NCBI GenBank assembly: GCA_020072565.1
Contig: JAIQGI010000047.1
Coordinates: 1 to 51,222 of the forward strand
Source: Terriglobia bacterium
GTDB lineage: Bacteria > Acidobacteriota > UBA6911
Length of the DNA: 51,222 bases
Reading direction: 5' to 3'
The notes under the pieces were generated by a model, which saw only the letters and a list, made by a program, of their open reading frames with translations, was not told where the DNA came from and ran no database searches. Both the position numbers and the translations under genes were made by a program. Positions 1 through 51,222 of this stretch are shown here, piece after piece. Positions within the stretch are counted from its first letter, which is position 1, and every line of letters begins with the position of its first letter.

Positions 1-1
1 G

Positions 2-193
2 ACCGAGAAGTACGAGGACCTGGTGAGCGCCGGGGTGATCGATCCGACGAAGGTGACGCGCACGGCGCTGCAGAACGCAGCGTCGATTGCGGCCCTGTTG
101 TTGACGACCGAAGCCCTGGTCTCAGAGATCAAGGAAGAGAAGAAGGCGCCGCCGATGCCGGGTGGTGGTGGCGGCATGGGCGACATGTACTAA
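2..193 (+). CDS. groEL: Chaperonin GroEL, C-terminal end (partial)
   Basis: This is the last 63 codons of the 60-kDa chaperonin, a cytoplasmic ATP-driven folding machine working with GroES. The visible part reads through the conserved equatorial-domain end ([13 protein letters not shown], then [12 protein letters not shown]) and finishes with the typical flexible tail, a Gly run followed by M-G-D-M-Y. The 5' part lies outside the window. A terminator hairpin begins 30 bases after the stop, so this is the end of its transcript. Identification is secure from the equatorial motif and the Gly/Met tail. Confidence 0.97.
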
Positions 194-223
194 GCCTGTC
201 CCAACAATTCTCGGTGCAGTACT

Positions 224-263
224 AAGGGCTCGTGGAGCAAATAACTCCCCGAGCCCTTCCTTT
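224..263 (+). terminator. Intrinsic terminator after groEL
   Basis: AAGGGCTCG (224-232) pairs perfectly with CGAGCCCTT (250-258). An inner GGAG/CTCC pairing extends the stem, and a short pyrimidine run CCTTTCT follows. It lies 30 bases downstream of the groEL stop and faces the convergent permease gene. Confidence 0.8.
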
Positions 264-344
264 CTGGAGTCAGGAGAAAAAGACGCGGATGGGTCAAATA
301 AAGCGATATCTTTTGTCTTTGTTCTGACTCCGGGCTCCTCCATT

Positions 345-1970
345 TCAGGGGGTCCACCCAGATACCACGTAGGCGTAGAGCATCGTGATCAGGCCGATGA
401 TGGAGGCCAGCGCGATGCTGTGCCGCAAGGTGAAGCGGAAAAGCTTCGATTCATCCTCCGGGCGCAAGCCGGTTGCCGCTGCAGCGACGGCGATGCTCTG
501 CAGGCTGATCATTTTCCCCATGACACCGCCGCTCGAGTTGGATGCCGCCATCAGAATGGGATTGAGGCCCAGCCGCCCGGCCGTCACCACCTGCAGGTTG
601 CCGAAGAGCGCGTTCGCGGACGTGTCGGAACCCGTCAGGAACACTCCCAGCCATCCCAGCAATGCGCTGAAGAAGGGGAACAAGTCTCCGGTTGCTGCAA
701 AGGCAAGCCCGAGTGTAGCCGTGGCCCCCGAGTAGTTCATCAGGAAAGCAAGTGCCAGAACGGAAGCGATGGTAAGTTCGGAAAACGCCAGCTGTCTTGC
801 GGTCCTCCACACGACGCGCCCGAATCGCGCCGGCGACATGCGCAACCACAACGCCGACAAAACCGCGGCCACGAGGCATGCCGTGCCCGAGGCGGAAAGC
901 CAGTTGAGATTGAAAGGTGCGGCGTAGGGGACGGGTGAAGGCACGGCCGGCGGAACTCGCTGGATGGCATTGTGCAGCCCAGGCCAGAAAAACGAAACAT
1001 TGACCGCGTTCAAGCGACTCTGAACCGGCGCCCAGCCCCAAAGCAGGACGCATATAACCAGAAGCATATAGGGTCCCCAGGCCTGAAACAGCTCCCATCC
1101 GGAATGCGTGTGGGCCGGCGCGGAAGCGGGGACGTTACCCTTGAGGTGAAACTGGTCCTTGGGTCTCCACATAGCCAGAAGCACCCCCAGAGAGCCCATC
1201 GCGGCCAACGAACTCAGCAGATCCGTCAGTTGAGGACCCACCAGGTTCGAGACCAGAAGTTGGACGCATGCGAAAGATGCGCCGCACAGCGCCGCTGCCG
1301 GCAAGACGCCCCTCAGGCCGCGCCTCCCTCCCATGACCGCGACCAGATAGGAGGGGATAATCAGCGAGATGGGGGCGCAGATCCGCCCCACCCCTGCACT
1401 CAGTCGGCCCAACGGCAGGCCCGTCACCCCCGCCAGGGTCAGGATTGGAATCCCGATCGAGCCGAAGGCGACGGGTGCAGTGTTTGCCAGCAGACAGATC
1501 GAGGCGGCATAAAAAGGAGGGAAGCCGAGTCCTGCCAGCATTGCTGAAGAGACCGCAACCGGCGTCCCGAAACCCGCAGCCCCTTCGATGAATGCGCCGA
1601 AGGCAAAGGCGATGAGCAAGGCCTGAAGTCGGCGGTCTTCTGTTACTGCGGCCACGGAATCCCTGACGATGCCGAACTGCCCCGTCTCAACCGTGATGTT
1701 GTACAGGAGAATGGCGCTGAAGACAACCCAGCCGATCGGAAACAGTCCGAACGCCGCCCCGTAAGCGGTCGCAGTCAACATTGTGCCTGCAGGCATGCGG
1801 TAGGCAAGCAGGGCTACGAGTGCGGCAGCTGCTATCCCGGCCAAACCGGCGATCCAGGCAGGCTTGCGCTTCCATGCCAGAAGATAGAGCAGCGAAAATA
1901 TCGGCAGGGCGGCGACCAGGGCCGAGATCCCGAGATTTCCCGCGATCGGCGTGTAGTTGTGTTGCCACAT
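345..1970 (-). CDS. lldP: L-lactate permease family transporter
   Basis: An inner-membrane transporter of 541 residues, close to the usual 530-560 of the LctP/LldP family, which moves L-lactate (also D-lactate or glycolate) with protons. The chain is almost entirely hydrophobic helices. The family signature G-V-F-L-T-G-S-D-T-S-A-N-A-L-F-G is at about residues 442-457, followed by the conserved N-S-S-G-G-V-M-G-K-M-I-S segment. The start is ATG with no clear Shine-Dalgarno. No lactate dehydrogenase genes are adjacent, so the substrate is inferred from the family only. The gene is convergent with groEL and ends beyond its terminator. Confidence 0.9.
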   Translation of the reverse strand: MWQHNYTPIAGNLGISALVAALPIFSLLYLLAWKRKPAWIAGLAGIAAAALVALLAYRMPAGTMLTATAYGAAFGLFPIGWVVFSAILLYNITVETGQFGIVRDSVAAVTEDRRLQALLIAFAFGAFIEGAAGFGTPVAVSSAMLAGLGFPPFYAASICLLANTAPVAFGSIGIPILTLAGVTGLPLGRLSAGVGRICAPISLIIPSYLVAVMGGRRGLRGVLPAAALCGASFACVQLLVSNLVGPQLTDLLSSLAAMGSLGVLLAMWRPKDQFHLKGNVPASAPAHTHSGWELFQAWGPYMLLVICVLLWGWAPVQSRLNAVNVSFFWPGLHNAIQRVPPAVPSPVPYAAPFNLNWLSASGTACLVAAVLSALWLRMSPARFGRVVWRTARQLAFSELTIASVLALAFLMNYSGATATLGLAFAATGDLFPFFSALLGWLGVFLTGSDTSANALFGNLQVVTAGRLGLNPILMAASNSSGGVMGKMISLQSIAVAAAATGLRPEDESKLFRFTLRHSIALASIIGLITMLYAYVVSGWTP

Positions 1971-2081
1971 GGTAGCTGCAAGATAGTTAGCTGCAGCGGA
2001 AATCTCAACCGAATTCGGTACGCCTGGATCGCAATTCTGTCGCGCTGCCGGATGCTTCGCGGATTTTGAAGTCGGTCAGCC

Positions 2082-2231
2082 CTACTTGCCCACGATCCGC
2101 GAAAGTGTCTTGGCTTTGCGCCACAAAGTGCGGCGGAATCTTCTCCCCGATTGGGGCACCAGAAGCAGCGTTGCAGCCGCTGCCACCGCTGCTCCGGCAA
2201 CGAACCCAAATGCTCTTTTCTTACTGATCAC
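2082..2231 (-). CDS. Small YtxH-like membrane protein (49 aa)
   Basis: A short gene on the minus strand with a GTG start preceded, seven bases upstream, by a perfect AGGAGG. The product begins V-I-S-K-K-R, has one hydrophobic Gly/Ala-rich segment (about residues 9-25) ending L-V-P-Q-S-G-R-R, then a very basic tail with two Trp/Arg clusters, and stops at TAG. The order 'Gly/Ala helix, then (A/V)PxSG(K/R)' is the hallmark of YtxH-family general-stress envelope proteins. Function is unknown. It lies upstream of, and in the same direction as, the lactate permease, 111 bases away. The call rests on the ribosome site and motif, because the gene is too short for length statistics. Confidence 0.6.
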   Translation of the reverse strand: MISKKRAFGFVAGAAVAAAATLLLVPQSGRRFRRTLWRKAKTLSRIVGK

Positions 2232-2332
2232 CGGCTATCCTCCTGATCGCGGTTCCATAACCCCGCTTACTATTAAGATACAGGTTGGGGAGCCCTTATT
2301 ACAGTGAAGGGGAGCACCGGACAGCGCTCCGC

Positions 2333-3124
2333 CTATTCGAGCCGATCGAGATAAGATGTCACCGCGAGGTTGAAGGCCACGGTTTGTTCCAGATTCGACA
2401 GGTGAGAAGCCGACGGCAGGATCACAAGCTCCGACCCGGCAATCTCGTCATGGATGGCACGGGACACAGCCACCGGCATGCCCTGATCCTGTTCACCGAC
2501 AATGAGGAGGGTCGGTATCCTGATGGTGTGGATCCGGGCCGTAAGATTGAGGGCTGCGATCGCATGACAACACGCCGAGTAGCCGAGCGGGCTTGTTGCG
2601 CGGATCATGCCGCGCACGCGCTCGACGACCTCCGCATGGGTTGCACGAAAGGAAGGCGTAAACCAGCGACCGATCGTCGGCTCGATCAGCGGCGCCATCC
2701 CTTCCGACTCCGCAATCTTGATGCGCTCCTGCCATAGCGGCTGAGCCTCAGGGGGGATGCGGCTCGAGGCGCCGCAGAGTATCAGGCTTGTCAGAGACTG
2801 CGGCCGCATCAGGGCCAGCGTTTGCCCTATCATTCCCCCCATGGACAGGCCTAGAAAATGGACGCGCTCGATGCCAAGCGCGTCGAGCAGACCTCCTGCC
2901 TGCCCGGCGAGCTGATCGAGCGTGTAAGGGCCCGGGCGCACATCGGTACCGCCGTGCCCGAGTGTGTCGTAGCAAAGCACACGGAAACTCCGAGTCAAGG
3001 CATCTACTTGCGGATCCCACGCCGTCAGGTTGGTGGCGAGCGAATGGCTGAGCATGATTACGGGCGCCGAAGGGGGACCGTCAAGCCTGTAGTTGACCTG
3101 ATTACCGTGAACCGTAATCTTCAT
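2333..3124 (-). CDS. pcaD: Alpha/beta hydrolase, 3-oxoadipate enol-lactonase-like
   Basis: A cytoplasmic alpha/beta-hydrolase of 263 residues, the normal PcaD length. The nucleophile elbow G-L-S-M-G-G places the catalytic Ser at residue 94. The acid is Asp213 in G-E-Q-D-Q-G and the base His241 in S-A-S-H-L. An early S-H-S-L-A-T-N motif supplies the oxyanion loop. The Y-D-T-L-G-H-G-G segment and the R-W-F-T-P-S-F-R cap segment match PcaD, which opens 3-oxoadipate enol-lactone in the beta-ketoadipate pathway. No other pca gene is in the window, so another ester or lactone substrate is possible. It diverges from the M23 peptidase gene. Confidence 0.75.
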   Translation of the reverse strand: MKITVHGNQVNYRLDGPPSAPVIMLSHSLATNLTAWDPQVDALTRSFRVLCYDTLGHGGTDVRPGPYTLDQLAGQAGGLLDALGIERVHFLGLSMGGMIGQTLALMRPQSLTSLILCGASSRIPPEAQPLWQERIKIAESEGMAPLIEPTIGRWFTPSFRATHAEVVERVRGMIRATSPLGYSACCHAIAALNLTARIHTIRIPTLLIVGEQDQGMPVAVSRAIHDEIAGSELVILPSASHLSNLEQTVAFNLAVTSYLDRLE

Positions 3125-3199
3125 ATCTGGATCCTCGGAGAAAAGGCAGCAGGGAATGTCATCCGAACCCTCAAATCATAGCAGAGTTCCGGCGCTCAG

Positions 3200-3213
3200 A
3201 TTTTGGATTTTGG
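3200..3213. repeat. GGATTTTGG interspersed repeat, copy 1
   Basis: ATTTTGGATTTTGG in the divergent spacer between the hydrolase and peptidase genes. The same word recurs in four other spacers (near 4.7, 13.3, 16.1 and 35.26 kb) and in no recognised coding sequence. Confidence 0.5.
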
Positions 3214-3295
3214 CGTACTGAAGATCCACAACATACTCACGCGGGCGGCCCTGTGCTACCATGGATGTCTTTCAGGGAGGCGCAGACTGTCGGCA

Positions 3296-4684
3296 ATGAA
3301 AGAAATGGCTGAGAAGAGAGGTTTATTGCCACGAGGAATCCTGCTTCTGGGGGGCGTGGCGGTGGTTGTAGCGATTGGCATCGGGCTCTTGCGTGTCGGT
3401 CCTCCCCCCGGGATCCACATCCGCCCGGCAGTCCCCGTTATCGGCAAGCGCACGCCGGTCACGGTTGAGATCAGCGAGCCAGGGCGGGGATTGAGCCACG
3501 TGAAGATCGAATTCGTGCAGGGTGAACGAGTCGAAAGCCTGGCCGAGAAAGACTATGCCTATCCATCCGCTCTGGTCTTCTGGGGTGCTCGCACCGCGCG
3601 CGATACCATCACGGTGCAGGTGGGGCGCGAGACCATAAGCTGGCTCAAAGCCGGCCAGGCAAGCATCCGGGTGACGGCAGGCCGTGCCGGGACCTGGCTG
3701 CGGCATCCCGGCGCCGCCAGTCAGGAGATTATCCTTCCCGTACGTCTATCTCCCCCTTCGCTGCAAGTGATCTCCACGCAGACCTATGTCGCCCAGGGAG
3801 GGTGTGAAGCCGTCGTTTATCGAGTCGGTGAATCTTCCGTCCGGGACGGAGTGCGCGCGGGCAACTGGTGGTTCCCGGGCTACCCGCTGCCCGGCGGGAG
3901 CAAGGGAGAGCGCTTTGCCTTTTTTGCCATCCCCTTCGATATGAACGCCCCCGATGCTCGCATCGTGGCGGTCGATGCAGCCGAAAACCAGGCGGAGCTG
4001 AATTTCATTGACCAGTTTTTTCCCAAGAAGTTCAAGGAAGACACGGTCGATTTATCGGATGCATTCATCGGCAAGGTCGTCCCCGAGATTATGGCGCAGA
4101 CGCCGGAGGTCCAGGACCGCGGCGATATGCTCGGCAACTATCTTGCCATCAACGTCGATCTGCGTCAGAAAGACGCCGAGCTGCTCAAAGATCTGGCGAA
4201 GAAGTCGCGCCCGGAACTGCTTTGGAACAAGCCGTTCCTATCGATGAAAAATGGCAAGGTGATGGCCGGCTTTGCCGACTACAGAACCTACAGCTACAAG
4301 GGCAAGATCGTCGATCACCAGACCCACCTTGGCTACGATCTGGCGGTTACGCGTCATGCGCCCGTACCGGCGGCGAACGACGGCGTGGTGGTGCAGGCAA
4401 AATATTTCGGCATCTATGGAAATTCCGTCATTGTGGACCACGGCTGCGGCGTCATGAGCCTTTACGGGCATCTTTCGTCCATCGGCGTTGCCGAGGGCCA
4501 GAAGGTCGCACGTGGCGACATCATCGGCCAGACAGGAGAAACCGGTCTCGCCGGGGGCGACCATTTGCACTTCGCTGTGATCCTCGATGGCTTGCCGGTC
4601 AACCCGGTGGAGTGGTGGGACGGCCATTGGATCAACGACCGGATTGCGCGCAAGCTGGGCCCGGGTTTCCATTTCTCCGAATAA
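3296..4684 (+). CDS. Membrane-anchored M23 family metallopeptidase
   Basis: A cell-wall-type zinc endopeptidase of about 462 residues. The N-terminus carries one hydrophobic anchor (G-I-L-L-L-G-G-V-A-V-V-V, near residues 15-35), then a beta-rich periplasmic region of about 300 residues. The C-terminal LytM/M23 domain has the zinc ligands H-x-G-Y-D (about residue 340) and H-L-H-F (about residue 424), plus the typical Y-G-H-L and G-x-x-G-x-T-G motifs. These are intact, so activity on peptidoglycan cross-bridges is plausible. The open frame extends upstream to 3203 but that part overlaps repeat sequence. ATG 3296 with GGAGG 15 bases upstream, or ATG 3305, are better starts. It stands alone. Confidence 0.85.
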   Translation: MKEMAEKRGLLPRGILLLGGVAVVVAIGIGLLRVGPPPGIHIRPAVPVIGKRTPVTVEISEPGRGLSHVKIEFVQGERVESLAEKDYAYPSALVFWGARTARDTITVQVGRETISWLKAGQASIRVTAGRAGTWLRHPGAASQEIILPVRLSPPSLQVISTQTYVAQGGCEAVVYRVGESSVRDGVRAGNWWFPGYPLPGGSKGERFAFFAIPFDMNAPDARIVAVDAAENQAELNFIDQFFPKKFKEDTVDLSDAFIGKVVPEIMAQTPEVQDRGDMLGNYLAINVDLRQKDAELLKDLAKKSRPELLWNKPFLSMKNGKVMAGFADYRTYSYKGKIVDHQTHLGYDLAVTRHAPVPAANDGVVVQAKYFGIYGNSVIVDHGCGVMSLYGHLSSIGVAEGQKVARGDIIGQTGETGLAGGDHLHFAVILDGLPVNPVEWWDGHWINDRIARKLGPGFHFSE

Positions 4685-4724
4685 CCCGGTCGAACTCAAG
4701 AATTCAGGTTGCGGATCCACCTTC

Positions 4725-4821
4725 ATTTTGGATTTCGGATTGGAGACACCTGCCGCTGCCGGCAGGTAGAGTCTTGCAGGAAGTCAACCCTTGAAAAATC
4801 CCACATCCCAAATCCCAAATC
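4725..4821. repeat. GGATTTTGG interspersed repeat, copy 2 (inverted pair)
   Basis: ATTTTGGATTTCGGATTGG (4725-4743) is followed about 55 bases later by the opposite orientation, CCCAAATCCCAAATC (up to 4821). Between them is a small perfect hairpin CCTGCCG..CGGCAGG. The arrangement resembles a degraded fold-back element between the peptidase gene and the next promoter. Confidence 0.5.
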
Positions 4822-4852
4822 AGCTCCGCCTTAACTTTATTTCATAAAGTAC

Positions 4853-4882
4853 TTGACCAAACATTCCACCTCGTGGTACATA
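4853..4882 (+). promoter_or_regulatory. Sigma70-like promoter for the 4909-6620 operon
   Basis: TTGACC (4853-4858), an 18-base spacer, then TACATA (4877-4882). Transcription would begin near 4889, which rules out the upstream GTG at 4873 as start of the first gene and agrees with GTG 4909. Confidence 0.5.
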
Positions 4883-4908
4883 AGGACTTACCACTCCGGA
4901 GGGCTGCT

Positions 4909-5514
4909 GTGGTTGAACCATCCAGTACGGAAATGGCTCACGAAAATCTCCAGTACATCCGCAAGACCCTGGATGCCGCCGGAAGGTTCACTGCGGTCCC
5001 GGGCAAGGGACTGATGGCGGCCGGCGTCACGACTTTTGCCGGTGTGGCGGTCAACCTGCTGGTTACGGGGGCCCCCTGGGGAGACAAGTCGGTGCAGCAG
5101 CCGGCGCTCGAAGTGTGGGGGATCGTGCTCGTCGTTTCGCTTGCGATCGTCTCCTACGGCATATATCGCAAGTCGCGGCAGACCCGGACCCGGCTTCAGC
5201 CGCCCCTGATCCGCAAGCTCCTCTGGAGTCTATGCCCGGCGCTGTTTGTGGGGGGTGTTCTCACCAACCTCGCCGTCCGCACTCAAAACCTGGGCTGGCT
5301 GCCCGCCATCTGGCTCGGGTGCTACGGCGCCGCGATCACCAACGGGGGTCTAGTCTCAGTTGCTCCGGTGCGCTATCTCGGCCTTTCGCTGTTGGCGACG
5401 GCCGCGGCCGCGGCTTTGGCGCCGCAGAGCTTCGGCCTGGTCTGGCTGGCGGTAGGCTTCGGCTGGCTGCATCTGGTGTTCGGCGCATACATCGCCTGGA
5501 GGCACAATGGTTAG
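4909..5514 (+). CDS. Integral membrane protein paired with a winged-helix regulator
   Basis: About 201 residues. The GTG at 4909 was chosen because GGAGGG ends five bases before it and a promoter lies at 4853-4882. ATG 4933 is the alternative. There are six hydrophobic stretches, two beginning near residues 35 and 65 and four in the second half, separated by the basic loop K-S-R-Q-T-R-T-R. No catalytic motif is seen. The last 8 bases overlap the start of the winged-helix gene, a strong sign of translational coupling. Membrane protein plus small winged-helix pairs of this layout are common, with the membrane partner of unknown role. I infer sensing or envelope adaptation only from that pairing. 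Confidence 0.7.
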   Translation: MVEPSSTEMAHENLQYIRKTLDAAGRFTAVPGKGLMAAGVTTFAGVAVNLLVTGAPWGDKSVQQPALEVWGIVLVVSLAIVSYGIYRKSRQTRTRLQPPLIRKLLWSLCPALFVGGVLTNLAVRTQNLGWLPAIWLGCYGAAITNGGLVSVAPVRYLGLSLLATAAAAALAPQSFGLVWLAVGFGWLHLVFGAYIAWRHNG

Positions 5515-5890
5515 AAAGCACAAATCGGCAAGACCCACTCCCAGCGAGTTGGATCCTATGATCCATGAGCGGTTGCGCCTGGGTATTCTCTCCGCCCTGG
5601 TGGTACAGGAATCGCTCAGCTTCACCGAACTGCGCGAGTTGCTCCGCACCACGGACGGGAACCTCAGCGTTCAGGCGCGCAGGCTGGAGCAGGCGGGCTA
5701 TGTGATCTGCGATAAGCGGTTCGAGGACCGAAAGCCCAAGAGCACATACAGGCTGAGCCCGGAAGGACGTCTGGCGCTGGAAGAGTACCTCGAAAAGCTT
5801 TCGGGCCTTCTGCCTGACCTGGGACGCGTACGTAGTCGCGCTGCCGGATCTCTCCGGGCGCAAATCAATCCCCTGCCATCGCACAGTTGA
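5507..5890 (+). CDS. Winged-helix transcriptional regulator (MarR/ArsR-like fold)
   Basis: A 127-residue cytoplasmic DNA-binding protein. After a basic N-terminus, residues 20-100 form a winged helix: L-G-I-L-S-A-L first helix, the F-T-E-L-R-E-L-L-R-T-T-D-G-N-L-S helix-turn-helix, the recognition helix V-Q-A-R-R-L-E-Q-A-G-Y-V, then the wing K-R-F-E-D-R-K-P-K-S-T-Y and the T-x-x-G-R-x-A-L-E-E-Y helix. This order is typical of small stand-alone winged-helix proteins (PF13601 type). It overlaps the membrane-protein gene by 8 bases and uppS starts 7 bases after its stop, so the three form one operon. The target is unknown; autoregulation is likely. Confidence 0.85.
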   Translation: MVRKHKSARPTPSELDPMIHERLRLGILSALVVQESLSFTELRELLRTTDGNLSVQARRLEQAGYVICDKRFEDRKPKSTYRLSPEGRLALEEYLEKLSGLLPDLGRVRSRAAGSLRAQINPLPSHS

Positions 5891-5897
5891 GAGAAAT

Positions 5898-6620
5898 ATG
5901 AATTCGATTCGTCACGTGGCAATCATCATGGATGGAAACGGCCGATGGGCGGAGCAGCGCGGATGGCCGCGCTGGCGAGGACATGAAGCGGGTGCCCGCG
6001 CAGTACGGCGCACGGTGGAAGCGGCGTGCCGGCTCGAAATCCCGGTTCTGACCTTGTTTGCGTTCTCCAGTGAGAACTGGAAGCGCCCGCCGCAGGAGGT
6101 CCAGACGCTCTTCCGCCTCTTTCTCAAATATGTGGCTGAGGAGACTCAGTCCATGGTCGAAAACGGCATCCGGCTGTCGGCATTCGGCAGGCGCGACCGC
6201 ATTTCTCCGGCGGTTGTGACGGCTCTTTCCCAGGTGGAAAGTGCCACGCGCGGCTGTACTCGGCTGCATCTGCGGCTGGCGCTCGACTATGGCTCCCGAC
6301 ATGAAGTCGTCGAGGCTGTGCAGGCCCTTGCGCAGCAGGTGGCCTCACGAACACTGATGCCGGAGGACATCGACGAGCAGATGTTTACCAACACCCTGAC
6401 TTCACGGGACGTACCGGATCCCGACCTGGTGATTCGAACGGCGGGTGAACAGCGGCTGTCCAATTTTCTGCTCTGGCAGGCTGCCTATGCGGAGCTCCAC
6501 TTTTGTCCGCGGCTTTGGCCGGACTTCGACGAAAGCGACCTCCAGGAAGCCTTGGACGACTACCATTCCCGCACGCGCAAGTTTGGCGCGCTGCCCTGCG
6601 TTACCGGCGCCCTTGTCTGA
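5898..6620 (+). CDS. uppS: Isoprenyl transferase (undecaprenyl diphosphate synthase)
   Basis: A cis-prenyltransferase that extends farnesyl diphosphate with isopentenyl diphosphate to make the C55 lipid carrier for cell-wall synthesis. At 240 residues it has the normal length. The catalytic loop H-V-A-I-I-M-D-G-N-G-R-W-A puts the essential Asp at residue 12. F-A-F-S-S-E-N-W-x-R-P, D-L-V-I-R-T-A-G-E-Q-R-L-S-N-F-L-L-W-Q and Y-A-E-L-H-F are all present. Unlike many genomes, it is not next to cdsA or dxr but follows the winged-helix gene by 7 bases with a weak GAGAG ribosome site. Confidence 0.95.
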   Translation: MNSIRHVAIIMDGNGRWAEQRGWPRWRGHEAGARAVRRTVEAACRLEIPVLTLFAFSSENWKRPPQEVQTLFRLFLKYVAEETQSMVENGIRLSAFGRRDRISPAVVTALSQVESATRGCTRLHLRLALDYGSRHEVVEAVQALAQQVASRTLMPEDIDEQMFTNTLTSRDVPDPDLVIRTAGEQRLSNFLLWQAAYAELHFCPRLWPDFDESDLQEALDDYHSRTRKFGALPCVTGALV

Positions 6621-6688
6621 TAAAAGCAGGAGCCGAGAGTCAGGAATCAGAATGAGGACGAGCGGTTTTTCCCCTGACTGCTTGCCGC

Positions 6689-7477
6689 CTAGCGGCGCAC
6701 GGTGCCGCCATCCACGATGAGAACCTGGCCGGTGACAAAGCTGGAGAGATCGGAAGCCAGGAAGAGTGCTGCCCTGCCGACCTCCTCGGTGTTACCCCAG
6801 CGCTTCAGGGGAGATTCGGCGGCAAGGGCGTTCCGGCTTTCATCATTCAGTTGATCGAAGGTTGCCGGCGTCCGGATATTGCCCAGCGCCAGGGCATTGG
6901 CGCGGACGTTGTCCTTTCCGTACTCGCGCGCCACGTCTCGCATCAGCCCCAGCACCGCAGCCTTTGCCAGGGTATAAGGAGTGCCCTGGAATCCCTCTAG
7001 CGCCGGAGTGGAGGAAATATAGATGATCCTGCCGCTTCGGCGTGCCGTCATCCACGGCAGGGCTTCAAAGGTGCAGAAGACCGCGCCCATGGCGTCGGTG
7101 CCGAAAATGTCGAGATACCATGCCTGCAGCTTTTCAGCGGGAGTGGCATGCAGCGGGGTGTTCCAGATCTCGGGCCGCATGGGATAGCCGGCATTGCAGA
7201 CCAGGATGTCGAGCCGGCCGGAGGACCAGGCCCGCAGTTGCTCAAAAAGCTCGTGAATGCTCTCGCGGCGTGAGACGTCGGCCTGCAACCCGATGGCCTG
7301 CACCCCGAGTTCGCGGCCGATATCTCTCGCCACTGTCCGGCACTCCTCGAGATTGCGTGCGGTGACGGCGATGTTGCTGCCGGCGCCCGCCAGACTCTCT
7401 GCGATTGCGCGCCCGATCCCGCGGCTGGCGCCGGTAACGAGCGCGTACTGACCTTCCAACATCTGGATTTTGCTCAT
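6689..7477 (-). CDS. SDR family oxidoreductase, FabG/FabL-like
   Basis: A short-chain dehydrogenase of 262 residues from the ATG at 7477; an upstream start at 7510 would add 11 residues but has a poorer site. The Rossmann motif T-G-A-S-R-G-I-G is at residues 15-22, N-A-G at 95-97, and the catalytic triad is Ser155, Tyr168 and Lys172 (Y-T-L-A-K). The tail F-V-T-G-Q-V-L-I-V-D-G-G is typical of NADPH-dependent ketoreductases and enoyl-ACP reductase III. The substrate cannot be decided from sequence alone. It is convergent with uppS, 68 bases apart. Confidence 0.85.
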   Translation of the reverse strand: MSKIQMLEGQYALVTGASRGIGRAIAESLAGAGSNIAVTARNLEECRTVARDIGRELGVQAIGLQADVSRRESIHELFEQLRAWSSGRLDILVCNAGYPMRPEIWNTPLHATPAEKLQAWYLDIFGTDAMGAVFCTFEALPWMTARRSGRIIYISSTPALEGFQGTPYTLAKAAVLGLMRDVAREYGKDNVRANALALGNIRTPATFDQLNDESRNALAAESPLKRWGNTEEVGRAALFLASDLSSFVTGQVLIVDGGTVRR

Positions 7478-7634
7478 AGAGGCCTCAATCTCGCGGATCT
7501 TTCCGACCAACCTCGAAATATCGGATGAGAATCACAGTCCATATTGTAAACTTGAGCATGATAAGCGAAAAGCAGTTAAGCAAGAGATGAATCACTCGGG
7601 AGCACTCTGAGAAGCGACCTTCGGGAGGCAAGTG

Positions 7635-9254
7635 ATGAGTTATCCCCGCATTCTTTGCAGTCTTCTGTGTCTTACCGGATTGCTGGTTCCTTCGTTGTCG
7701 GGGCAGGGCAGAGTCGTTGCCATAGACAGCCAGGCTAAAGACCTGAAGCGGACGGCACACCAGCTGCGCGTGAGTGTCGAACAGTTGAAAAATGCGCGCA
7801 CCGCCCTGCAGGAAGCGACGGACCTTGCCCGCCGAAGTCAGGATCCAAGCGCTTTCTCGCAACTCTCTCAAAGCTGGATTCGGCTCAACCGGACGAAAGC
7901 GCCGGCGGCAATCGAGGATCTGTATGGGTGGCTGCGATCTTCGGCGCGGGACGCATCAGACCTGCAAACCTACCAGCGCTGCACGTCGGGCGCACAGTCC
8001 CTGCTGAGATCCTTAGCGCAATCGGATTCCGAGCAGGCCATCGTTCTCTGGCGGCAGTGGCCCGATCCCCCCTCATCTCTCGGTCCGGATGCCAAAAGGA
8101 TCCAGGAACAGAACGATAAGCAGTTTGTGAACCAGCTCGCCATGCAGACGACAGTCCAGAATCCGGAACAGGCCTTGACACTCTTGAGGGAGCAAGCGGC
8201 TCAAGGGTCCGATTATGCCACCAACGGCCGCCTGGCCGCGCAGTTCAGTCAATCCGGCAACAGACCGGAAGCTCTGAGGATTGTGGATCAGGCACTCGCC
8301 GATTTCAGGCAGCATGAGCCGGATGCACGCGGGCTTTCGAGCTACCTCGGTTTCGTGCGCATGCTGCCCAATATTGATCCCAATCGCTATATGCAGGCGC
8401 TGAACCAGCTCGTGCCGTCGCTGCAAAAGCAGGTGACCCCCAATGCGGGCGGGACCGTGACCATCGGAGATCAATCCTTGCAGCTGACACCGGCGGAAGC
8501 GGCCGTGGTCGATATCTGTCGCAGCCTTATGGGGCGCCCGGACCTTACGATGAAGACATTGGATGCGATCCCGGGGCTTAGGAACAAGCTGGATCGCGTC
8601 GGTGGAATCGACGGCATACTGAATCCGGTCAGAGGCACGCAGGATGCGGTGACCCTCAGCTATTCGCTGGACGGCAGAGGGACTTCCCGGATCACTTCCT
8701 CCAGCGGTCTCACTTCGCCGGGTGCCGACTTGTACCAGAGCCTGCGCGGAAAGTTGACGAAAGATCCCGCCTTCGTCAGCCAAAAGCTCGCGGAGGCAGC
8801 GACCAGTCCGGATCGGATCAACGAGCTGATCACCCTGGCGACCAGGGCCAACCTCGAAGATCCGGATCTGGCCTCCATGGCCCTCGATTCAGCTTCGCAG
8901 CTGGTCATGAAAGTCGAGCCGCTGCAGAGACGCTCCTCTACCATCCAGAACCTGCTGCGCACCTATCGCAACTGTGAAGGCGAAGTCAGCGCCGACCTTC
9001 TGCAGAAGGGATTACTTGTGGTGCAGCAGTTGCGCGAGGAAGAAAAAGACAAAGCGGCAATGAATCCGCCCCCTACGGGACCGGCAGGCATGAGGATCGG
9101 CGCCAGCGCCGCGGATCAGCTCGAAATGGCGCTCGTCGCAGAACTGGCGCTGGACAACTTCGACGGGGCACTTCGCTACGTGAGGCTGATGCCTGACGAT
9201 ATGAGGCTCCAGGCACTGCTCAGGATTGTGCAAAGCCTCTCGCAGAGTTATTAG
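7635..9254 (+). CDS. Secreted alpha-helical protein of unknown function
   Basis: About 539 residues. ATG 7635 has GGGAGG upstream (a GTG three bases earlier is possible). Residues 1-24 form a signal peptide with an L-C-S-L-L-C-L-T-G-L-L core and a likely cleavage after S-G-Q-G. The rest is soluble and helical, with heptad-like Leu/Ala spacing and paired helices that recall TPR/Sel1-type repeats (for example A-L-T-L-L-R-E-Q-A-A-Q-G and A-L-R-I-V-D-Q-A-L-A-D-F), though no repeat is perfect. There are no catalytic motifs and I do not recognise a family. It stands alone and is convergent with the aminotransferase, 24 bases away. Confidence 0.75.
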   Translation: MSYPRILCSLLCLTGLLVPSLSGQGRVVAIDSQAKDLKRTAHQLRVSVEQLKNARTALQEATDLARRSQDPSAFSQLSQSWIRLNRTKAPAAIEDLYGWLRSSARDASDLQTYQRCTSGAQSLLRSLAQSDSEQAIVLWRQWPDPPSSLGPDAKRIQEQNDKQFVNQLAMQTTVQNPEQALTLLREQAAQGSDYATNGRLAAQFSQSGNRPEALRIVDQALADFRQHEPDARGLSSYLGFVRMLPNIDPNRYMQALNQLVPSLQKQVTPNAGGTVTIGDQSLQLTPAEAAVVDICRSLMGRPDLTMKTLDAIPGLRNKLDRVGGIDGILNPVRGTQDAVTLSYSLDGRGTSRITSSSGLTSPGADLYQSLRGKLTKDPAFVSQKLAEAATSPDRINELITLATRANLEDPDLASMALDSASQLVMKVEPLQRRSSTIQNLLRTYRNCEGEVSADLLQKGLLVVQQLREEEKDKAAMNPPPTGPAGMRIGASAADQLEMALVAELALDNFDGALRYVRLMPDDMRLQALLRIVQSLSQSY

Positions 9255-9278
9255 ATTTCCGTGACCGCGTATCTCGGG

Positions 9279-10451
9279 TCAGAAATTTTGATTCTCGAGC
9301 ATCGGAAACAGGCGGGGGAAGATAGATCGCAGTAACTCGGGCTCGACGGCAAAGCTGAACACCAGATGGTGGGGCTCGATATCATAGAAATAGCCAGGGT
9401 GTATCAGAGTGTGAATTCCACGTAAGATGGCTTCGGCCGCGGCCTCTTCATCGCGCTCCAGCCGCAGCGTTACGAAGAAACCGCCGTCGGGAGCGCGGTA
9501 ACTGCAGTGCCGTGCCTGATCGAGAAATCGCCGGGTGATATCCCACCGCCTGCGGATTTCATCCGCGTACCCGGTGAGAAACAGCCGGCCTTGCTGCATG
9601 ATATCAGGTGCCGCCGCCTGAACCATTTCGTTCACCGGGAGAAATGTGTCGGAGATCAGTTCCAGGGCGCGCAGCGCGTGTCGCACCCTTTCGGCCTCTC
9701 CCGTCACCCCCATCCAGCCGAACTTGATCCCGGGAAGGGCAAACATCTTGGAAAAGCCGTTGAGCGTCAGCACCAGCGGTGCGCGGCCTGCAGCCGGGCG
9801 TGGCAGGATTCTGCGCTCCATGAGGAACTCGTTGAAAACCTCATCGGCGATGACCGCGAGATTGTGACGCACAGCAAGCTCGGCCAGCGCGTCGAGTTCG
9901 TCGCGCGTCGTGACATGTCCGGTCGGGTTGTGAGGCGATATCACCACCAGGGCGCGCGTCCGGGTCGAGATGTTGTTTTCGAGGTCTTGCATGTTGATGG
10001 CCCATTGCCGCTCCTCGTCCAGCCGGTAAGGAATCAGGGCCACGCCGCTGAGGGCTGCAATATAGTCGAACAACGGATAGGATGGACGGGGGCAGAGGAT
10101 TTCGTCCCCTTCGTCAGCCAGGAGCTTGAAGCTGTACCAGTACGAAAGACTGGTCCCGGGCGTCAGCAGGATTTGCGCCGGAGGAATGACGATGTCCTGC
10201 GCCAGGTAGTAGCGGGAGACAGCCTCGCGCGCCGGCCTCCCGCCGAATGAATCCGGCCGGTAAATGCGGGACCGGCGGGAGGCTTCCGTCAGGATCTCCT
10301 CCAGCAGGGGTTGCGGAAACAAAATGCCGTGCTCGGTAACATTGCCCGAAGTCAGGTCCAGGATCGAGTGGCCCTCACGGGCGATTTCGTCGCGCAGCGC
10401 GTAAAGGGGATTCGTTTCGCCGTGCAGGCGCGAAGCCACTTTGGAAAACAT
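9279..10451 (-). CDS. Class I/II pyridoxal-phosphate aminotransferase
   Basis: A 390-residue fold-type I aminotransferase of normal length. The Schiff-base lysine is Lys235 in N-G-F-S-K-M-F-A-L-P-G. N-P-T-G at 175-178 and D-E-V-F near 203 hold the cofactor. G-I-K-F-G-W-M follows as in the AspC/AlaT branch. The substrate-specifying residues cannot be read with certainty, so alanine, aspartate or aromatic amino acids are all possible. The next gene in the same direction is the ferredoxin upstream, with a CACGAAA hairpin between them. Confidence 0.85.
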   Translation of the reverse strand: MFSKVASRLHGETNPLYALRDEIAREGHSILDLTSGNVTEHGILFPQPLLEEILTEASRRSRIYRPDSFGGRPAREAVSRYYLAQDIVIPPAQILLTPGTSLSYWYSFKLLADEGDEILCPRPSYPLFDYIAALSGVALIPYRLDEERQWAINMQDLENNISTRTRALVVISPHNPTGHVTTRDELDALAELAVRHNLAVIADEVFNEFLMERRILPRPAAGRAPLVLTLNGFSKMFALPGIKFGWMGVTGEAERVRHALRALELISDTFLPVNEMVQAAAPDIMQQGRLFLTGYADEIRRRWDITRRFLDQARHCSYRAPDGGFFVTLRLERDEEAAAEAILRGIHTLIHPGYFYDIEPHHLVFSFAVEPELLRSIFPRLFPMLENQNF

Positions 10452-10480
10452 TGGGTCCCATCAAATAACCACGAAAAACA

Positions 10481-10514
10481 CGAAAGACACGAAAAAGGTC
10501 TTTCGTGTCTTTCG
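10481..10514. repeat. CACGAAA interspersed repeat hairpin
   Basis: CGAAAGACACGAAA (10481-10494) and its exact reverse complement TTTCGTGTCTTTCG (10501-10514) flank a 6-base loop. Further CACGAAA units precede it. A second, shorter copy of the family lies at 32694-32713. On the minus strand it follows the ferredoxin stop and could help end that transcript. Confidence 0.7.
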
Positions 10515-10538
10515 AGTCCTTCGTAGTTTAATTCCGCG

Positions 10539-10799
10539 CTACTTTTTCCAGTAATCGTAATTGATCTGGATGTAGCTTTTCCATTTTTCCGGAACTTCCT
10601 CTTCCGGGAAGATGGCCGCGACCGGACAGGCCGGCTCGCACGCCCCGCAGTCGATGCACTCGTCGGGATTGATATAGAGCTGAGTAGCGTCGGCAAACCC
10701 GGCCTCGTCTTTGCGCGGATGAATGCAATCGACGGGGCAGACGTCGACGCAGGCCGTGTCTTTCACGTTGATGCACGGTTCAGCGATGATGTAAGTCAT
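10539..10799 (-). CDS. fdxA: 7Fe-type ferredoxin (FdxA-like)
   Basis: A small cytoplasmic electron carrier of 86 residues. Eight cysteines are visible: Cys9, 17, 21 and 25 in the first half and Cys48, 51, 54 and 58 in the second ([12 protein letters not shown]). The first half has the C-x7-C-x3-C-P spacing of ferredoxins with a 3Fe-4S plus a 4Fe-4S cluster, and the acidic C-terminal extension E-E-E-V-P-E-K-W is also FdxA-like. It stands between the BlaR1 terminator and the aminotransferase. The redox partner cannot be inferred from the neighbours. Confidence 0.93.
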
Positions 10800-10871
10800 G
10801 GTCGCTCCTCGCCAATTCCTGTCACTAATGATACTAGCGCAGACGGGCGCGGAGGAGGAGAAGAAACTGAC

Positions 10872-10918
10872 GAATGGCGAGTGCCGAATGAAAAGTCATC
10901 ATTCGTCACTCGCCGTTC
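10872..10918 (-). terminator. Long hairpin after the blaR1-type gene (GAATG repeat)
   Basis: GAATGGCGAGTG (10872-10883) pairs with CACTCGCCGTTC (10907-10918, one G-T pair) and, inside it, CGAATGA (10885-10891) pairs with TCATTCG (10899-10905), leaving a 7-base loop. It starts 15 bases beyond the blaR1-type stop on the minus strand, so it probably ends that transcript. The GAATG/CATTCGTC words are also those of an interspersed repeat seen again at 29488. Confidence 0.6.
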
Positions 10919-10932
10919 CAGGTGCGGTATTT

Positions 10933-13293
10933 TTACTTGAGCGAGACGCGGATGGCTATCTTGGTAGCGGTCGGAACAGGAATGTTGCCGTGGCGCCCCG
11001 GTGTGACGACACGGGCCTGCTTCAGCGCGGTCACAACTTCGGGTACGTCAAACGGACCCCCCGGCGCTAGAACGGCAACGATCCGGCCTGCTTCATCCAC
11101 GCACACGGTAAAGTTGATTGCCGTCGTTGCGTTGCCCCCGAAGCTCGGCAGGCGCCCGGAGGTCTCGGCAATTTTGGCCAGTTGATCGATGTTGATGTCG
11201 AGAACCGGAGGCAGGACTATCTGGTCGGGAGCCGGCGGATTAGTAACAGTATCGGAGGCGAGGTAGAAAAGGCGGCCTGCGGTGAAGACATAAGCCTGGG
11301 AATTGAGCCGCACATTATCGACTCCTTGAGCTTGAAGATAGACCAGTGTCTGCTGGATCGAGTCGAACGAGGTTTGAGGGGCAGGGGTGACCTGAATCAA
11401 GCCTTTGTTTTCTCTCAGCGCAGAGATGGACACGGGAACGCCTTCCGAATCTTTGATATATCCATCTGTGTCCAGCGTGTACCGCTGACTCAGGCTGAAA
11501 ATCACCGTGGCGGTCGCGATGACCGGGATGGCCTGGCCATTCGAGTAGGTTGGGGAGTAGGCCCACTGCATCACGGCATCGATAGCGGCCCGGTCGAGCA
11601 GGGGATGACCTTTGATCAGCCTCACACTCGATACCAATCCCTCCTCGTTTATCCTCAACTCCAGCATTACCATCTGTTCCACCCTCGCCCGCCGCGCCAG
11701 TTCGGGATAGATCGGATCGACCTTCCTGATAATCTTCGACTCCTGGACGTTGCCGCCGACGCGCATGGGTTCGCCTTGCGGAGGCCGCACTGCCGGGTTG
11801 ATTACCGGCAATGACGAATCGCCCGCTGTGAAGATGATTGTCGGCGAAACCAGCGGCCGGGCTGAAGTGGATAAGGGACCGACGGGCACCTGCACGGTCG
11901 CCAGTACCCGGACGGCCTGACCGTTCAGAATCGTTGGGGAATAGCGCCATTGTCTTACGGCGTCCATGGCGGCCTGGTCGAGCAGTGGGTAGCCTTGAAT
12001 CACTCTTACCGATGCCACATTCCCCTGCTCATCGACCATCACCTCCAAATTAACGATCCCTTCAACTTTGGCCTGTCGGGCCTGTTCGGGATAAACCGGG
12101 TCGACCTTGTAAATCAGCTTCGAAGCCTGGACATCGGCGCCGACGCGCATCGGCTCCTGTTGTGGAGCCTTGGGTGCAGGAGTCGCCGTTCGGGCGGGTG
12201 GGCTGACGGGGGTCGGCGCCGTAACGGTCGCAGCGCCCGGTGCCGTCACCGGAGCGGATGGTTGCATCGTCATGAGTGCAGCAGGCGGTGGTGCCGTCAC
12301 CGGCGGCGCTGTCAGCGGGAACCAGCCCGCGGCGAAGGTGCCGGTCCAGAGCAGAAAGGCAGCGATCGCCACGAGGCTGAAGATCAACCTTGATTTGCTC
12401 ATCTTGGACTCCTTTAGCATGAGTGCCACTCGTTGTACCAGGTGACGTTCCTTTAGAAGCAGCGGAGCCGGTACGGCCGCAGGCCGGCCCCGCAGCGACG
12501 CTATGTGGAGCAGGGACTCCAGGTAAGGACCCCGCGCGCCCGTGACTCTCAATACCTCGCGATCCACCACCTGTTCGCGGCTGAGGTGAATTCTTCCCAG
12601 CGCCCACCAGACGGCGGGATGGAACCAGAACATCGAACGGAGAATTTCTTCGAGCACGATAAACAGCCAGTCACGCCGCTCTACGTGCAGCAACTCATGG
12701 CAGGCTATCGGCCGCTGCATGCTCTCCGTCATTTCCGTGAAGGACTCCGGAAATAGCACGGCCGGCCGGCGCCAGCCGAAGGTTACCGGAGTGTCGATGT
12801 GCCCCGAGAGGAAGATCTCCGGGGAAACCCCAACGCGCCATTGCATGTCCAGGATCGACTCCGGAAGCGCCGAGAGCCTGCGCGACTTGTTCTGATAATG
12901 GCGCAGGCGCATCAGGCCCACAGCCAGCCACAGCAGTCGCAGCACCGCGCCGGCCCCGAGGGTCAAGGCAATGATCTCATAGGTGGGGAAGGGTATCGAT
13001 CGCACGCGGGTCATTGCAGGCACCGGCGGAACGGTGTCCGGCTCCGGGAAAACCGGCAGGGAATATATTATTCCCATCGGTTGGGCGGCGCCTTCCAGTG
13101 CATGCCGGACCTGCCGCCAAGGCTGGAAAGCGGGCAACAGCAAGCAGACGGCGAGCAAAGCCTGCCAGAAGGCCAGCAGCACGGCCGGCGCTTTCAGCCG
13201 GAAGAGGTAGACGAGCCCGGTGCCGGCGATGATCAGGGCAGCGACCTGCAAGCTGTATGCTGCCAGGTTCTCCAACCACATTTGTGGGGTCAT
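10933..13293 (-). CDS. BlaR1-type M56 metallopeptidase fused to TonB C-terminal modules
   Basis: A 786-residue membrane sensor/protease; the start is ATG 13293 because sequence before it is an interspersed repeat. Residues 1-130 hold three to four transmembrane helices. The M56 zinc motif is H-E-L-L-H at 199-203, with the V-D-R-E-V motif near 243-247, and a further helix is at 303-325. A Pro/Ala-rich linker (326-380) leads to TonB-C modules at about 395-470 and 524-600 (Y-P-E-x-A-R, D-E-x-G-x-V, A-V-x-Q-W-x-Y-S-P) and a degenerate third at 725-786. BlaR1 proteases cleave BlaI-type repressors, and a blaI gene lies just upstream. What it senses is unknown; a beta-lactam sensor domain is absent. 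Confidence 0.88.
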   Translation of the reverse strand: MTPQMWLENLAAYSLQVAALIIAGTGLVYLFRLKAPAVLLAFWQALLAVCLLLPAFQPWRQVRHALEGAAQPMGIIYSLPVFPEPDTVPPVPAMTRVRSIPFPTYEIIALTLGAGAVLRLLWLAVGLMRLRHYQNKSRRLSALPESILDMQWRVGVSPEIFLSGHIDTPVTFGWRRPAVLFPESFTEMTESMQRPIACHELLHVERRDWLFIVLEEILRSMFWFHPAVWWALGRIHLSREQVVDREVLRVTGARGPYLESLLHIASLRGRPAAVPAPLLLKERHLVQRVALMLKESKMSKSRLIFSLVAIAAFLLWTGTFAAGWFPLTAPPVTAPPPAALMTMQPSAPVTAPGAATVTAPTPVSPPARTATPAPKAPQQEPMRVGADVQASKLIYKVDPVYPEQARQAKVEGIVNLEVMVDEQGNVASVRVIQGYPLLDQAAMDAVRQWRYSPTILNGQAVRVLATVQVPVGPLSTSARPLVSPTIIFTAGDSSLPVINPAVRPPQGEPMRVGGNVQESKIIRKVDPIYPELARRARVEQMVMLELRINEEGLVSSVRLIKGHPLLDRAAIDAVMQWAYSPTYSNGQAIPVIATATVIFSLSQRYTLDTDGYIKDSEGVPVSISALRENKGLIQVTPAPQTSFDSIQQTLVYLQAQGVDNVRLNSQAYVFTAGRLFYLASDTVTNPPAPDQIVLPPVLDINIDQLAKIAETSGRLPSFGGNATTAINFTVCVDEAGRIVAVLAPGGPFDVPEVVTALKQARVVTPGRHGNIPVPTATKIAIRVSLK

Positions 13294-13302
13294 AGCCTTA
13301 TC

Positions 13303-13400
13303 TGGATTTCGGGTTTTGGATTGGAAAAACGTCGGCTCTCGGTTTGCCTCTTTCTCAACCGATCCGCGATGCAAGATCCAAGCTCAAAAAATCCGAAATC
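13303..13400. repeat. GGATTTTGG interspersed repeat, copy 3 (inverted pair)
   Basis: TGGATTTCGGGTTTTGGATTGG (13303-13324) is followed by the inverted form GATCCAAGCTC..AAATCCGAAATC ending at 13400. The pair sits inside the 168-base gap between the blaI-type and blaR1-type genes, so the operon has apparently been invaded without losing its order. Confidence 0.5.
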
Positions 13401-13461
13401 GAAGCTGGGCCACTGGCGTCGCGGATGGCGTGCCACGCAACGCCGGCCGGGTCCTTGGGGC

Positions 13462-13836
13462 CTATTGGTTGTCCCGGATCATTCTGGCAATGTGCTTCAG
13501 CTCTCTTTCCGACAGGCGGCGGTCTTCGACTAGATGGGCCAGCAACGGCTCGGCGGAGCCGTTGAAGACGCGATTGATGAACTCGCTCACCATTTCGCGA
13601 ATCATCTGCTTCTTGGGCCGCGTCCCCTCGTAGACGAAGGCGCGCCCCTCGAGCCGCCGCTTTAAATACTGCTTTTCTTCCATGATTTTCATCATGGTCA
13701 TGACGGTCGTGTAGGCGATCCTCCGCCGCGCCAGCAGGGTCTCGTAGACATCACGAACCGTGGCAGTGCCGAGCTCCCAGACGACCTTCATGATCTCGAG
13801 TTCCTGTTCCGTCAGAGTCGGGCTTTTTCGTCGCAT
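13462..13836 (-). CDS. blaI: BlaI/MecI/CopY-family transcriptional repressor
   Basis: A 124-residue winged-helix repressor of the usual family length. Residues 1-70 give the domain: L-T-E-Q-E-L-E-I-M-K-V-V-W first helix, T-V-R-D-V-Y-E-T-L, the recognition segment A-Y-T-T-V-M-T-M-M-K-I-M-E-E-K, and the wing R-R-L-E-G-R-A-F-V-Y. The C-terminal half (V-S-E-F-I-N-R-V-F-N-G-S) is the dimerisation and protease-cleaved region. It is transcribed with the M56 protease and probably represses itself through the dyad at 13849-13861. There is no Shine-Dalgarno, and the -10 element ends six bases before the ATG, so the mRNA may be leaderless. Confidence 0.93.
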   Translation of the reverse strand: MRRKSPTLTEQELEIMKVVWELGTATVRDVYETLLARRRIAYTTVMTMMKIMEEKQYLKRRLEGRAFVYEGTRPKKQMIREMVSEFINRVFNGSAEPLLAHLVEDRRLSERELKHIARMIRDNQ

Positions 13837-13842
13837 TCTAAA

Positions 13843-13871
13843 TAATTAGTACTATATGTACCTCTTGTCAA
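13843..13871 (-). promoter_or_regulatory. blaI promoter with embedded BlaI-type operator
   Basis: Read on the minus strand: TTGACA (13871-13866), a 17-base spacer, TAATTA (13848-13843). The spacer holds the dyad GTAC-ATATA-GTAC (13849-13861), matching the TACA-x-x-TGTA style of BlaI/MecI operators. Transcription should start at about 13836, the A of the ATG. Confidence 0.75.
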
Positions 13872-14186
13872 GAAAAAAATCAGAAGAAATGAAGCCCAGG
13901 GGCTGGGCAGGATTGCCCCCGGCGGCGGGGAGTCATGGGCCAGAATGAAAGCTGTTCGAGACAGGCCAGGCATTCGAAAGCCGGGCTGGTAATCCCAATC
14001 TGTTGTGCACGGGAATCCGCTATCATTCCGACTTCCGGCACCTTCCTCCGGAACTTCGCATTCTGCAGAGTGTCTAAACAGACAGGAACAAGAAATCGGA
14101 TCCGTCCTGAGTTTGAACCGCGACAGTGAAATCGATTCTGCAGCGACGCCCGTGGCAGTGTTCTGTGGCGTCGGAAAGGGGGAGCT
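13872..14186. other. Divergent spacer between blaI and tonB genes
   Basis: About 315 bases upstream of the blaI promoter and of the divergent tonB gene. I see no convincing gene, no further GTAC dyad and no strong consensus promoter for the rightward gene. A purine-rich GGAAAGGGGGAG at its right edge is the tonB ribosome site. Confidence 0.5.
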
Positions 14187-14942
14187 ATGTTTGAATCTCT
14201 GGAAGGCAATGGCTGCCGGAGCGTCAGAGAGCGGCTGCTGGCGCTGCTGCTGTCGGTCTTCATCCACGGTCTGATCATCGCGCTGATGGTGGTGCTGCCG
14301 CTGCTGTTTTTCCGCCTGCTGCCGGAGAACGACCTGCTCACTATTCTCATCGCTCCGCCTGAGCCACCTCCGCCCCTGCCCCCTCCGATCCCGCATCAGA
14401 ATAATTCCGCTCGCCTCAAGGCTGAGTACCGGGCAAATGTGTCCTGGACTACGCAGTTCTCCCCGGACAGTGTGCCGAAGGGCATTCCGGCGCCAGGCAA
14501 TGAACTGCCCATGGTTGAGGTTGCGCTGGGAATTTTTGGATTCGGCCCGGGAATCTCAGGCATTGCTGGTCCGGCTGGAACGGGAATTTTCCCCAGCGGA
14601 ATTGGGCTAATGTCTCCTCCACCACCGGTGCCTCCGCCGCCTGCGCCGCGACGCATGCCGCAACCGGTCGGCGGCTCGGTCCAGGAATCGAAGTTGATCA
14701 GGAAGGTGCTGCCCGCATACCCGGATCTGGCAAGAAGAGCCCACGTTGAAGACGTGGTTTCCCTCGAGGTTACCGTGGACGAGGAGGGGAATGTCACTGA
14801 TGTGAAGGTGGTCCGGGGCCATCCACTGCTTATTGAAGATGCGGTGCGCGCCGTAAGGCAGTGGAAGTATTCCCCGACTCTGCTCAACGGCGAGCCGATC
14901 CCGGTGGTAGCCAGCGTTACCGTGGTTTTCAAGCTGAAGTAG
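14187..14942 (+). CDS. tonB: TonB-family energy transducer
   Basis: A 251-residue inner-membrane protein that should couple proton-motive force from ExbB/ExbD to outer-membrane receptors. It has a cytoplasmic N-terminus, one transmembrane helix (about residues 18-45, with the S-x3-H signature as S-V-F-I-H), two proline-rich stretches (P-P-E-P-P-P-P-L and P-P-P-P-V-P-P-P-P), and a C-terminal TonB domain from about 170. The module Q-E-S-K-L-I-R-K-V..Y-P-D-L-A-R-R-A..K-Y-S-P is nearly the same as the second module of the neighbouring M56 fusion, pointing to local duplication. No exbB/exbD is nearby. The strong GGGGGAG site supports ATG 14187. Confidence 0.9.
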   Translation: MFESLEGNGCRSVRERLLALLLSVFIHGLIIALMVVLPLLFFRLLPENDLLTILIAPPEPPPPLPPPIPHQNNSARLKAEYRANVSWTTQFSPDSVPKGIPAPGNELPMVEVALGIFGFGPGISGIAGPAGTGIFPSGIGLMSPPPPVPPPPAPRRMPQPVGGSVQESKLIRKVLPAYPDLARRAHVEDVVSLEVTVDEEGNVTDVKVVRGHPLLIEDAVRAVRQWKYSPTLLNGEPIPVVASVTVVFKLK

Positions 14943-15043
14943 CGGGGATCTCCGCTTGCATTTTCTTCTATTTTCCCATCCGGACAATCTGTTATAAGTA
15001 CGCCCGGTGCTCGAAGGGTGGATGAGTCAACCTGTGTGCCGGA

Positions 15044-16069
15044 ATGGGGATGGACAGTCAATTAATACTCATCATCGCGGTGATCATCGTTGCTTTGGGA
15101 TTTGATTTTCTCAATGGTTTCCACGATGCCGCCAATTCCATCGCGACCGTGGTTTCGACACACGTTTTGTCGCCGCGTGCCGCGGTCCTTCTGGCCGCCA
15201 CGTGCAATTTTTCCGCCGCGTTTATCGTAAATGACAGAGTGGCCACTACCATCGGCCGGGACATCGTGCATCAAGAGTTTCTCGACCCGTATCTGGTGGC
15301 ATTCGGCCTGCTGGGGGCGATTATCTGGAACGTCATCACCTGGTACTGCGCCTTGCCGTCAAGCTCGTCGCACGCGCTGGTCGGCGGTTTTGGCGGCGCC
15401 GCGGTGGCCAAGGCGGGTCTGGTCGCGCTCAAGCCGGAGGGCTTCATCAAGGTTATCCCCTTTATCGTGATCGCACCCCTGGTCGGGCTGGTTCTTGGCC
15501 GCGGGATGATGCTCCTGATCAATTGGTTCTGCCGTAATTCCACTCCACGCAGGGTGGATCACATCTTCCGGCGCGGGCAGCTCATCTCGGCTTCCATTTT
15601 CAGTTTCAGCCACGGGATGAATGACGCCCAGAAAACGGTGGGGATCATCGCGGCACTGCTGATCTCGACCCACCATTTATCGGCCCCCTTGATGGGTGAT
15701 TCCATTGACCCTCCCCCATGGGTCATCGTCGCCTGTTTTTCCGCCATCGCATTAGGAACCTACCTGGGCGGTTGGCGCATCGTCAAAACCCTCGGGATGC
15801 GCTTGACCAAACTGCAGCCGATCGGAGGCTTCTGCGCCGAGACCGGTGGCGGTGTGACGATCGTTTTTCTTTCCATGCTCGGGATACCCCTCAGCACCAC
15901 CCACACGATCACGGGGGCGATCGTGGGCGCCGGCTCCACGCGGCGTCGCTCCGCGGTGCGCTGGGGCATTGCCCGCAACATCATGTGGGCCTGGGTTCTG
16001 ACCATACCCTGCTCGGCCCTGTTCGGAGCCCTGCTGGAGTATTTTCTGCGCCCCTTGATTCGTGCCTGA
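15044..16069 (+). CDS. pit: Inorganic phosphate transporter, Pit family
   Basis: A 341-residue inner-membrane low-affinity phosphate (or metal-phosphate) symporter. Two inverted PHO4 halves are visible: F-D-F-L-N-G-F-H-D-A-A-N-S-I-A-T near the N-terminus and F-S-H-G-M-N-D-A-Q-K-T-V-G-I-I in the second half, each with the family's G-x-H/N-D-x-x-N/Q core, and about ten helices. ATG 15050 is an alternative start. The DUF47/PhoU-like partner gene that often precedes pit is missing here. The polyphosphate genes at 25.8-29.5 kb would consume the imported phosphate, but they are far away. Confidence 0.93.
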   Translation: MGMDSQLILIIAVIIVALGFDFLNGFHDAANSIATVVSTHVLSPRAAVLLAATCNFSAAFIVNDRVATTIGRDIVHQEFLDPYLVAFGLLGAIIWNVITWYCALPSSSSHALVGGFGGAAVAKAGLVALKPEGFIKVIPFIVIAPLVGLVLGRGMMLLINWFCRNSTPRRVDHIFRRGQLISASIFSFSHGMNDAQKTVGIIAALLISTHHLSAPLMGDSIDPPPWVIVACFSAIALGTYLGGWRIVKTLGMRLTKLQPIGGFCAETGGGVTIVFLSMLGIPLSTTHTITGAIVGAGSTRRRSAVRWGIARNIMWAWVLTIPCSALFGALLEYFLRPLIRA

Positions 16070-16087
16070 GCCGTGGCTTGCGAGAAT

Positions 16088-16188
16088 ATTTTGGATTGCG
16101 GACTTTGGATTGCACCAGGATCCCGATCTGCAGCCGGCCCCTGTCTGTGCCGGCATCTAGATCCAGAATATGCAGTCCAAAATCCGAA
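16088..16188. repeat. GGATTTTGG interspersed repeat, copy 4 (inverted pair)
   Basis: ATTTTGGATTGCGGACTTTGG and GATTGC (16088-16113) face TGCAGTCCAAAATCCGAA (16171-16188), separated by about 57 bases. The right arm ends just before the ribosome site of the MFS gene, so an upstream ATG at 16170 lies in repeat and is not a likely start. Confidence 0.55.
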
Positions 16189-16202
16189 AGGGAAGGCGTC
16201 CG

Positions 16203-17426
16203 ATGTGGTTGACTGAAGCCACCGTGGTCCAAAAGCGCGCTCTTCTGGCCGCTTCCCTGGGTTGGATGCTCGACAGCATGGACATCATGCTCTACTCCAT
16301 AGTCCTGTCTTACATGATGGGAGACCTGGGCATGACGAAGGCAACCGGGGGGCTGATGGCCTCGCTCACGCTTGGAGCCTCTGCTTTCGGCGGCATTTTT
16401 TTCGGAATCCTCGCCGACCGCATCGGGCGCGCGCGCGCCATGATGACGAGCATCCTGATCTATTCGCTGTTCACGGCGGCGTGCGGCTTGTCCCAAAATA
16501 TCTATCAACTGGCTTTCTTCCGGATCTTTCTCGGGCTGGGCATGGGAGGGGAATGGGCATGCGGCGCCGCGTTGGTTGCAGAGACCTGGCCGGCTCAGCA
16601 TCGCGGCAAGGCGCTCGGCGTCATGCAGAGCTCCTGGGCCATCGGCTACGGATTGGCGGCGGCACTCGCGTGGGTTGTGCTGCCCCGGTTCGGCTGGCGC
16701 GCGGTCTTTTTCGCGGGGATCCTGCCCGCATTGGCGGCATTCTGGATCTTTCTTTATGTGCCCGAGCCCGAAATCTGGCGACGATCCCGGAGACAACTGG
16801 GGGGCTCTTCGCCTTTGGCTGGGCTCCTCGCCCTTTGGCGCGGTGAGCACCGGCGAGATCTGATTGTTACTACGGCTGCCAATGCCGGCACCATGTTCGC
16901 TTGGTGGGGGCTATTCACATGGATTCCATCCTTCCTGTCGCTCCCCCCCGATCAGGGTGGCACGGGTCTGGACATCAGCACCACCTCGAAATGGGTCATT
17001 TTCATGCAGGTGGGGACGTGGCTGGGGTACGTTTCATTTGGCTATATCAGCGATTGGCTCGGACGCAAGTGGGTTTACGCAGGCTACATTTTCGTAGCTG
17101 CGGCGCTCGTCCCGCTTTACGCCCACACCCGTGACCCGGTCTCACTGCTGTTGATCGGCCCGCTCGTCGGCTTCTTCGGCACCGGATATTTCAGCGGCTT
17201 CGGCGCGATCACGGCTGAGATCTTTCCCACTTCAGTGCGGGCCAGCGCCCAGGGGCTGACCTACAATCTCGGCAGGGGCGTCAGTGCTGCGGCGCCTTAT
17301 TTCATCGGCGCATTGAGCGGCGGGCGCGGGCTGGGCTTCGCCTTTTTCCTTGCTGCAGGCTCTTTCCTCTTTGCCGGCATACTGGCGCTGTTTATTCCCG
17401 AAACCCGCAACCGCGAACTGACCTGA
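16203..17426 (+). CDS. Major facilitator superfamily transporter (organic-acid/AAHS-like)
   Basis: A 407-residue, 12-helix transporter. The start is ATG 16203 with AGGGAAGG upstream. The loop 2-3 motif G-x-L-A-D-R-I-G-R-A-R is present, as is the helix-4 segment F-F-R-I-F-L-G-L-G-M-G-G-E-W, which together with D-S-M-D near the N-terminus is typical of the AAHS/sugar-acid branch of MFS (PcaK, sialic- and shikimate-type carriers). The second-half copy of the loop motif is Y-I-S-D-W-L-G-R-K. The substrate is unknown. The IS element begins 180 bases downstream. Confidence 0.88.
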   Translation: MWLTEATVVQKRALLAASLGWMLDSMDIMLYSIVLSYMMGDLGMTKATGGLMASLTLGASAFGGIFFGILADRIGRARAMMTSILIYSLFTAACGLSQNIYQLAFFRIFLGLGMGGEWACGAALVAETWPAQHRGKALGVMQSSWAIGYGLAAALAWVVLPRFGWRAVFFAGILPALAAFWIFLYVPEPEIWRRSRRQLGGSSPLAGLLALWRGEHRRDLIVTTAANAGTMFAWWGLFTWIPSFLSLPPDQGGTGLDISTTSKWVIFMQVGTWLGYVSFGYISDWLGRKWVYAGYIFVAAALVPLYAHTRDPVSLLLIGPLVGFFGTGYFSGFGAITAEIFPTSVRASAQGLTYNLGRGVSAAAPYFIGALSGGRGLGFAFFLAAGSFLFAGILALFIPETRNRELT

Positions 17427-17531
17427 ACGTCCTTCGGCGGCGACTGCGTGCCCGGAAGCGATTTCGCGGACTTCGTATTCATGACCATCAGATCATTGCG
17501 CGGCGGGCAAGAATCCCAAATGTTCCCTGGT

Positions 17532-17560
17532 CTCTGCGACCTCAGCGAACTCCGCGTTGA
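17532..17560. repeat. CTCTGCG/CGCGTTGA interspersed repeat
   Basis: CTCTGCGACCTCAGCG followed by AACTCCGCGTTGA, the same vocabulary (CTCTGCG, GCGTTGA) as the inverted pair at 23377-23449. It lies between the MFS gene and the IS. Confidence 0.4.
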
Positions 17561-17644
17561 GAATGGTTGGCTGCAGTTCTGCCGCACCATGCATTGCATG
17601 GGCTAACCCGACTTTGACAACTGGGCCGCAAAAATCACAAAAAT

Positions 17645-17694
17645 GAGGGGGTGCCGTCCCCATAAGTCTTTTTGAATCAACAGAGGCACCCCTC
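17645..17694. repeat. Hairpin inside the IS left end
   Basis: GAGGGGGTGCC (17645-17655) pairs with GGCACCCCTC (17685-17694) with one bulge, around a 29-base loop. Such subterminal hairpins in IS elements can block read-through transcription or hide the transposase start; this role is inference. Confidence 0.5.
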
Positions 17695-17767
17695 AAAACC
17701 CGCCAAAAGCGCGTGTAGTGAAGACCTACCCCCTTGCAGTGGCGATCTGTCTGTAGACAATAGCAGC

Positions 17768-19558
17768 ATGTTCCTGCGAATGACCAAACGCATCAAGGAC
17801 GGCAAAGAACACCGCTACTGGAGCATCGTCGAGAATCACCGCATCGCCGGCGGCCGCGTTGCGCAGAAACATGTTCTATACCTTGGCGAGATCAATGACA
17901 GCCAGATGGAAGCCTGGTGGCGCTCGATTGAGATTTTGGAGAACGGCAAAAAGACACCCCGCAAGATCTCCCTGTTCCCCGAAGATCGAAAGGTACAGTC
18001 GAATGATCACGACGTGATTCACGTTCATGTGAATCAGATGCGACTGCATCGGCCGCGGCAATGGGGAGCCTGCTGGCTGGCCTTGCTTTTATGGGACCAG
18101 TTGCAACTGGATCGCTATTGGGCCGGGAAGCTGCCGGAGAGCCGCGAAGGGACTCGATGGTTGAACGTATTGAAGATTCTGGTCTCCTATCGGCTGATCC
18201 AACCCGGGAGTGAGTGGCGGTTGCACCGCGACTGGTACGGCAAGAGCGCCGTGGGGGACCTGCTTGGCGAGGAAGGAGAAGTCGTTCCCTATCAGAATCT
18301 CTATCGATGCCTGGATATGTTGGTGAAGCACAAAGAGGGAATGTTTGCCTTCCTGAAGCAGCGCTGGCAGGATCTGTTCAATGCGGGCTTTGATGTTCTG
18401 CTGTACGACCTGACCAGCACCTATTTTGAGTGCGATCCTCCGCACGCGGGGAAGAGACGTTACGGATATAGCCGCGATAAGCGCTCCGATTGCGTGCAGG
18501 TGGTCATTGCCCTGGTGGTGACACCGGGAGGCTTTCCGCTCTGTTACGAAGTGATGGATGGAAACACCAGCGATCGCACCACGCTGCGGCAGTTTCTCAA
18601 CAGGATCGAAAGTCAGTATGGCAAAGCCCGCCGCGTGTGGATCATGGACCGTGGCATTCCGACGGAAGAAGTGCTGACGGAAATGCGGCAATCGGAAACC
18701 CCGATCTATTATCTGGTGGGAACACCGAAAGGACGGCTGAACAAGCTCGAAGCACAGCTACTGCCATTGCCTTGGGAAAAGGTGCGCGCCAGCTTGAGTG
18801 TCAAGCTGCTCAAGCAAGACCAGGAATTGTACGTGCTTGCGTGCAGTACGAGCCGGCAGGCGAAAGAGCGCGCCATGCGCCGCCGCCGACTGAAGCAATA
18901 CTGGAACCGGCTCCGTGAACTTAGCGGCCAGAAATTGGATCGCGACCGGCTGCTGATGAAAATCGGAGCGGCCAAAAAGGATGCCGGCAATGCCGCCCGG
19001 TTAGTTGAACTATCATTGCCTGCGCTGCATCAAGCGGTCACATCGGAAACGTTTCGCTTCAGCTTGTGCAAAGACAAGCTCCGCAAGGTTCGCAAACAGG
19101 AAGGACAATACTTGCTGCGCTCGAATTTAACCGGTGAGGATCCAGCCACGTTATGGAAGTACTACATCCAACTCGTCGAGGTTGAACAGGCGTTCAAGAC
19201 CCTCAAGATGGATCTTTCCTTACGTCCCATCTACCACCAGAAAGATGAAAGGATTGAAGCGCACATCTTCGTGGCCTTCCTTTCGTACTGCCTTCAAGTA
19301 ACCTTGCAGCAGCGCTTGAAAGCCCTGGCTCCTGGTCTGACCGTGCGGTCGGTTCTGGAAAAGTTTGCGGTGATCCAATTGGTGGATGTTCATCTGCCGA
19401 CGACGGATGGCAGAGAGCTGCGGTTGCCGAGATATACCGAACCGGACAAAGAGCACCTTCTGTTGCTCTCCAGATTGGACCTGAAACTACCTCCTCAGCC
19501 AAGGCCGGAACTCCTGGACAAGAAGCCCAAGATGACCAAGCTGAAGATGAACGTGTAG
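17768..19558 (+). CDS. IS1634-family transposase (DDE)
   Basis: A 596-residue transposase from ATG 17768 (a TTG at 17672 would extend it into the subterminal hairpin). The N-terminus R-I-K-D-G-K-E-H-R-Y-W-S-I-V-E-N-H-R is typical of the IS1634 group. The DDE core shows D in L-L-Y-D-L-T-S-T-Y-F, D in W-I-M-D-R-G-I-P-T and E in V-E-V-E-Q-A-F-K-T-L-K-M-D-L. The chain is uninterrupted, so the element may still move. The 14-bp word CGTGTAGTGAAGAC occurs both before the gene and spanning its stop. Confidence 0.95.
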   Translation: MFLRMTKRIKDGKEHRYWSIVENHRIAGGRVAQKHVLYLGEINDSQMEAWWRSIEILENGKKTPRKISLFPEDRKVQSNDHDVIHVHVNQMRLHRPRQWGACWLALLLWDQLQLDRYWAGKLPESREGTRWLNVLKILVSYRLIQPGSEWRLHRDWYGKSAVGDLLGEEGEVVPYQNLYRCLDMLVKHKEGMFAFLKQRWQDLFNAGFDVLLYDLTSTYFECDPPHAGKRRYGYSRDKRSDCVQVVIALVVTPGGFPLCYEVMDGNTSDRTTLRQFLNRIESQYGKARRVWIMDRGIPTEEVLTEMRQSETPIYYLVGTPKGRLNKLEAQLLPLPWEKVRASLSVKLLKQDQELYVLACSTSRQAKERAMRRRRLKQYWNRLRELSGQKLDRDRLLMKIGAAKKDAGNAARLVELSLPALHQAVTSETFRFSLCKDKLRKVRKQEGQYLLRSNLTGEDPATLWKYYIQLVEVEQAFKTLKMDLSLRPIYHQKDERIEAHIFVAFLSYCLQVTLQQRLKALAPGLTVRSVLEKFAVIQLVDVHLPTTDGRELRLPRYTEPDKEHLLLLSRLDLKLPPQPRPELLDKKPKMTKLKMNV

Positions 19559-19634
19559 TGAAGACTTTCGGGGGTCGCTTCTAATGTTTTCAATGACTTA
19601 CCTGCCGTCACACCCCCCAGTTGTCAAAGTCGGG

Positions 19635-20864
19635 CTAAGACTGCTTGTTGAGACGGGCCTGGAGGCGGTCGAGGCGATGGCGGAAGGCAGCGTGCCAGCG
19701 CCTGTATTGGTGCGCCTCGAGGCGCCCCGCCAGGTAAGCCTCGCGCAGCCGGGTCAGAGCAGAACGCGCCAGCGCCTGTGCGCGCTCGGGCTCGCGCGCG
19801 CGGTGCTCATAGTAGATGGCAAGCTGCTCGTAGGCCCGGATGCCGTCGATTGAGTCGTCCAGCAGCGTTTCCCACAGCGCAGTGGCCCGGTCGAAGTCGC
19901 CGTGCCGCCTGGCCAGCAGCGCCAGCTCACGCCGCGCCATGCGATCCGCTTCCTGCGGCAGGCCGCAGGTCAAAGCGCGCTGATACCCTTCCTGCGCCAG
20001 CAACTCTTCTCCATGCCGGTGGAGCATCCTGGAAACGCCATAGAGCTCGCCTGCGTCGCCGCCACTGTTTTCGGGCCCCTCGAGCAGACTCGTGATCCGC
20101 GCCGCCAAAGCGGCAAGACCGCGCAGGTCCATCTGATTATGACGGAAGACTTCGATGATCGGCTCTTCGGGGCCGCCGCGCAGGAAATCGAAATATCTTC
20201 CCGGAATCGAATGGGATGGGATGTCGGGCCCGCGTTCAAACTGCAGCACCTGTTTTTCGAGTTCCGCCAGTGCCACCGATTTCAGGCGCAAACGCCACAG
20301 TTGCCGGGCCGGATGAAGCAGATCGAGATGTGCGGCAGGCCTCTCGACGGCGGCGGCGCGTGTCATGCGATAACGAGTTTCCAGCAACGGCCAGTCGAAA
20401 CTCTTGCCGTTGAATGTGACCAGTATGTCCCTTTCAACAAGCCGGTGCGAGAGATCCAGCAACAGCGAAGCCTCTTCGCTGTGATCCCGCATGAAGAGTT
20501 GCTCGACGACAAAGCCGTCTCCGTCCCACCACGCCAGGCCGACCAGAAACGCATAGGTGCCTGTGCCGCCCGACAGACCGGTAGTCTCCGTGTCAAGGAA
20601 GATCCAATGGCTTGGATCGCCGACCTCTGATGTCGGATTCGGTGCCAGCAGGCGCTGGGCCCGCGGCCCGATCCGGCAAGGTCCGGGGCTTGGAAAGCGG
20701 CACGTCACGGCGAGATGGCAGCCATGGAGGGTGGTGCGCAGTTCCGCACCCGGTAAGCGAACCAGACGCGCGTGCGTATCTTCTTCCGCTGGGGTTCCGG
20801 CTGGTTTTCCCGCCTCGGCGCGAGGGCGCAGCGCGGCAATGTGGGAGAACTTGTCGAAGATCAT
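19635..20864 (-). CDS. mrfB: MrfB-like RNase H-fold exonuclease with TPR-like tail
   Basis: A 409-residue protein like Bacillus subtilis YprB/MrfB, a 3'-5' exonuclease that works with the MrfA helicase in an excision pathway for mitomycin-type lesions. The DEDD-type residues are visible: Asp91 and Glu93 (F-L-D-T-E-T-T-G-L), Asp157 (N-G-K-S-F-D-W-P) and Asp246 (H-N-Q-M-D-L). From about residue 265 the tail has TPR-like helices. The start is ATG 20864, which overlaps the helicase stop as ATGA; a GTG at 20870 is possible. Its TAG stop (19637-19635) is formed from the CTAA target of the IS, so the protein ends at the IS border, apparently unaltered. Confidence 0.85.
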   Translation of the reverse strand: MIFDKFSHIAALRPRAEAGKPAGTPAEEDTHARLVRLPGAELRTTLHGCHLAVTCRFPSPGPCRIGPRAQRLLAPNPTSEVGDPSHWIFLDTETTGLSGGTGTYAFLVGLAWWDGDGFVVEQLFMRDHSEEASLLLDLSHRLVERDILVTFNGKSFDWPLLETRYRMTRAAAVERPAAHLDLLHPARQLWRLRLKSVALAELEKQVLQFERGPDIPSHSIPGRYFDFLRGGPEEPIIEVFRHNQMDLRGLAALAARITSLLEGPENSGGDAGELYGVSRMLHRHGEELLAQEGYQRALTCGLPQEADRMARRELALLARRHGDFDRATALWETLLDDSIDGIRAYEQLAIYYEHRAREPERAQALARSALTRLREAYLAGRLEAHQYRRWHAAFRHRLDRLQARLNKQS

Positions 20865-23230
20865 GGGCACAGACGATCGAGAATTGCCAGCGCGGCCTCC
20901 TTGGCTCGTGCTCCGGTCTCACCGGCGGGGCCGACGCAGGAAGGGCAGCCGCTTTCGCAGGCGCAACCTGAAATCAGCTCGCGCGTCCGGCGCACGAGCT
21001 GGTCATGAATACGATACAACGGTTCGCTCAAGCCGATGCCGCCGGGATAGGCATCGTACAGATACAACGTCGGTTTGAAAAACTCTTCCGTCTGATCCTT
21101 GCCGCCGGCTACGGGTGGGTTCGGCCATTCGATGCCACTCGCGGCCGGAGGGGCGCCTTCCCCGATCGTCGCCCCGAGATCGCGCTGGTCGCACATCAAC
21201 AGGAGGCAGGCGATGGATTCGAGGGCGTGAAGGAGACCGAACATGCCGTCCTGCCTTTCGGAAATCGAAAAAGGCAGAGCCGCCAGGAGCTCCTGGCTGA
21301 TGGTGATCCAGTATGCCGTGGTATGCATCTCGTTTTCGGGCAGCTCGAGCTTGCCGGCGCCGACGTTTTCAAGCGTGAAGAACTTGATCTTTTTGAAGCC
21401 GACGACCTGCGAGCGCACCTGCACGTCGCCGTGCCGGCGCACGGCGGGTCCGGCGACGCACGCCTCTTCCGCAATGTCTAACGGCCGAATCTGCGTGTAG
21501 CGGATCGCATCCGTGAAGTAGTCCACCTCGACTCGCTTGACATAGGCCTTGCGTTGATCGAATTCCAGCCGCTCGACATGATACTGCTGCCCGCCGTGGA
21601 GATAGATCGCCTTGGGATGGACCGTGGTGAGGGCGCCGGAAAAGTCGATCTCTCCGATCACCTCCGGAGCATCCGTTTCGTCGATGATAACGAAGTTGTC
21701 GGAAGTGATGGACCTCAGGCTGACGGTATCGGCGGGATACGCCTCCTGGGTCCAGTGCCAGTATTCTCCACTCTTGTGGAGATAGCCGGCTTCGCAAAGC
21801 CGCTCGCACAGCTCCGCAAGGTCCACGGCGCCGAAGGCCTCGTCATGCGCCAGCGGCAGCTCGAATGCGGCACACTTGAGGTGATTGACGAGGATCTCCA
21901 GATTGTCCGGCTGGATGTAGGCATGCTCGGGCGAACTGCCGAAGAAGTAATCGGGATGCTTCACGATAAACTGGTCCAGCGGCCGCGAGGAAGCGACCAG
22001 GACGGCGCACGATGCACCACTGCGCCTGCCGGCACGCCCCGCACGCTGCCAGGTCGAGGCGATCGTGCCGGGATACCCGGCCAGAACCGCCACGTCGAGC
22101 GAGCCGACATCGATGCCGAGCTCCAGGGCGTTGGTGGCTACCACGCCCCGGATCTGGCCTGTGCGCAGTCCGCGCTCGATCTCCCGCCGCTCCAGCGGCA
22201 AGTATCCGCCCCGGTAGCCGCGGATGATCTCAGCCTGGCCCGGCGGTTGCGGGTTGGCCTGCTTCAAGTAGGTGAGCAGGACTTCCGTGTGCAGCCGGCT
22301 GTTGGCGAACACGATGGTCTGCAATCCGCGCTTCAGGAACTCCTGTGCCAGGCGATAGCTCTCGTTTATGTAGCTGCGCCGGATGCCGAGGAAGCGGTTG
22401 ACCACAGGAGGGTTGTAAAAAACGAGATGTTTCTGGGCCGAAGGCGCTCCGTTGGCATCGATGACCTCGACGTCTTCTTCGAGCAGCCGGCAGGCAAGCT
22501 CGCCTGGATTGGCGATGGTTGCCGACGAGCAGATGAACTGCGGTGACTGCCCGTAGAAACGCGCGATGCGCCGCAGCCTGCGGAGGACGTTGGCGAGGTG
22601 GCTCCCGAACACGCCCCGGTAGGTGTGCAGTTCGTCGATCACGATGTAGCGGAGGTTTTCGAACAGGCGCGTCCAGCGGGTGTGGTGGGGCAGAATCCCG
22701 GTGTGCAGCATGTCCGGATTGGTGATGACCACATGCCCCTGCTGGCGAATGGCGCGACGCGCGTCGCTCGGGGTGTCGCCGTCATAAGTGAAAACACCCC
22801 ACCGGTCTCCCGTCCTCCGTCCCAGATCCTGCAGTTCCTCCAACTGGTCCTGAGAAAGCGCTTTCGTGGGGAACAGGTAGAGCGCACGCGTGTCCGGATT
22901 CTCCAGCACCGCGTTCAGAACGGGCAGGTTGTAGCAGAGAGTCTTGCCCGATGCCGTCGGCGTTACCACCACGACGTTTCTGCCCTTGCGCACGCGCTCC
23001 GCCGCCTCCGCCTGGTGCGAGTAGAGCTGCACGACCCCTTTTGCCCGATAAGCATCCGCCAGTTCCGGCCTGACCCATTCAGGCATCGGGGCCCATTGAG
23101 CCTCGCGTGCCGGAATCTGATGAACGGCAGTGATCACCTCGTCGGAGCGGTCCCTTGAGGCCAGTTCGGCGATCACTTCGCCCACACCGATGAGGGCCGT
23201 GCTGTGGCGTCCGGAAGGACGAGAATCCAT
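20861..23230 (-). CDS. mrfA: MrfA-like DEAD/DEAH helicase with DUF1998 zinc domain
   Basis: A superfamily 2 helicase of 789 residues from ATG 23230, preceded by AAGGTG (a GTG at 23239 is the alternative). Walker A T-P-T-A-S-G-K-T is at 90-97 and the Walker B box D-E-L-H at 199-202. The second RecA lobe shows T-N-A-L-E-L-G-I-D-V-G and Q-R-A-G-R-A-G-R-R. The C-terminal DUF1998/MZB region ends with C-A-C-E-S-G-C-P-S-C, the four-cysteine zinc site of MrfA/YprA. With the coupled mrfB this forms a UvrA-independent DNA repair pair in known members. A plant/yeast Hrq1-like role is the other comparison. Confidence 0.9.
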   Translation of the reverse strand: MDSRPSGRHSTALIGVGEVIAELASRDRSDEVITAVHQIPAREAQWAPMPEWVRPELADAYRAKGVVQLYSHQAEAAERVRKGRNVVVVTPTASGKTLCYNLPVLNAVLENPDTRALYLFPTKALSQDQLEELQDLGRRTGDRWGVFTYDGDTPSDARRAIRQQGHVVITNPDMLHTGILPHHTRWTRLFENLRYIVIDELHTYRGVFGSHLANVLRRLRRIARFYGQSPQFICSSATIANPGELACRLLEEDVEVIDANGAPSAQKHLVFYNPPVVNRFLGIRRSYINESYRLAQEFLKRGLQTIVFANSRLHTEVLLTYLKQANPQPPGQAEIIRGYRGGYLPLERREIERGLRTGQIRGVVATNALELGIDVGSLDVAVLAGYPGTIASTWQRAGRAGRRSGASCAVLVASSRPLDQFIVKHPDYFFGSSPEHAYIQPDNLEILVNHLKCAAFELPLAHDEAFGAVDLAELCERLCEAGYLHKSGEYWHWTQEAYPADTVSLRSITSDNFVIIDETDAPEVIGEIDFSGALTTVHPKAIYLHGGQQYHVERLEFDQRKAYVKRVEVDYFTDAIRYTQIRPLDIAEEACVAGPAVRRHGDVQVRSQVVGFKKIKFFTLENVGAGKLELPENEMHTTAYWITISQELLAALPFSISERQDGMFGLLHALESIACLLLMCDQRDLGATIGEGAPPAASGIEWPNPPVAGGKDQTEEFFKPTLYLYDAYPGGIGLSEPLYRIHDQLVRRTRELISGCACESGCPSCVGPAGETGARAKEAALAILDRLCP

Positions 23231-23239
23231 AATTTTCAC

Positions 23240-23688
23240 CTTTGTTTCACCAAACCTATCATAAGATCCACGCGCTTGGCAAGAATATCACCGCAGAGCC
23301 TACGTCGCGGCCCGACGGCCGCGATCACACCTGAAACCACGTAATAAACGGTGCGGAATATCCGCAGCCTGAACCCTCAACGCAGAGGGCGCAGGGGCCG
23401 CGAAGGATTTTTGCGTCTGCACGATTTTTCTCCACGATCTCTGCGTTGATCTTTTTTTTGCTTTTCCTGCCTAAATGGCAAGAATCTGCTGGTAAGTGGT
23501 ACCAAGCGTTCGAGAATGGTTTTCATGGGTTTCGTGATCCCCGGTGAGGATGTGACGAGAATCGCAAAACCAACATCTGGAGGTTGAAATCGTGGGTCGA
23601 CAGTGGAAATATCTGAACCTCTTGCTCCTTTCTGGAATCTGAAAGATTGAGAGCAGGCAATTGATCACAATGCTGACAAGGAGTAGCC
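23240..23688. other. Gene-free spacer with CGCAGAG inverted repeat
   Basis: No convincing gene in about 450 bases. TCAACGCAGAG (23377-23387) and its exact reverse complement CTCTGCGTTGA (23439-23449) are 51 bases apart and followed by TCTTTTTTTT, so a terminator or a remnant of a small mobile element are both possible. A CGCAGAG word also lies near 23293. The right end has the AAGGAG ribosome site of the next gene. Confidence 0.55.
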
Positions 23689-25020
23689 ATGACTAAGAGG
23701 CAGATCCATACCGCTATCCTTACAATTCTTCTCATCCCTTTTTTGCGCGCCGTTCCGGCACTGGCAAGCGGAGATAAAGTGGTGCCACACGTGGTCGACG
23801 GCGATCAGGGAGATGGCATCCGTTACCGTACTAAATTCGACATCACGAATATCAGCCCGTGGCCTAATACGGTGCTTACCAAGGTTTCCGTCCTCTTTTA
23901 TAAGGACGACGGTACTCCCTGGACGGTCGCAATCAAGGACCCGGTGTCGGGCAACGCTCTGAATGTCAGTTCCTACACCCCCCTTCTGGGCATGTCCCAG
24001 ACTGTGCGGGTTGAAACTCTGGGAACCGGGAGTCTTGCGAGCGGATTTGCCATCATCAGAAACCTTGAGGTCCCGGCGAACCATCTGGAATTCGCCGACC
24101 AGGGTGAGGTAGCGATCACGGTGTACTTTGAAGTACTTTCGAGAAACTCGCAGGGAGGGTATGACATCATCGATACGGTGAGTGTTCCCACCAGCCAGCC
24201 TACTGTTTCCTGGACATTTCCGGTGGAAATCGACAAGACCAAATCCCCATCGCTCCTCACCGGCTTTGCGATGGTAAATCTCTCAGATGTGTCGAACGCC
24301 GTGACTATCGACTTGTGGGAGACCAAGGCTCCACTATCTAACGATGCTGTCCAGTACCCCCAATCGGCCAGCCTGGTGCTGAGCGGCACCAATCCGACAA
24401 CATCCAAAAAAGCAGTCGGATTTCTTGATCAAGCTGCGTTTTTTCCCGGAATCACGAAATTCAAGGGGATGGCTGTCGCTTCCTCGTCAAGCCCCGTGGC
24501 GATCCTGGCGTTGCTGCAGACCCCGACTCCGACGGGAGTCCAATTTGCGACGCTTGTGCCTGCCTACCTGGACTCTCTGCGGCGCAACACTCTCATGTAT
24601 CTCCCGCAAGGCTACTCTTTGGACGCAGACATCCCCGTCGTCGACTACTTCCGCGACGAGACCTCTGCAGCGGACCCGTACTACGAGACACCCTGGGACG
24701 TGCTTTTCCAATCGGATCAGAATGTCACGACAGGCAGATGGCTGACCTCGCAGCAGGGAGCGATGTTTCACACGATCGGTGTGATCGCTCCGCAAAATGC
24801 GGGCAGTTTCGACACGATAAGCCTGGACAATCTTCGCAGCTTCACCTACTCCACGGACAGCATCGACCTTGGTGACAGCTCAGGGAATCTGGTCCAGGGT
24901 TTCACTTTTGCCATCAAGACGGGTTTGGGGCGTTATGTGAAGGTTCGGGTACGAGACTGGGTAGAATACACCAACAGTTCCGTCAAGGACCTCCTGCTCG
25001 AGATCTATGTTTTCAAGTGA
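23689..25020 (+). CDS. Secreted beta-rich protein of unknown function
   Basis: 443 residues with a clear signal peptide (basic M-T-K-R, core I-L-T-I-L-L-I-P-F-L, cleavage near A-L-A-S). The mature part is beta-rich with few charges in strands: R-Y-R-T-K-F-D-I-T-N-I-S and T-N-T-type turns resemble secreted adhesin or immunoglobulin-like folds. The phrase V-P-H-V-V-D-G-D and the repeated 'vulnerable to serine/threonine' strands recur in uncharacterised acidobacterial secreted proteins, from memory only. There are no catalytic motifs. It has a good AAGGAG site and stands alone, ended by a strong terminator. Confidence 0.8.
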   Translation: MTKRQIHTAILTILLIPFLRAVPALASGDKVVPHVVDGDQGDGIRYRTKFDITNISPWPNTVLTKVSVLFYKDDGTPWTVAIKDPVSGNALNVSSYTPLLGMSQTVRVETLGTGSLASGFAIIRNLEVPANHLEFADQGEVAITVYFEVLSRNSQGGYDIIDTVSVPTSQPTVSWTFPVEIDKTKSPSLLTGFAMVNLSDVSNAVTIDLWETKAPLSNDAVQYPQSASLVLSGTNPTTSKKAVGFLDQAAFFPGITKFKGMAVASSSSPVAILALLQTPTPTGVQFATLVPAYLDSLRRNTLMYLPQGYSLDADIPVVDYFRDETSAADPYYETPWDVLFQSDQNVTTGRWLTSQQGAMFHTIGVIAPQNAGSFDTISLDNLRSFTYSTDSIDLGDSSGNLVQGFTFAIKTGLGRYVKVRVRDWVEYTNSSVKDLLLEIYVFK

Positions 25021-25075
25021 CGAGTTTCGGCAGGCTGGGGTTGTGGTGTTCATTGCCGGCCGCACAGATCGTCAA

Positions 25076-25117
25076 GACCTCCAGGATTCCGCCTGATCAT
25101 GCGCGATCCTGGAGGTC
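25076..25117. terminator. Bidirectional terminator hairpin
   Basis: GACCTCCAGGAT (25076-25087) pairs perfectly with ATCCTGGAGGTC (25106-25117), around an 18-base loop, between two convergent genes. Rightward it is followed by a GC-rich stretch and then CCTTTTCCC. Confidence 0.75.
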
Positions 25118-25155
25118 GGAGCGGTCCTTTTCCCGAGTTAAAAATCCGGAAGGAT

Positions 25156-25656
25156 TCAGGCGAGCTTGCGCAGGATTGCGGGGGGCATGAGCCAGAGTAG
25201 CGTGCCGCGCGGCTCCTGCGTAAGTTTCTCGATTTCGAGGGCGCAGGCTCCGCCCTTCTTCAGGTCCAGAGCACAGCCTGAAGGTCCCCAGGCGATTTCA
25301 CCGGCAGTCTCTCCCAACGAGGGCTGATGCCCGACGAGCATGACGGCTCCGGCCCCCTCGTGCCTGCGGATCTCCCTGTAGAGCTCGGGTCGATTTCCGG
25401 ACGGGGCGAGCGCGGGTACCAGTTTCAACGAGGGCTTGCCGGCAAAGGCCTCGATCAGGATCTCTGCGGTCTGGCGGGCCCGGACGAGCGGGCTGCTGAG
25501 CACAACCTCGGGGATGGCCTCGGCGGCGCGCAGGCCCGCCGCAGCCTTCTTCATCTTCTCGATCCCTTCCCTGGTCAGTTCCCGGTCGGCGTCTGCGACC
25601 CCGGTGCCCTGCACTGCGATGGCGTGTCGTACGATATAGAGAATCATCCTTTTCAT
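25156..25656 (-). CDS. sixA: SixA-like phosphohistidine phosphatase
   Basis: A 166-residue histidine-phosphatase-superfamily enzyme, the usual SixA length. The catalytic R-H-A motif places the nucleophile at His11 (Y-I-V-R-H-A). The conserved Arg pair is in S-S-P-L-V-R-A-R-Q-T-A, and the second His is in L-V-G-H-Q-P-S-L. SixA removes phosphate from His of phosphorelay or nitrogen-PTS proteins. The start is ATG 25656; ATG 25647, with AAAAGG before it, is also possible. It diverges from ppx-ppk1, an association seen widely for SixA genes. The open frame continues far upstream through the promoter region, but that part is antisense to ppx and not protein-like. Confidence 0.9.
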   Translation of the reverse strand: MKRMILYIVRHAIAVQGTGVADADRELTREGIEKMKKAAAGLRAAEAIPEVVLSSPLVRARQTAEILIEAFAGKPSLKLVPALAPSGNRPELYREIRRHEGAGAVMLVGHQPSLGETAGEIAWGPSGCALDLKKGGACALEIEKLTQEPRGTLLWLMPPAILRKLA

Positions 25657-25738
25657 CCCCCCACGACTGTCTTGTAGCATCACCTGGGCCCACTCGCAAG
25701 GAGAGGTTGCCGGTCGGTATCGATCCTGATACCTGCGA

Positions 25739-25767
25739 TTCACAAAGCGGCGCGGGTCCTGTAAGAT
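25739..25767 (+). promoter_or_regulatory. Sigma70-like promoter for ppx-ppk1
   Basis: TTCACA (25739-25744), a 17-base spacer, then TAAGAT (25762-25767). The start would be near 25774, about 19 bases before the ppx ATG. No Pho box is evident. Confidence 0.5.
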
Positions 25768-25792
25768 CAGCACATCAGCTTGCAGGCAAATT

Positions 25793-27346
25793 ATGGCAGA
25801 TTCGCCCAACAATCTGCTCGCCGCCATCGACATCGGCGCCAGTTCCATCCGCATGGATGTTGCCGAGGTGACATCCGAAGGCAGGCTGCACATCCTCGAT
25901 GCGCTCAAGAAGGGGGTGCAACTCGGAAAGGACACATTCACGGATGGCTCTGTCGGCGAAGATTCAATCCGGGCTACCTGCGAGGCGTTGCGCGATTTCA
26001 AAAAGATAATGGACACGTACGGAGTAGTCCGGTACCGGGCCGTTGCCACGAGCGCCGTGCGCGAAGCTTACAACAGGGACACCTTTCTCGATCGTGTGCT
26101 TATGAGTACCGGCTTGGACATCGAGGTGATCGACGGATCGGAGGAGAACCGGCTCACATATACTGCGGTGCTGGAATCGCTGCGCGGCGGCCCCGATGTA
26201 AGCCAGGGGCAGACTCTCCTGGTGGAGGCGGGCGGCGGCAGCGCAGACGTGACGATGTTAACCAACGGCGAACTCCTGCAATCGGGAACCTTTCCCCTGG
26301 GATCGATCCGGTTGCGCGCCAGTGTCGGGGCTGCAGCCGGTTCCCACGCGCAGGAAATACGGCTGTTGAAAGCCCAGATTGCCAACATCGTAACCGGTAT
26401 CCGGCGCACCTTGCCGATTCAGCAAGCGGCGAACTACGTCGCGGTCGGCGGCGACGTGCGGCTGGCGGCGCGCATCGCCCTGGGCGTGAAACGTGACCAG
26501 GGCGCCCTGGAACTGCCCCGTGAGAAGTTTGGGGAGTTCGTCGACTCGGTCTCCAAGCTGACCATCGACCAGTTGGTGCGCAAATACTCTCTTTCCTACC
26601 TCGATGCGGAGACCCTGGTCCCGGCTTCGCTGACCTATCTGGCGCTGCTGATGGCGACATCGGCTCAAAGCGTGATCATCAGCGACGCCAGCATCCGGCT
26701 CGGGATTCTTCTCGACCTCATACCCACGGCGGAAAAAGACCGCCTGACCAATCTCAGCCACCAGATCCTCTCTGCGGCGCGCGGGCTGGGCCGTAAGTAT
26801 CAGTACGATGAAGGGCATGCCGATCGCGTCAAAGAGTTGGCTGAGCTTCTCTTTGAGAACCTCAGAGGCGAGCAGCACATGACCGAGACGCATCGCCTGT
26901 ATTTGCAGGTAGCCGCGCTCCTGCATGACATCGGGCTGTTCATCAGCTCGCGCAGTCACCACAAGCACTCCTACTACCTCATCTCTCAGTCGGATCTCTT
27001 CGGCCTGCGGCGCAAGGAACTGGAGATCATTGCGAACATAGCCCGCTATCATCGGCGCGCTTTGCCTCAGCAGAGTCATGCGCCATTCATGGCGCTGGAC
27101 CGTGACGAGCGCATGATTGTTTCCAAGCTGGGAGCCATCCTGAGAGTCGCCAACTCCCTGGACAAGGAGCACCGGCAGAAACTGGCGGATCTGAAGGTAA
27201 CGCGGGAAGGCGATCAACTGGTGCTGCTGGCCCGCACCATGTCGGATCTCACCATGGAGCGGCTGGCGCTGGCCAGCCGGAGCGATTTTTTCATCCAGGT
27301 CTTCGGCAGGAAGATCGTGCTGCGTGAAGGGTCGACCCATCCATGA
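25793..27346 (+). CDS. ppx: Exopolyphosphatase/pppGpp phosphohydrolase (Ppx/GppA)
   Basis: A 517-residue enzyme that shortens polyphosphate or removes a phosphate from pppGpp. The N-terminal actin-like fold shows the first phosphate loop D-I-G-A-S-S-I-R (residues 13-20), the R-A-V-A-T-S-A-V-R-E-A segment, the E-E-N-R-L-T catalytic Glu region and the second loop L-L-V-E-A-G-G-G-S-A-D. The canonical D-I-G-S-N-S is here D-I-G-A-S-S. From about residue 320 a C-terminal HD-type domain with L-L-H-D-I-G near 380 and H-H-K-H-S-Y-Y is present. The stop overlaps the ppk1 ATG by ATGA, so synthesis and breakdown are translationally coupled. Confidence 0.92.
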   Translation: MADSPNNLLAAIDIGASSIRMDVAEVTSEGRLHILDALKKGVQLGKDTFTDGSVGEDSIRATCEALRDFKKIMDTYGVVRYRAVATSAVREAYNRDTFLDRVLMSTGLDIEVIDGSEENRLTYTAVLESLRGGPDVSQGQTLLVEAGGGSADVTMLTNGELLQSGTFPLGSIRLRASVGAAAGSHAQEIRLLKAQIANIVTGIRRTLPIQQAANYVAVGGDVRLAARIALGVKRDQGALELPREKFGEFVDSVSKLTIDQLVRKYSLSYLDAETLVPASLTYLALLMATSAQSVIISDASIRLGILLDLIPTAEKDRLTNLSHQILSAARGLGRKYQYDEGHADRVKELAELLFENLRGEQHMTETHRLYLQVAALLHDIGLFISSRSHHKHSYYLISQSDLFGLRRKELEIIANIARYHRRALPQQSHAPFMALDRDERMIVSKLGAILRVANSLDKEHRQKLADLKVTREGDQLVLLARTMSDLTMERLALASRSDFFIQVFGRKIVLREGSTHP

Positions 27347-29457
27347 ACGGCGAGCCGCCGCACAAGTTTTTCAATCGGGAGCTGAGCTGGCTGGAGTTCA
27401 ATCGCCGGGTGCTCGAGGAAGCGCAGGATCCGCTGAATCCACTTCTTGAGCGCCTGCGTTTCTACTGCATTTTTCATTCCAACCTCGACGAGTTTTTCAT
27501 GGTGCGGGTTGCCTCCGTCCATCGCCTCATCGAGGAGGGAGACCACAACCCGGACCCGGCCGGGCTGACCCCGTACCAGCAGCTGGAGGCTGTGCTTGCG
27601 GCAGCGCGCGCATTTCAGGAGGAGAGTTCGCGCCTCTATCGGGAAGAGTTGCTGCCGGCATTGGCCCGCGAAGGGATTCAAATCCTGCCCACCGGCGGGC
27701 TGAGCCCGGCTCAGCACAAACATCTCGATTGGTACTTTGAAGGAGAGGTTTATCCGGTTTTGACTCCGATCGCGATCGCCGGAGCGGACCCATTTCCGCA
27801 CCTGCCGAACCTGGCATTGAATCTGGCGGTGCTGCTGCGCTCCGCCGGGCAGCCGGAATCCGAGCAGCGCCTGGCGATTGTCCAGGTGCCCGGCCGAATG
27901 CCTGGGCTTATCCGTCTTCCGGACGGCGATGCAATCCGCTTTTGCTGGTTGAGCGATGTCATCAAGGACCGGGTAGGGACTCTCTTTCTGGGTTACGAGA
28001 TTCTGGAGGCGGCGTGTTTTCGACTCACACGTGATGCGCAGTTCGAACTCGACGATGAAGGTTGGCACGACTACATGCGCATGCTCGAGTCCGAACTGCG
28101 CAAACGGCAGAGCGCGAGGCCGATGCGGCTGGAGTACGAGGAGAACATGAGCCCGGGCCTCCTGCTGCGCATCCGCCAGGGACTGGATGTCGACGAGACG
28201 ATGCTCATGCCCAGCCGCGGGGCGCTCGATCCGCGCCCCCTGCTGAGCCTGGCCGACATGCCGGGTTACGAGAGGCTGCACTACCGGCCGCAACCGCCAT
28301 TGGCGCCCGTGGCCCTGGCGGTGGAGCGCGGCATCTTCGACATCCTCCGTGATCGCGACATCCTGCTTCACCATCCCTATGACTCCTTCGATCCTGTGAT
28401 CGAATTCCTGCAAGCCGCAGCCGAGGATCCCGACGTGCTCGCCGTCAAACAGACCCTATACCGCACGAGCGGAGCCGGGTCACCGGTTTTGACCGCTCTG
28501 ATCCGGGCCGCCGAGAGAGGAAAGGAAGTGACCGTACTCGTCGAACTGACCGCGCGCTTCGACGAGGAACGCAACATCGGCTGGGCGCGGGACCTGGAGC
28601 AGGCCGGAGCGCACGTCCTCTACGGACTCGCGGGGCTGAAAGCACATGCGAAAGTCGCGCTTATCGTGCGGCGCGAGCCGGAGGGAATCCGTCGCTACGT
28701 TCATCTCGGGACCGGGAACTATAATGAAAAAACTGCCCGGCTCTACACCGACTTTGGCCTGCTCACGGCGGCCGACGACATCGGCCGGGACGCATCGGGA
28801 TTCTTCAACGCAATCACCGGTTACTCCGAGCCCCCGATGTTCCACCACCTCACGATGGCTCCGATCGGCATGCGGGAATCGATTCTGACCCTGATCCGGA
28901 GGGAGGCGGATCGGGCCCGATCCGGGCAGAGGTCGGGGATTTTGGCGCAGATGAACTCGCTGGTGGACCAGGTGATAATCGAGGAGCTTTATGCCGCAAG
29001 CGCCGCCGGCGTCCCCATCAAGCTGAACGTGCGCGGCATCTGCTGTTTGCGGCCCGGCGTGCTCTCCTTGAGCGAAAACATACGCGTGGTCTCGATCGTC
29101 GACCGCTATCTCGAACACAGCCGAGCCTTCCTGTTCCGCAATGGCGGGGAGGCGGAAGTGTATGTCTCCAGCGCTGATTGGATGCCACGCAACCTGGACC
29201 GGCGTGTGGAACTGATGGTCCCTCTGCTTCAGGAGGCGACACGGGAACGCGCCATCCAGGCTCTCGAAGCCCAGTTTGCCGACAACCGGAAAGCCCGCCT
29301 GCTGCTGTCAGACGGTCGCTACGCCCGAATCACGCAGGGTGAGGCGGAACCGGTTCGTGCCCAGGAATACCTCTATCAGGTTCTATTGGAGGAACGCGAG
29401 CGGATTCGCTCGATCCCGCCGGTCCGCTTTGTTCCGCTCGAGAGGAAACAGCCGTGA
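27343..29457 (+). CDS. ppk1: Polyphosphate kinase 1
   Basis: A 704-residue enzyme that makes polyphosphate from ATP. The N-terminal N-R-E-L-S-W-L-E-F-N box starts at residue 11. The autophosphorylated histidine falls at His435 in L-K-A-H-A-K-V and the second conserved His at His592 in Y-L-E-H-S-R-A, the same numbers as in the Escherichia coli enzyme. H-L-G-T-G-N-Y-N-E-K-T-A-R and N-L-D-R-R-V-E-L-M-V-P confirm both PLD-like lobes. All key residues are intact. It is coupled to ppx by a 4-base overlap, and both may be read from the promoter at 25739. Confidence 0.98.
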   Translation: MNGEPPHKFFNRELSWLEFNRRVLEEAQDPLNPLLERLRFYCIFHSNLDEFFMVRVASVHRLIEEGDHNPDPAGLTPYQQLEAVLAAARAFQEESSRLYREELLPALAREGIQILPTGGLSPAQHKHLDWYFEGEVYPVLTPIAIAGADPFPHLPNLALNLAVLLRSAGQPESEQRLAIVQVPGRMPGLIRLPDGDAIRFCWLSDVIKDRVGTLFLGYEILEAACFRLTRDAQFELDDEGWHDYMRMLESELRKRQSARPMRLEYEENMSPGLLLRIRQGLDVDETMLMPSRGALDPRPLLSLADMPGYERLHYRPQPPLAPVALAVERGIFDILRDRDILLHHPYDSFDPVIEFLQAAAEDPDVLAVKQTLYRTSGAGSPVLTALIRAAERGKEVTVLVELTARFDEERNIGWARDLEQAGAHVLYGLAGLKAHAKVALIVRREPEGIRRYVHLGTGNYNEKTARLYTDFGLLTAADDIGRDASGFFNAITGYSEPPMFHHLTMAPIGMRESILTLIRREADRARSGQRSGILAQMNSLVDQVIIEELYAASAAGVPIKLNVRGICCLRPGVLSLSENIRVVSIVDRYLEHSRAFLFRNGGEAEVYVSSADWMPRNLDRRVELMVPLLQEATRERAIQALEAQFADNRKARLLLSDGRYARITQGEAEPVRAQEYLYQVLLEERERIRSIPPVRFVPLERKQP

Positions 29458-29487
29458 AAGCCCGACAATGGACCAAGGACGAGTTCT

Positions 29488-30261
29488 TCATTCGTCATTC
29501 AACTTGTCCAGGTAGCAGGCCAGGAAGCGGCTGAGGCTCGCGCGCGCCGCAGCGGACCGCTCGCGCCATTGACTGTAGCGGCGCAGCCAGCCGCCGGCGG
29601 CCAGGGTCCTTGCCGCGCGTCGAAGGGAGCCCGAGCCGGGGCTGTAGGAAAGGGAAGCGAGGAAGTCGTCATCGGCCGTATCGCTCACGGCGCGCACGCA
29701 ACTGAGCGGAATGCCCCGGGCCGAGGCGATCCGGGCCAGCGCGGCGGTCTCCATGTCGACGATCGCCGCGTGGAATCTTTGGAACAGAACCCGCTTGTGC
29801 TCCGGAGTGCCGATGATGCAGGGAGAGGTCAGAGTAGCGCCGCGGCGTACGGCCAGACCGGCGGCATGCGCCCGGGAGAGGAGTTGCTCCGCCCCGGCGA
29901 GCGGCCAGCCGCCCCCAAGACCAATCTGACCCAGAGGAACTCCCCGGGATTCCTCCGAGAGCATGTCGGCGCGATCCACTACAACCAGTTCCCCCTGCTT
30001 CAGTTCGGGGTCGAGCGCACCGGCGTAACCGGTAACCAATATCCGTGTAGGCTGCAGCCCGGCGAGGGCCCGCTCGAGCACAGAGGCCGAATGAACAGGC
30101 CCCACGCCGAGCTTGAGCAGATGCAGCGTCTCACCCGCACGCATCCCTGTCCAGAGGGGCACACCTGTAGTCCGGATCTTCGTCCTCCGGGTGCACAGCT
30201 TCAGTACGGTCTCCATTTCCTCTGACAGAGCCGTGGCGATCAGCAACATGAACCGAAGCAT
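29488..30261 (-). CDS. Nucleoside phosphorylase superfamily protein (HpnG/MTAN-like)
   Basis: 257 residues with the PNP/UDP phosphorylase fold: a Gly-rich loop G-V-G-P-V-H-S-A, T-G-Y-A-G-A-L-D near the middle, and V-D-M-E-T-A-A-L-A with the ribose-binding Glu. The C-terminal S-D-T-A-D-D-D carries the catalytic Asp. MTA/SAH nucleosidases and hopanoid-associated phosphorylases (HpnG) both look like this; the hopanoid-type cluster starts 5.2 kb away, which gives weak support to HpnG. The last codons (..K-L-N-D-E, stop) come from a CATTCGTCATTC interspersed-repeat word, so the native C-terminus may have been rewritten. Confidence 0.75.
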   Translation of the reverse strand: MLRFMLLIATALSEEMETVLKLCTRRTKIRTTGVPLWTGMRAGETLHLLKLGVGPVHSASVLERALAGLQPTRILVTGYAGALDPELKQGELVVVDRADMLSEESRGVPLGQIGLGGGWPLAGAEQLLSRAHAAGLAVRRGATLTSPCIIGTPEHKRVLFQRFHAAIVDMETAALARIASARGIPLSCVRAVSDTADDDFLASLSYSPGSGSLRRAARTLAAGGWLRRYSQWRERSAAARASLSRFLACYLDKLNDE

Positions 30262-30309
30262 AGGACCGCCTGCGTTGCATGTAAAGGCAAAGAACCGGTT
30301 CTCCGGCGT

Positions 30310-30369
30310 CTGACATCCAGCCTCCGACCATGGAGGTCTGCCTCCATCATCTGAGTGATGGAATGTCAG
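30310..30369. other. Structured intergenic element (three-way junction-like)
   Basis: CTGACATCC (30310-30318) faces GGAATGTCAG (30360-30369) as an outer stem with one bulge. Inside, ATGGAGG/CCTCCAT (30330-30347) and CATCAT/GTGATG form hairpins that overlap each other. A separate perfect hairpin GGGCCTCA/TGAGGCCC lies at 30396-30415. All are in the divergent spacer before the export operon. No known RNA family is recognised. Confidence 0.4.
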
Positions 30370-30480
30370 TCATCTTCCCACCCGCTATGCCGCCAGGGCC
30401 TCAAATCTGAGGCCCGGGGTCGAATGTCGGAGGTCGGGAAAGGTTGAACCGTACCCCGTCATCGGATATATTGACGTAAC

Positions 30481-31713
30481 ATGAGAAAAGTGTTGATTTT
30501 GCTGATCGTGGGTCTTCCGACTCTGGTGGTGGTGGCCGCGATTCTCTGGACAGCAGGAGCCTTCACTCGAGCCGAACCGGTCGATGTCGTCGAGGTCCAG
30601 CTCGCCGCGCTTCATCGCAGCATCACCACCAACGGCAAGATCGAGGCGGACAGGGTCACCGAGTTGAGAGCACCGCTGTCAGGGATCTGCCGCCGGACTG
30701 ACGTGCACGAAGGGGCGCCATTAAAGAAGGGGCAAGAAATCGTGCGCATCGAGGACCCATCGCTGCCCTCCCAGCAGGCCGTTGCCCAGGCTGAGCTCGA
30801 TGCGGCGCAACTGGATCTCCACGACGTCCAGCGCGGGCCGGCGCCTGAGGAGCTGAATCAGGCCGAGGCCGAGGCGACCCGTGCTCAGCTGGCACGCGAC
30901 AACGCGCGCAAGATCCTCCAGACCAATGAATGGCTGCTCGAACGCGAAGCCATCTCGCGCTATGAGGTGGAACAAAGCCGGCACGCCCTGGCCGAAGCCG
31001 AACAGGCGCTCAGGGCCGCCCAGATGCGGCAGGAAGACCTGAGAAAAAGGTACGGTGATCCGGACCGCCGTCGTGCTCAGTCCCGGGTCGAGGCTGCCCA
31101 GGCGCGCCTCCAGTATCTCAACCTGTCCAGGGAACGGCTGGTCGTCCGCGCCCCCGAAGATGGGACCTTGTTTCAGCTGAACATCAAGGATGGCGCCTAC
31201 CTCAACACGGGAGATGCGATCGGCCTGCTTGCCGATCTGACGCACTTGCGCCTAAGGGCCTATGTGGATGAACCCGACATCGGCCAGGTTGCGGTCGGAG
31301 AGAAGGTTTTGGTCCGCTGGGACGCTCATCCGCTGGAACAGTGGCAGGGACTGGTAATGCGATTGCCCGCGCAAGTGGTGGCGTTGGGCACTCGCTCCGT
31401 TGCCGAAGTGTTGTGCAGCATCGATAATGCCAAAGGCACGCTCATACCCAACATCAACGTCGACGTCGAGATCGAAGCGCCCAACGGGCCTGCGGTCACA
31501 TCACTCCCGCGTAGCGTCGTTTTCCCCGAAGGAGCAAAGGAGTTTGTCTGGACCATCGATGGGGGCAAAGCCGTGAAGCATTACGTCGAGACCGGGCGCA
31601 GCACCAACACCCGGATCGAGATCACCGGCGGTCTTTCTCCGGGTGAGAAAGTCATCGATCCGGGCGACATGCTGATCAGTGACAGCCTCAAGGTGACGGC
31701 CAAAACAAGATGA
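30481..31713 (+). CDS. Periplasmic adaptor (HlyD/MacA-type membrane fusion protein)
   Basis: 410 residues: one N-terminal transmembrane helix (residues 4-27), the first half of a lipoyl/barrel-sandwich domain (T-N-G-K-I-E-A-D..L-R-A-P-L-S-G-I), a long alpha-helical hairpin (about 95-220, A-Q-A-E-L-D-A-A-Q), the second lipoyl half (V-V-R-A-P-E-D-G), and a beta-barrel with V-G-E-K-V-L-V-R-W. It should bridge an inner-membrane transporter and a TolC-like channel, both encoded in this operon. Its stop overlaps the next ATG by ATGA. The adaptor resembles MacA more than RND partners. Confidence 0.9.
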   Translation: MRKVLILLIVGLPTLVVVAAILWTAGAFTRAEPVDVVEVQLAALHRSITTNGKIEADRVTELRAPLSGICRRTDVHEGAPLKKGQEIVRIEDPSLPSQQAVAQAELDAAQLDLHDVQRGPAPEELNQAEAEATRAQLARDNARKILQTNEWLLEREAISRYEVEQSRHALAEAEQALRAAQMRQEDLRKRYGDPDRRRAQSRVEAAQARLQYLNLSRERLVVRAPEDGTLFQLNIKDGAYLNTGDAIGLLADLTHLRLRAYVDEPDIGQVAVGEKVLVRWDAHPLEQWQGLVMRLPAQVVALGTRSVAEVLCSIDNAKGTLIPNINVDVEIEAPNGPAVTSLPRSVVFPEGAKEFVWTIDGGKAVKHYVETGRSTNTRIEITGGLSPGEKVIDPGDMLISDSLKVTAKTR

Positions 31714-32666
31714 AAGCTGCGATCCTGCTCGGCCTGCTGATGCTGCTGCCCCTGCGCGGCGACGTTCAGGGTGTCGACGCCGCCAGAGAACTGTATGAGC
31801 GCGGCAAGTTTCAAGGTGCGGCGGATCTTCTGTCCAGCTTGATCCGGCAGAGTCCCAAAGATGTCGATCTGCGCATCTGGTATGGCAAGACCTGCCTGAA
31901 GTTGCGGCGCTGGGACTTAGCTGTGCAGGAATTTGACAGGGCAGTCGAGCTCGATCCCCAAAAAGGCCAGAATCATCTCTGGCTCGCCCGCGCCTATGGT
32001 AACAAAGCGCAACACTCCTGGCTCAGTGCGATCCCATCGGCGGGGAAGGCGCGGAAGGAGTTTGAAACCGCCGCGCAGTTGTCCCCGGCCAACGTGGATA
32101 TCCGTTTCGACCTGCTCGAATTCTATGCCCAGGCTCCCGGCTTCCTTGGGGGCGGCAGGGAAAAGGCGGCGGCTCAAGCCGAGGCAATTGCCAGACTGTC
32201 ACCGCGGCTCGGCTATACGGCGCGCGCCGAGATCTACCAGAACGACAAGGAATGGGATCGGGCGCGCCAGGAACTGATCCAGGCGACTCTGAAGTTTCCG
32301 AACGATGCCGGCGGGCACGCGGATCTGGCCGGGTTTCTGCTGCAGCGCCGCGATTATGAAGGCGCCGAGGCGAGTGCGCAAAAAGCGCTCGCCTTGGATG
32401 GATCGCTGCGCGGGGCCCGGCTGATCCTTGCTGCGGCGCAGGTCGCCCTTCATCGAAACGTTCCCGGCGCCCTGCAGGTATTGCAGGAACTTGCCGCGGG
32501 GCCGCTGACTGAAAATGATCCTTCCTTCGAAGAAGTCAACTATTGGCTCGGGCAGGCGTACCTGGCGCAGGGTCAGAAGGCGGAGGCACGCCAGGCGTTC
32601 CAGACCTCTCTCGGTTTTGATCCGGATTATTCAAGATCCAAGGACGCCCTGGCGCAGATCCGGTAA
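31710..32666 (+). CDS. TPR-repeat periplasmic protein
   Basis: 318 residues with a short signal peptide (L-L-G-L-L-M-L-L-P-L-R-G-D). At least six tetratricopeptide units follow, with the usual W/Y-L/I/G-A-Y pattern: A-V-E-L-D-P-Q-K, A-A-Q-L-S-P-A-N, A-L-A-L-D-G-S and a final S-L-G-F-D-P-D-Y. TPR proteins are scaffolds. In this operon, between the adaptor (ATGA overlap) and the permease (82 bases downstream), it may hold the tripartite pump or present its cargo; that is inference. Confidence 0.85.
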   Translation: MKAAILLGLLMLLPLRGDVQGVDAARELYERGKFQGAADLLSSLIRQSPKDVDLRIWYGKTCLKLRRWDLAVQEFDRAVELDPQKGQNHLWLARAYGNKAQHSWLSAIPSAGKARKEFETAAQLSPANVDIRFDLLEFYAQAPGFLGGGREKAAAQAEAIARLSPRLGYTARAEIYQNDKEWDRARQELIQATLKFPNDAGGHADLAGFLLQRRDYEGAEASAQKALALDGSLRGARLILAAAQVALHRNVPGALQVLQELAAGPLTENDPSFEEVNYWLGQAYLAQGQKAEARQAFQTSLGFDPDYSRSKDALAQIR

Positions 32667-32748
32667 TCCCATGCGTTGTTGCGGCCAAGCAGCGCACGAA
32701 ACACACGAAAAACTTGGCGTGGTTACGATGTGGGTGTAAGGTCCGATT

Positions 32749-33945
32749 ATGAACGTGGTCGAATCCGCAAGCGTTGCTTACGAGAGCCTGCTTGCCAACA
32801 AGCTGCGCGCGGGCCTCACTATGCTCGGGATGACCATCGGCACTGCATCCATCATCCTGGTGGTGACGATCGCCCTGACTTCCAAGGAATATATTCTGCA
32901 GCAGATCCAGGGCGTCGGCTCCAACCTGATCTATCTCTACTATGAAGCCGGCAATACGGTTTCCGGCACCAAAAGCCGTGCGGACGATCTGACCCTGGGG
33001 GACCTCAACGCAGTCCAACTACTCCCCGGCGTTGCTGATGCCACGGGTATCGTCGTCAAATATGACCGCCTGTCCCTGCGCGGGAGAGAGAGGGAGATCA
33101 CGGTCATCGGCACGACGCCGGATTACTTGAGGGTGAGGAATCTCCGCATTCTCGCGGGGAGGTTCTTCGACGACTCTGACGAGAGATCCTTCAACAAAGT
33201 TTGTCTGCTCACGGAAGATCTTGCGGTACGGCTTTTCGGCACTCTGGACGTGCGCGGCAAAAGCATCCGGCTGTTCCATGTCAGGTTCGAGACGATTGGC
33301 GTTTTCAGGGAAGGCGTCGAGACTTTCGGAACCTCCGAGGTCTCGACGTACTCGGCCCTGATCCCGATCCCCATCATGCAGCAGTTCGACAACAACGACA
33401 AACTGGACCAGATTTATGCTTCAGCCCGGCGCACCGAATCGGTTCCGTCGGTAACCCGGCGGATTCAGCAGTTGGTGGAATCACGGCACCGCGCGGGCAC
33501 TTCCTACCGCGTCGAGAATCTGGCCGAGATCCTGCGCGCGGCCGGACGCATCGCGACGGCCATAACCATCGTTCTCTTCCTGATCGGCACCATTTCTCTG
33601 GTGATCAGCGGCATCGGCATCATGAACATCATGCTGGTATCGGTGACGGAACGGACGAAAGAAATCGGCGTCAGGATGGCGGTAGGCGCCAGGCGTCGCG
33701 AGATCCTCTATCAATTTCTGGCCGAGTCCACTTATATGGCCAGCATCGGGGGGGGCTTGGGCATTCTGCTCGGCGTCTCCGGGCCGCTGCTTGCCAATTG
33801 GTTCACGGGCTTCAACATCCCCATTTCGTGGATCTCGATAGTGCTGGCCTTTCTGCTCTCCTTCACCGTCGGCATAACTTCCGGACTCATTCCGGCCAAT
33901 CGTGCTGCAAAACTGGATCCTACGGAGGCGCTGCGCTATGAATAA
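32749..33945 (+). CDS. FtsX/MacB-type ABC transporter permease (no ATPase domain)
   Basis: 398 residues matching the permease half of MacB/LolC-like type VII ABC transporters. One N-terminal helix follows L-R-A-G-L-T-M-L-G-M-T-I-G, then a large MacB-PCD periplasmic domain (about 45-270), and three C-terminal helices with I-G-I-M-N-I-M-L-V-S-V-T-E-R-T-K-E-I-G-V-R-M-A-V-G-A-R. The tail N-R-A-A-K-L-D-P-T-E-A-L-R-Y-E is typical. No Walker motifs are present and no ATPase gene lies in the locus. An 8-base overlap couples it to the TolC-like gene. AAGG is its only ribosome signal. Confidence 0.92.
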   Translation: MNVVESASVAYESLLANKLRAGLTMLGMTIGTASIILVVTIALTSKEYILQQIQGVGSNLIYLYYEAGNTVSGTKSRADDLTLGDLNAVQLLPGVADATGIVVKYDRLSLRGREREITVIGTTPDYLRVRNLRILAGRFFDDSDERSFNKVCLLTEDLAVRLFGTLDVRGKSIRLFHVRFETIGVFREGVETFGTSEVSTYSALIPIPIMQQFDNNDKLDQIYASARRTESVPSVTRRIQQLVESRHRAGTSYRVENLAEILRAAGRIATAITIVLFLIGTISLVISGIGIMNIMLVSVTERTKEIGVRMAVGARRREILYQFLAESTYMASIGGGLGILLGVSGPLLANWFTGFNIPISWISIVLAFLLSFTVGITSGLIPANRAAKLDPTEALRYE

Positions 33946-35254
33946 ATTTTCAGGACTTCTCATCTCGCTGCTGGCAATTTGCGCCTCGGCTTCGGCTTCG
34001 GAATATGTGGGGCAGGAGGCTGCCAAGGCCGGGCGTACACTCACGCTGCGCGAGGCTGTTCGTCTGGCATTGGCGCGCGGGCCGGAAGTATATCTGGCGC
34101 AGGCGGAGGCGGCCAGGGCGGGAGAAGCGCTCCGTGAGACACGATCCCTGAACCTGCCACAAATCGTGACCGGCACCGGCCTCGCTTACAATACCGGTTT
34201 TCCTCTCAGCATAGAGGGTTCGGCGCCCTCGATCATCCAACTGGGAGCGAGCCAGTCGGTTCTCAGCAAGAAAAACAAGAATCTCGTTCGGGAGGCTGAG
34301 CAGGGGAACATAGCGAGCCAGGCGGGCCCGGATGGCGCGCGCAACGGACTGGTGGCCAGGACGATCCTGCTCTACAGCGAACTCCACCAGGCACGGCTGG
34401 CTATTCCTCTATTGGAACAACAGCGCGGGACTGCGTTAAAAAGCCGGCAGATCACCGAGGCGCTGTTGCAGGCCGGGAAGGCTCGCCCAGTCGATCTTAC
34501 TCTGGCGAAAATTGCGGCCGCGAGTCTCGAGCAGCAGCTGCTCGTCATGCAGGAACGAGTGCGCCTGGCCGAGGCCGGCCTGCGGGAGCTCACCGGGATT
34601 CCCGAGAACGAAGCGATCCGGACGGAGACACCTGAGATCAAGAGCGAGCTGCTGACACTTTCACCGGACCTCCTCTATCAGAGAGCTCTGGAAATCCACC
34701 CTGAGATCCGGGAGGCCGAAGCCACCCTGCGTGCGAAGGAATTCCATGTCGAGGTTGAGAGGGCCGAGCGCTATCCGCAGCTTACACTCGTCAGCCAATA
34801 CGCGCTCTTCAGCCGGGCAAACAATTATCAGGACTATTTCAACCGCTTCACGAGAAACAACTACATTCTGGGCCTTTCGATTCAAGTGCCGTTGTTCAAC
34901 GGATTCCGCACCGAGGCACGCATAGCGCAGAGCCGCCAGGATGTCGAAGTGGCCCGCCTCCGGCTGCAGCGCCTGAAGTCCGATCTGAAGCTGAGCCTGG
35001 AACGGAGCGCGAGCGATCTGCGCATTGCGAGTGGCGCAGCCGAGCTGGCGCACCTCGAAGTGGCTGCTTACGAAGAGAAGCTCAAGGTCAGCGAGACTTT
35101 AATGGAGGCGGGACGCATCGAGCCCGGAGCTCTGGACGCCGCCCGTGCCCAGCTCCTGGAAAAACTGGCTGCTGCGACAGAGGCCGAGAAAGCACTCCTC
35201 GAGCGGCAAGTGGCACTCCTGCAGGCTACGGGTTCCCTCGCCGCCCTCTTTTGA
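33938..35254 (+). CDS. TolC-family outer-membrane channel protein
   Basis: 438 residues, the normal OEP length. The signal peptide is at 1-22 (L-L-I-S-L-L-A-I-C-A-S-A-S-A-S). Two OEP repeats follow: T-L-R-E-A-V-R-L-A-L-A-R-G-P-E-V-Y and, from about residue 230, L-L-Y-Q-R-A-L-E-I-H-P-E-I-R-E-A-E. Long coiled-coil helices and the strand segment V-P-L-F-N-G-F-R-T-E-A-R-I-A form the trimeric beta-barrel. With the adaptor and permease it completes a three-part export route across both membranes. The start, ATG 33938, lies inside the permease stop (8-base overlap). Confidence 0.92.
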   Translation: MNKFSGLLISLLAICASASASEYVGQEAAKAGRTLTLREAVRLALARGPEVYLAQAEAARAGEALRETRSLNLPQIVTGTGLAYNTGFPLSIEGSAPSIIQLGASQSVLSKKNKNLVREAEQGNIASQAGPDGARNGLVARTILLYSELHQARLAIPLLEQQRGTALKSRQITEALLQAGKARPVDLTLAKIAAASLEQQLLVMQERVRLAEAGLRELTGIPENEAIRTETPEIKSELLTLSPDLLYQRALEIHPEIREAEATLRAKEFHVEVERAERYPQLTLVSQYALFSRANNYQDYFNRFTRNNYILGLSIQVPLFNGFRTEARIAQSRQDVEVARLRLQRLKSDLKLSLERSASDLRIASGAAELAHLEVAAYEEKLKVSETLMEAGRIEPGALDAARAQLLEKLAAATEAEKALLERQVALLQATGSLAALF

Positions 35255-35286
35255 ATTTGGATTTGGGACTGCGGATTTTGGATTGG
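35254..35286. repeat. GGATTTTGG interspersed repeat, copy 5
   Basis: GAATTTGGATTTGGGACTGC followed by GGATTTTGGATTGG, directly after the TolC-like stop. The rest of the 210-base convergent spacer holds no gene; a GGGcTTCC/GGAAaCCC palindrome lies near 35306. Confidence 0.5.
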
Positions 35287-35465
35287 ACTGGTTGGCGATT
35301 TGGGGGCTTCCGGGAAACCCAACCTCCGGCATCCGCGGTCGCGCCTGCGGCGCGGCAAAAGTTCCTGCACGCCGACCAGGACGGAACGGTCGGCGTCGGC
35401 CGGCGTTTTTCCGCGTCCAAAACTGCATTTCGGTCACACTTTCATGAATAATTCAGGGCTACCAT

Positions 35466-36329
35466 CTAGATGTGGAAGAATCGCATAGAGAGCGCTCTCA
35501 GTGCGATGGCGGTTTTTTCCGCAGCGGAGAGGCGGATGGCCGGGCCGAAGACGTCAAACCGGCGCTGGACGATCTTCCTGAGCAGGCGCTCGTATATCTG
35601 CATCATCGCCCACAGTGCCGGCCGGCTGGGGGCATGGACCAGGGGGAGCAGGGCGCGCGCCTGCGTGTAGTATTGCGAGGCCCGGTCGGTTTCAAAGGTC
35701 ATGAGTTCCTGGAAGCGCGCGTCGAAGACGCCACGCCGCAGGTCGTCAGGGGCGTAATGAAACCTCTCGAGGTCCTCTGCGGGAAGATAAATGCGGCCCA
35801 GGCCGGCGTCCTCCTTGATGTCGCGGAGAATGTTGGTGAGTTGGAACGCGATGCCGCAGTGCTCGGCGAGTTTTCTGGCGCGCTCCTCCGTGTAGCCGAA
35901 AATCTGCAGGCAGACCAGACCCACGGCGGATGCGACGTTGAAGCAGTACCGGTAAAGATCCGCAAAGGTTTCGTAGTGGCTGATGGTGAGATCCATCTCA
36001 GCGCCGTCGATGATCCAATGGAAATAGTCGGCGGGGATGGAATATCTCCGGACCGAGTCGTGGAAGGCAGGGAGAATCGGGGACCCGTCGAATTCCCCTT
36101 TCACCGCGGCGTTCAGTTGCGCGCGCCACATCTCCAGTGCCCTGCGCTTGTCGTCCAGGGCTCCTGATCCGTCGGAAATGTCGTCGCAGTAGCGCATAAA
36201 GGAGTAGACGGCGCAGAAGGCGCGCCTCTTCTCGGACGGGAGCACGGCGAAGGCGTAATAGAAGTTGCGCGCGCGACTGCGCGCGACCGCCTCGGCACTG
36301 CGATAGGATGCGGCAATCTCAGGATTCAA
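35466..36329 (-). CDS. hpnD: Squalene/phytoene synthase family, HpnD-like
   Basis: A head-to-head prenyltransferase of 287 residues from TTG 36329, which has GGAGG four bases upstream and matches the usual N-terminus. An in-frame GTG at 36422 would add 31 atypical residues. N-F-Y-Y-A-F is at 22-27. The two Asp-rich magnesium sites are D-D-I-S-D (49-53) and D-I-K-E-D (170-174). Q-L-T-N-I-L-R-D-I-K-E-D-A and R-I-Y-L-P-A-E-D-L are typical of HpnD presqualene-diphosphate synthase; phytoene synthase is the close alternative. It is the last gene of the isoprenoid-type minus-strand cluster. No hpnC, hpnE or shc gene is in the window. Confidence 0.85.
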   Translation of the reverse strand: MNPEIAASYRSAEAVARSRARNFYYAFAVLPSEKRRAFCAVYSFMRYCDDISDGSGALDDKRRALEMWRAQLNAAVKGEFDGSPILPAFHDSVRRYSIPADYFHWIIDGAEMDLTISHYETFADLYRYCFNVASAVGLVCLQIFGYTEERARKLAEHCGIAFQLTNILRDIKEDAGLGRIYLPAEDLERFHYAPDDLRRGVFDARFQELMTFETDRASQYYTQARALLPLVHAPSRPALWAMMQIYERLLRKIVQRRFDVFGPAIRLSAAEKTAIALRALSMRFFHI

Positions 36330-36472
36330 GCGGCCTCCGTCCCTGGGGTGCGGCAGCTTGCTGTGGTCGTTGCCAGGCGCGACAGCGGACAGGGACAGCC
36401 GGGCGCAAACACAATTGCGCACTGCGAGGCTTCCGCATCAACTTCGTTGCTGTCTGCACGAGGCATCAGCGT

Positions 36473-37534
36473 TCAGGGAATGATGGCGATCTTCAGGTCG
36501 CCGTTCCGGTTCAGGAGCCGTTCCAACACAGTGCCCAAAGATGCGAGACTCTCCTCGCCGGTGATGAGGGACGCGGCGCGCACCTGGCCCTGCCGAACGG
36601 TTTCCAGCGCTTCATGGATGTGACGCGGCGTGTGGTGAAAAGTCGCCTTGATCGTGATCTCCGAGTAATGAATGAGTGTGCTGTCGAGCGGGATGTGCGT
36701 GCCCGACGGACACCCGCCGAACAGGTTGATGGTACCCCCGCGGCGCACCATGCCCATGGCCTGCTGCCAGGTCTCTCTCGAGCCGACGGCCTCAATGACC
36801 ACATCCGCTCCGCGCCGGCCGTCTGTGAAGTTGCGCACCTGCTCGATCACGTTCGAGTGTGTGGAATCGACGACATAATCGGCGCCCATTCTGGCGGCGA
36901 GTGCGAGCTGATTGGGTCTCTTGCCTGCGGCGATCACGATTGCGCCGAGGTTTTTGAGCAGCTGCACGAACATGAGGCCGATGGGACCCATGCCGATGAT
37001 CACGACCATGTCGCCTTCGGCGATCCCGGTCTCTTCGATACCACGCAGAACGCATGCCAGCGGCTCCACCATCGCCGCTTCGCTGAAGCTGAGATTGTCA
37101 GGCAGGATCAACAGATTCTGGCGCACGATCCGTTCGGGAATCTTGATGAACTCGGCGTAAGCCCCGTTCAGGAACTGCAGATCCTGGCACAGGTTCGCCA
37201 GGTGTTTTCTGCAGAAGAAGCAGTTGTTGCAGGGAGCCGAGTTGGCCGCCACCACCCTCATGCCGGGAGTGAAGCTTTCAACCCCCGGTCCCACCTCCTC
37301 GACGACTCCAGCCAACTCATGGCCGAAAACCGACGGTGGCGCGATCATGCGCGCATGAAAGCCCTGGCGGTAGACCTTCAAATCCGTGCCGCAAGTCAGG
37401 GCGGCTCTGATTCTGACCAGGACCTCGCCGTGTGCGACACGAGGGATCGGGATCTGTTCTATGCGGACGTCCCGCTTCCCATACAGAACCGCCGCAGTCA
37501 TCTTCTCCCTAGTAACCTTGATCAGTTCTCTCAT
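36473..37534 (-). CDS. Zinc-dependent alcohol dehydrogenase (MDR family), second copy
   Basis: A 353-residue medium-chain dehydrogenase. Catalytic zinc ligands are Cys48 (T-C-G-T-D) and His72-Glu73 (G-H-E). The four-cysteine structural zinc loop is Cys102, 105, 108 and 116. The NAD(P) loop is I-G-M-G-P-I-G-L-M. The ATG overlaps the stop of the preceding dehydrogenase (ATGA), so both are made together. The two differ too much to be a recent duplication. Sorbitol/threonine-type dehydrogenases look similar; the position between hpnA-like and hpnD-like genes suggests work on a sugar or polyol side chain, which is inference. Confidence 0.88.
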   Translation of the reverse strand: MRELIKVTREKMTAAVLYGKRDVRIEQIPIPRVAHGEVLVRIRAALTCGTDLKVYRQGFHARMIAPPSVFGHELAGVVEEVGPGVESFTPGMRVVAANSAPCNNCFFCRKHLANLCQDLQFLNGAYAEFIKIPERIVRQNLLILPDNLSFSEAAMVEPLACVLRGIEETGIAEGDMVVIIGMGPIGLMFVQLLKNLGAIVIAAGKRPNQLALAARMGADYVVDSTHSNVIEQVRNFTDGRRGADVVIEAVGSRETWQQAMGMVRRGGTINLFGGCPSGTHIPLDSTLIHYSEITIKATFHHTPRHIHEALETVRQGQVRAASLITGEESLASLGTVLERLLNRNGDLKIAIIP

Positions 37535-38637
37535 GGCTGTACTATGACCTTTAGTGAGTCCTCTGACGGATGAGATGCAACGTGGATCGCCTCAGCGAAC
37601 CGCTCCAATGGCAGGCGGTGGCTGATGAGCCGCGCGACGTTGATCCTTCTGCTGAATATCAGGTCGGCGGCTTTCTCCTGCAACTCCACCGAGGAACTAT
37701 AGCTGCCGATCAACTGTTTTTCCTCCACGCAGATGCGCGATGCGTCGACGGGAATCATTTCACCCGGAACGGTATTGGCGAACAGCAGAATCCGCCCGCC
37801 CCTGCGCACCAGGCCCTGCGCGGCACTGATGGTCCGCGAATCTGCAGTCGCGATAATGGCCAGATCTGCCCCGCGGCCGTCGGTGAGTGCCGCAATGGCC
37901 GACCCGATGTCGTCATGCTTGGGATTCAAGGCCGACCGGGCACCCAGTTGCTTCGATATTTCGAGACGACTCTGAATGAAATCGAGCCCGATTACCTGGG
38001 CACCCTCGATCACAGACGCCTGCATCAAGAGGAGCCCCACAGGCCCCTGTCCGAAAATGACCACGACCTCTCCTGCCTCCAGCGCCGCGGTCTCCAGGGC
38101 TTTGAGGCAGGTATTGAGAGGCTCCAGGAAGCTGGCTTCCTCGAAGCCGACACCATTCGGCAGCGCGACCGTTCCTGCATCCACGATCCAATCCATAACC
38201 CGTACATATGCGGCGAATCCGCCGCCGGCAGGTTCGAAGCCGGCGGTCGTGCCGGTACGCCGGTAATGCTCACACTGCGAGAAGAATTTCTTCCGGCAAT
38301 AGAAGCAGTGCCGGCAGGGAACATGGTGATACACCGCCACACGATCCCCGGGCGCGAACCTGGTCATCCGCCTGCCCGCGCGGACGACCGTTCCGGCAAT
38401 CTCGTGGCCGAAGATCCTGGGCGGTTTCACCAGGCCCAATTCAATCTTCTTGAGATCCGTGCCGCAGACCCCGCACGAGTGAACGCGGACCAGCAGCTCC
38501 CGATCCGCGATCTGCGGCACCGGAACCGTCTCAAGCGTCATGCGATTCGCTCCGCGATAGACCGCCGCCCGCATCTCGGCCGGCACAGCCAGCTTGATCG
38601 GATCGGTCTCGCTAACAACAGCATTCAGTTTCCGCAT
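37531..38637 (-). CDS. Zinc-dependent alcohol dehydrogenase (MDR family), first copy
   Basis: 368 residues from ATG 38637 (GAGG about 9 bases upstream); the open frame runs on to 38820 but inside hpnA. Catalytic ligands are Cys58 (C-G-V-C-G-T-D) and His78-Glu79. The structural zinc cysteines are 108, 111, 114 and 122. The cofactor loop is I-F-G-Q-G-P-V-G-L-L. It sits 31 bases after the hpnA-like gene and overlaps the next dehydrogenase by 4 bases. The substrate is unknown; both enzymes keep all zinc ligands, so both should be active. Confidence 0.88.
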   Translation of the reverse strand: MRKLNAVVSETDPIKLAVPAEMRAAVYRGANRMTLETVPVPQIADRELLVRVHSCGVCGTDLKKIELGLVKPPRIFGHEIAGTVVRAGRRMTRFAPGDRVAVYHHVPCRHCFYCRKKFFSQCEHYRRTGTTAGFEPAGGGFAAYVRVMDWIVDAGTVALPNGVGFEEASFLEPLNTCLKALETAALEAGEVVVIFGQGPVGLLLMQASVIEGAQVIGLDFIQSRLEISKQLGARSALNPKHDDIGSAIAALTDGRGADLAIIATADSRTISAAQGLVRRGGRILLFANTVPGEMIPVDASRICVEEKQLIGSYSSSVELQEKAADLIFSRRINVARLISHRLPLERFAEAIHVASHPSEDSLKVIVQP

Positions 38638-38668
38638 CGAGTTCCAACCTCGGGTGCCTCGCCCGGAA

Positions 38669-39712
38669 TCATGCTGTCCCGGCGCGCAGGTTCGAGATGC
38701 GATCCTGTGCCGAACCCGGATGCCAGCCGTGACGGAAATATTCGACGGCTTTGCGCAGAGCCTGCTCGGCGGGCCTGGGATCGTAACCCAGTTCGCGGCG
38801 CGCCTTGTCGCTGCTGACATACATCTTGTACCGAGCCATCCTGACGCCGTCCAAAGGGATGGACGGTTCCCGGCGGAGGATGGTTCCCAGGAAAAACTGG
38901 TTCATATAGGCGGCGATTAAGGCCACCGTCCATGGCATCGGGAGCCTGGGCATGCGCCGGCCGCAGATGTGCGCGAGAGTCTGCAGGATCTCCCGAAGAC
39001 TCATGTTTTCTCCGCCCAATATGTACCTCTGTCCGATCCGCCCCTTGCGCTCGGCCAGGAGGTGACCCTGTGCCACATCTTCTACATCCACGATGTTCAG
39101 CCCGGTGTCCACATAAGCCGGCAAACGCCCACGCAGAAAATCGAGAATCACCTTTCCTGTCGGCGTCGGCTTGATATCTCCCGTGCCCACAGGTGTGGTT
39201 GGATTGACGATCACCACCGGGAGGCCTTCATGCGCGAACTCGTGCGCGACCTGTTCGGCCATGAATTTCGACCGTTTGTAGTGGCCGATCATGTCGTCAA
39301 GTGCTACGGGCGTGTCCTCGTCGGTAGGGACGCCATCCGCCCGCATGCCGATCGCCCCGACTGTGCTGGTGTAAATTACTTTCTCGACTCCAGCTTCACA
39401 ACAGGCCGACAACAGGTTCCTGGTCCCGGCTACGTTACTCTCATAAATCTCCTGAGGGTTTCGAGCCCAGAGACGATAGTCGGCCGCGATGTGATAAACC
39501 CAGCGACACCCCTGCACGCACCGCACCAGAGAACTTGCTTCCCTGAGGTCCCCCACAACGATTTCGCAGCCCAGCCCTTCGACGTTGTGCGCAGGACTCG
39601 ATTGGCGCGCGAGGATGTGCACGCGGTCTCCCCGCATGCGCAGCAGACGAACCACGTGGCTGCCGATGAATCCGGTCGCGCCGGTCACGAATGTGAAATC
39701 GTCGGGCATCAC
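38669..39712 (-). CDS. hpnA: HpnA-like NAD-dependent sugar epimerase/dehydratase
   Basis: 347 residues, the usual length of hopanoid-associated sugar epimerases. The Rossmann motif T-G-A-T-G-F-I-G is at 10-17, and the extended-SDR catalytic Y-x-x-x-K is Tyr145-Lys149 (H-Y-K-R-S-K-F). Characteristic HpnA phrases are A-A-D-Y-R-L-W-A-R-N-P, N-P-T-T-P-V-G-T-G-D-I-K-P-T-P-T-G, D-T-G-L-N-I-V-D-V-E-D-V-A-Q-G-H and I-L-G-G-E-N-M-S-L-R-E-I-L. In known clusters this enzyme is associated with hopanoid side-chain sugars. It begins 180 bases after ispH. Confidence 0.92.
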   Translation of the reverse strand: MMPDDFTFVTGATGFIGSHVVRLLRMRGDRVHILARQSSPAHNVEGLGCEIVVGDLREASSLVRCVQGCRWVYHIAADYRLWARNPQEIYESNVAGTRNLLSACCEAGVEKVIYTSTVGAIGMRADGVPTDEDTPVALDDMIGHYKRSKFMAEQVAHEFAHEGLPVVIVNPTTPVGTGDIKPTPTGKVILDFLRGRLPAYVDTGLNIVDVEDVAQGHLLAERKGRIGQRYILGGENMSLREILQTLAHICGRRMPRLPMPWTVALIAAYMNQFFLGTILRREPSIPLDGVRMARYKMYVSSDKARRELGYDPRPAEQALRKAVEYFRHGWHPGSAQDRISNLRAGTA

Positions 39713-39892
39713 GACTCCCTGGGTTCCTGCCTGAATGCGCGTCGATACTTTACGCTGTCCGGCTCTCGATGCGCACGACTATTTTCTGTCAGTGCAGATC
39801 GGCGAGCGATCATGGGCCGATTGCAAACTGCTGAAACGCGACGTCTGGTTCGACGCAATTTCGGATGCCGGAAGACCCGCCCACACGGCCAT

Positions 39893-40858
39893 TCATCCGG
39901 GCACCCTCTCCGGGCGTGCCAGCTCGGGCGGCAGTGCGAACTCCACATCTTCGCTGATACTGCCCACGATCTCGACCTCAGGGTAACCGACTGCGCTCAA
40001 ATAACGCAGCACTCTTTCGACGAGCCCTTCGGGCGCAGAGGCTCCCGCCGTCAGGCCGACGCTGCGAATTCCCGTGAGCCAGCCGGGCCGGATGCTTTCG
40101 ATATCGTCGATGAGATAAGCGGGCGCTCCCTGGCTCTGAGCTACTTCGACCAGGCGACGGGAGTTGGAGCTGTTGGCGGAACCCACAACCAGAATGACCT
40201 CCGCCTTCTTTGCCAACTCGAGCACAGCCGCCTGTCGGTTTTGGGTCGCATAGCAGATATCTTCGGATGACGGGCCGTGGATCTTGGGAAATCTGTGTCT
40301 CAGCCGCTCGATAATGTGCCTGGTGTCATCCAGGCTCAATGTGGTCTGGGTCAGGTAAGCCACCATGTCGGGGTCCGGCACCTCCAGGCTATCCACTTCC
40401 TCGGCAGAAGCGAGGACTCTGATGGAGCCCGGAGCTTCGCCGAGTGTGCCGATGACTTCATCATGATCCGCGTGGCCAATCAGGATAATGGTGTAGCCTT
40501 CACGGGCATATTTGATCGCTTCCAGGTGCACTTTGGTCACAAGCGGGCAGGTGGCGTCGATGACTTTCAGCTGGCGTCGCTGTGCCTCCGCTCTTACCTC
40601 GGGAGAGACCCCGTGGGCGCTGAAAATAACGCGGTTTCCGGGCGGAACCTCCTCGAGGTGATCTATGAAAATCGTACCCTTCTGCCTCAACTCGTTGACG
40701 ACATATTTGTTGTGGACTATCTCGCGTCTGACGTAAAGAGGCAGGCCGAAGCGTGCCAGGGCAAGGTTCACGATATCGATCGCCCTGACCACTCCCGCAC
40801 AAAATCCGCGCGGGAATGCCAGCAACACTTTTCCCTGCAGACCGTTACTCTCACTCAT
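39893..40858 (-). CDS. ispH: 4-hydroxy-3-methylbut-2-enyl diphosphate reductase
   Basis: The last enzyme of the MEP pathway, an iron-sulfur protein making isopentenyl and dimethylallyl diphosphate. 321 residues from ATG 40858 (ATG 40873 is the alternative). Cluster cysteines are Cys20 (R-G-F-C-A-G-V), Cys104 (D-A-T-C-P-L-V) and Cys202 (D-I-C-Y-A-T-Q-N-R). Also conserved are H-N-K-Y-V-V, A-H-G-V-S and S-A-N-S-S-N-S-R-R-L. It supplies the C5 units used downstream by the HpnD-like synthase and by uppS. Confidence 0.97.
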   Translation of the reverse strand: MSESNGLQGKVLLAFPRGFCAGVVRAIDIVNLALARFGLPLYVRREIVHNKYVVNELRQKGTIFIDHLEEVPPGNRVIFSAHGVSPEVRAEAQRRQLKVIDATCPLVTKVHLEAIKYAREGYTIILIGHADHDEVIGTLGEAPGSIRVLASAEEVDSLEVPDPDMVAYLTQTTLSLDDTRHIIERLRHRFPKIHGPSSEDICYATQNRQAAVLELAKKAEVILVVGSANSSNSRRLVEVAQSQGAPAYLIDDIESIRPGWLTGIRSVGLTAGASAPEGLVERVLRYLSAVGYPEVEIVGSISEDVEFALPPELARPERVPG

Positions 40859-40952
40859 GTCGCCCCAAATCATATTCTCAGGTTTTCGCTATGGCAAGGC
40901 CTTTTACCCTTACCCCGTGCCGTAGATGTCGGTCTTCAGGATTCTGCAATTT

Positions 40953-41879
40953 CTAGGAGCGAATAAGCTTAGGGCCCGCCGTTGCGTTCTGTTCGCGCGC
41001 GTGCATACAGGCCAGGACAGTTACCGAAGCAATCAGGACGATGGAGCCCAAAAGCTGAATACCCGACAGCCGGACATCAAGGATCATCCAGTTCACGGCC
41101 ACAGCCGTGACCGGGAAAGCCAGTTCACAGATCGAGGCAATCGAGGCAATGGTCGACTGCAGTCCTTTGTAATAGATCAGCAGCGCGGCCAGACCGGGGA
41201 TCAGTGCCATCCCGACGACACCGGAAACTGAGGAAAGACCGGACGGGAGTCCGCGTTGCATGCCAGGTTGCAGGTAGTAGAGGATTACGAGCGCGGGGAG
41301 GGCAAAGAGAAAACGCAGCGCCGTCAAAAATGGCGTTGAGATCTTCGACACTACGCAACGGCCGCAAACTGTTGCACTCCCCCAGAGCGCGGCGGCGGCG
41401 ATCGCGCTCAGAACAATCGCCGGGTGGCCGGGGTTCAGCGGGAGGCCCGTATGCCAATCCGGAGTCGACATCAGATATGCGCCGGCTATGGCGGCGGCAA
41501 AGCATGGCCAGAACCATCGCGCCGGGCGTTCCCCCAGAAATATCCGTGCCAGCAGCACCGTGAACAGGGGTTGCGTCTTTTGCAGGAGGATGACCACGCT
41601 CGGGTTGCCGTATTTCACTGCAAGTGTGAACAAGCTTGTGGCCGCGACCGACCCGCCGAGCGCGATGAAGAGCAGCGCTGCGTAATCGCGTCCGCTGAGA
41701 TGGAGAAACTCACTGCGGAATCTGAGTACGACGGGAAGCATCACCAGGGAGAGGACGCAGTGCTCCAGCAGCACGATCGTCAGCGGAGACAACACGCCCG
41801 TCAGCGGACGGCGGAACAAAGCATCCGTGCCCCAGAGCGCCGCCCCTAAGATCACTAGCAGTGCCGAATATCTCTTCAA
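40953..41879 (-). CDS. EamA/DMT-family transporter
   Basis: 308 residues in ten hydrophobic helices forming two EamA repeats (G-A-A-L-W-G-T-D-A-L and A-A-A-L-W-G-S-A-T-V, each starting a repeat). The drug/metabolite superfamily exports small molecules. The first gene of the leftward group, it ends 94 bases before ispH, so it may be co-transcribed, but a role in isoprenoid metabolism is not implied. The substrate cannot be read from the sequence. The 243 bases between this gene and the tRNA hold no other gene that I can support. Confidence 0.88.
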   Translation of the reverse strand: MKRYSALLVILGAALWGTDALFRRPLTGVLSPLTIVLLEHCVLSLVMLPVVLRFRSEFLHLSGRDYAALLFIALGGSVAATSLFTLAVKYGNPSVVILLQKTQPLFTVLLARIFLGERPARWFWPCFAAAIAGAYLMSTPDWHTGLPLNPGHPAIVLSAIAAAALWGSATVCGRCVVSKISTPFLTALRFLFALPALVILYYLQPGMQRGLPSGLSSVSGVVGMALIPGLAALLIYYKGLQSTIASIASICELAFPVTAVAVNWMILDVRLSGIQLLGSIVLIASVTVLACMHAREQNATAGPKLIRS

Positions 41880-42076
41880 CCGACAACCCCGCTGCCAGCG
41901 CTGATGCTAGCACGGAATTGTCGGCAACCAGAAACCTTAGCCACCGCCGACATCGGTCCTGCGTGAGGAGAAGCGCGAGGACAAGCTCCGCGATCTCAGC
42001 GCCATTTGCGCAGAAATTTCTTGGATACAGGCAGGGTGTGCAGCTTCGGAATCGCAGAAAGAGCAGGCACTTCCGG

Positions 42077-42106
42077 TTGACGCATCGCGGCCTGGTTTGG
42101 TAGTAT
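42077..42106 (+). promoter_or_regulatory. Promoter of tRNA-Glu
   Basis: TTGACG (42077-42082), an 18-base spacer, then TAGTAT (42101-42106). Transcription would begin near 42113, ten bases before the mature tRNA. Confidence 0.55.
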
Positions 42107-42122
42107 GCGCCAGTTCCGCAGA

Positions 42123-42198
42123 GGCGCTATCGTCTAGGGGACTAGGACGGGTGGTTCTCAGCCATCAAACCAGGGTTCGAATCCCTGTAGCGCTACCA
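42123..42198 (+). tRNA. tRNA-Glu (anticodon CTC), CCA encoded
   Basis: 76 bases fold as a full cloverleaf. The acceptor GGCGCTA pairs with TAGCGCT (one G-T pair), then A-CCA. The D-arm is GTC-TAGGGGACTAG-GAC. The anticodon stem GGTGG/CCATC holds loop TTCTCAG with anticodon CTC at 42157-42159, reading GAG. The T-arm is CAGGG-TTCGAAT-CCCTG. The 3' half is a classic attachment site for integrative elements, and element debris starts just downstream. No second copy of the tRNA 3' end is seen in the window. Confidence 0.96.
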
Positions 42199-42277
42199 GG
42201 ACTTACAGGTTTTCCCAAAATCGCGGGTGTGGAAATGGGTGGGGAATTTTCCAAGGTTTCTGCGGACACGTGCTCCC

Positions 42278-43090
42278 ATGACTGACAAATTCCACGAGAG
42301 ATTCAATATCGAGGTACCAATTGAAGAGGCAAGGCGGCGCTTTGTGAATAGAGTGCATAATTCAATAGCTGAGCAAGGCTGGGTTGGGAACATAGTGGGG
42401 TGGGAGAAGGCCTGCCGAGGCGCTGCGAACAAGTTAGGCGAACTGTTTTCGATAAATGAGCATTTTCACAATCGGACTCTCTCTAAGCTGACGAACCATG
42501 AGTTCAACCGGACGCTCCAGGCGATCGAGGGAATAAGAGCGGTCGCGGGAAATCAGGCCTATCTCATAGATGAACAAGTAATTAACCTGCTAAGTGAAAG
42601 CGAACTCGATTTGAACCTTGCTTGGGTAAACGGCGCTTTCCTCCCAATCGGGGCTCGGCTTTTAGATGAAAAGTTAGTGAACGATTCGCTTGCATGGCTC
42701 AGGGAGCAACGTTATCAGACCGTGCTCTTACCATTCGAAAAGGCGCTTAGCCACCTGCTCGGGTCCCGTTCGGATCCGAGGCTGTTGGCGGATGTGGTTA
42801 CTGATGCCTTTGACGCTCTGGAATCCCTATCGAATGTTATTGCCGGAAATGACAAGGGCCTGGACGCCAATCGAGAGCTGTTTTTAAGCAAGGTGAACGC
42901 CTCTGATGAATATAAAGTATTTCTGCGATGGTATTGTGAATATGCCCATGAGTTCCGGCATGGAACCAGGACCTCAAAGCCATCGATAAGCTATGCTGAG
43001 GCCGAATCGTTTGTCTATCTGGCCGGCATTTTCATACGATTAGCAATCTCCACGACTTCGCCCGCATCGGCCGTCGTTGTGAAACCCTGA
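42278..43090 (+). CDS. Abi/HEPN-like protein of unknown function, element cargo
   Basis: 270 residues from ATG 42278; base composition is visibly AT-richer (about half A+T) than the neighbours, pointing to transfer. The chain is helical and soluble. Near the C-terminus, R-W-Y-C-E-Y-A-H-E-F-R-H-G fits the R-x4-6-H pattern of HEPN RNase domains and resembles abortive-infection C-terminal families; this is a weak match by eye. The last 76 bases are antisense to the integrase fragment, so its end may be a product of rearrangement. A defence role is inference from motif and position between a tRNA and an integrase. Confidence 0.55.
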   Translation: MTDKFHERFNIEVPIEEARRRFVNRVHNSIAEQGWVGNIVGWEKACRGAANKLGELFSINEHFHNRTLSKLTNHEFNRTLQAIEGIRAVAGNQAYLIDEQVINLLSESELDLNLAWVNGAFLPIGARLLDEKLVNDSLAWLREQRYQTVLLPFEKALSHLLGSRSDPRLLADVVTDAFDALESLSNVIAGNDKGLDANRELFLSKVNASDEYKVFLRWYCEYAHEFRHGTRTSKPSISYAEAESFVYLAGIFIRLAISTTSPASAVVVKP

Positions 43091-43323
43091 GACAGTTTTT
43101 CAATCGCCTCCGCCTTGTGCCCTTCGCTGATGTTCGAATAGCGCTGAACCATTGCCAGACTCGCCCATCGGCCCAACTCCTGAATCGTTCGCAGGTCCAC
43201 GCCTGCCATTGCCAGGCGGCTGGCGAAAGTATGGCGGCAGACATGCGGAGAAATCCCCGTAAGACCGGCCCGCTTGGCAGCGATCCTCAAGATATTCTGA
43301 ATCGAAAGGTAGTGACTGTCGAG
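43015..43323 (-). pseudogene. Tyrosine recombinase (integrase), C-terminal fragment
   Basis: About 103 residues of a phage-type integrase. H-x-x-R (P-H-V-C-R-H-T-F-A-S-R), the L-G-R-W (in place of L-G-H) and the nucleophile Tyr in V-Q-R-Y-S-N are all present, with the natural C-terminus. The N-terminal arm and core, including the first catalytic Arg, are missing. Reading upstream, the frame is open (D-S-H-Y-L-S-I-Q-N-I-L-R-I) up to TAG 43324, which is the stop of the primase-like gene in the same frame. It cannot be active alone. Confidence 0.85.
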
Positions 43324-44406
43324 CTACTCGACTGCAACTGTGAGCTCGGTCTGGGCCGATTCGAGCGCGCTTCTCAGCATGCGCTGGTTCAGGCTGGCAC
43401 GCGCAAAGCCCTCTGCGCCTTCATTCTTCGCCTCGACAGCCTGGCGCAGGAATTCGAGCATGGCGAGCTTCGCGTGCTTCTCGGCAAGGCCTTCCTCGTC
43501 CACTGCCCACCGGTGACCGTCCCACACGAGCCACTTCCTGAGTTTGTGGCAGTACCTCAGGTCGTCGCCGTAGAGGGATGCAATCCTCCGGGCGTTGCCA
43601 TAGTCGTTGTGCATGAGCCCGATCAGGTCCGGCGAAAACTCCTTAGCCCCGGCAATCAGATGCAGCAGCGCTTCTGGTCCGCCATCCGGATGCGCCAGGA
43701 AATCGTCTGCGCCGGTTTTGTCGAGTCCCGGGAGGTCGCGGAGGTCCACGATCAGCATGCGGGCGCCGCGGGATTTCAGTTCCAATGCAAGGTTGCGCTC
43801 GGCCGCGCGCACGGACTCGTTTCGGTGCTTGTCGCTATCGAAGACGATGTACGCTGAGCGCTCCTGCCAGGGAATCCGCGCAAGGTCGGGGATAGGTCCT
43901 TTGACGGCCCGCCGCACGCCGTCGGGGCCGGGTTCGCGCCCCACCGTCCCTCGCCAGTTCCACACTCCACTGATCGCGACCGGAAGGAAACGCGGCCTGC
44001 CAATTTCCGAAGTCGCCAGCCTCCAGAGTGCGAGCGCTTTCTTCGCCCCTTCGCAAATGATGATCGGGAGACTCACCTCCGCCAGCATCCCGGCTGTCAC
44101 GCCTGGCGGGACATAGAGCAGATTTGCACGCCCGGGCGGCGCCAGGTATTTCGTCTTTTCACGAAACGTACCGTCCGCCTTGGCTTCCAGTTCCGGATGG
44201 TCGACGCGGAGCATGAACTCGCGTGGTGCCGGGTCGCCGGGCCAGATGTTTGGAAAGCTGATTCCGGCGTAGTCTCCGGATCCGTTCCTGCCGACAAGCG
44301 CGGCACCCTCAGCAGATGTGACCCTTGCCAGGCCGGCAGCCAGGGCGAGTTCGGGAGTGATGTAGCTTTTCTCGAGAGCCAGGAGGTCGGCTCTGGTGAG
44401 ATTCAT
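43324..44406 (-). CDS. Truncated DUF3854/D5_N primase-helicase
   Basis: 360 residues from ATG 44406 (the frame is open to 44550). Residues 110-240 hold a TOPRIM-like DUF3854 domain with I-I-C-E-G-A-K-K-A-L (Glu119) and V-F-D-S-D-K-H (Asp190, Asp192), plus G-A-D-D-F. Residues 265-355 match the start of the D5 N-terminal region (Y-C-H-K-L-R-K-W-L-V-W-D-G-H-R-W). The chain then stops; the superfamily 3 helicase ATPase half, with its Walker motifs, is absent. It continues in frame into the integrase fragment after one stop codon, as expected after an internal deletion. In phages and satellites this protein starts replication. Confidence 0.8.
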   Translation of the reverse strand: MNLTRADLLALEKSYITPELALAAGLARVTSAEGAALVGRNGSGDYAGISFPNIWPGDPAPREFMLRVDHPELEAKADGTFREKTKYLAPPGRANLLYVPPGVTAGMLAEVSLPIIICEGAKKALALWRLATSEIGRPRFLPVAISGVWNWRGTVGREPGPDGVRRAVKGPIPDLARIPWQERSAYIVFDSDKHRNESVRAAERNLALELKSRGARMLIVDLRDLPGLDKTGADDFLAHPDGGPEALLHLIAGAKEFSPDLIGLMHNDYGNARRIASLYGDDLRYCHKLRKWLVWDGHRWAVDEEGLAEKHAKLAMLEFLRQAVEAKNEGAEGFARASLNQRMLRSALESAQTELTVAVE

Positions 44407-44495
44407 GCGCCGCAATCCATCAGGCAAGAGACCGAGAATTTGTATCCAGAATTCATGAGCAGATTGTCCTGCGAAGAAGGCGGATCTTCCCGTGC

Positions 44496-44819
44496 TTACG
44501 ACCCGCCACGCCTCGCTTCGACGTTTTGGAGAGCCGCGTCTTTGGAACAACCGGGTAGCGACTGGAAGAACTCTTCGATCTCCTTCCTGACAAAGACCAA
44601 CCGGCCGCCCCAGCGCCGATGAGGAAGCAGCATCCTCGCCGCCCGGGCACGAATCACCTTCTCAGTCACTCCCAGCAACTCCGCTGCGCCAGCCACGTCC
44701 AGCACGGCCCCAGCCAGGCGGCGCCTGCCCGTCCTGATTCCAGCGTGCTTGCGTGGTCGGGATTTCGATGAGTACGTCTCAGTAGGAGAGGCTGTTGATT
44801 CAAGCAGCAAGGCATTCAC
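44496..44819 (-). CDS. Excisionase/MerR-like DNA-binding protein
   Basis: Up to 107 residues. The core (about 38-92) is a small winged helix: L-D-V-A-G-A-A-E-L-L-G-V-T-E-K-V-I-R-A-R-A-A-R-M-L followed by P-H-R-R-W-G-G-R-L-V-F-V-R-K-E-I-E-E-F, as in helix-turn-helix family 17 (AlpA/Xis). The basic region before it (S-R-P-R-K-H-A-G-I-R-T-G-R-R-R) may be spacer. GTG 44819 is the outermost start; others are possible. In satellite-type elements such a gene lies upstream of the primase, exactly as here. Confidence 0.8.
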   Translation of the reverse strand: MNALLLESTASPTETYSSKSRPRKHAGIRTGRRRLAGAVLDVAGAAELLGVTEKVIRARAARMLLPHRRWGGRLVFVRKEIEEFFQSLPGCSKDAALQNVEARRGGS

Positions 44820-45190
44820 AGGGTTGAATGAAGACGATTAGATTGCTGATCCGGGCACCGCCTCCACAGGGTTGCGGGACGTGTTTTCAGATTACGCAGA
44901 TAGAGCTTCGCCAATCACCAGCTGGTTGATTTTGGAGCCCGCTCGCGCCAAGTTGAAAGAGTGATCAGGAATTGATCATCGGGCGCGCTCGCATGGCCCG
45001 TCCACCCCTAAGAACAAATCATGTGCTGCAAACTCAAGGTAGTTGCTCTCTGGGAAAAATGTCAAGTCGATTTTTCACCAATTTTTCACCCAATTCGTTA
45101 CGCCCAAAGAACATTATTGTGATCATTATGTAATATATTATTGACATTTTAGCCAAATTAGCTTACATGAGACTTACGAGAGGGGCGGCA
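44820..45190. other. AT-rich spacer with short repeats and candidate operator
   Basis: No gene seen. CACAGGGTTG occurs twice (44817-44826 and 44865-44874). ATTTTTCACC occurs twice, 11 bases apart (45070-45079 and 45081-45090), so on the same face of the helix. TAATATATTA (45131-45140) is a perfect palindrome abutting TTGACA (45141-45146), the best -35 for the XRE gene, with a poor TACATG -10 at 45164-45169. Confidence 0.45.
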
Positions 45191-45418
45191 ATGGAAATCA
45201 ACATGCGGCTCAAGTTGGCGCGAGTTGAGAAGGGATTTTCTCAACAGGATTTAGCCGACAGAGTTCAGGCTTCGCGACAAACCGTAGGCTTGATTGAAAA
45301 GAAAAAATTTAATCCATCGCTGGGGCTGTGCATCCGAATTGCGAAGGTATTGGGCAGGACTTTGGACCAGCTGTTTTGGGAGGAAGAAAAGGATGAAAGG
45401 TCCGGGGCTTCGAGTTGA
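45191..45418 (+). CDS. XRE-family helix-turn-helix regulator (small)
   Basis: 75 residues from ATG 45191, preceded by AGAGGGG. Almost the whole chain is one HTH_3 domain: L-K-L-A-R-V-E-K-G-F-S-Q-Q-D-L-A-D-R-V-Q-A-S-R-Q-T-V-G-L-I-E holds the two DNA-contact helices (given here as separate helices S-Q-Q-D-L-A and S-R-Q-T-V-G-L-I). The K-K-K-F-N-P-S-L and L-D-Q-L-F-W segments match YozG-type regulators that accompany a membrane protein. The next gene overlaps by 26 bases. The palindrome next to its promoter is a candidate operator. Confidence 0.9.
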   Translation: MEINMRLKLARVEKGFSQQDLADRVQASRQTVGLIEKKKFNPSLGLCIRIAKVLGRTLDQLFWEEEKDERSGASS

Positions 45419-45830
45419 CGAGCGCAACCTTGCCATTACGCGAAAGATTTGCACGGGACTTTACCTCCTGACAATTGCCGCGCTCTGGCTTGACGTCTGC
45501 TGGCGGCAGTTTGTGCTGAATCAGCCGCTCAGCCAGTTTCTCGACCTGGCTGCGCTGATGACCATAAATGTACTCTTGGTCCTCGGGGCCATCCTTTACT
45601 ATGGCGGTGTAACGGTGCCCAAAATGAGCGCGTCGGCGGTTGCGGTGCTTTATCTCGTATGCGTTGCGGTTGGTACGGCATTCACTGTTTATAAATATCA
45701 TCTCAGTTCGGCTGACGAGATTCTCTGGAGGCTTGTTCTTGTCGCCGCGATTACCGGCCTGGTGGTCGTGCTATACGTAATCGCCGCCTACATAGGTAAT
45801 AGAAAAACGGAGCGGGAAATCGGAGAGTAG
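45393..45830 (+). CDS. Four-helix membrane protein paired with XRE regulator
   Basis: 145 residues from ATG 45393, with AGGA and AAAAGG upstream, starting inside the regulator gene (26-base overlap). Four hydrophobic helices (about 20-40, 48-70, 77-98, 112-135) with a basic loop and tail suggest an inner-membrane protein like those coupled to small XRE regulators in many bacteria. No catalytic motif. The longer open frame upstream overlaps the regulator and is not protein-like. It repeats the arrangement seen at 4909-5890, with another regulator type. Confidence 0.8.
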   Translation: MKGPGLRVDERNLAITRKICTGLYLLTIAALWLDVCWRQFVLNQPLSQFLDLAALMTINVLLVLGAILYYGGVTVPKMSASAVAVLYLVCVAVGTAFTVYKYHLSSADEILWRLVLVAAITGLVVVLYVIAAYIGNRKTEREIGE

Positions 45831-45933
45831 ATCGATGAAATCCAATTGGCGTCATTCCAAAAGTGCAGAATCACCATATAGATCAAGCCGTCGAGCATAC
45901 TGTTCATATGTCAAGTTGTAGGAGACGGGCAAG

Positions 45934-48900
45934 ATGCGCACTATTCCAATTTGGTGCCTCGTTTTGGTGTTTGGATATAATATTTTGGCGACTGCCGGCG
46001 GCTTACGGCAAACTGTATCTGTTTCCGGCCAGACGGAGACAATCCTCAAAGAGGTAAAGGATGTCAAGAGTCTCGTGGAAGCGACTCGAAAGATCCAGAG
46101 ATCGGGGGACGCTGCAACTGTCGACCTCATCAGGCTCATGACATCGGAGGAATATGGACCGGCTGCTTGCGCCGTGCTCGAAAAAATAGGACGTAGCATC
46201 GTTGCTCGGTTGATCGGGGTAATGGCATCCGCCGACACCGTGCGGGCTGCAAAGGCCGCTGAGATCCTTGGAGGAATCGACGACCCGCGAAAATTCGGCC
46301 CCCTGTTCATGGCGCTGCGGAATGAGCAGTTGGCTTCGTCTGCGGTTGAAGCAATTGCCCGTTCCAAGTGGCCAGAAGCCTTGTGGACGCCGCCGCGGAC
46401 TGAAGAAGTCATCAGTCTATTGAGAAACGAATCAAGCTATCTTGCGCTGGAGGCGGCAGGTCTTCTTGTGCGGATAGATCAACCGCTTGCTGCCGCATAC
46501 CTTGTCGACGAAGTCAACGACCCGGTCTCGCCACTGCAGGAAGTCAGTACAGATGTTTCCAAATTGCTTCGTAACATGGCTCATGCGGATGGATTGAAGC
46601 TGGCCGACCTTTTGATGGCATCCAGATCAGAGTCCATATCCGGCGGTGCTGTAAATAGCATCGCGCTTGAGAACAGACTGCGGCTCGACAGCAATCTTCC
46701 TGCGCACGAAGGGCCTGCGGCTTTGTTCAAGCTGGACGGCATGTCCGGCTATGGCACGCGGGAGGCTGTATCGGCACTGACACAGCGCATTGCCGCCGTT
46801 GGAGCGTATGAAGCCATACCCTTGCTTCATGCACGCTCGGACCGGCTGCTGGGCCAGGGGGAATCGCCGACCGCTGAGGCGCTGGCAATGGCAATGCTCT
46901 CCCCATCCCGGATACGCAGCACAGTAATAGAGATGATCGCAGGCACAGGCCGGCGGAGCCCGCTCGAGCTTCTCTTGCAGGTGCAGGAACCTGATGCACC
47001 CGCAGTGCTTGCAGGCCAGCTCAAGATACCCAAGGATCCCGAGGACTGGTTCGGTGTGGCCCAGACGCTGGGAAAGATCTTAGTAAATAAACCGGCTGCT
47101 GAAATCAAGGGTCTTCTTGAGGCGGCGCATGTTCAGGAGGAGCGCATCGCCGCCGTGATCGGCGCAAGCCAGGAAGTCGGCGCGTCTCAAAAGGGACATC
47201 CGTCGCGGTTCCCCCTCGGGGTGCCGCAAAATTACTTTATGCTGAGCGTCGGTCCGGATCCCAATGCGGAGGTCGATCCTGAGCAGGTTTGGTTGTTGCA
47301 GGACAGGCTCATAACTTCCAACGCCGTACTGGACGCATTTGCCAAAAACAATCAGGTTGCTGTCCGTCTTTTGGATTCCGCGACCCCCATAAATGAACGC
47401 GCCTGGGGACTGCTCAGGGTCAATACTGCCGAAACCACGGGCACTCTCCGTTCTCTCATGGATCACCCGAGTCTGTACCAGCCGCTGATTATTCGAGAAC
47501 TGGGATTGCGGCGTGACCGCAAATCCGTGTCGGGATTGACAAAGCTGCTTGCCTCGGAAAGCGCCGTTCTCAGTGCCGCGGCAGCCCGCGCGCTCGCCGA
47601 GATTTCCGCGCCGGAGGCTCTCCCCTCCTTGAGAAGCGAGCTGAGCCGCAAGGAGCACTTCGCCAAGCGCGACATCCTGGAGGCAATCCTGCGAATGGAA
47701 GGAGACAGCGCCGCTCCAGATCTATATAAGGCCTCGGCAAACTGGGGGAGCGTTGCGCGGCATTACCTCTATTATCGTTTGGCCGCGAGCGGATCTGAAG
47801 GCGAGCACATTGTCCTGAACGAGTTTGCGAAAGCCATACCTAATGGCGATGAGGCCATTTTCGCCATGAAAGCTCTGATGGCGAGCCATCGTCTCAGCGC
47901 GGCACAGGGCCTTGCCCGGATTCTGCTGCAGAATCATGATCGTTTCAAAGGCGAAGGAAACGGAACGTCGATCAGAGTAAATCTGGTTCCTGTCCTGGCA
48001 GAAAAATTCCAGGTGCCTGAAATGGTCGATCTAATTGCGGACCTTGCAGCGAGTTCTGAATTCGAGGCATGGATTGCGGAGGGGCTGAAGCGCGGGCCAT
48101 CGGAAATCGGAGACAAGATTGTGGTGGCAGCATTGGGCAAAGGGGCCGGACCTTCCAGATTTGAGGATTATCTTCAGAAAAGGCCCATTCCCGGTCTCGG
48201 GCAGCAGATCAAAGCTACCTATATCGCACACGAAAGGAAGTCGTGGGACCTGAGGACGCTCATTCAAACGGGATCCGCTGAAGGTCTGCAGGTTGTCCGT
48301 GATCTGCTTGCCGAGAGCGGGCAGGACAAGGACGTTCGCGCCCGTGTCTACCGCGATGTCATCGATGCTTTGTATAAGACGCCCGGTCAGGAAGGCTGGG
48401 ACCTTCTCCCTGATTTGTACGACCGCCTTCCCGAAACCGACAGGCTCGACAGTATCAATAGAATTCCACACAGCAAAGCGCATCCGGCCGTTGTGCAATA
48501 CCTAACGGCACTGCTCGGCCAACAGCCGGTGGAGACAAAGGACTTCAGATCGCGTCCTGTTACAGTCGATCTTGCCTCTGCTGCTTCCGTCGCCCTGGAA
48601 CGCCTCGACGCCGGCAGCGCTATTGGGCAACTTCTCGCGCATTGGGACCGGCCCGGCATTCGTGTGGGTTCGGTAATGCTGGTGGGGCGGCACGGGGATG
48701 CCCATGCAGCCGGAAAACTGATCGAGATGATTCGAGGGCGCGACTTCGCCGCATGGCGGCGCCTCGACATTGCCCTCGCTGAGATTGCACGGCGTGATTC
48801 CAAAGTGCTTCTCGAAATGTCAAGCGACACCGATATTGAGGTGCGACGCAAGGCCGCTGCTGCCGCCGGCCTGATTTCGGGAGCCGAAGCCGACCGGGTA

Positions 48901-51072
48901 CTCCTCAGCCTAGCTCGCGATACCAATCCCTCCGTCCGATCGGAAGCCGTCGCCTTCATGGCTCGCGGTCCGGCTTCCTCGTTCGGCGCAGCAATCGTGA
49001 ATGCTTTGAAGGACGAGGATCTGCTGGTTCGGGAGGAAGCCGCCGTCGCCTCCGGCGCGCTTGGGATCGCGGAGGCCATCCCGGCATTGAGGATCGAATT
49101 ACTTGCATCCGAGCGGGGTCGCCCAGGTGTGATATCTCCCCCCGAGGCGTCTTTGCCCCTTCAAGCCGCTGCCGCGTATGCTTTGCAGGCGATAGGCGGC
49201 CACGCCGCTGAGACCGCGCTGATCGAGGCCCTTGTGCAATCAAAGGCCCCGCATGTAATTCTGCAGCTGGGTGCTATGAAGTCGGCAGCTGCAGTTCCGG
49301 TGCTGGGAAAACTCGTTGGCGGATCCGATCTCCAGAAACGGCAGGCGGCGATCCAAGCTCTCGGCTGGATCGCGACGGACGCAGCCGCCACCACAGTCTG
49401 GCATTCGTATGTCGGATCGCAAAAGTATGTGGACCGCTTTGGCAAGACCGCATCCACGCAGAAAACCAGAACTGCTCCGCAACCACCGGATAGCAGCAAA
49501 CAAATCGAACAAGTCACTAAAGTATTGAAAAGGCCATCAGTTCACTTCGGCGCTGAAAAATTAAGATTTTCTACGGATAGTGCTGTCACAGCGGATGAAG
49601 GGAAGAAGGCTTTAAGAGCTTTCGATTTCTCATACCGTCGCGCACCCGATGCCGACTATATAACCTGGTCAAGTTTTGCAGGCCGGAATGACGCGTTTCA
49701 GGAGTCCTGGAACCTGTTCGTTTCCCGTTCTGAAGACGGCGGCATATCGTGGGAACCACCGGAGAAGCTCCTGAACCGGCAAGGGCGGTTCAGTCATTAT
49801 CAGTTGATCATGGACTCAAGGGGACAGAAGCACCTGGTCACGGCTTACGGACGGACATTGTTCTCGGGCACGTGGGATGCGCGTGGCAAATACTCCGAGC
49901 GCAAGATAGAGGCTGGAACCCGGAGCAGCGAGATAATGACGTTCAATATTCTTCAGCGCCACGACGGAACGTATCTGCTGTTTGCTGCGGTCGGCACACC
50001 GGCCCCGAACGACAGCCTGCGAGACATGAGCCAGCTTGTGATGCTTTCGTCTCGCGATCTCGAAACCTGGTCCGCACCTGCTGTAATTGCTCCTGTCGAG
50101 GAAGGAATGGGCTTTTTTACAGTCGACGCCATTCCTGCCATAGAAATAGCCGATGGCAGCATCATTGTCGGCGTAGGAAAGAAACTTTTTCATTCGACGA
50201 ATTTCCCTGGACAGTGGGAGACGGTCTGGGAGGGCGGAAAGGACATGGCCGGTTGGCTCGATGCTGTGACATGTCTGCTCGCTGGGAAGGACGGCCGCGT
50301 TTTTCTCGGATATCGCGCGTCACGATTTGGTTATGGGGATCTGTACCTAATCTGGAGTGACGATTTGAAAGTATGGAGCAATTCCTTGTTTACCGATATT
50401 CATGACTCCATGGGAGATGCAACCGGCCCAGCCTACGGCCCTCAATTTCTATTGCAGGATGCAGCCGGCGCCCTGACTGTGGTTTATTATCTTAGTAGCG
50501 AAACATATAAGGATGCCGGGATCGAACCGGAAACCGTGGTCCGCTCATTGCTGAACATCGAAGCGCTGCGCCGCGACAGCGACGTTGATGGGTTGACAGA
50601 TGCAATAGAAGAACGCCTTCTGACCGATCCAACAAACGCGGACACCGACGGAGACGGCATCGGAGACGCGATTGACCTGAATCCCCTTTCCCCTCCGGGA
50701 ATCGTCGGCGATAAAGACCGGATTCGCCAGGCGGCTTTAGAGAGGCTCAATTACTGGCACGAGCAGAAGCCAGACATGTCAGTGCCAGCGCAGCTGATGA
50801 TAATTGTCACTGATGGTGATCAGCGGCAGGAATTCAAAGGCTATCCCGGAATAGTCTTGAACCTCTCGGCGAAAGAGCGGGAGGAATTCTGGCAGCGGTT
50901 TGGCAGGCTTGGCATATACACCCAAGAAATCATTATTGTCGATTATCAGGAAGGTGGAACCAATGCCGTGGTCCATACATTCACAGGCCATGAGGCATTC
51001 TTGATGACTCTGACGCGCCTGGGAAATGTCTGGGTGGTAACTAAAGTTCAATCGACCTTCCGCGTGTATTAA
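45934..51072 (+). CDS. Giant secreted HEAT-repeat / sialidase-like / calcium-repeat protein
   Basis: 1712 residues. A signal peptide is at 1-22 (I-W-C-L-V-L-V-F-G-Y-N-I-L). From about 30 to 1165 the chain is HEAT-like helical repeats (A-A-E-I-L-G-G-I-D-D, A-A-A-R-A-L-A-E-I-S-A-P-E-A-L, V-R-R-K-A-A-A-A-A-G-L-I-S-G). From about 1200 to 1530 it has a beta-propeller of sialidase type, with the Asp-box-like S-E-D-G-G-I-S-W and Y-V-S-type strands. Residues 1547-1587 are thrombospondin type 3-like calcium repeats (D-S-D-V-D-G-L-T-D, D-T-D-G-D-G-I-G-D). The last 120 residues are unknown. The catalytic Arg triad of sialidases was not confirmed, so it may only bind glycans. An IS3 begins 17 bases after the stop. 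Confidence 0.85.
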   Translation: MRTIPIWCLVLVFGYNILATAGGLRQTVSVSGQTETILKEVKDVKSLVEATRKIQRSGDAATVDLIRLMTSEEYGPAACAVLEKIGRSIVARLIGVMASADTVRAAKAAEILGGIDDPRKFGPLFMALRNEQLASSAVEAIARSKWPEALWTPPRTEEVISLLRNESSYLALEAAGLLVRIDQPLAAAYLVDEVNDPVSPLQEVSTDVSKLLRNMAHADGLKLADLLMASRSESISGGAVNSIALENRLRLDSNLPAHEGPAALFKLDGMSGYGTREAVSALTQRIAAVGAYEAIPLLHARSDRLLGQGESPTAEALAMAMLSPSRIRSTVIEMIAGTGRRSPLELLLQVQEPDAPAVLAGQLKIPKDPEDWFGVAQTLGKILVNKPAAEIKGLLEAAHVQEERIAAVIGASQEVGASQKGHPSRFPLGVPQNYFMLSVGPDPNAEVDPEQVWLLQDRLITSNAVLDAFAKNNQVAVRLLDSATPINERAWGLLRVNTAETTGTLRSLMDHPSLYQPLIIRELGLRRDRKSVSGLTKLLASESAVLSAAAARALAEISAPEALPSLRSELSRKEHFAKRDILEAILRMEGDSAAPDLYKASANWGSVARHYLYYRLAASGSEGEHIVLNEFAKAIPNGDEAIFAMKALMASHRLSAAQGLARILLQNHDRFKGEGNGTSIRVNLVPVLAEKFQVPEMVDLIADLAASSEFEAWIAEGLKRGPSEIGDKIVVAALGKGAGPSRFEDYLQKRPIPGLGQQIKATYIAHERKSWDLRTLIQTGSAEGLQVVRDLLAESGQDKDVRARVYRDVIDALYKTPGQEGWDLLPDLYDRLPETDRLDSINRIPHSKAHPAVVQYLTALLGQQPVETKDFRSRPVTVDLASAASVALERLDAGSAIGQLLAHWDRPGIRVGSVMLVGRHGDAHAAGKLIEMIRGRDFAAWRRLDIALAEIARRDSKVLLEMSSDTDIEVRRKAAAAAGLISGAEADRVLLSLARDTNPSVRSEAVAFMARGPASSFGAAIVNALKDEDLLVREEAAVASGALGIAEAIPALRIELLASERGRPGVISPPEASLPLQAAAAYALQAIGGHAAETALIEALVQSKAPHVILQLGAMKSAAAVPVLGKLVGGSDLQKRQAAIQALGWIATDAAATTVWHSYVGSQKYVDRFGKTASTQKTRTAPQPPDSSKQIEQVTKVLKRPSVHFGAEKLRFSTDSAVTADEGKKALRAFDFSYRRAPDADYITWSSFAGRNDAFQESWNLFVSRSEDGGISWEPPEKLLNRQGRFSHYQLIMDSRGQKHLVTAYGRTLFSGTWDARGKYSERKIEAGTRSSEIMTFNILQRHDGTYLLFAAVGTPAPNDSLRDMSQLVMLSSRDLETWSAPAVIAPVEEGMGFFTVDAIPAIEIADGSIIVGVGKKLFHSTNFPGQWETVWEGGKDMAGWLDAVTCLLAGKDGRVFLGYRASRFGYGDLYLIWSDDLKVWSNSLFTDIHDSMGDATGPAYGPQFLLQDAAGALTVVYYLSSETYKDAGIEPETVVRSLLNIEALRRDSDVDGLTDAIEERLLTDPTNADTDGDGIGDAIDLNPLSPPGIVGDKDRIRQAALERLNYWHEQKPDMSVPAQLMIIVTDGDQRQEFKGYPGIVLNLSAKEREEFWQRFGRLGIYTQEIIIVDYQEGGTNAVVHTFTGHEAFLMTLTRLGNVWVVTKVQSTFRVY

Positions 51073-51089
51073 TAGGCCTCCTTCTATGG

Positions 51090-51222
51090 TGTACCCCAAA
51101 AACTGGACAGGTGATTAAGGTGTAAAATCGCTGCCGCCTCGGAGGAGCGAGCGATGAAAAGAGAGCGGAAGCGGTATGATGGGACACTCAAGGCCAAGGT
51201 AGCGGTGGAAGCGATCAAAGGC
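51090..51222 (+). mobile_element. IS3-family insertion sequence, left end (cut by window)
   Basis: TGTACCCCAAAAACTGGACA is the left terminal repeat of many IS3-group elements, and the orfA gene begins 64 bases further with GGAGG before it. The right end is beyond the window. It lies 17 bases after the stop of the giant gene. Confidence 0.8.
51154..51222 (+). CDS. IS3-family transposase OrfA, N-terminus (partial)
   Basis: The first 23 codons are M-K-R-E-R-K-R-Y-D-G-T-L-K-A-K-V-A-V-E-A, then I-K-G, the typical start of the helix-turn-helix OrfA of IS3 elements, with a strong GGAGGAG site ahead. The rest lies beyond the window end. Confidence 0.85.
   Translation, partial: MKRERKRYDGTLKAKVAVEAIKG

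Follow-up and report, generated by a model that had tools for sequence, protein, structure and literature searches.

Gene content and layout of the operon

A single operon comprises four genes, for an adaptor, a TPR protein, a permease, and an outer membrane channel, and includes no gene for an ATPase; it lies in the window (that is, the whole stretch of 51,222 nt analyzed), which derives from a bacterium that is probably a soil organism. The features of the operon and its surroundings are listed in Table 1. The earlier note had described the four genes as coupled by overlaps. The ATGA overlap of the adaptor and TPR genes and the 8-base overlap of the permease and channel genes were both found to be real; however, the TPR/permease junction has a gap of 82 bp. 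In G107, another genome with this gene order, each of the three junctions is an overlap (4, 4, and 8 bases). Plus-strand terminator-like sites were not found within the operon, and the region had 7 terminator-like sites compared with 3.9 expected.

Table 1. Features of the operon and flanking genes, by position in the window
Feature	Position	Strand	Remarks
Nucleosidase-like gene, upstream	29488..30261	-	weakly HpnG-like, 72 bits, cut-off 187
Adaptor (periplasmic, membrane fusion protein)	30481..31713	+	410 aa; HlyD_D23 67 bits; RND_mfp 145 bits, cut-off 94.9
TPR protein	31710..32666	+	318 aa; TPR_19 90 bits
MacB/FtsX-type permease without NBD	32749..33945	+	398 aa; MacB_PCD 121 bits, FtsX 67 bits
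CH1 coupling loop of the permease, residues 292-324	33622..33720	+	main NBD contact in MacB
CH2 coupling helix of the permease, residues 382-398	33892..33942	+	mean pairwise identity 0.70 in 34 lineage permeases
TolC-like outer membrane channel (OMF)	33938..35254	+	OEP 125 bits; TIGR01844 95 bits, below cut-off 225
Terminator-like site 3' of the operon	35387..35404	+	two overlapping sites; consensus match only
HpnD-like presqualene diphosphate synthase	35466..36422	-	TIGR03465 266.5 bits, just below cut-off 278.6
Two zinc alcohol dehydrogenase-like genes	36473-37534, 37531-38820	-	below every cut-off
HpnA, hopanoid-associated sugar epimerase	38669..39712	-	TIGR03466 480 bits, cut-off 368
IspH, isoprenoid precursor synthesis	39893..40873	-	over cut-offs

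Absence of an ATPase gene from the operon and from related loci

The observation of the earlier note that no nucleotide-binding protein is encoded in the operon was borne out. Scoring with phmmer against reference sequences did not identify an ABC ATPase in the window, and a PF00005 search of the genome gave no place on the contig of the operon (C47) among the 150 of 180 candidates that were scored. The genome is assembled in 135 contigs, as would fit an ATPase gene missing from this particular assembly. However, the contig extends beyond the operon by more than 15 kb in both directions, and G001, G107, and three gp2 genomes have the same four-gene order, also without an ATPase gene, such that the chance of an assembly artefact is negligible.

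An operon-type ATPase gene adjoining the permease in relatives, which the earlier note had named as the finding that would count against it, was not encountered. Among the 36 permeases of the lineage, none had a MacB/LolD-class ATPase in the flanks examined; in 24 cases each flank was 3 kb or longer, and in the other 12 one or both flanks were shorter than 3 kb. These permeases come from 35 genomes (two in G012) and include L379 and L382 (36 to 38% identity), which were not part of the permease tree; a broken second adaptor-permease copy of G014 (L172) and the truncated permease of G037 were dropped. Genes were called with a simple ORF caller, some of the ORFs being shadow frames in GC-rich DNA, and the ATPase and hopanoid labels of loci are phmmer scores against sequences from this analysis, some taken from module loci themselves. 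The 245- to 248-aa gene that follows the permease in G004, G005, and G008 was rejected as a hidden ATPase, as it reads as a DPM1-like glycosyltransferase. Also rejected was a divergent ATPase that L031, L032, and L034 encode ~3 kb upstream and that scored 89 to 94 bits to the references (LolD-class ATPases in the source genome score at least 192, but on another scale); in L031, this divergent ATPase adjoins a protein matching NF041647 just below the cut-off. Judged by the gene neighborhoods compared, the absence of the ATPase gene is no local loss, and it is almost surely ancestral in this permease lineage.

The phylum in general, like the source genome, has many MacB-like permeases with no ATPase next to them; in the source genome, at least 150 MacB_PCD stretches were detected versus 12 LolD-class ATPases. 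The absence of an ATPase gene, taken alone, is therefore less unusual than the earlier note had assumed. For another acidobacterium, PMC10564751 reports 102 orphan permeases, and among the papers listed in our literature searches none explained how such orphan permeases are energized. The operon is a small, testable case of an orphan permease with a named candidate ATPase.

Conservation of the NBD-coupling segments in the permease

The window permease aligns to residues 256 to 646 of a 648-residue MacB model, that is, without the N-terminal NBD. Its PDB sequence matches include MacB (5nik, 5gko, and 5lil) and a permease with a separate NBD (5xu1), and these together with the Pfam matches identify a 4-TM FtsX permease with the MacB periplasmic core domain. 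A structural model of the permease (pLDDT 78.5, pTM 0.55) matched 5nik_J with a Foldseek TM of 0.73. The adaptors of the module (29 in the tree, the label "module" being set by score) formed one group, with a support of 96/99, apart from 29 other adaptors.

The coupling segments CH1 and CH2, placed after PMC8277102 (section 46), were found to be the most conserved segments of the permease, and 26 of the 33 residues of CH1 are those of the 5nik MacB chain in the alignment. Among 34 lineage permeases, the mean pairwise identity was 0.68 in CH1 versus 0.40 in the periplasmic domain. The corresponding values in ATPase-linked groups were 0.75 and 0.82 for CH1 versus 0.34 and 0.31 for the periplasmic domain, and outside CH1 the lineage shows, overall, no less conservation than those groups. 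The CH1 identity to the ATPase-linked set was 0.62 for this lineage versus 0.71 for other ATPase-less permeases. This distance, together with the lower CH1 conservation, may reflect a degree of relaxation or a change of partner.

These data bear on the suggestion that the permease works by another principle than ATP hydrolysis, for instance as a passive scaffold or sensor between the adaptor and the channel that no longer uses ATP. Such a role would agree with the lack of an ATPase gene of this class alongside all 36 permeases, with the slightly weaker conservation of CH1 compared with ATPase-linked permeases, and with G107, which has no obvious free partner ATPase. Nonetheless, CH1 and CH2, the segments that couple to an NBD, remain the best conserved parts of the protein, which makes a non-ATP principle less likely, and we consider the loss of ATP use improbable.

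Candidate ATPases encoded elsewhere in the genome

Recruitment of a shared ATPase from elsewhere, the other option raised in the earlier note, is the better supported one and has a concrete candidate; we regard the supply of an ATPase in trans as probable. The proposed genome search for an orphan MacB/LolD-type ATPase yielded three candidates: ATPx; a second pair of adaptor and ATPase, on contig C4 (L196); and a solitary ATPase on contig C17 (L184). ATPx (contig C1 of the source genome, 142535-143260) is paired with an adaptor, ADPx, and has no adjacent permease; no permease was called within ~1.5 kb flanks of ADPx-ATPx in 20 of 20 genomes, comprising 15 of the source genome's family and the five of L031 to L034 and L047. 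On these sequence comparisons, the ATPase acting in trans could be ATPx, with the considerations for and against in balance. ATPx occurs in 35 of the 36 genomes with a window-type permease; this co-occurrence says little, however, because an ATPx-like match (E ≤ 1e-80) is present in 136 of 159 sampled genomes, i.e., in most of the phylum, and the cut-off also lets through an ATPase of 60% identity with a permease of its own. The ATPx match of G043 is interrupted by a stop codon. The one genome without ATPx is G107, which has the clearest hopanoid operon and gave no match at that cut-off; no clear orphan emerged among the six LolD-class ATPases of this genome, the neighbors being identified for all but L399 and L402.

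In G087, G141, G098, and G088, ADPx-ATPx is followed by tandem permeases, as it is in G125 with one gene between; these permeases and the detached tandem pairs of the source genome and G007 formed one group of 24 rows (support 100/98). Tandem permeases lie 14 to 25 kb from ATPx in the source genome, G007, and G011, and ATPx may serve only tandem permeases. G007 encodes three LolD-class ATPases, namely ATPx, one that is Lol-like, and one accompanied by a permease of its own, and this genome has 8 MacB-like permeases at five loci, for which the nearest LolD-class ATPase is ATPx, 14 kb from one pair. Beside the Lol-like ATPase of G007, no permease was called because shadow ORFs cover the place; a permease is presumed there from the like locus of the source genome and G012. 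A partner other than ATPx might be the C4 pair, the C17 ATPase, or LolD: the C4 and C17 ATPases of the source genome have no permease called alongside, and the C4 pair is present in G021 too. Against this, G007 has the module, yet none of its three LolD-class ATPases (E ≤ 1e-50) is of the C4 type, and we view these other partners as rather unlikely.

The TPR protein and the hopanoid gene neighborhood

The TPR protein, which the earlier note had put forward as a novel component, belongs to the system by its co-occurrence with the permease and its membership in the operon. Of 159 genomes, 21 have both proteins, 2 have the permease only, and 3 the TPR protein only; in the family of the source genome, both are present in 13 of 15 genomes and neither in 2. 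It is thus very likely a true component. As its N-terminus, read by eye, is hydrophobic and resembles a signal peptide, the protein is probably periplasmic. Its AlphaFold2 model (pLDDT 90) is a TPR superhelix, with only general TPR superhelices among the fold matches listed (Foldseek, VIA-align).

Genes for the synthesis of hopanoids, which are bacterial sterol-like lipids, adjoin the operon. This context, which was absent from the earlier note, is a more interesting finding than the lack of the ATPase. With HpnA over its cut-off and an HpnD-like gene, the operon counts as lying in a hopanoid biosynthesis cluster in the window. The upstream nucleosidase-like gene scores higher as an MTA/SAH nucleosidase and futalosine hydrolase than as HpnG, all below cut-off, and the two alcohol dehydrogenase-like genes may be compared with "ug2" of the acidobacterial hopanoid clusters described in PMC5462960. 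Hopanoid genes were detected at 18 of 31 module loci versus 0 of 81 control loci, and at 13 of 26 module loci once the five from which reference sequences had been taken were set aside; the module loci exclude permease-only and TPR-only loci, while the controls are unmatched by family (54 from family f1), partly overlap each other, and include L172. Outside f1, the counts were 16 of 19 module loci versus 0 of 27 controls, and within f1 only 2 of 12 module loci had hopanoid genes. No hopanoid gene was seen at permease-only (e.g., family f17) and TPR-only loci. In G107, a single strand carries in succession a partial HpnA, an HpnG-like gene, an alcohol dehydrogenase, a 369-aa gene, HpnC, an HpnD-like gene, HpnE, a deacetylase, the adaptor, TPR, permease, and channel genes, HpnJ, a 183-aa gene, and HpnI. 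In G043, the adaptor, permease, and channel genes and squalene-hopene cyclase are consecutive.

Since it often lies among hopanoid synthesis genes, the module may move hopanoids to the outer membrane, and a hopanoid or hopanoid precursor is the somewhat favored cargo on this genomic context, although neighboring genes do not prove what a transporter carries. Alternatively, with the ATPase still in trans, the cargo could be a glycolipid, lipoprotein, or small toxic compound, as in other MacB/Lol systems, and the hopanoid context an inherited neighborhood. The permease stands beside a DPM1-like glycosyltransferase (named by reading) in G004, G005, G008, and G012 and beside PMT_2 sugar transferases in G086, G132, and L047, and hopanoid genes are lacking at 13 of the 31 module loci, including those of nine g4 genomes (none was seen near the module in these or in G074, G079, and G097). 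We nonetheless find another cargo rather unlikely, as the hopanoid link exists inside and outside the family with varying partners (HpnD-like/HpnA, HpnJ/HpnI, or squalene-hopene cyclase) and none of the controls has hopanoid genes.

Proposed mechanism

The sequences show a conserved four-part set, a permease lineage with no ATPase next to it, coupling helices that have been retained, and hopanoid genes as frequent neighbors. On this basis we tentatively propose, at slightly less than even confidence, that the four genes specify a tripartite transporter of MacB type that receives its ATPase in trans and most likely transports a lipid (hopanoid). The permease dimer would bind a LolD/MacB-type ATPase in two copies, encoded at another locus, for which ATPx is the best candidate. 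ATP binding would close the stalk helices and move the periplasmic domains, by mechanotransmission as in MacB/Lol, and no substrate would be carried across the inner membrane. Instead, hopanoids, whose head groups might be polar or contain sugar, would enter on the periplasmic side with the TPR protein as guide or carrier and pass through the adaptor and the channel to the outer membrane.

Comparison with known systems

The window system resembles MacAB-TolC, a tripartite type VII ABC system for the export of macrolides, peptides, and similar substrates, in its adaptor, its channel, and a 4-TM MacB/FtsX permease that keeps the periplasmic core domain, CH1, and CH2; it differs in the absence of the N-terminal NBD and of an ATPase gene, in the TPR protein, and in the hopanoid gene context. 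In split MacB-type systems, the NBD genes generally adjoin the permease genes. NBD and permease are separate polypeptides in Spr0694-0695 (5xu1), YknYZ, LolCDE, and FtsEX, and separate NBDs are normal in the MacB superfamily, as for FtsEX and LolCDE (PMC8277102, section 45). Unlike these, the window lineage has no NBD gene at the locus in the relatives examined. Membership in LolCDE was rejected (49 bits to LolC/E TIGR02212 versus a cut-off of 362); contig C20 of the source genome carries a further LolD-class locus, which includes two permeases.

The ADOP family (TIGR03434) of acidobacterial (duplicated) orphan permeases is, like the window permease, MacB-like without an adjacent ATPase. ADOP proteins are duplicated and ~800 aa long, whereas the window permease is single, has 398 aa, and has a dedicated adaptor, TPR protein, and channel; with 141.3 bits versus a cut-off of 622.3, covering profile positions 511-803 only, it was rejected as a member.

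BstABC of Methylococcus is, according to its published description, a lipid transport set beside sterol synthesis genes, in which BstC has a TPR-like substructure and binds sterols. BstA, in contrast to the window permease, is an RND protein, and BstC was absent among the listed fold matches of the TPR model.

HpnN, the hopanoid transporter of the RND family, is proton-driven. The main text of PMC5462960, a survey of acidobacterial hopanoid genes, never mentions a transporter, efflux, a permease, HpnN, or the outer membrane; if the hopanoid link is true, the missing hopanoid exporter of a large soil phylum would be named. HpnN shares the proposed cargo (PMC10942540 and PMC8277102), but has an RND/MMPL fold, while the window permease is of MacB/FtsX type. 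It is a possible, though doubtful, extension that the operon encodes a dedicated acidobacterial hopanoid transporter powered in trans by a widely conserved ATPx shared among several ATPase-less permease operons, with a MacB/FtsX mechanotransmission fold instead of RND and a periplasmic TPR lipid carrier.

The operon and its conservation in relatives

The earlier note had described an export operon of four genes without an ATPase, and all four genes were found (see the table). Their proposed coupling by overlap held at two junctions (4 and 8 bases), while the TPR and permease genes were found to be separated by an 82-bp gap; no terminator-like site was detected on the plus strand within the operon. 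Among named organisms, the permease was closest to proteins of Acidobacteria/Terriglobia, and the genome was taken to be acidobacterial on this basis. Elsewhere in the window, a 628-aa ORF (17672-19558) was transposase-like by reading, and two coupled genes (25793-29457) were read as encoding a PPX/GppA-type phosphatase and a polyphosphate kinase. In the related genome G001 (L154), two genes of similar lengths (521 and 703 aa) are located upstream of the operon.

Features of the module and of the candidate ATPase pair
Feature	Location	Sequence	Remark
Adaptor	30481-31713	window	
TPR protein	31710-32666	window	
Permease	32749-33945	window	matches C-terminal part of MacB
TolC-like channel	33938-35254	window	
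ADPx adaptor	141027-142505	G000 C1	no permease beside
ATPx, MacB-type ATPase	142535-143260	G000 C1	no permease beside

Were the ATPase gene merely lost here, relatives would be expected to carry it next to the permease. Among 36 permeases, of which 24 had 3 kb or more of sequence on each side, none had a MacB/LolD-class ATPase in the flanks covered; ABC ATPases of lower similarity to the references (89-120 bits) were detected 3-7 kb off at L031, L032, and L034. G001 encodes all four genes as well, with a permease 70% identical to that of the window, and the gene order of the window was also observed in G107 and in three gp2 Acidobacteria (L031, L032, and L034). In genus g4 and G004, the genes form two separate pairs, adaptor with permease (at some places the permease lacks a called adaptor) and TPR protein with channel; in family f17, there is mostly an adaptor-TPR-channel set and, apart from it, a lone permease. 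The window lineage formed one group in the permease tree (19 rows, 100/100), as did the 29 module adaptors, labeled as such by score (96/99). By these sequence comparisons, the missing ATPase is very probably an old trait and not a loss in the genome of the window (G000). Two further observations were made at these loci: (i) G014 C53 (L172 6725-9097) has a second, broken adaptor-permease copy, whose permease match is interrupted by two stop codons; and (ii) in G005 (L168 13045-15097), a gene for a MamK family actin-like protein (over cut-off) adjoins an amidase-like gene, both located downstream of the TPR and channel genes.

The earlier suggestion that the TPR protein is a component of the system was borne out by its distribution. 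Within the family, 13 of 15 genomes had both the TPR protein and the window-type permease and two had neither (E ≤ 1e-75); across 159 genomes of the phylum, 21 had both, two the permease only (G021 and G140), and three the TPR protein only (G045, G055, and G084), counts that were made at E ≤ 1e-66 and 1e-22 and whose independence is lowered by kinship among the genomes. The TPR gene directly adjoins the channel gene in 11 of 13 family genomes (in G014 the channel ORF call overruns it), the permease lies between the two in G000 and G001, and the adaptor gene is its neighbor at 11 of 15 loci from the phylum search. The protein was modeled as a TPR superhelix (pLDDT 90), for which a fold search gave no specific structural relative among the matches listed.

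Probable coupling to an ATPase in trans

The earlier note had left open that the permease works by a principle other than ATP hydrolysis. In MacB, the CH1 loop and CH2 helix touch the NBD (PMC8277102), and among 34 permeases of the lineage these segments (mean pairwise identity 0.68 and 0.70, respectively) were conserved above the periplasmic domain (0.40) and the TM segments (0.45-0.65), which makes this alternative less likely. CH1 identity was 0.75 and 0.82 in the two ATPase-linked groups; compared with the ATPase-linked set, CH1 of the window lineage (0.62) was further off than CH1 of other ATPase-less permeases (0.71). CH1 is thus retained in the lineage, though somewhat less strictly, and the permease still looks ATP-coupled. 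Because CH1 is less strictly kept, we slightly lowered our estimate that an ATPase acts in trans, which we still consider likely, and our confidence in the overall reading, which moved from even to tentative.

MacB-like permeases without an ATPase are common in G000 (7.46 Mb, 135 contigs): scoring of 150 of 211 candidates gave no fewer than 150 MacB_PCD stretches, against 12 LolD-class ATPases at ≥192 bits, and five further MacB-like permease loci have no adjacent ATPase of this class (C1:167k, C12, C25, C30, and C46). In one acidobacterial genome, 102 orphan permeases are reported (PMC10564751). As for the shared ATPase that the earlier note envisaged, a search of G000 for an orphan MacB/LolD-type ATPase identified the ADPx-ATPx pair as a candidate. 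The pair was present in 20 of 20 genomes (all 15 family genomes searched and the five of L031-L034 and L047), in each case without a called permease within ~1.5 kb on either side, and the best PDB match of ATPx was the separate ATPase of 5xu1. Tandem permeases follow ADPx-ATPx in G087, G141, G098, G088, and, with one 237-aa gene between, G125 (5 of 16 phylum places examined; 4 of 30 places in a set of short loci). Since these tandem permeases group in the tree with the tandem pairs that lie apart from ATPx in G000 and G007 (24 rows, 100/98), a single ATPx probably acts for several detached permeases within the family. Of three LolD-class ATPases in G007 (E ≤ 1e-50), one is Lol-like, one is ATPx, and one has its own permease; its eight MacB-like permeases lie at five loci, to which no ATPase of this class is closer than ATPx, at 14 kb from one pair.

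ATPx-like proteins were detected in 22 of 23 sampled genomes carrying the window-type permease (E ≤ 1e-80; the G043 match contains a stop codon) and in all 13 further ones (E ≤ 1e-75), or 35 of 36 overall. This co-occurrence is weak evidence, since 136 of the 159 sampled genomes have an ATPx-like match. The exception, G107, has six LolD-class ATPases, none a clear orphan (four with identified neighbors). We infer that ATPx may be the partner of the window permease. Other arrangements were also noted: (i) a second adaptor-ATPase pair without a called permease, common to G000 C4 (L196 4671-6826) and G021 (L406 4720-7098; adaptor 291 bits, ATPase 367 bits), followed in G000 on the opposite strand by a large outer membrane beta-barrel/TonB-type protein; (ii) a LolD-class ATPase with no adjoining permease called on G000 C17 (L184 6118-6783); and (iii) at L288 and L298, four MacB-like permease genes that come after an ATPx pair and group as two heteropairs in the tree.

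Association with hopanoid genes

After the operon, the opposite strand of the window encodes an HpnD-like protein (266.5 bits, cut-off 278.6), two alcohol dehydrogenases, HpnA (over cut-off), and IspH. HpnA, IspH, and an HpnD-like ORF were likewise found near the TPR-channel pair of G004, and at L031 the module is followed by a PLP enzyme, HpnJ, and HpnI. In G107, the whole cluster is on one strand, in the order HpnA (partial), HpnG-like, a 369-aa gene, alcohol dehydrogenase, HpnC, HpnD-like, HpnE, polysaccharide deacetylase, adaptor, TPR protein, permease, channel, HpnJ, a 183-aa gene, and HpnI. The channel gene adjoins HpnJ in G132, G086, and G165 and squalene-hopene cyclase in G043. Scoring for HpnA, D, I, J, or the cyclase found at least one at 18 of 31 module loci (0.57 Mb; 13 of 26 when the five loci that supplied the reference sequences are excluded) versus 0 of 81 other loci (0.99 Mb), an unmatched control set with 54 loci from family f1. 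On recount, 2 of 12 module loci in f1 had hopanoid genes, and the remainder gave 16 of 19 versus 0 of 27 controls. The module loci without them were those of G001, whose contig stops 152 bases past the channel, nine g4 genomes, G074, G079, and G097; none were found at permease-only and TPR-only loci. Separately, at L155, L156, L157, L158, L302, L305, L047, and L386, the neighbor of the window-type permease is either a glycosyltransferase read as DPM1-like or a sugar transferase of the PMT_2 type, and small EamA-like proteins follow HpnJ at L031 (just below cut-off) and L421; these neighbors suggest that a lipid is decorated with sugar in the periplasm.

Comparison with known systems

HpnN, the known hopanoid transporter, is an RND protein (PMC10942540 and PMC8277102). 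PMC5462960, which surveys hopanoid genes across Acidobacteria, does not use the words transporter, efflux, permease, or HpnN in its main text, and none of the titles among the literature matches listed concerned a hopanoid transporter of the MacB type, in a search with most subscription journals outside its scope. Membership of the permease in ADOP or LolC/E was ruled out by score. The module is predicted to work like MacAB-TolC or a split MacB system; unlike MacB of MacAB-TolC, the window permease was found without a fused NBD. BstABC offers a precedent both for lipid transport genes next to triterpenoid genes and for a TPR-like part that binds lipid. Overall, the module is a new, conserved variant of the MacB-type tripartite transporter that is probably served by an ATPase in trans and probably acts on hopanoids, at least in some members of the phylum.
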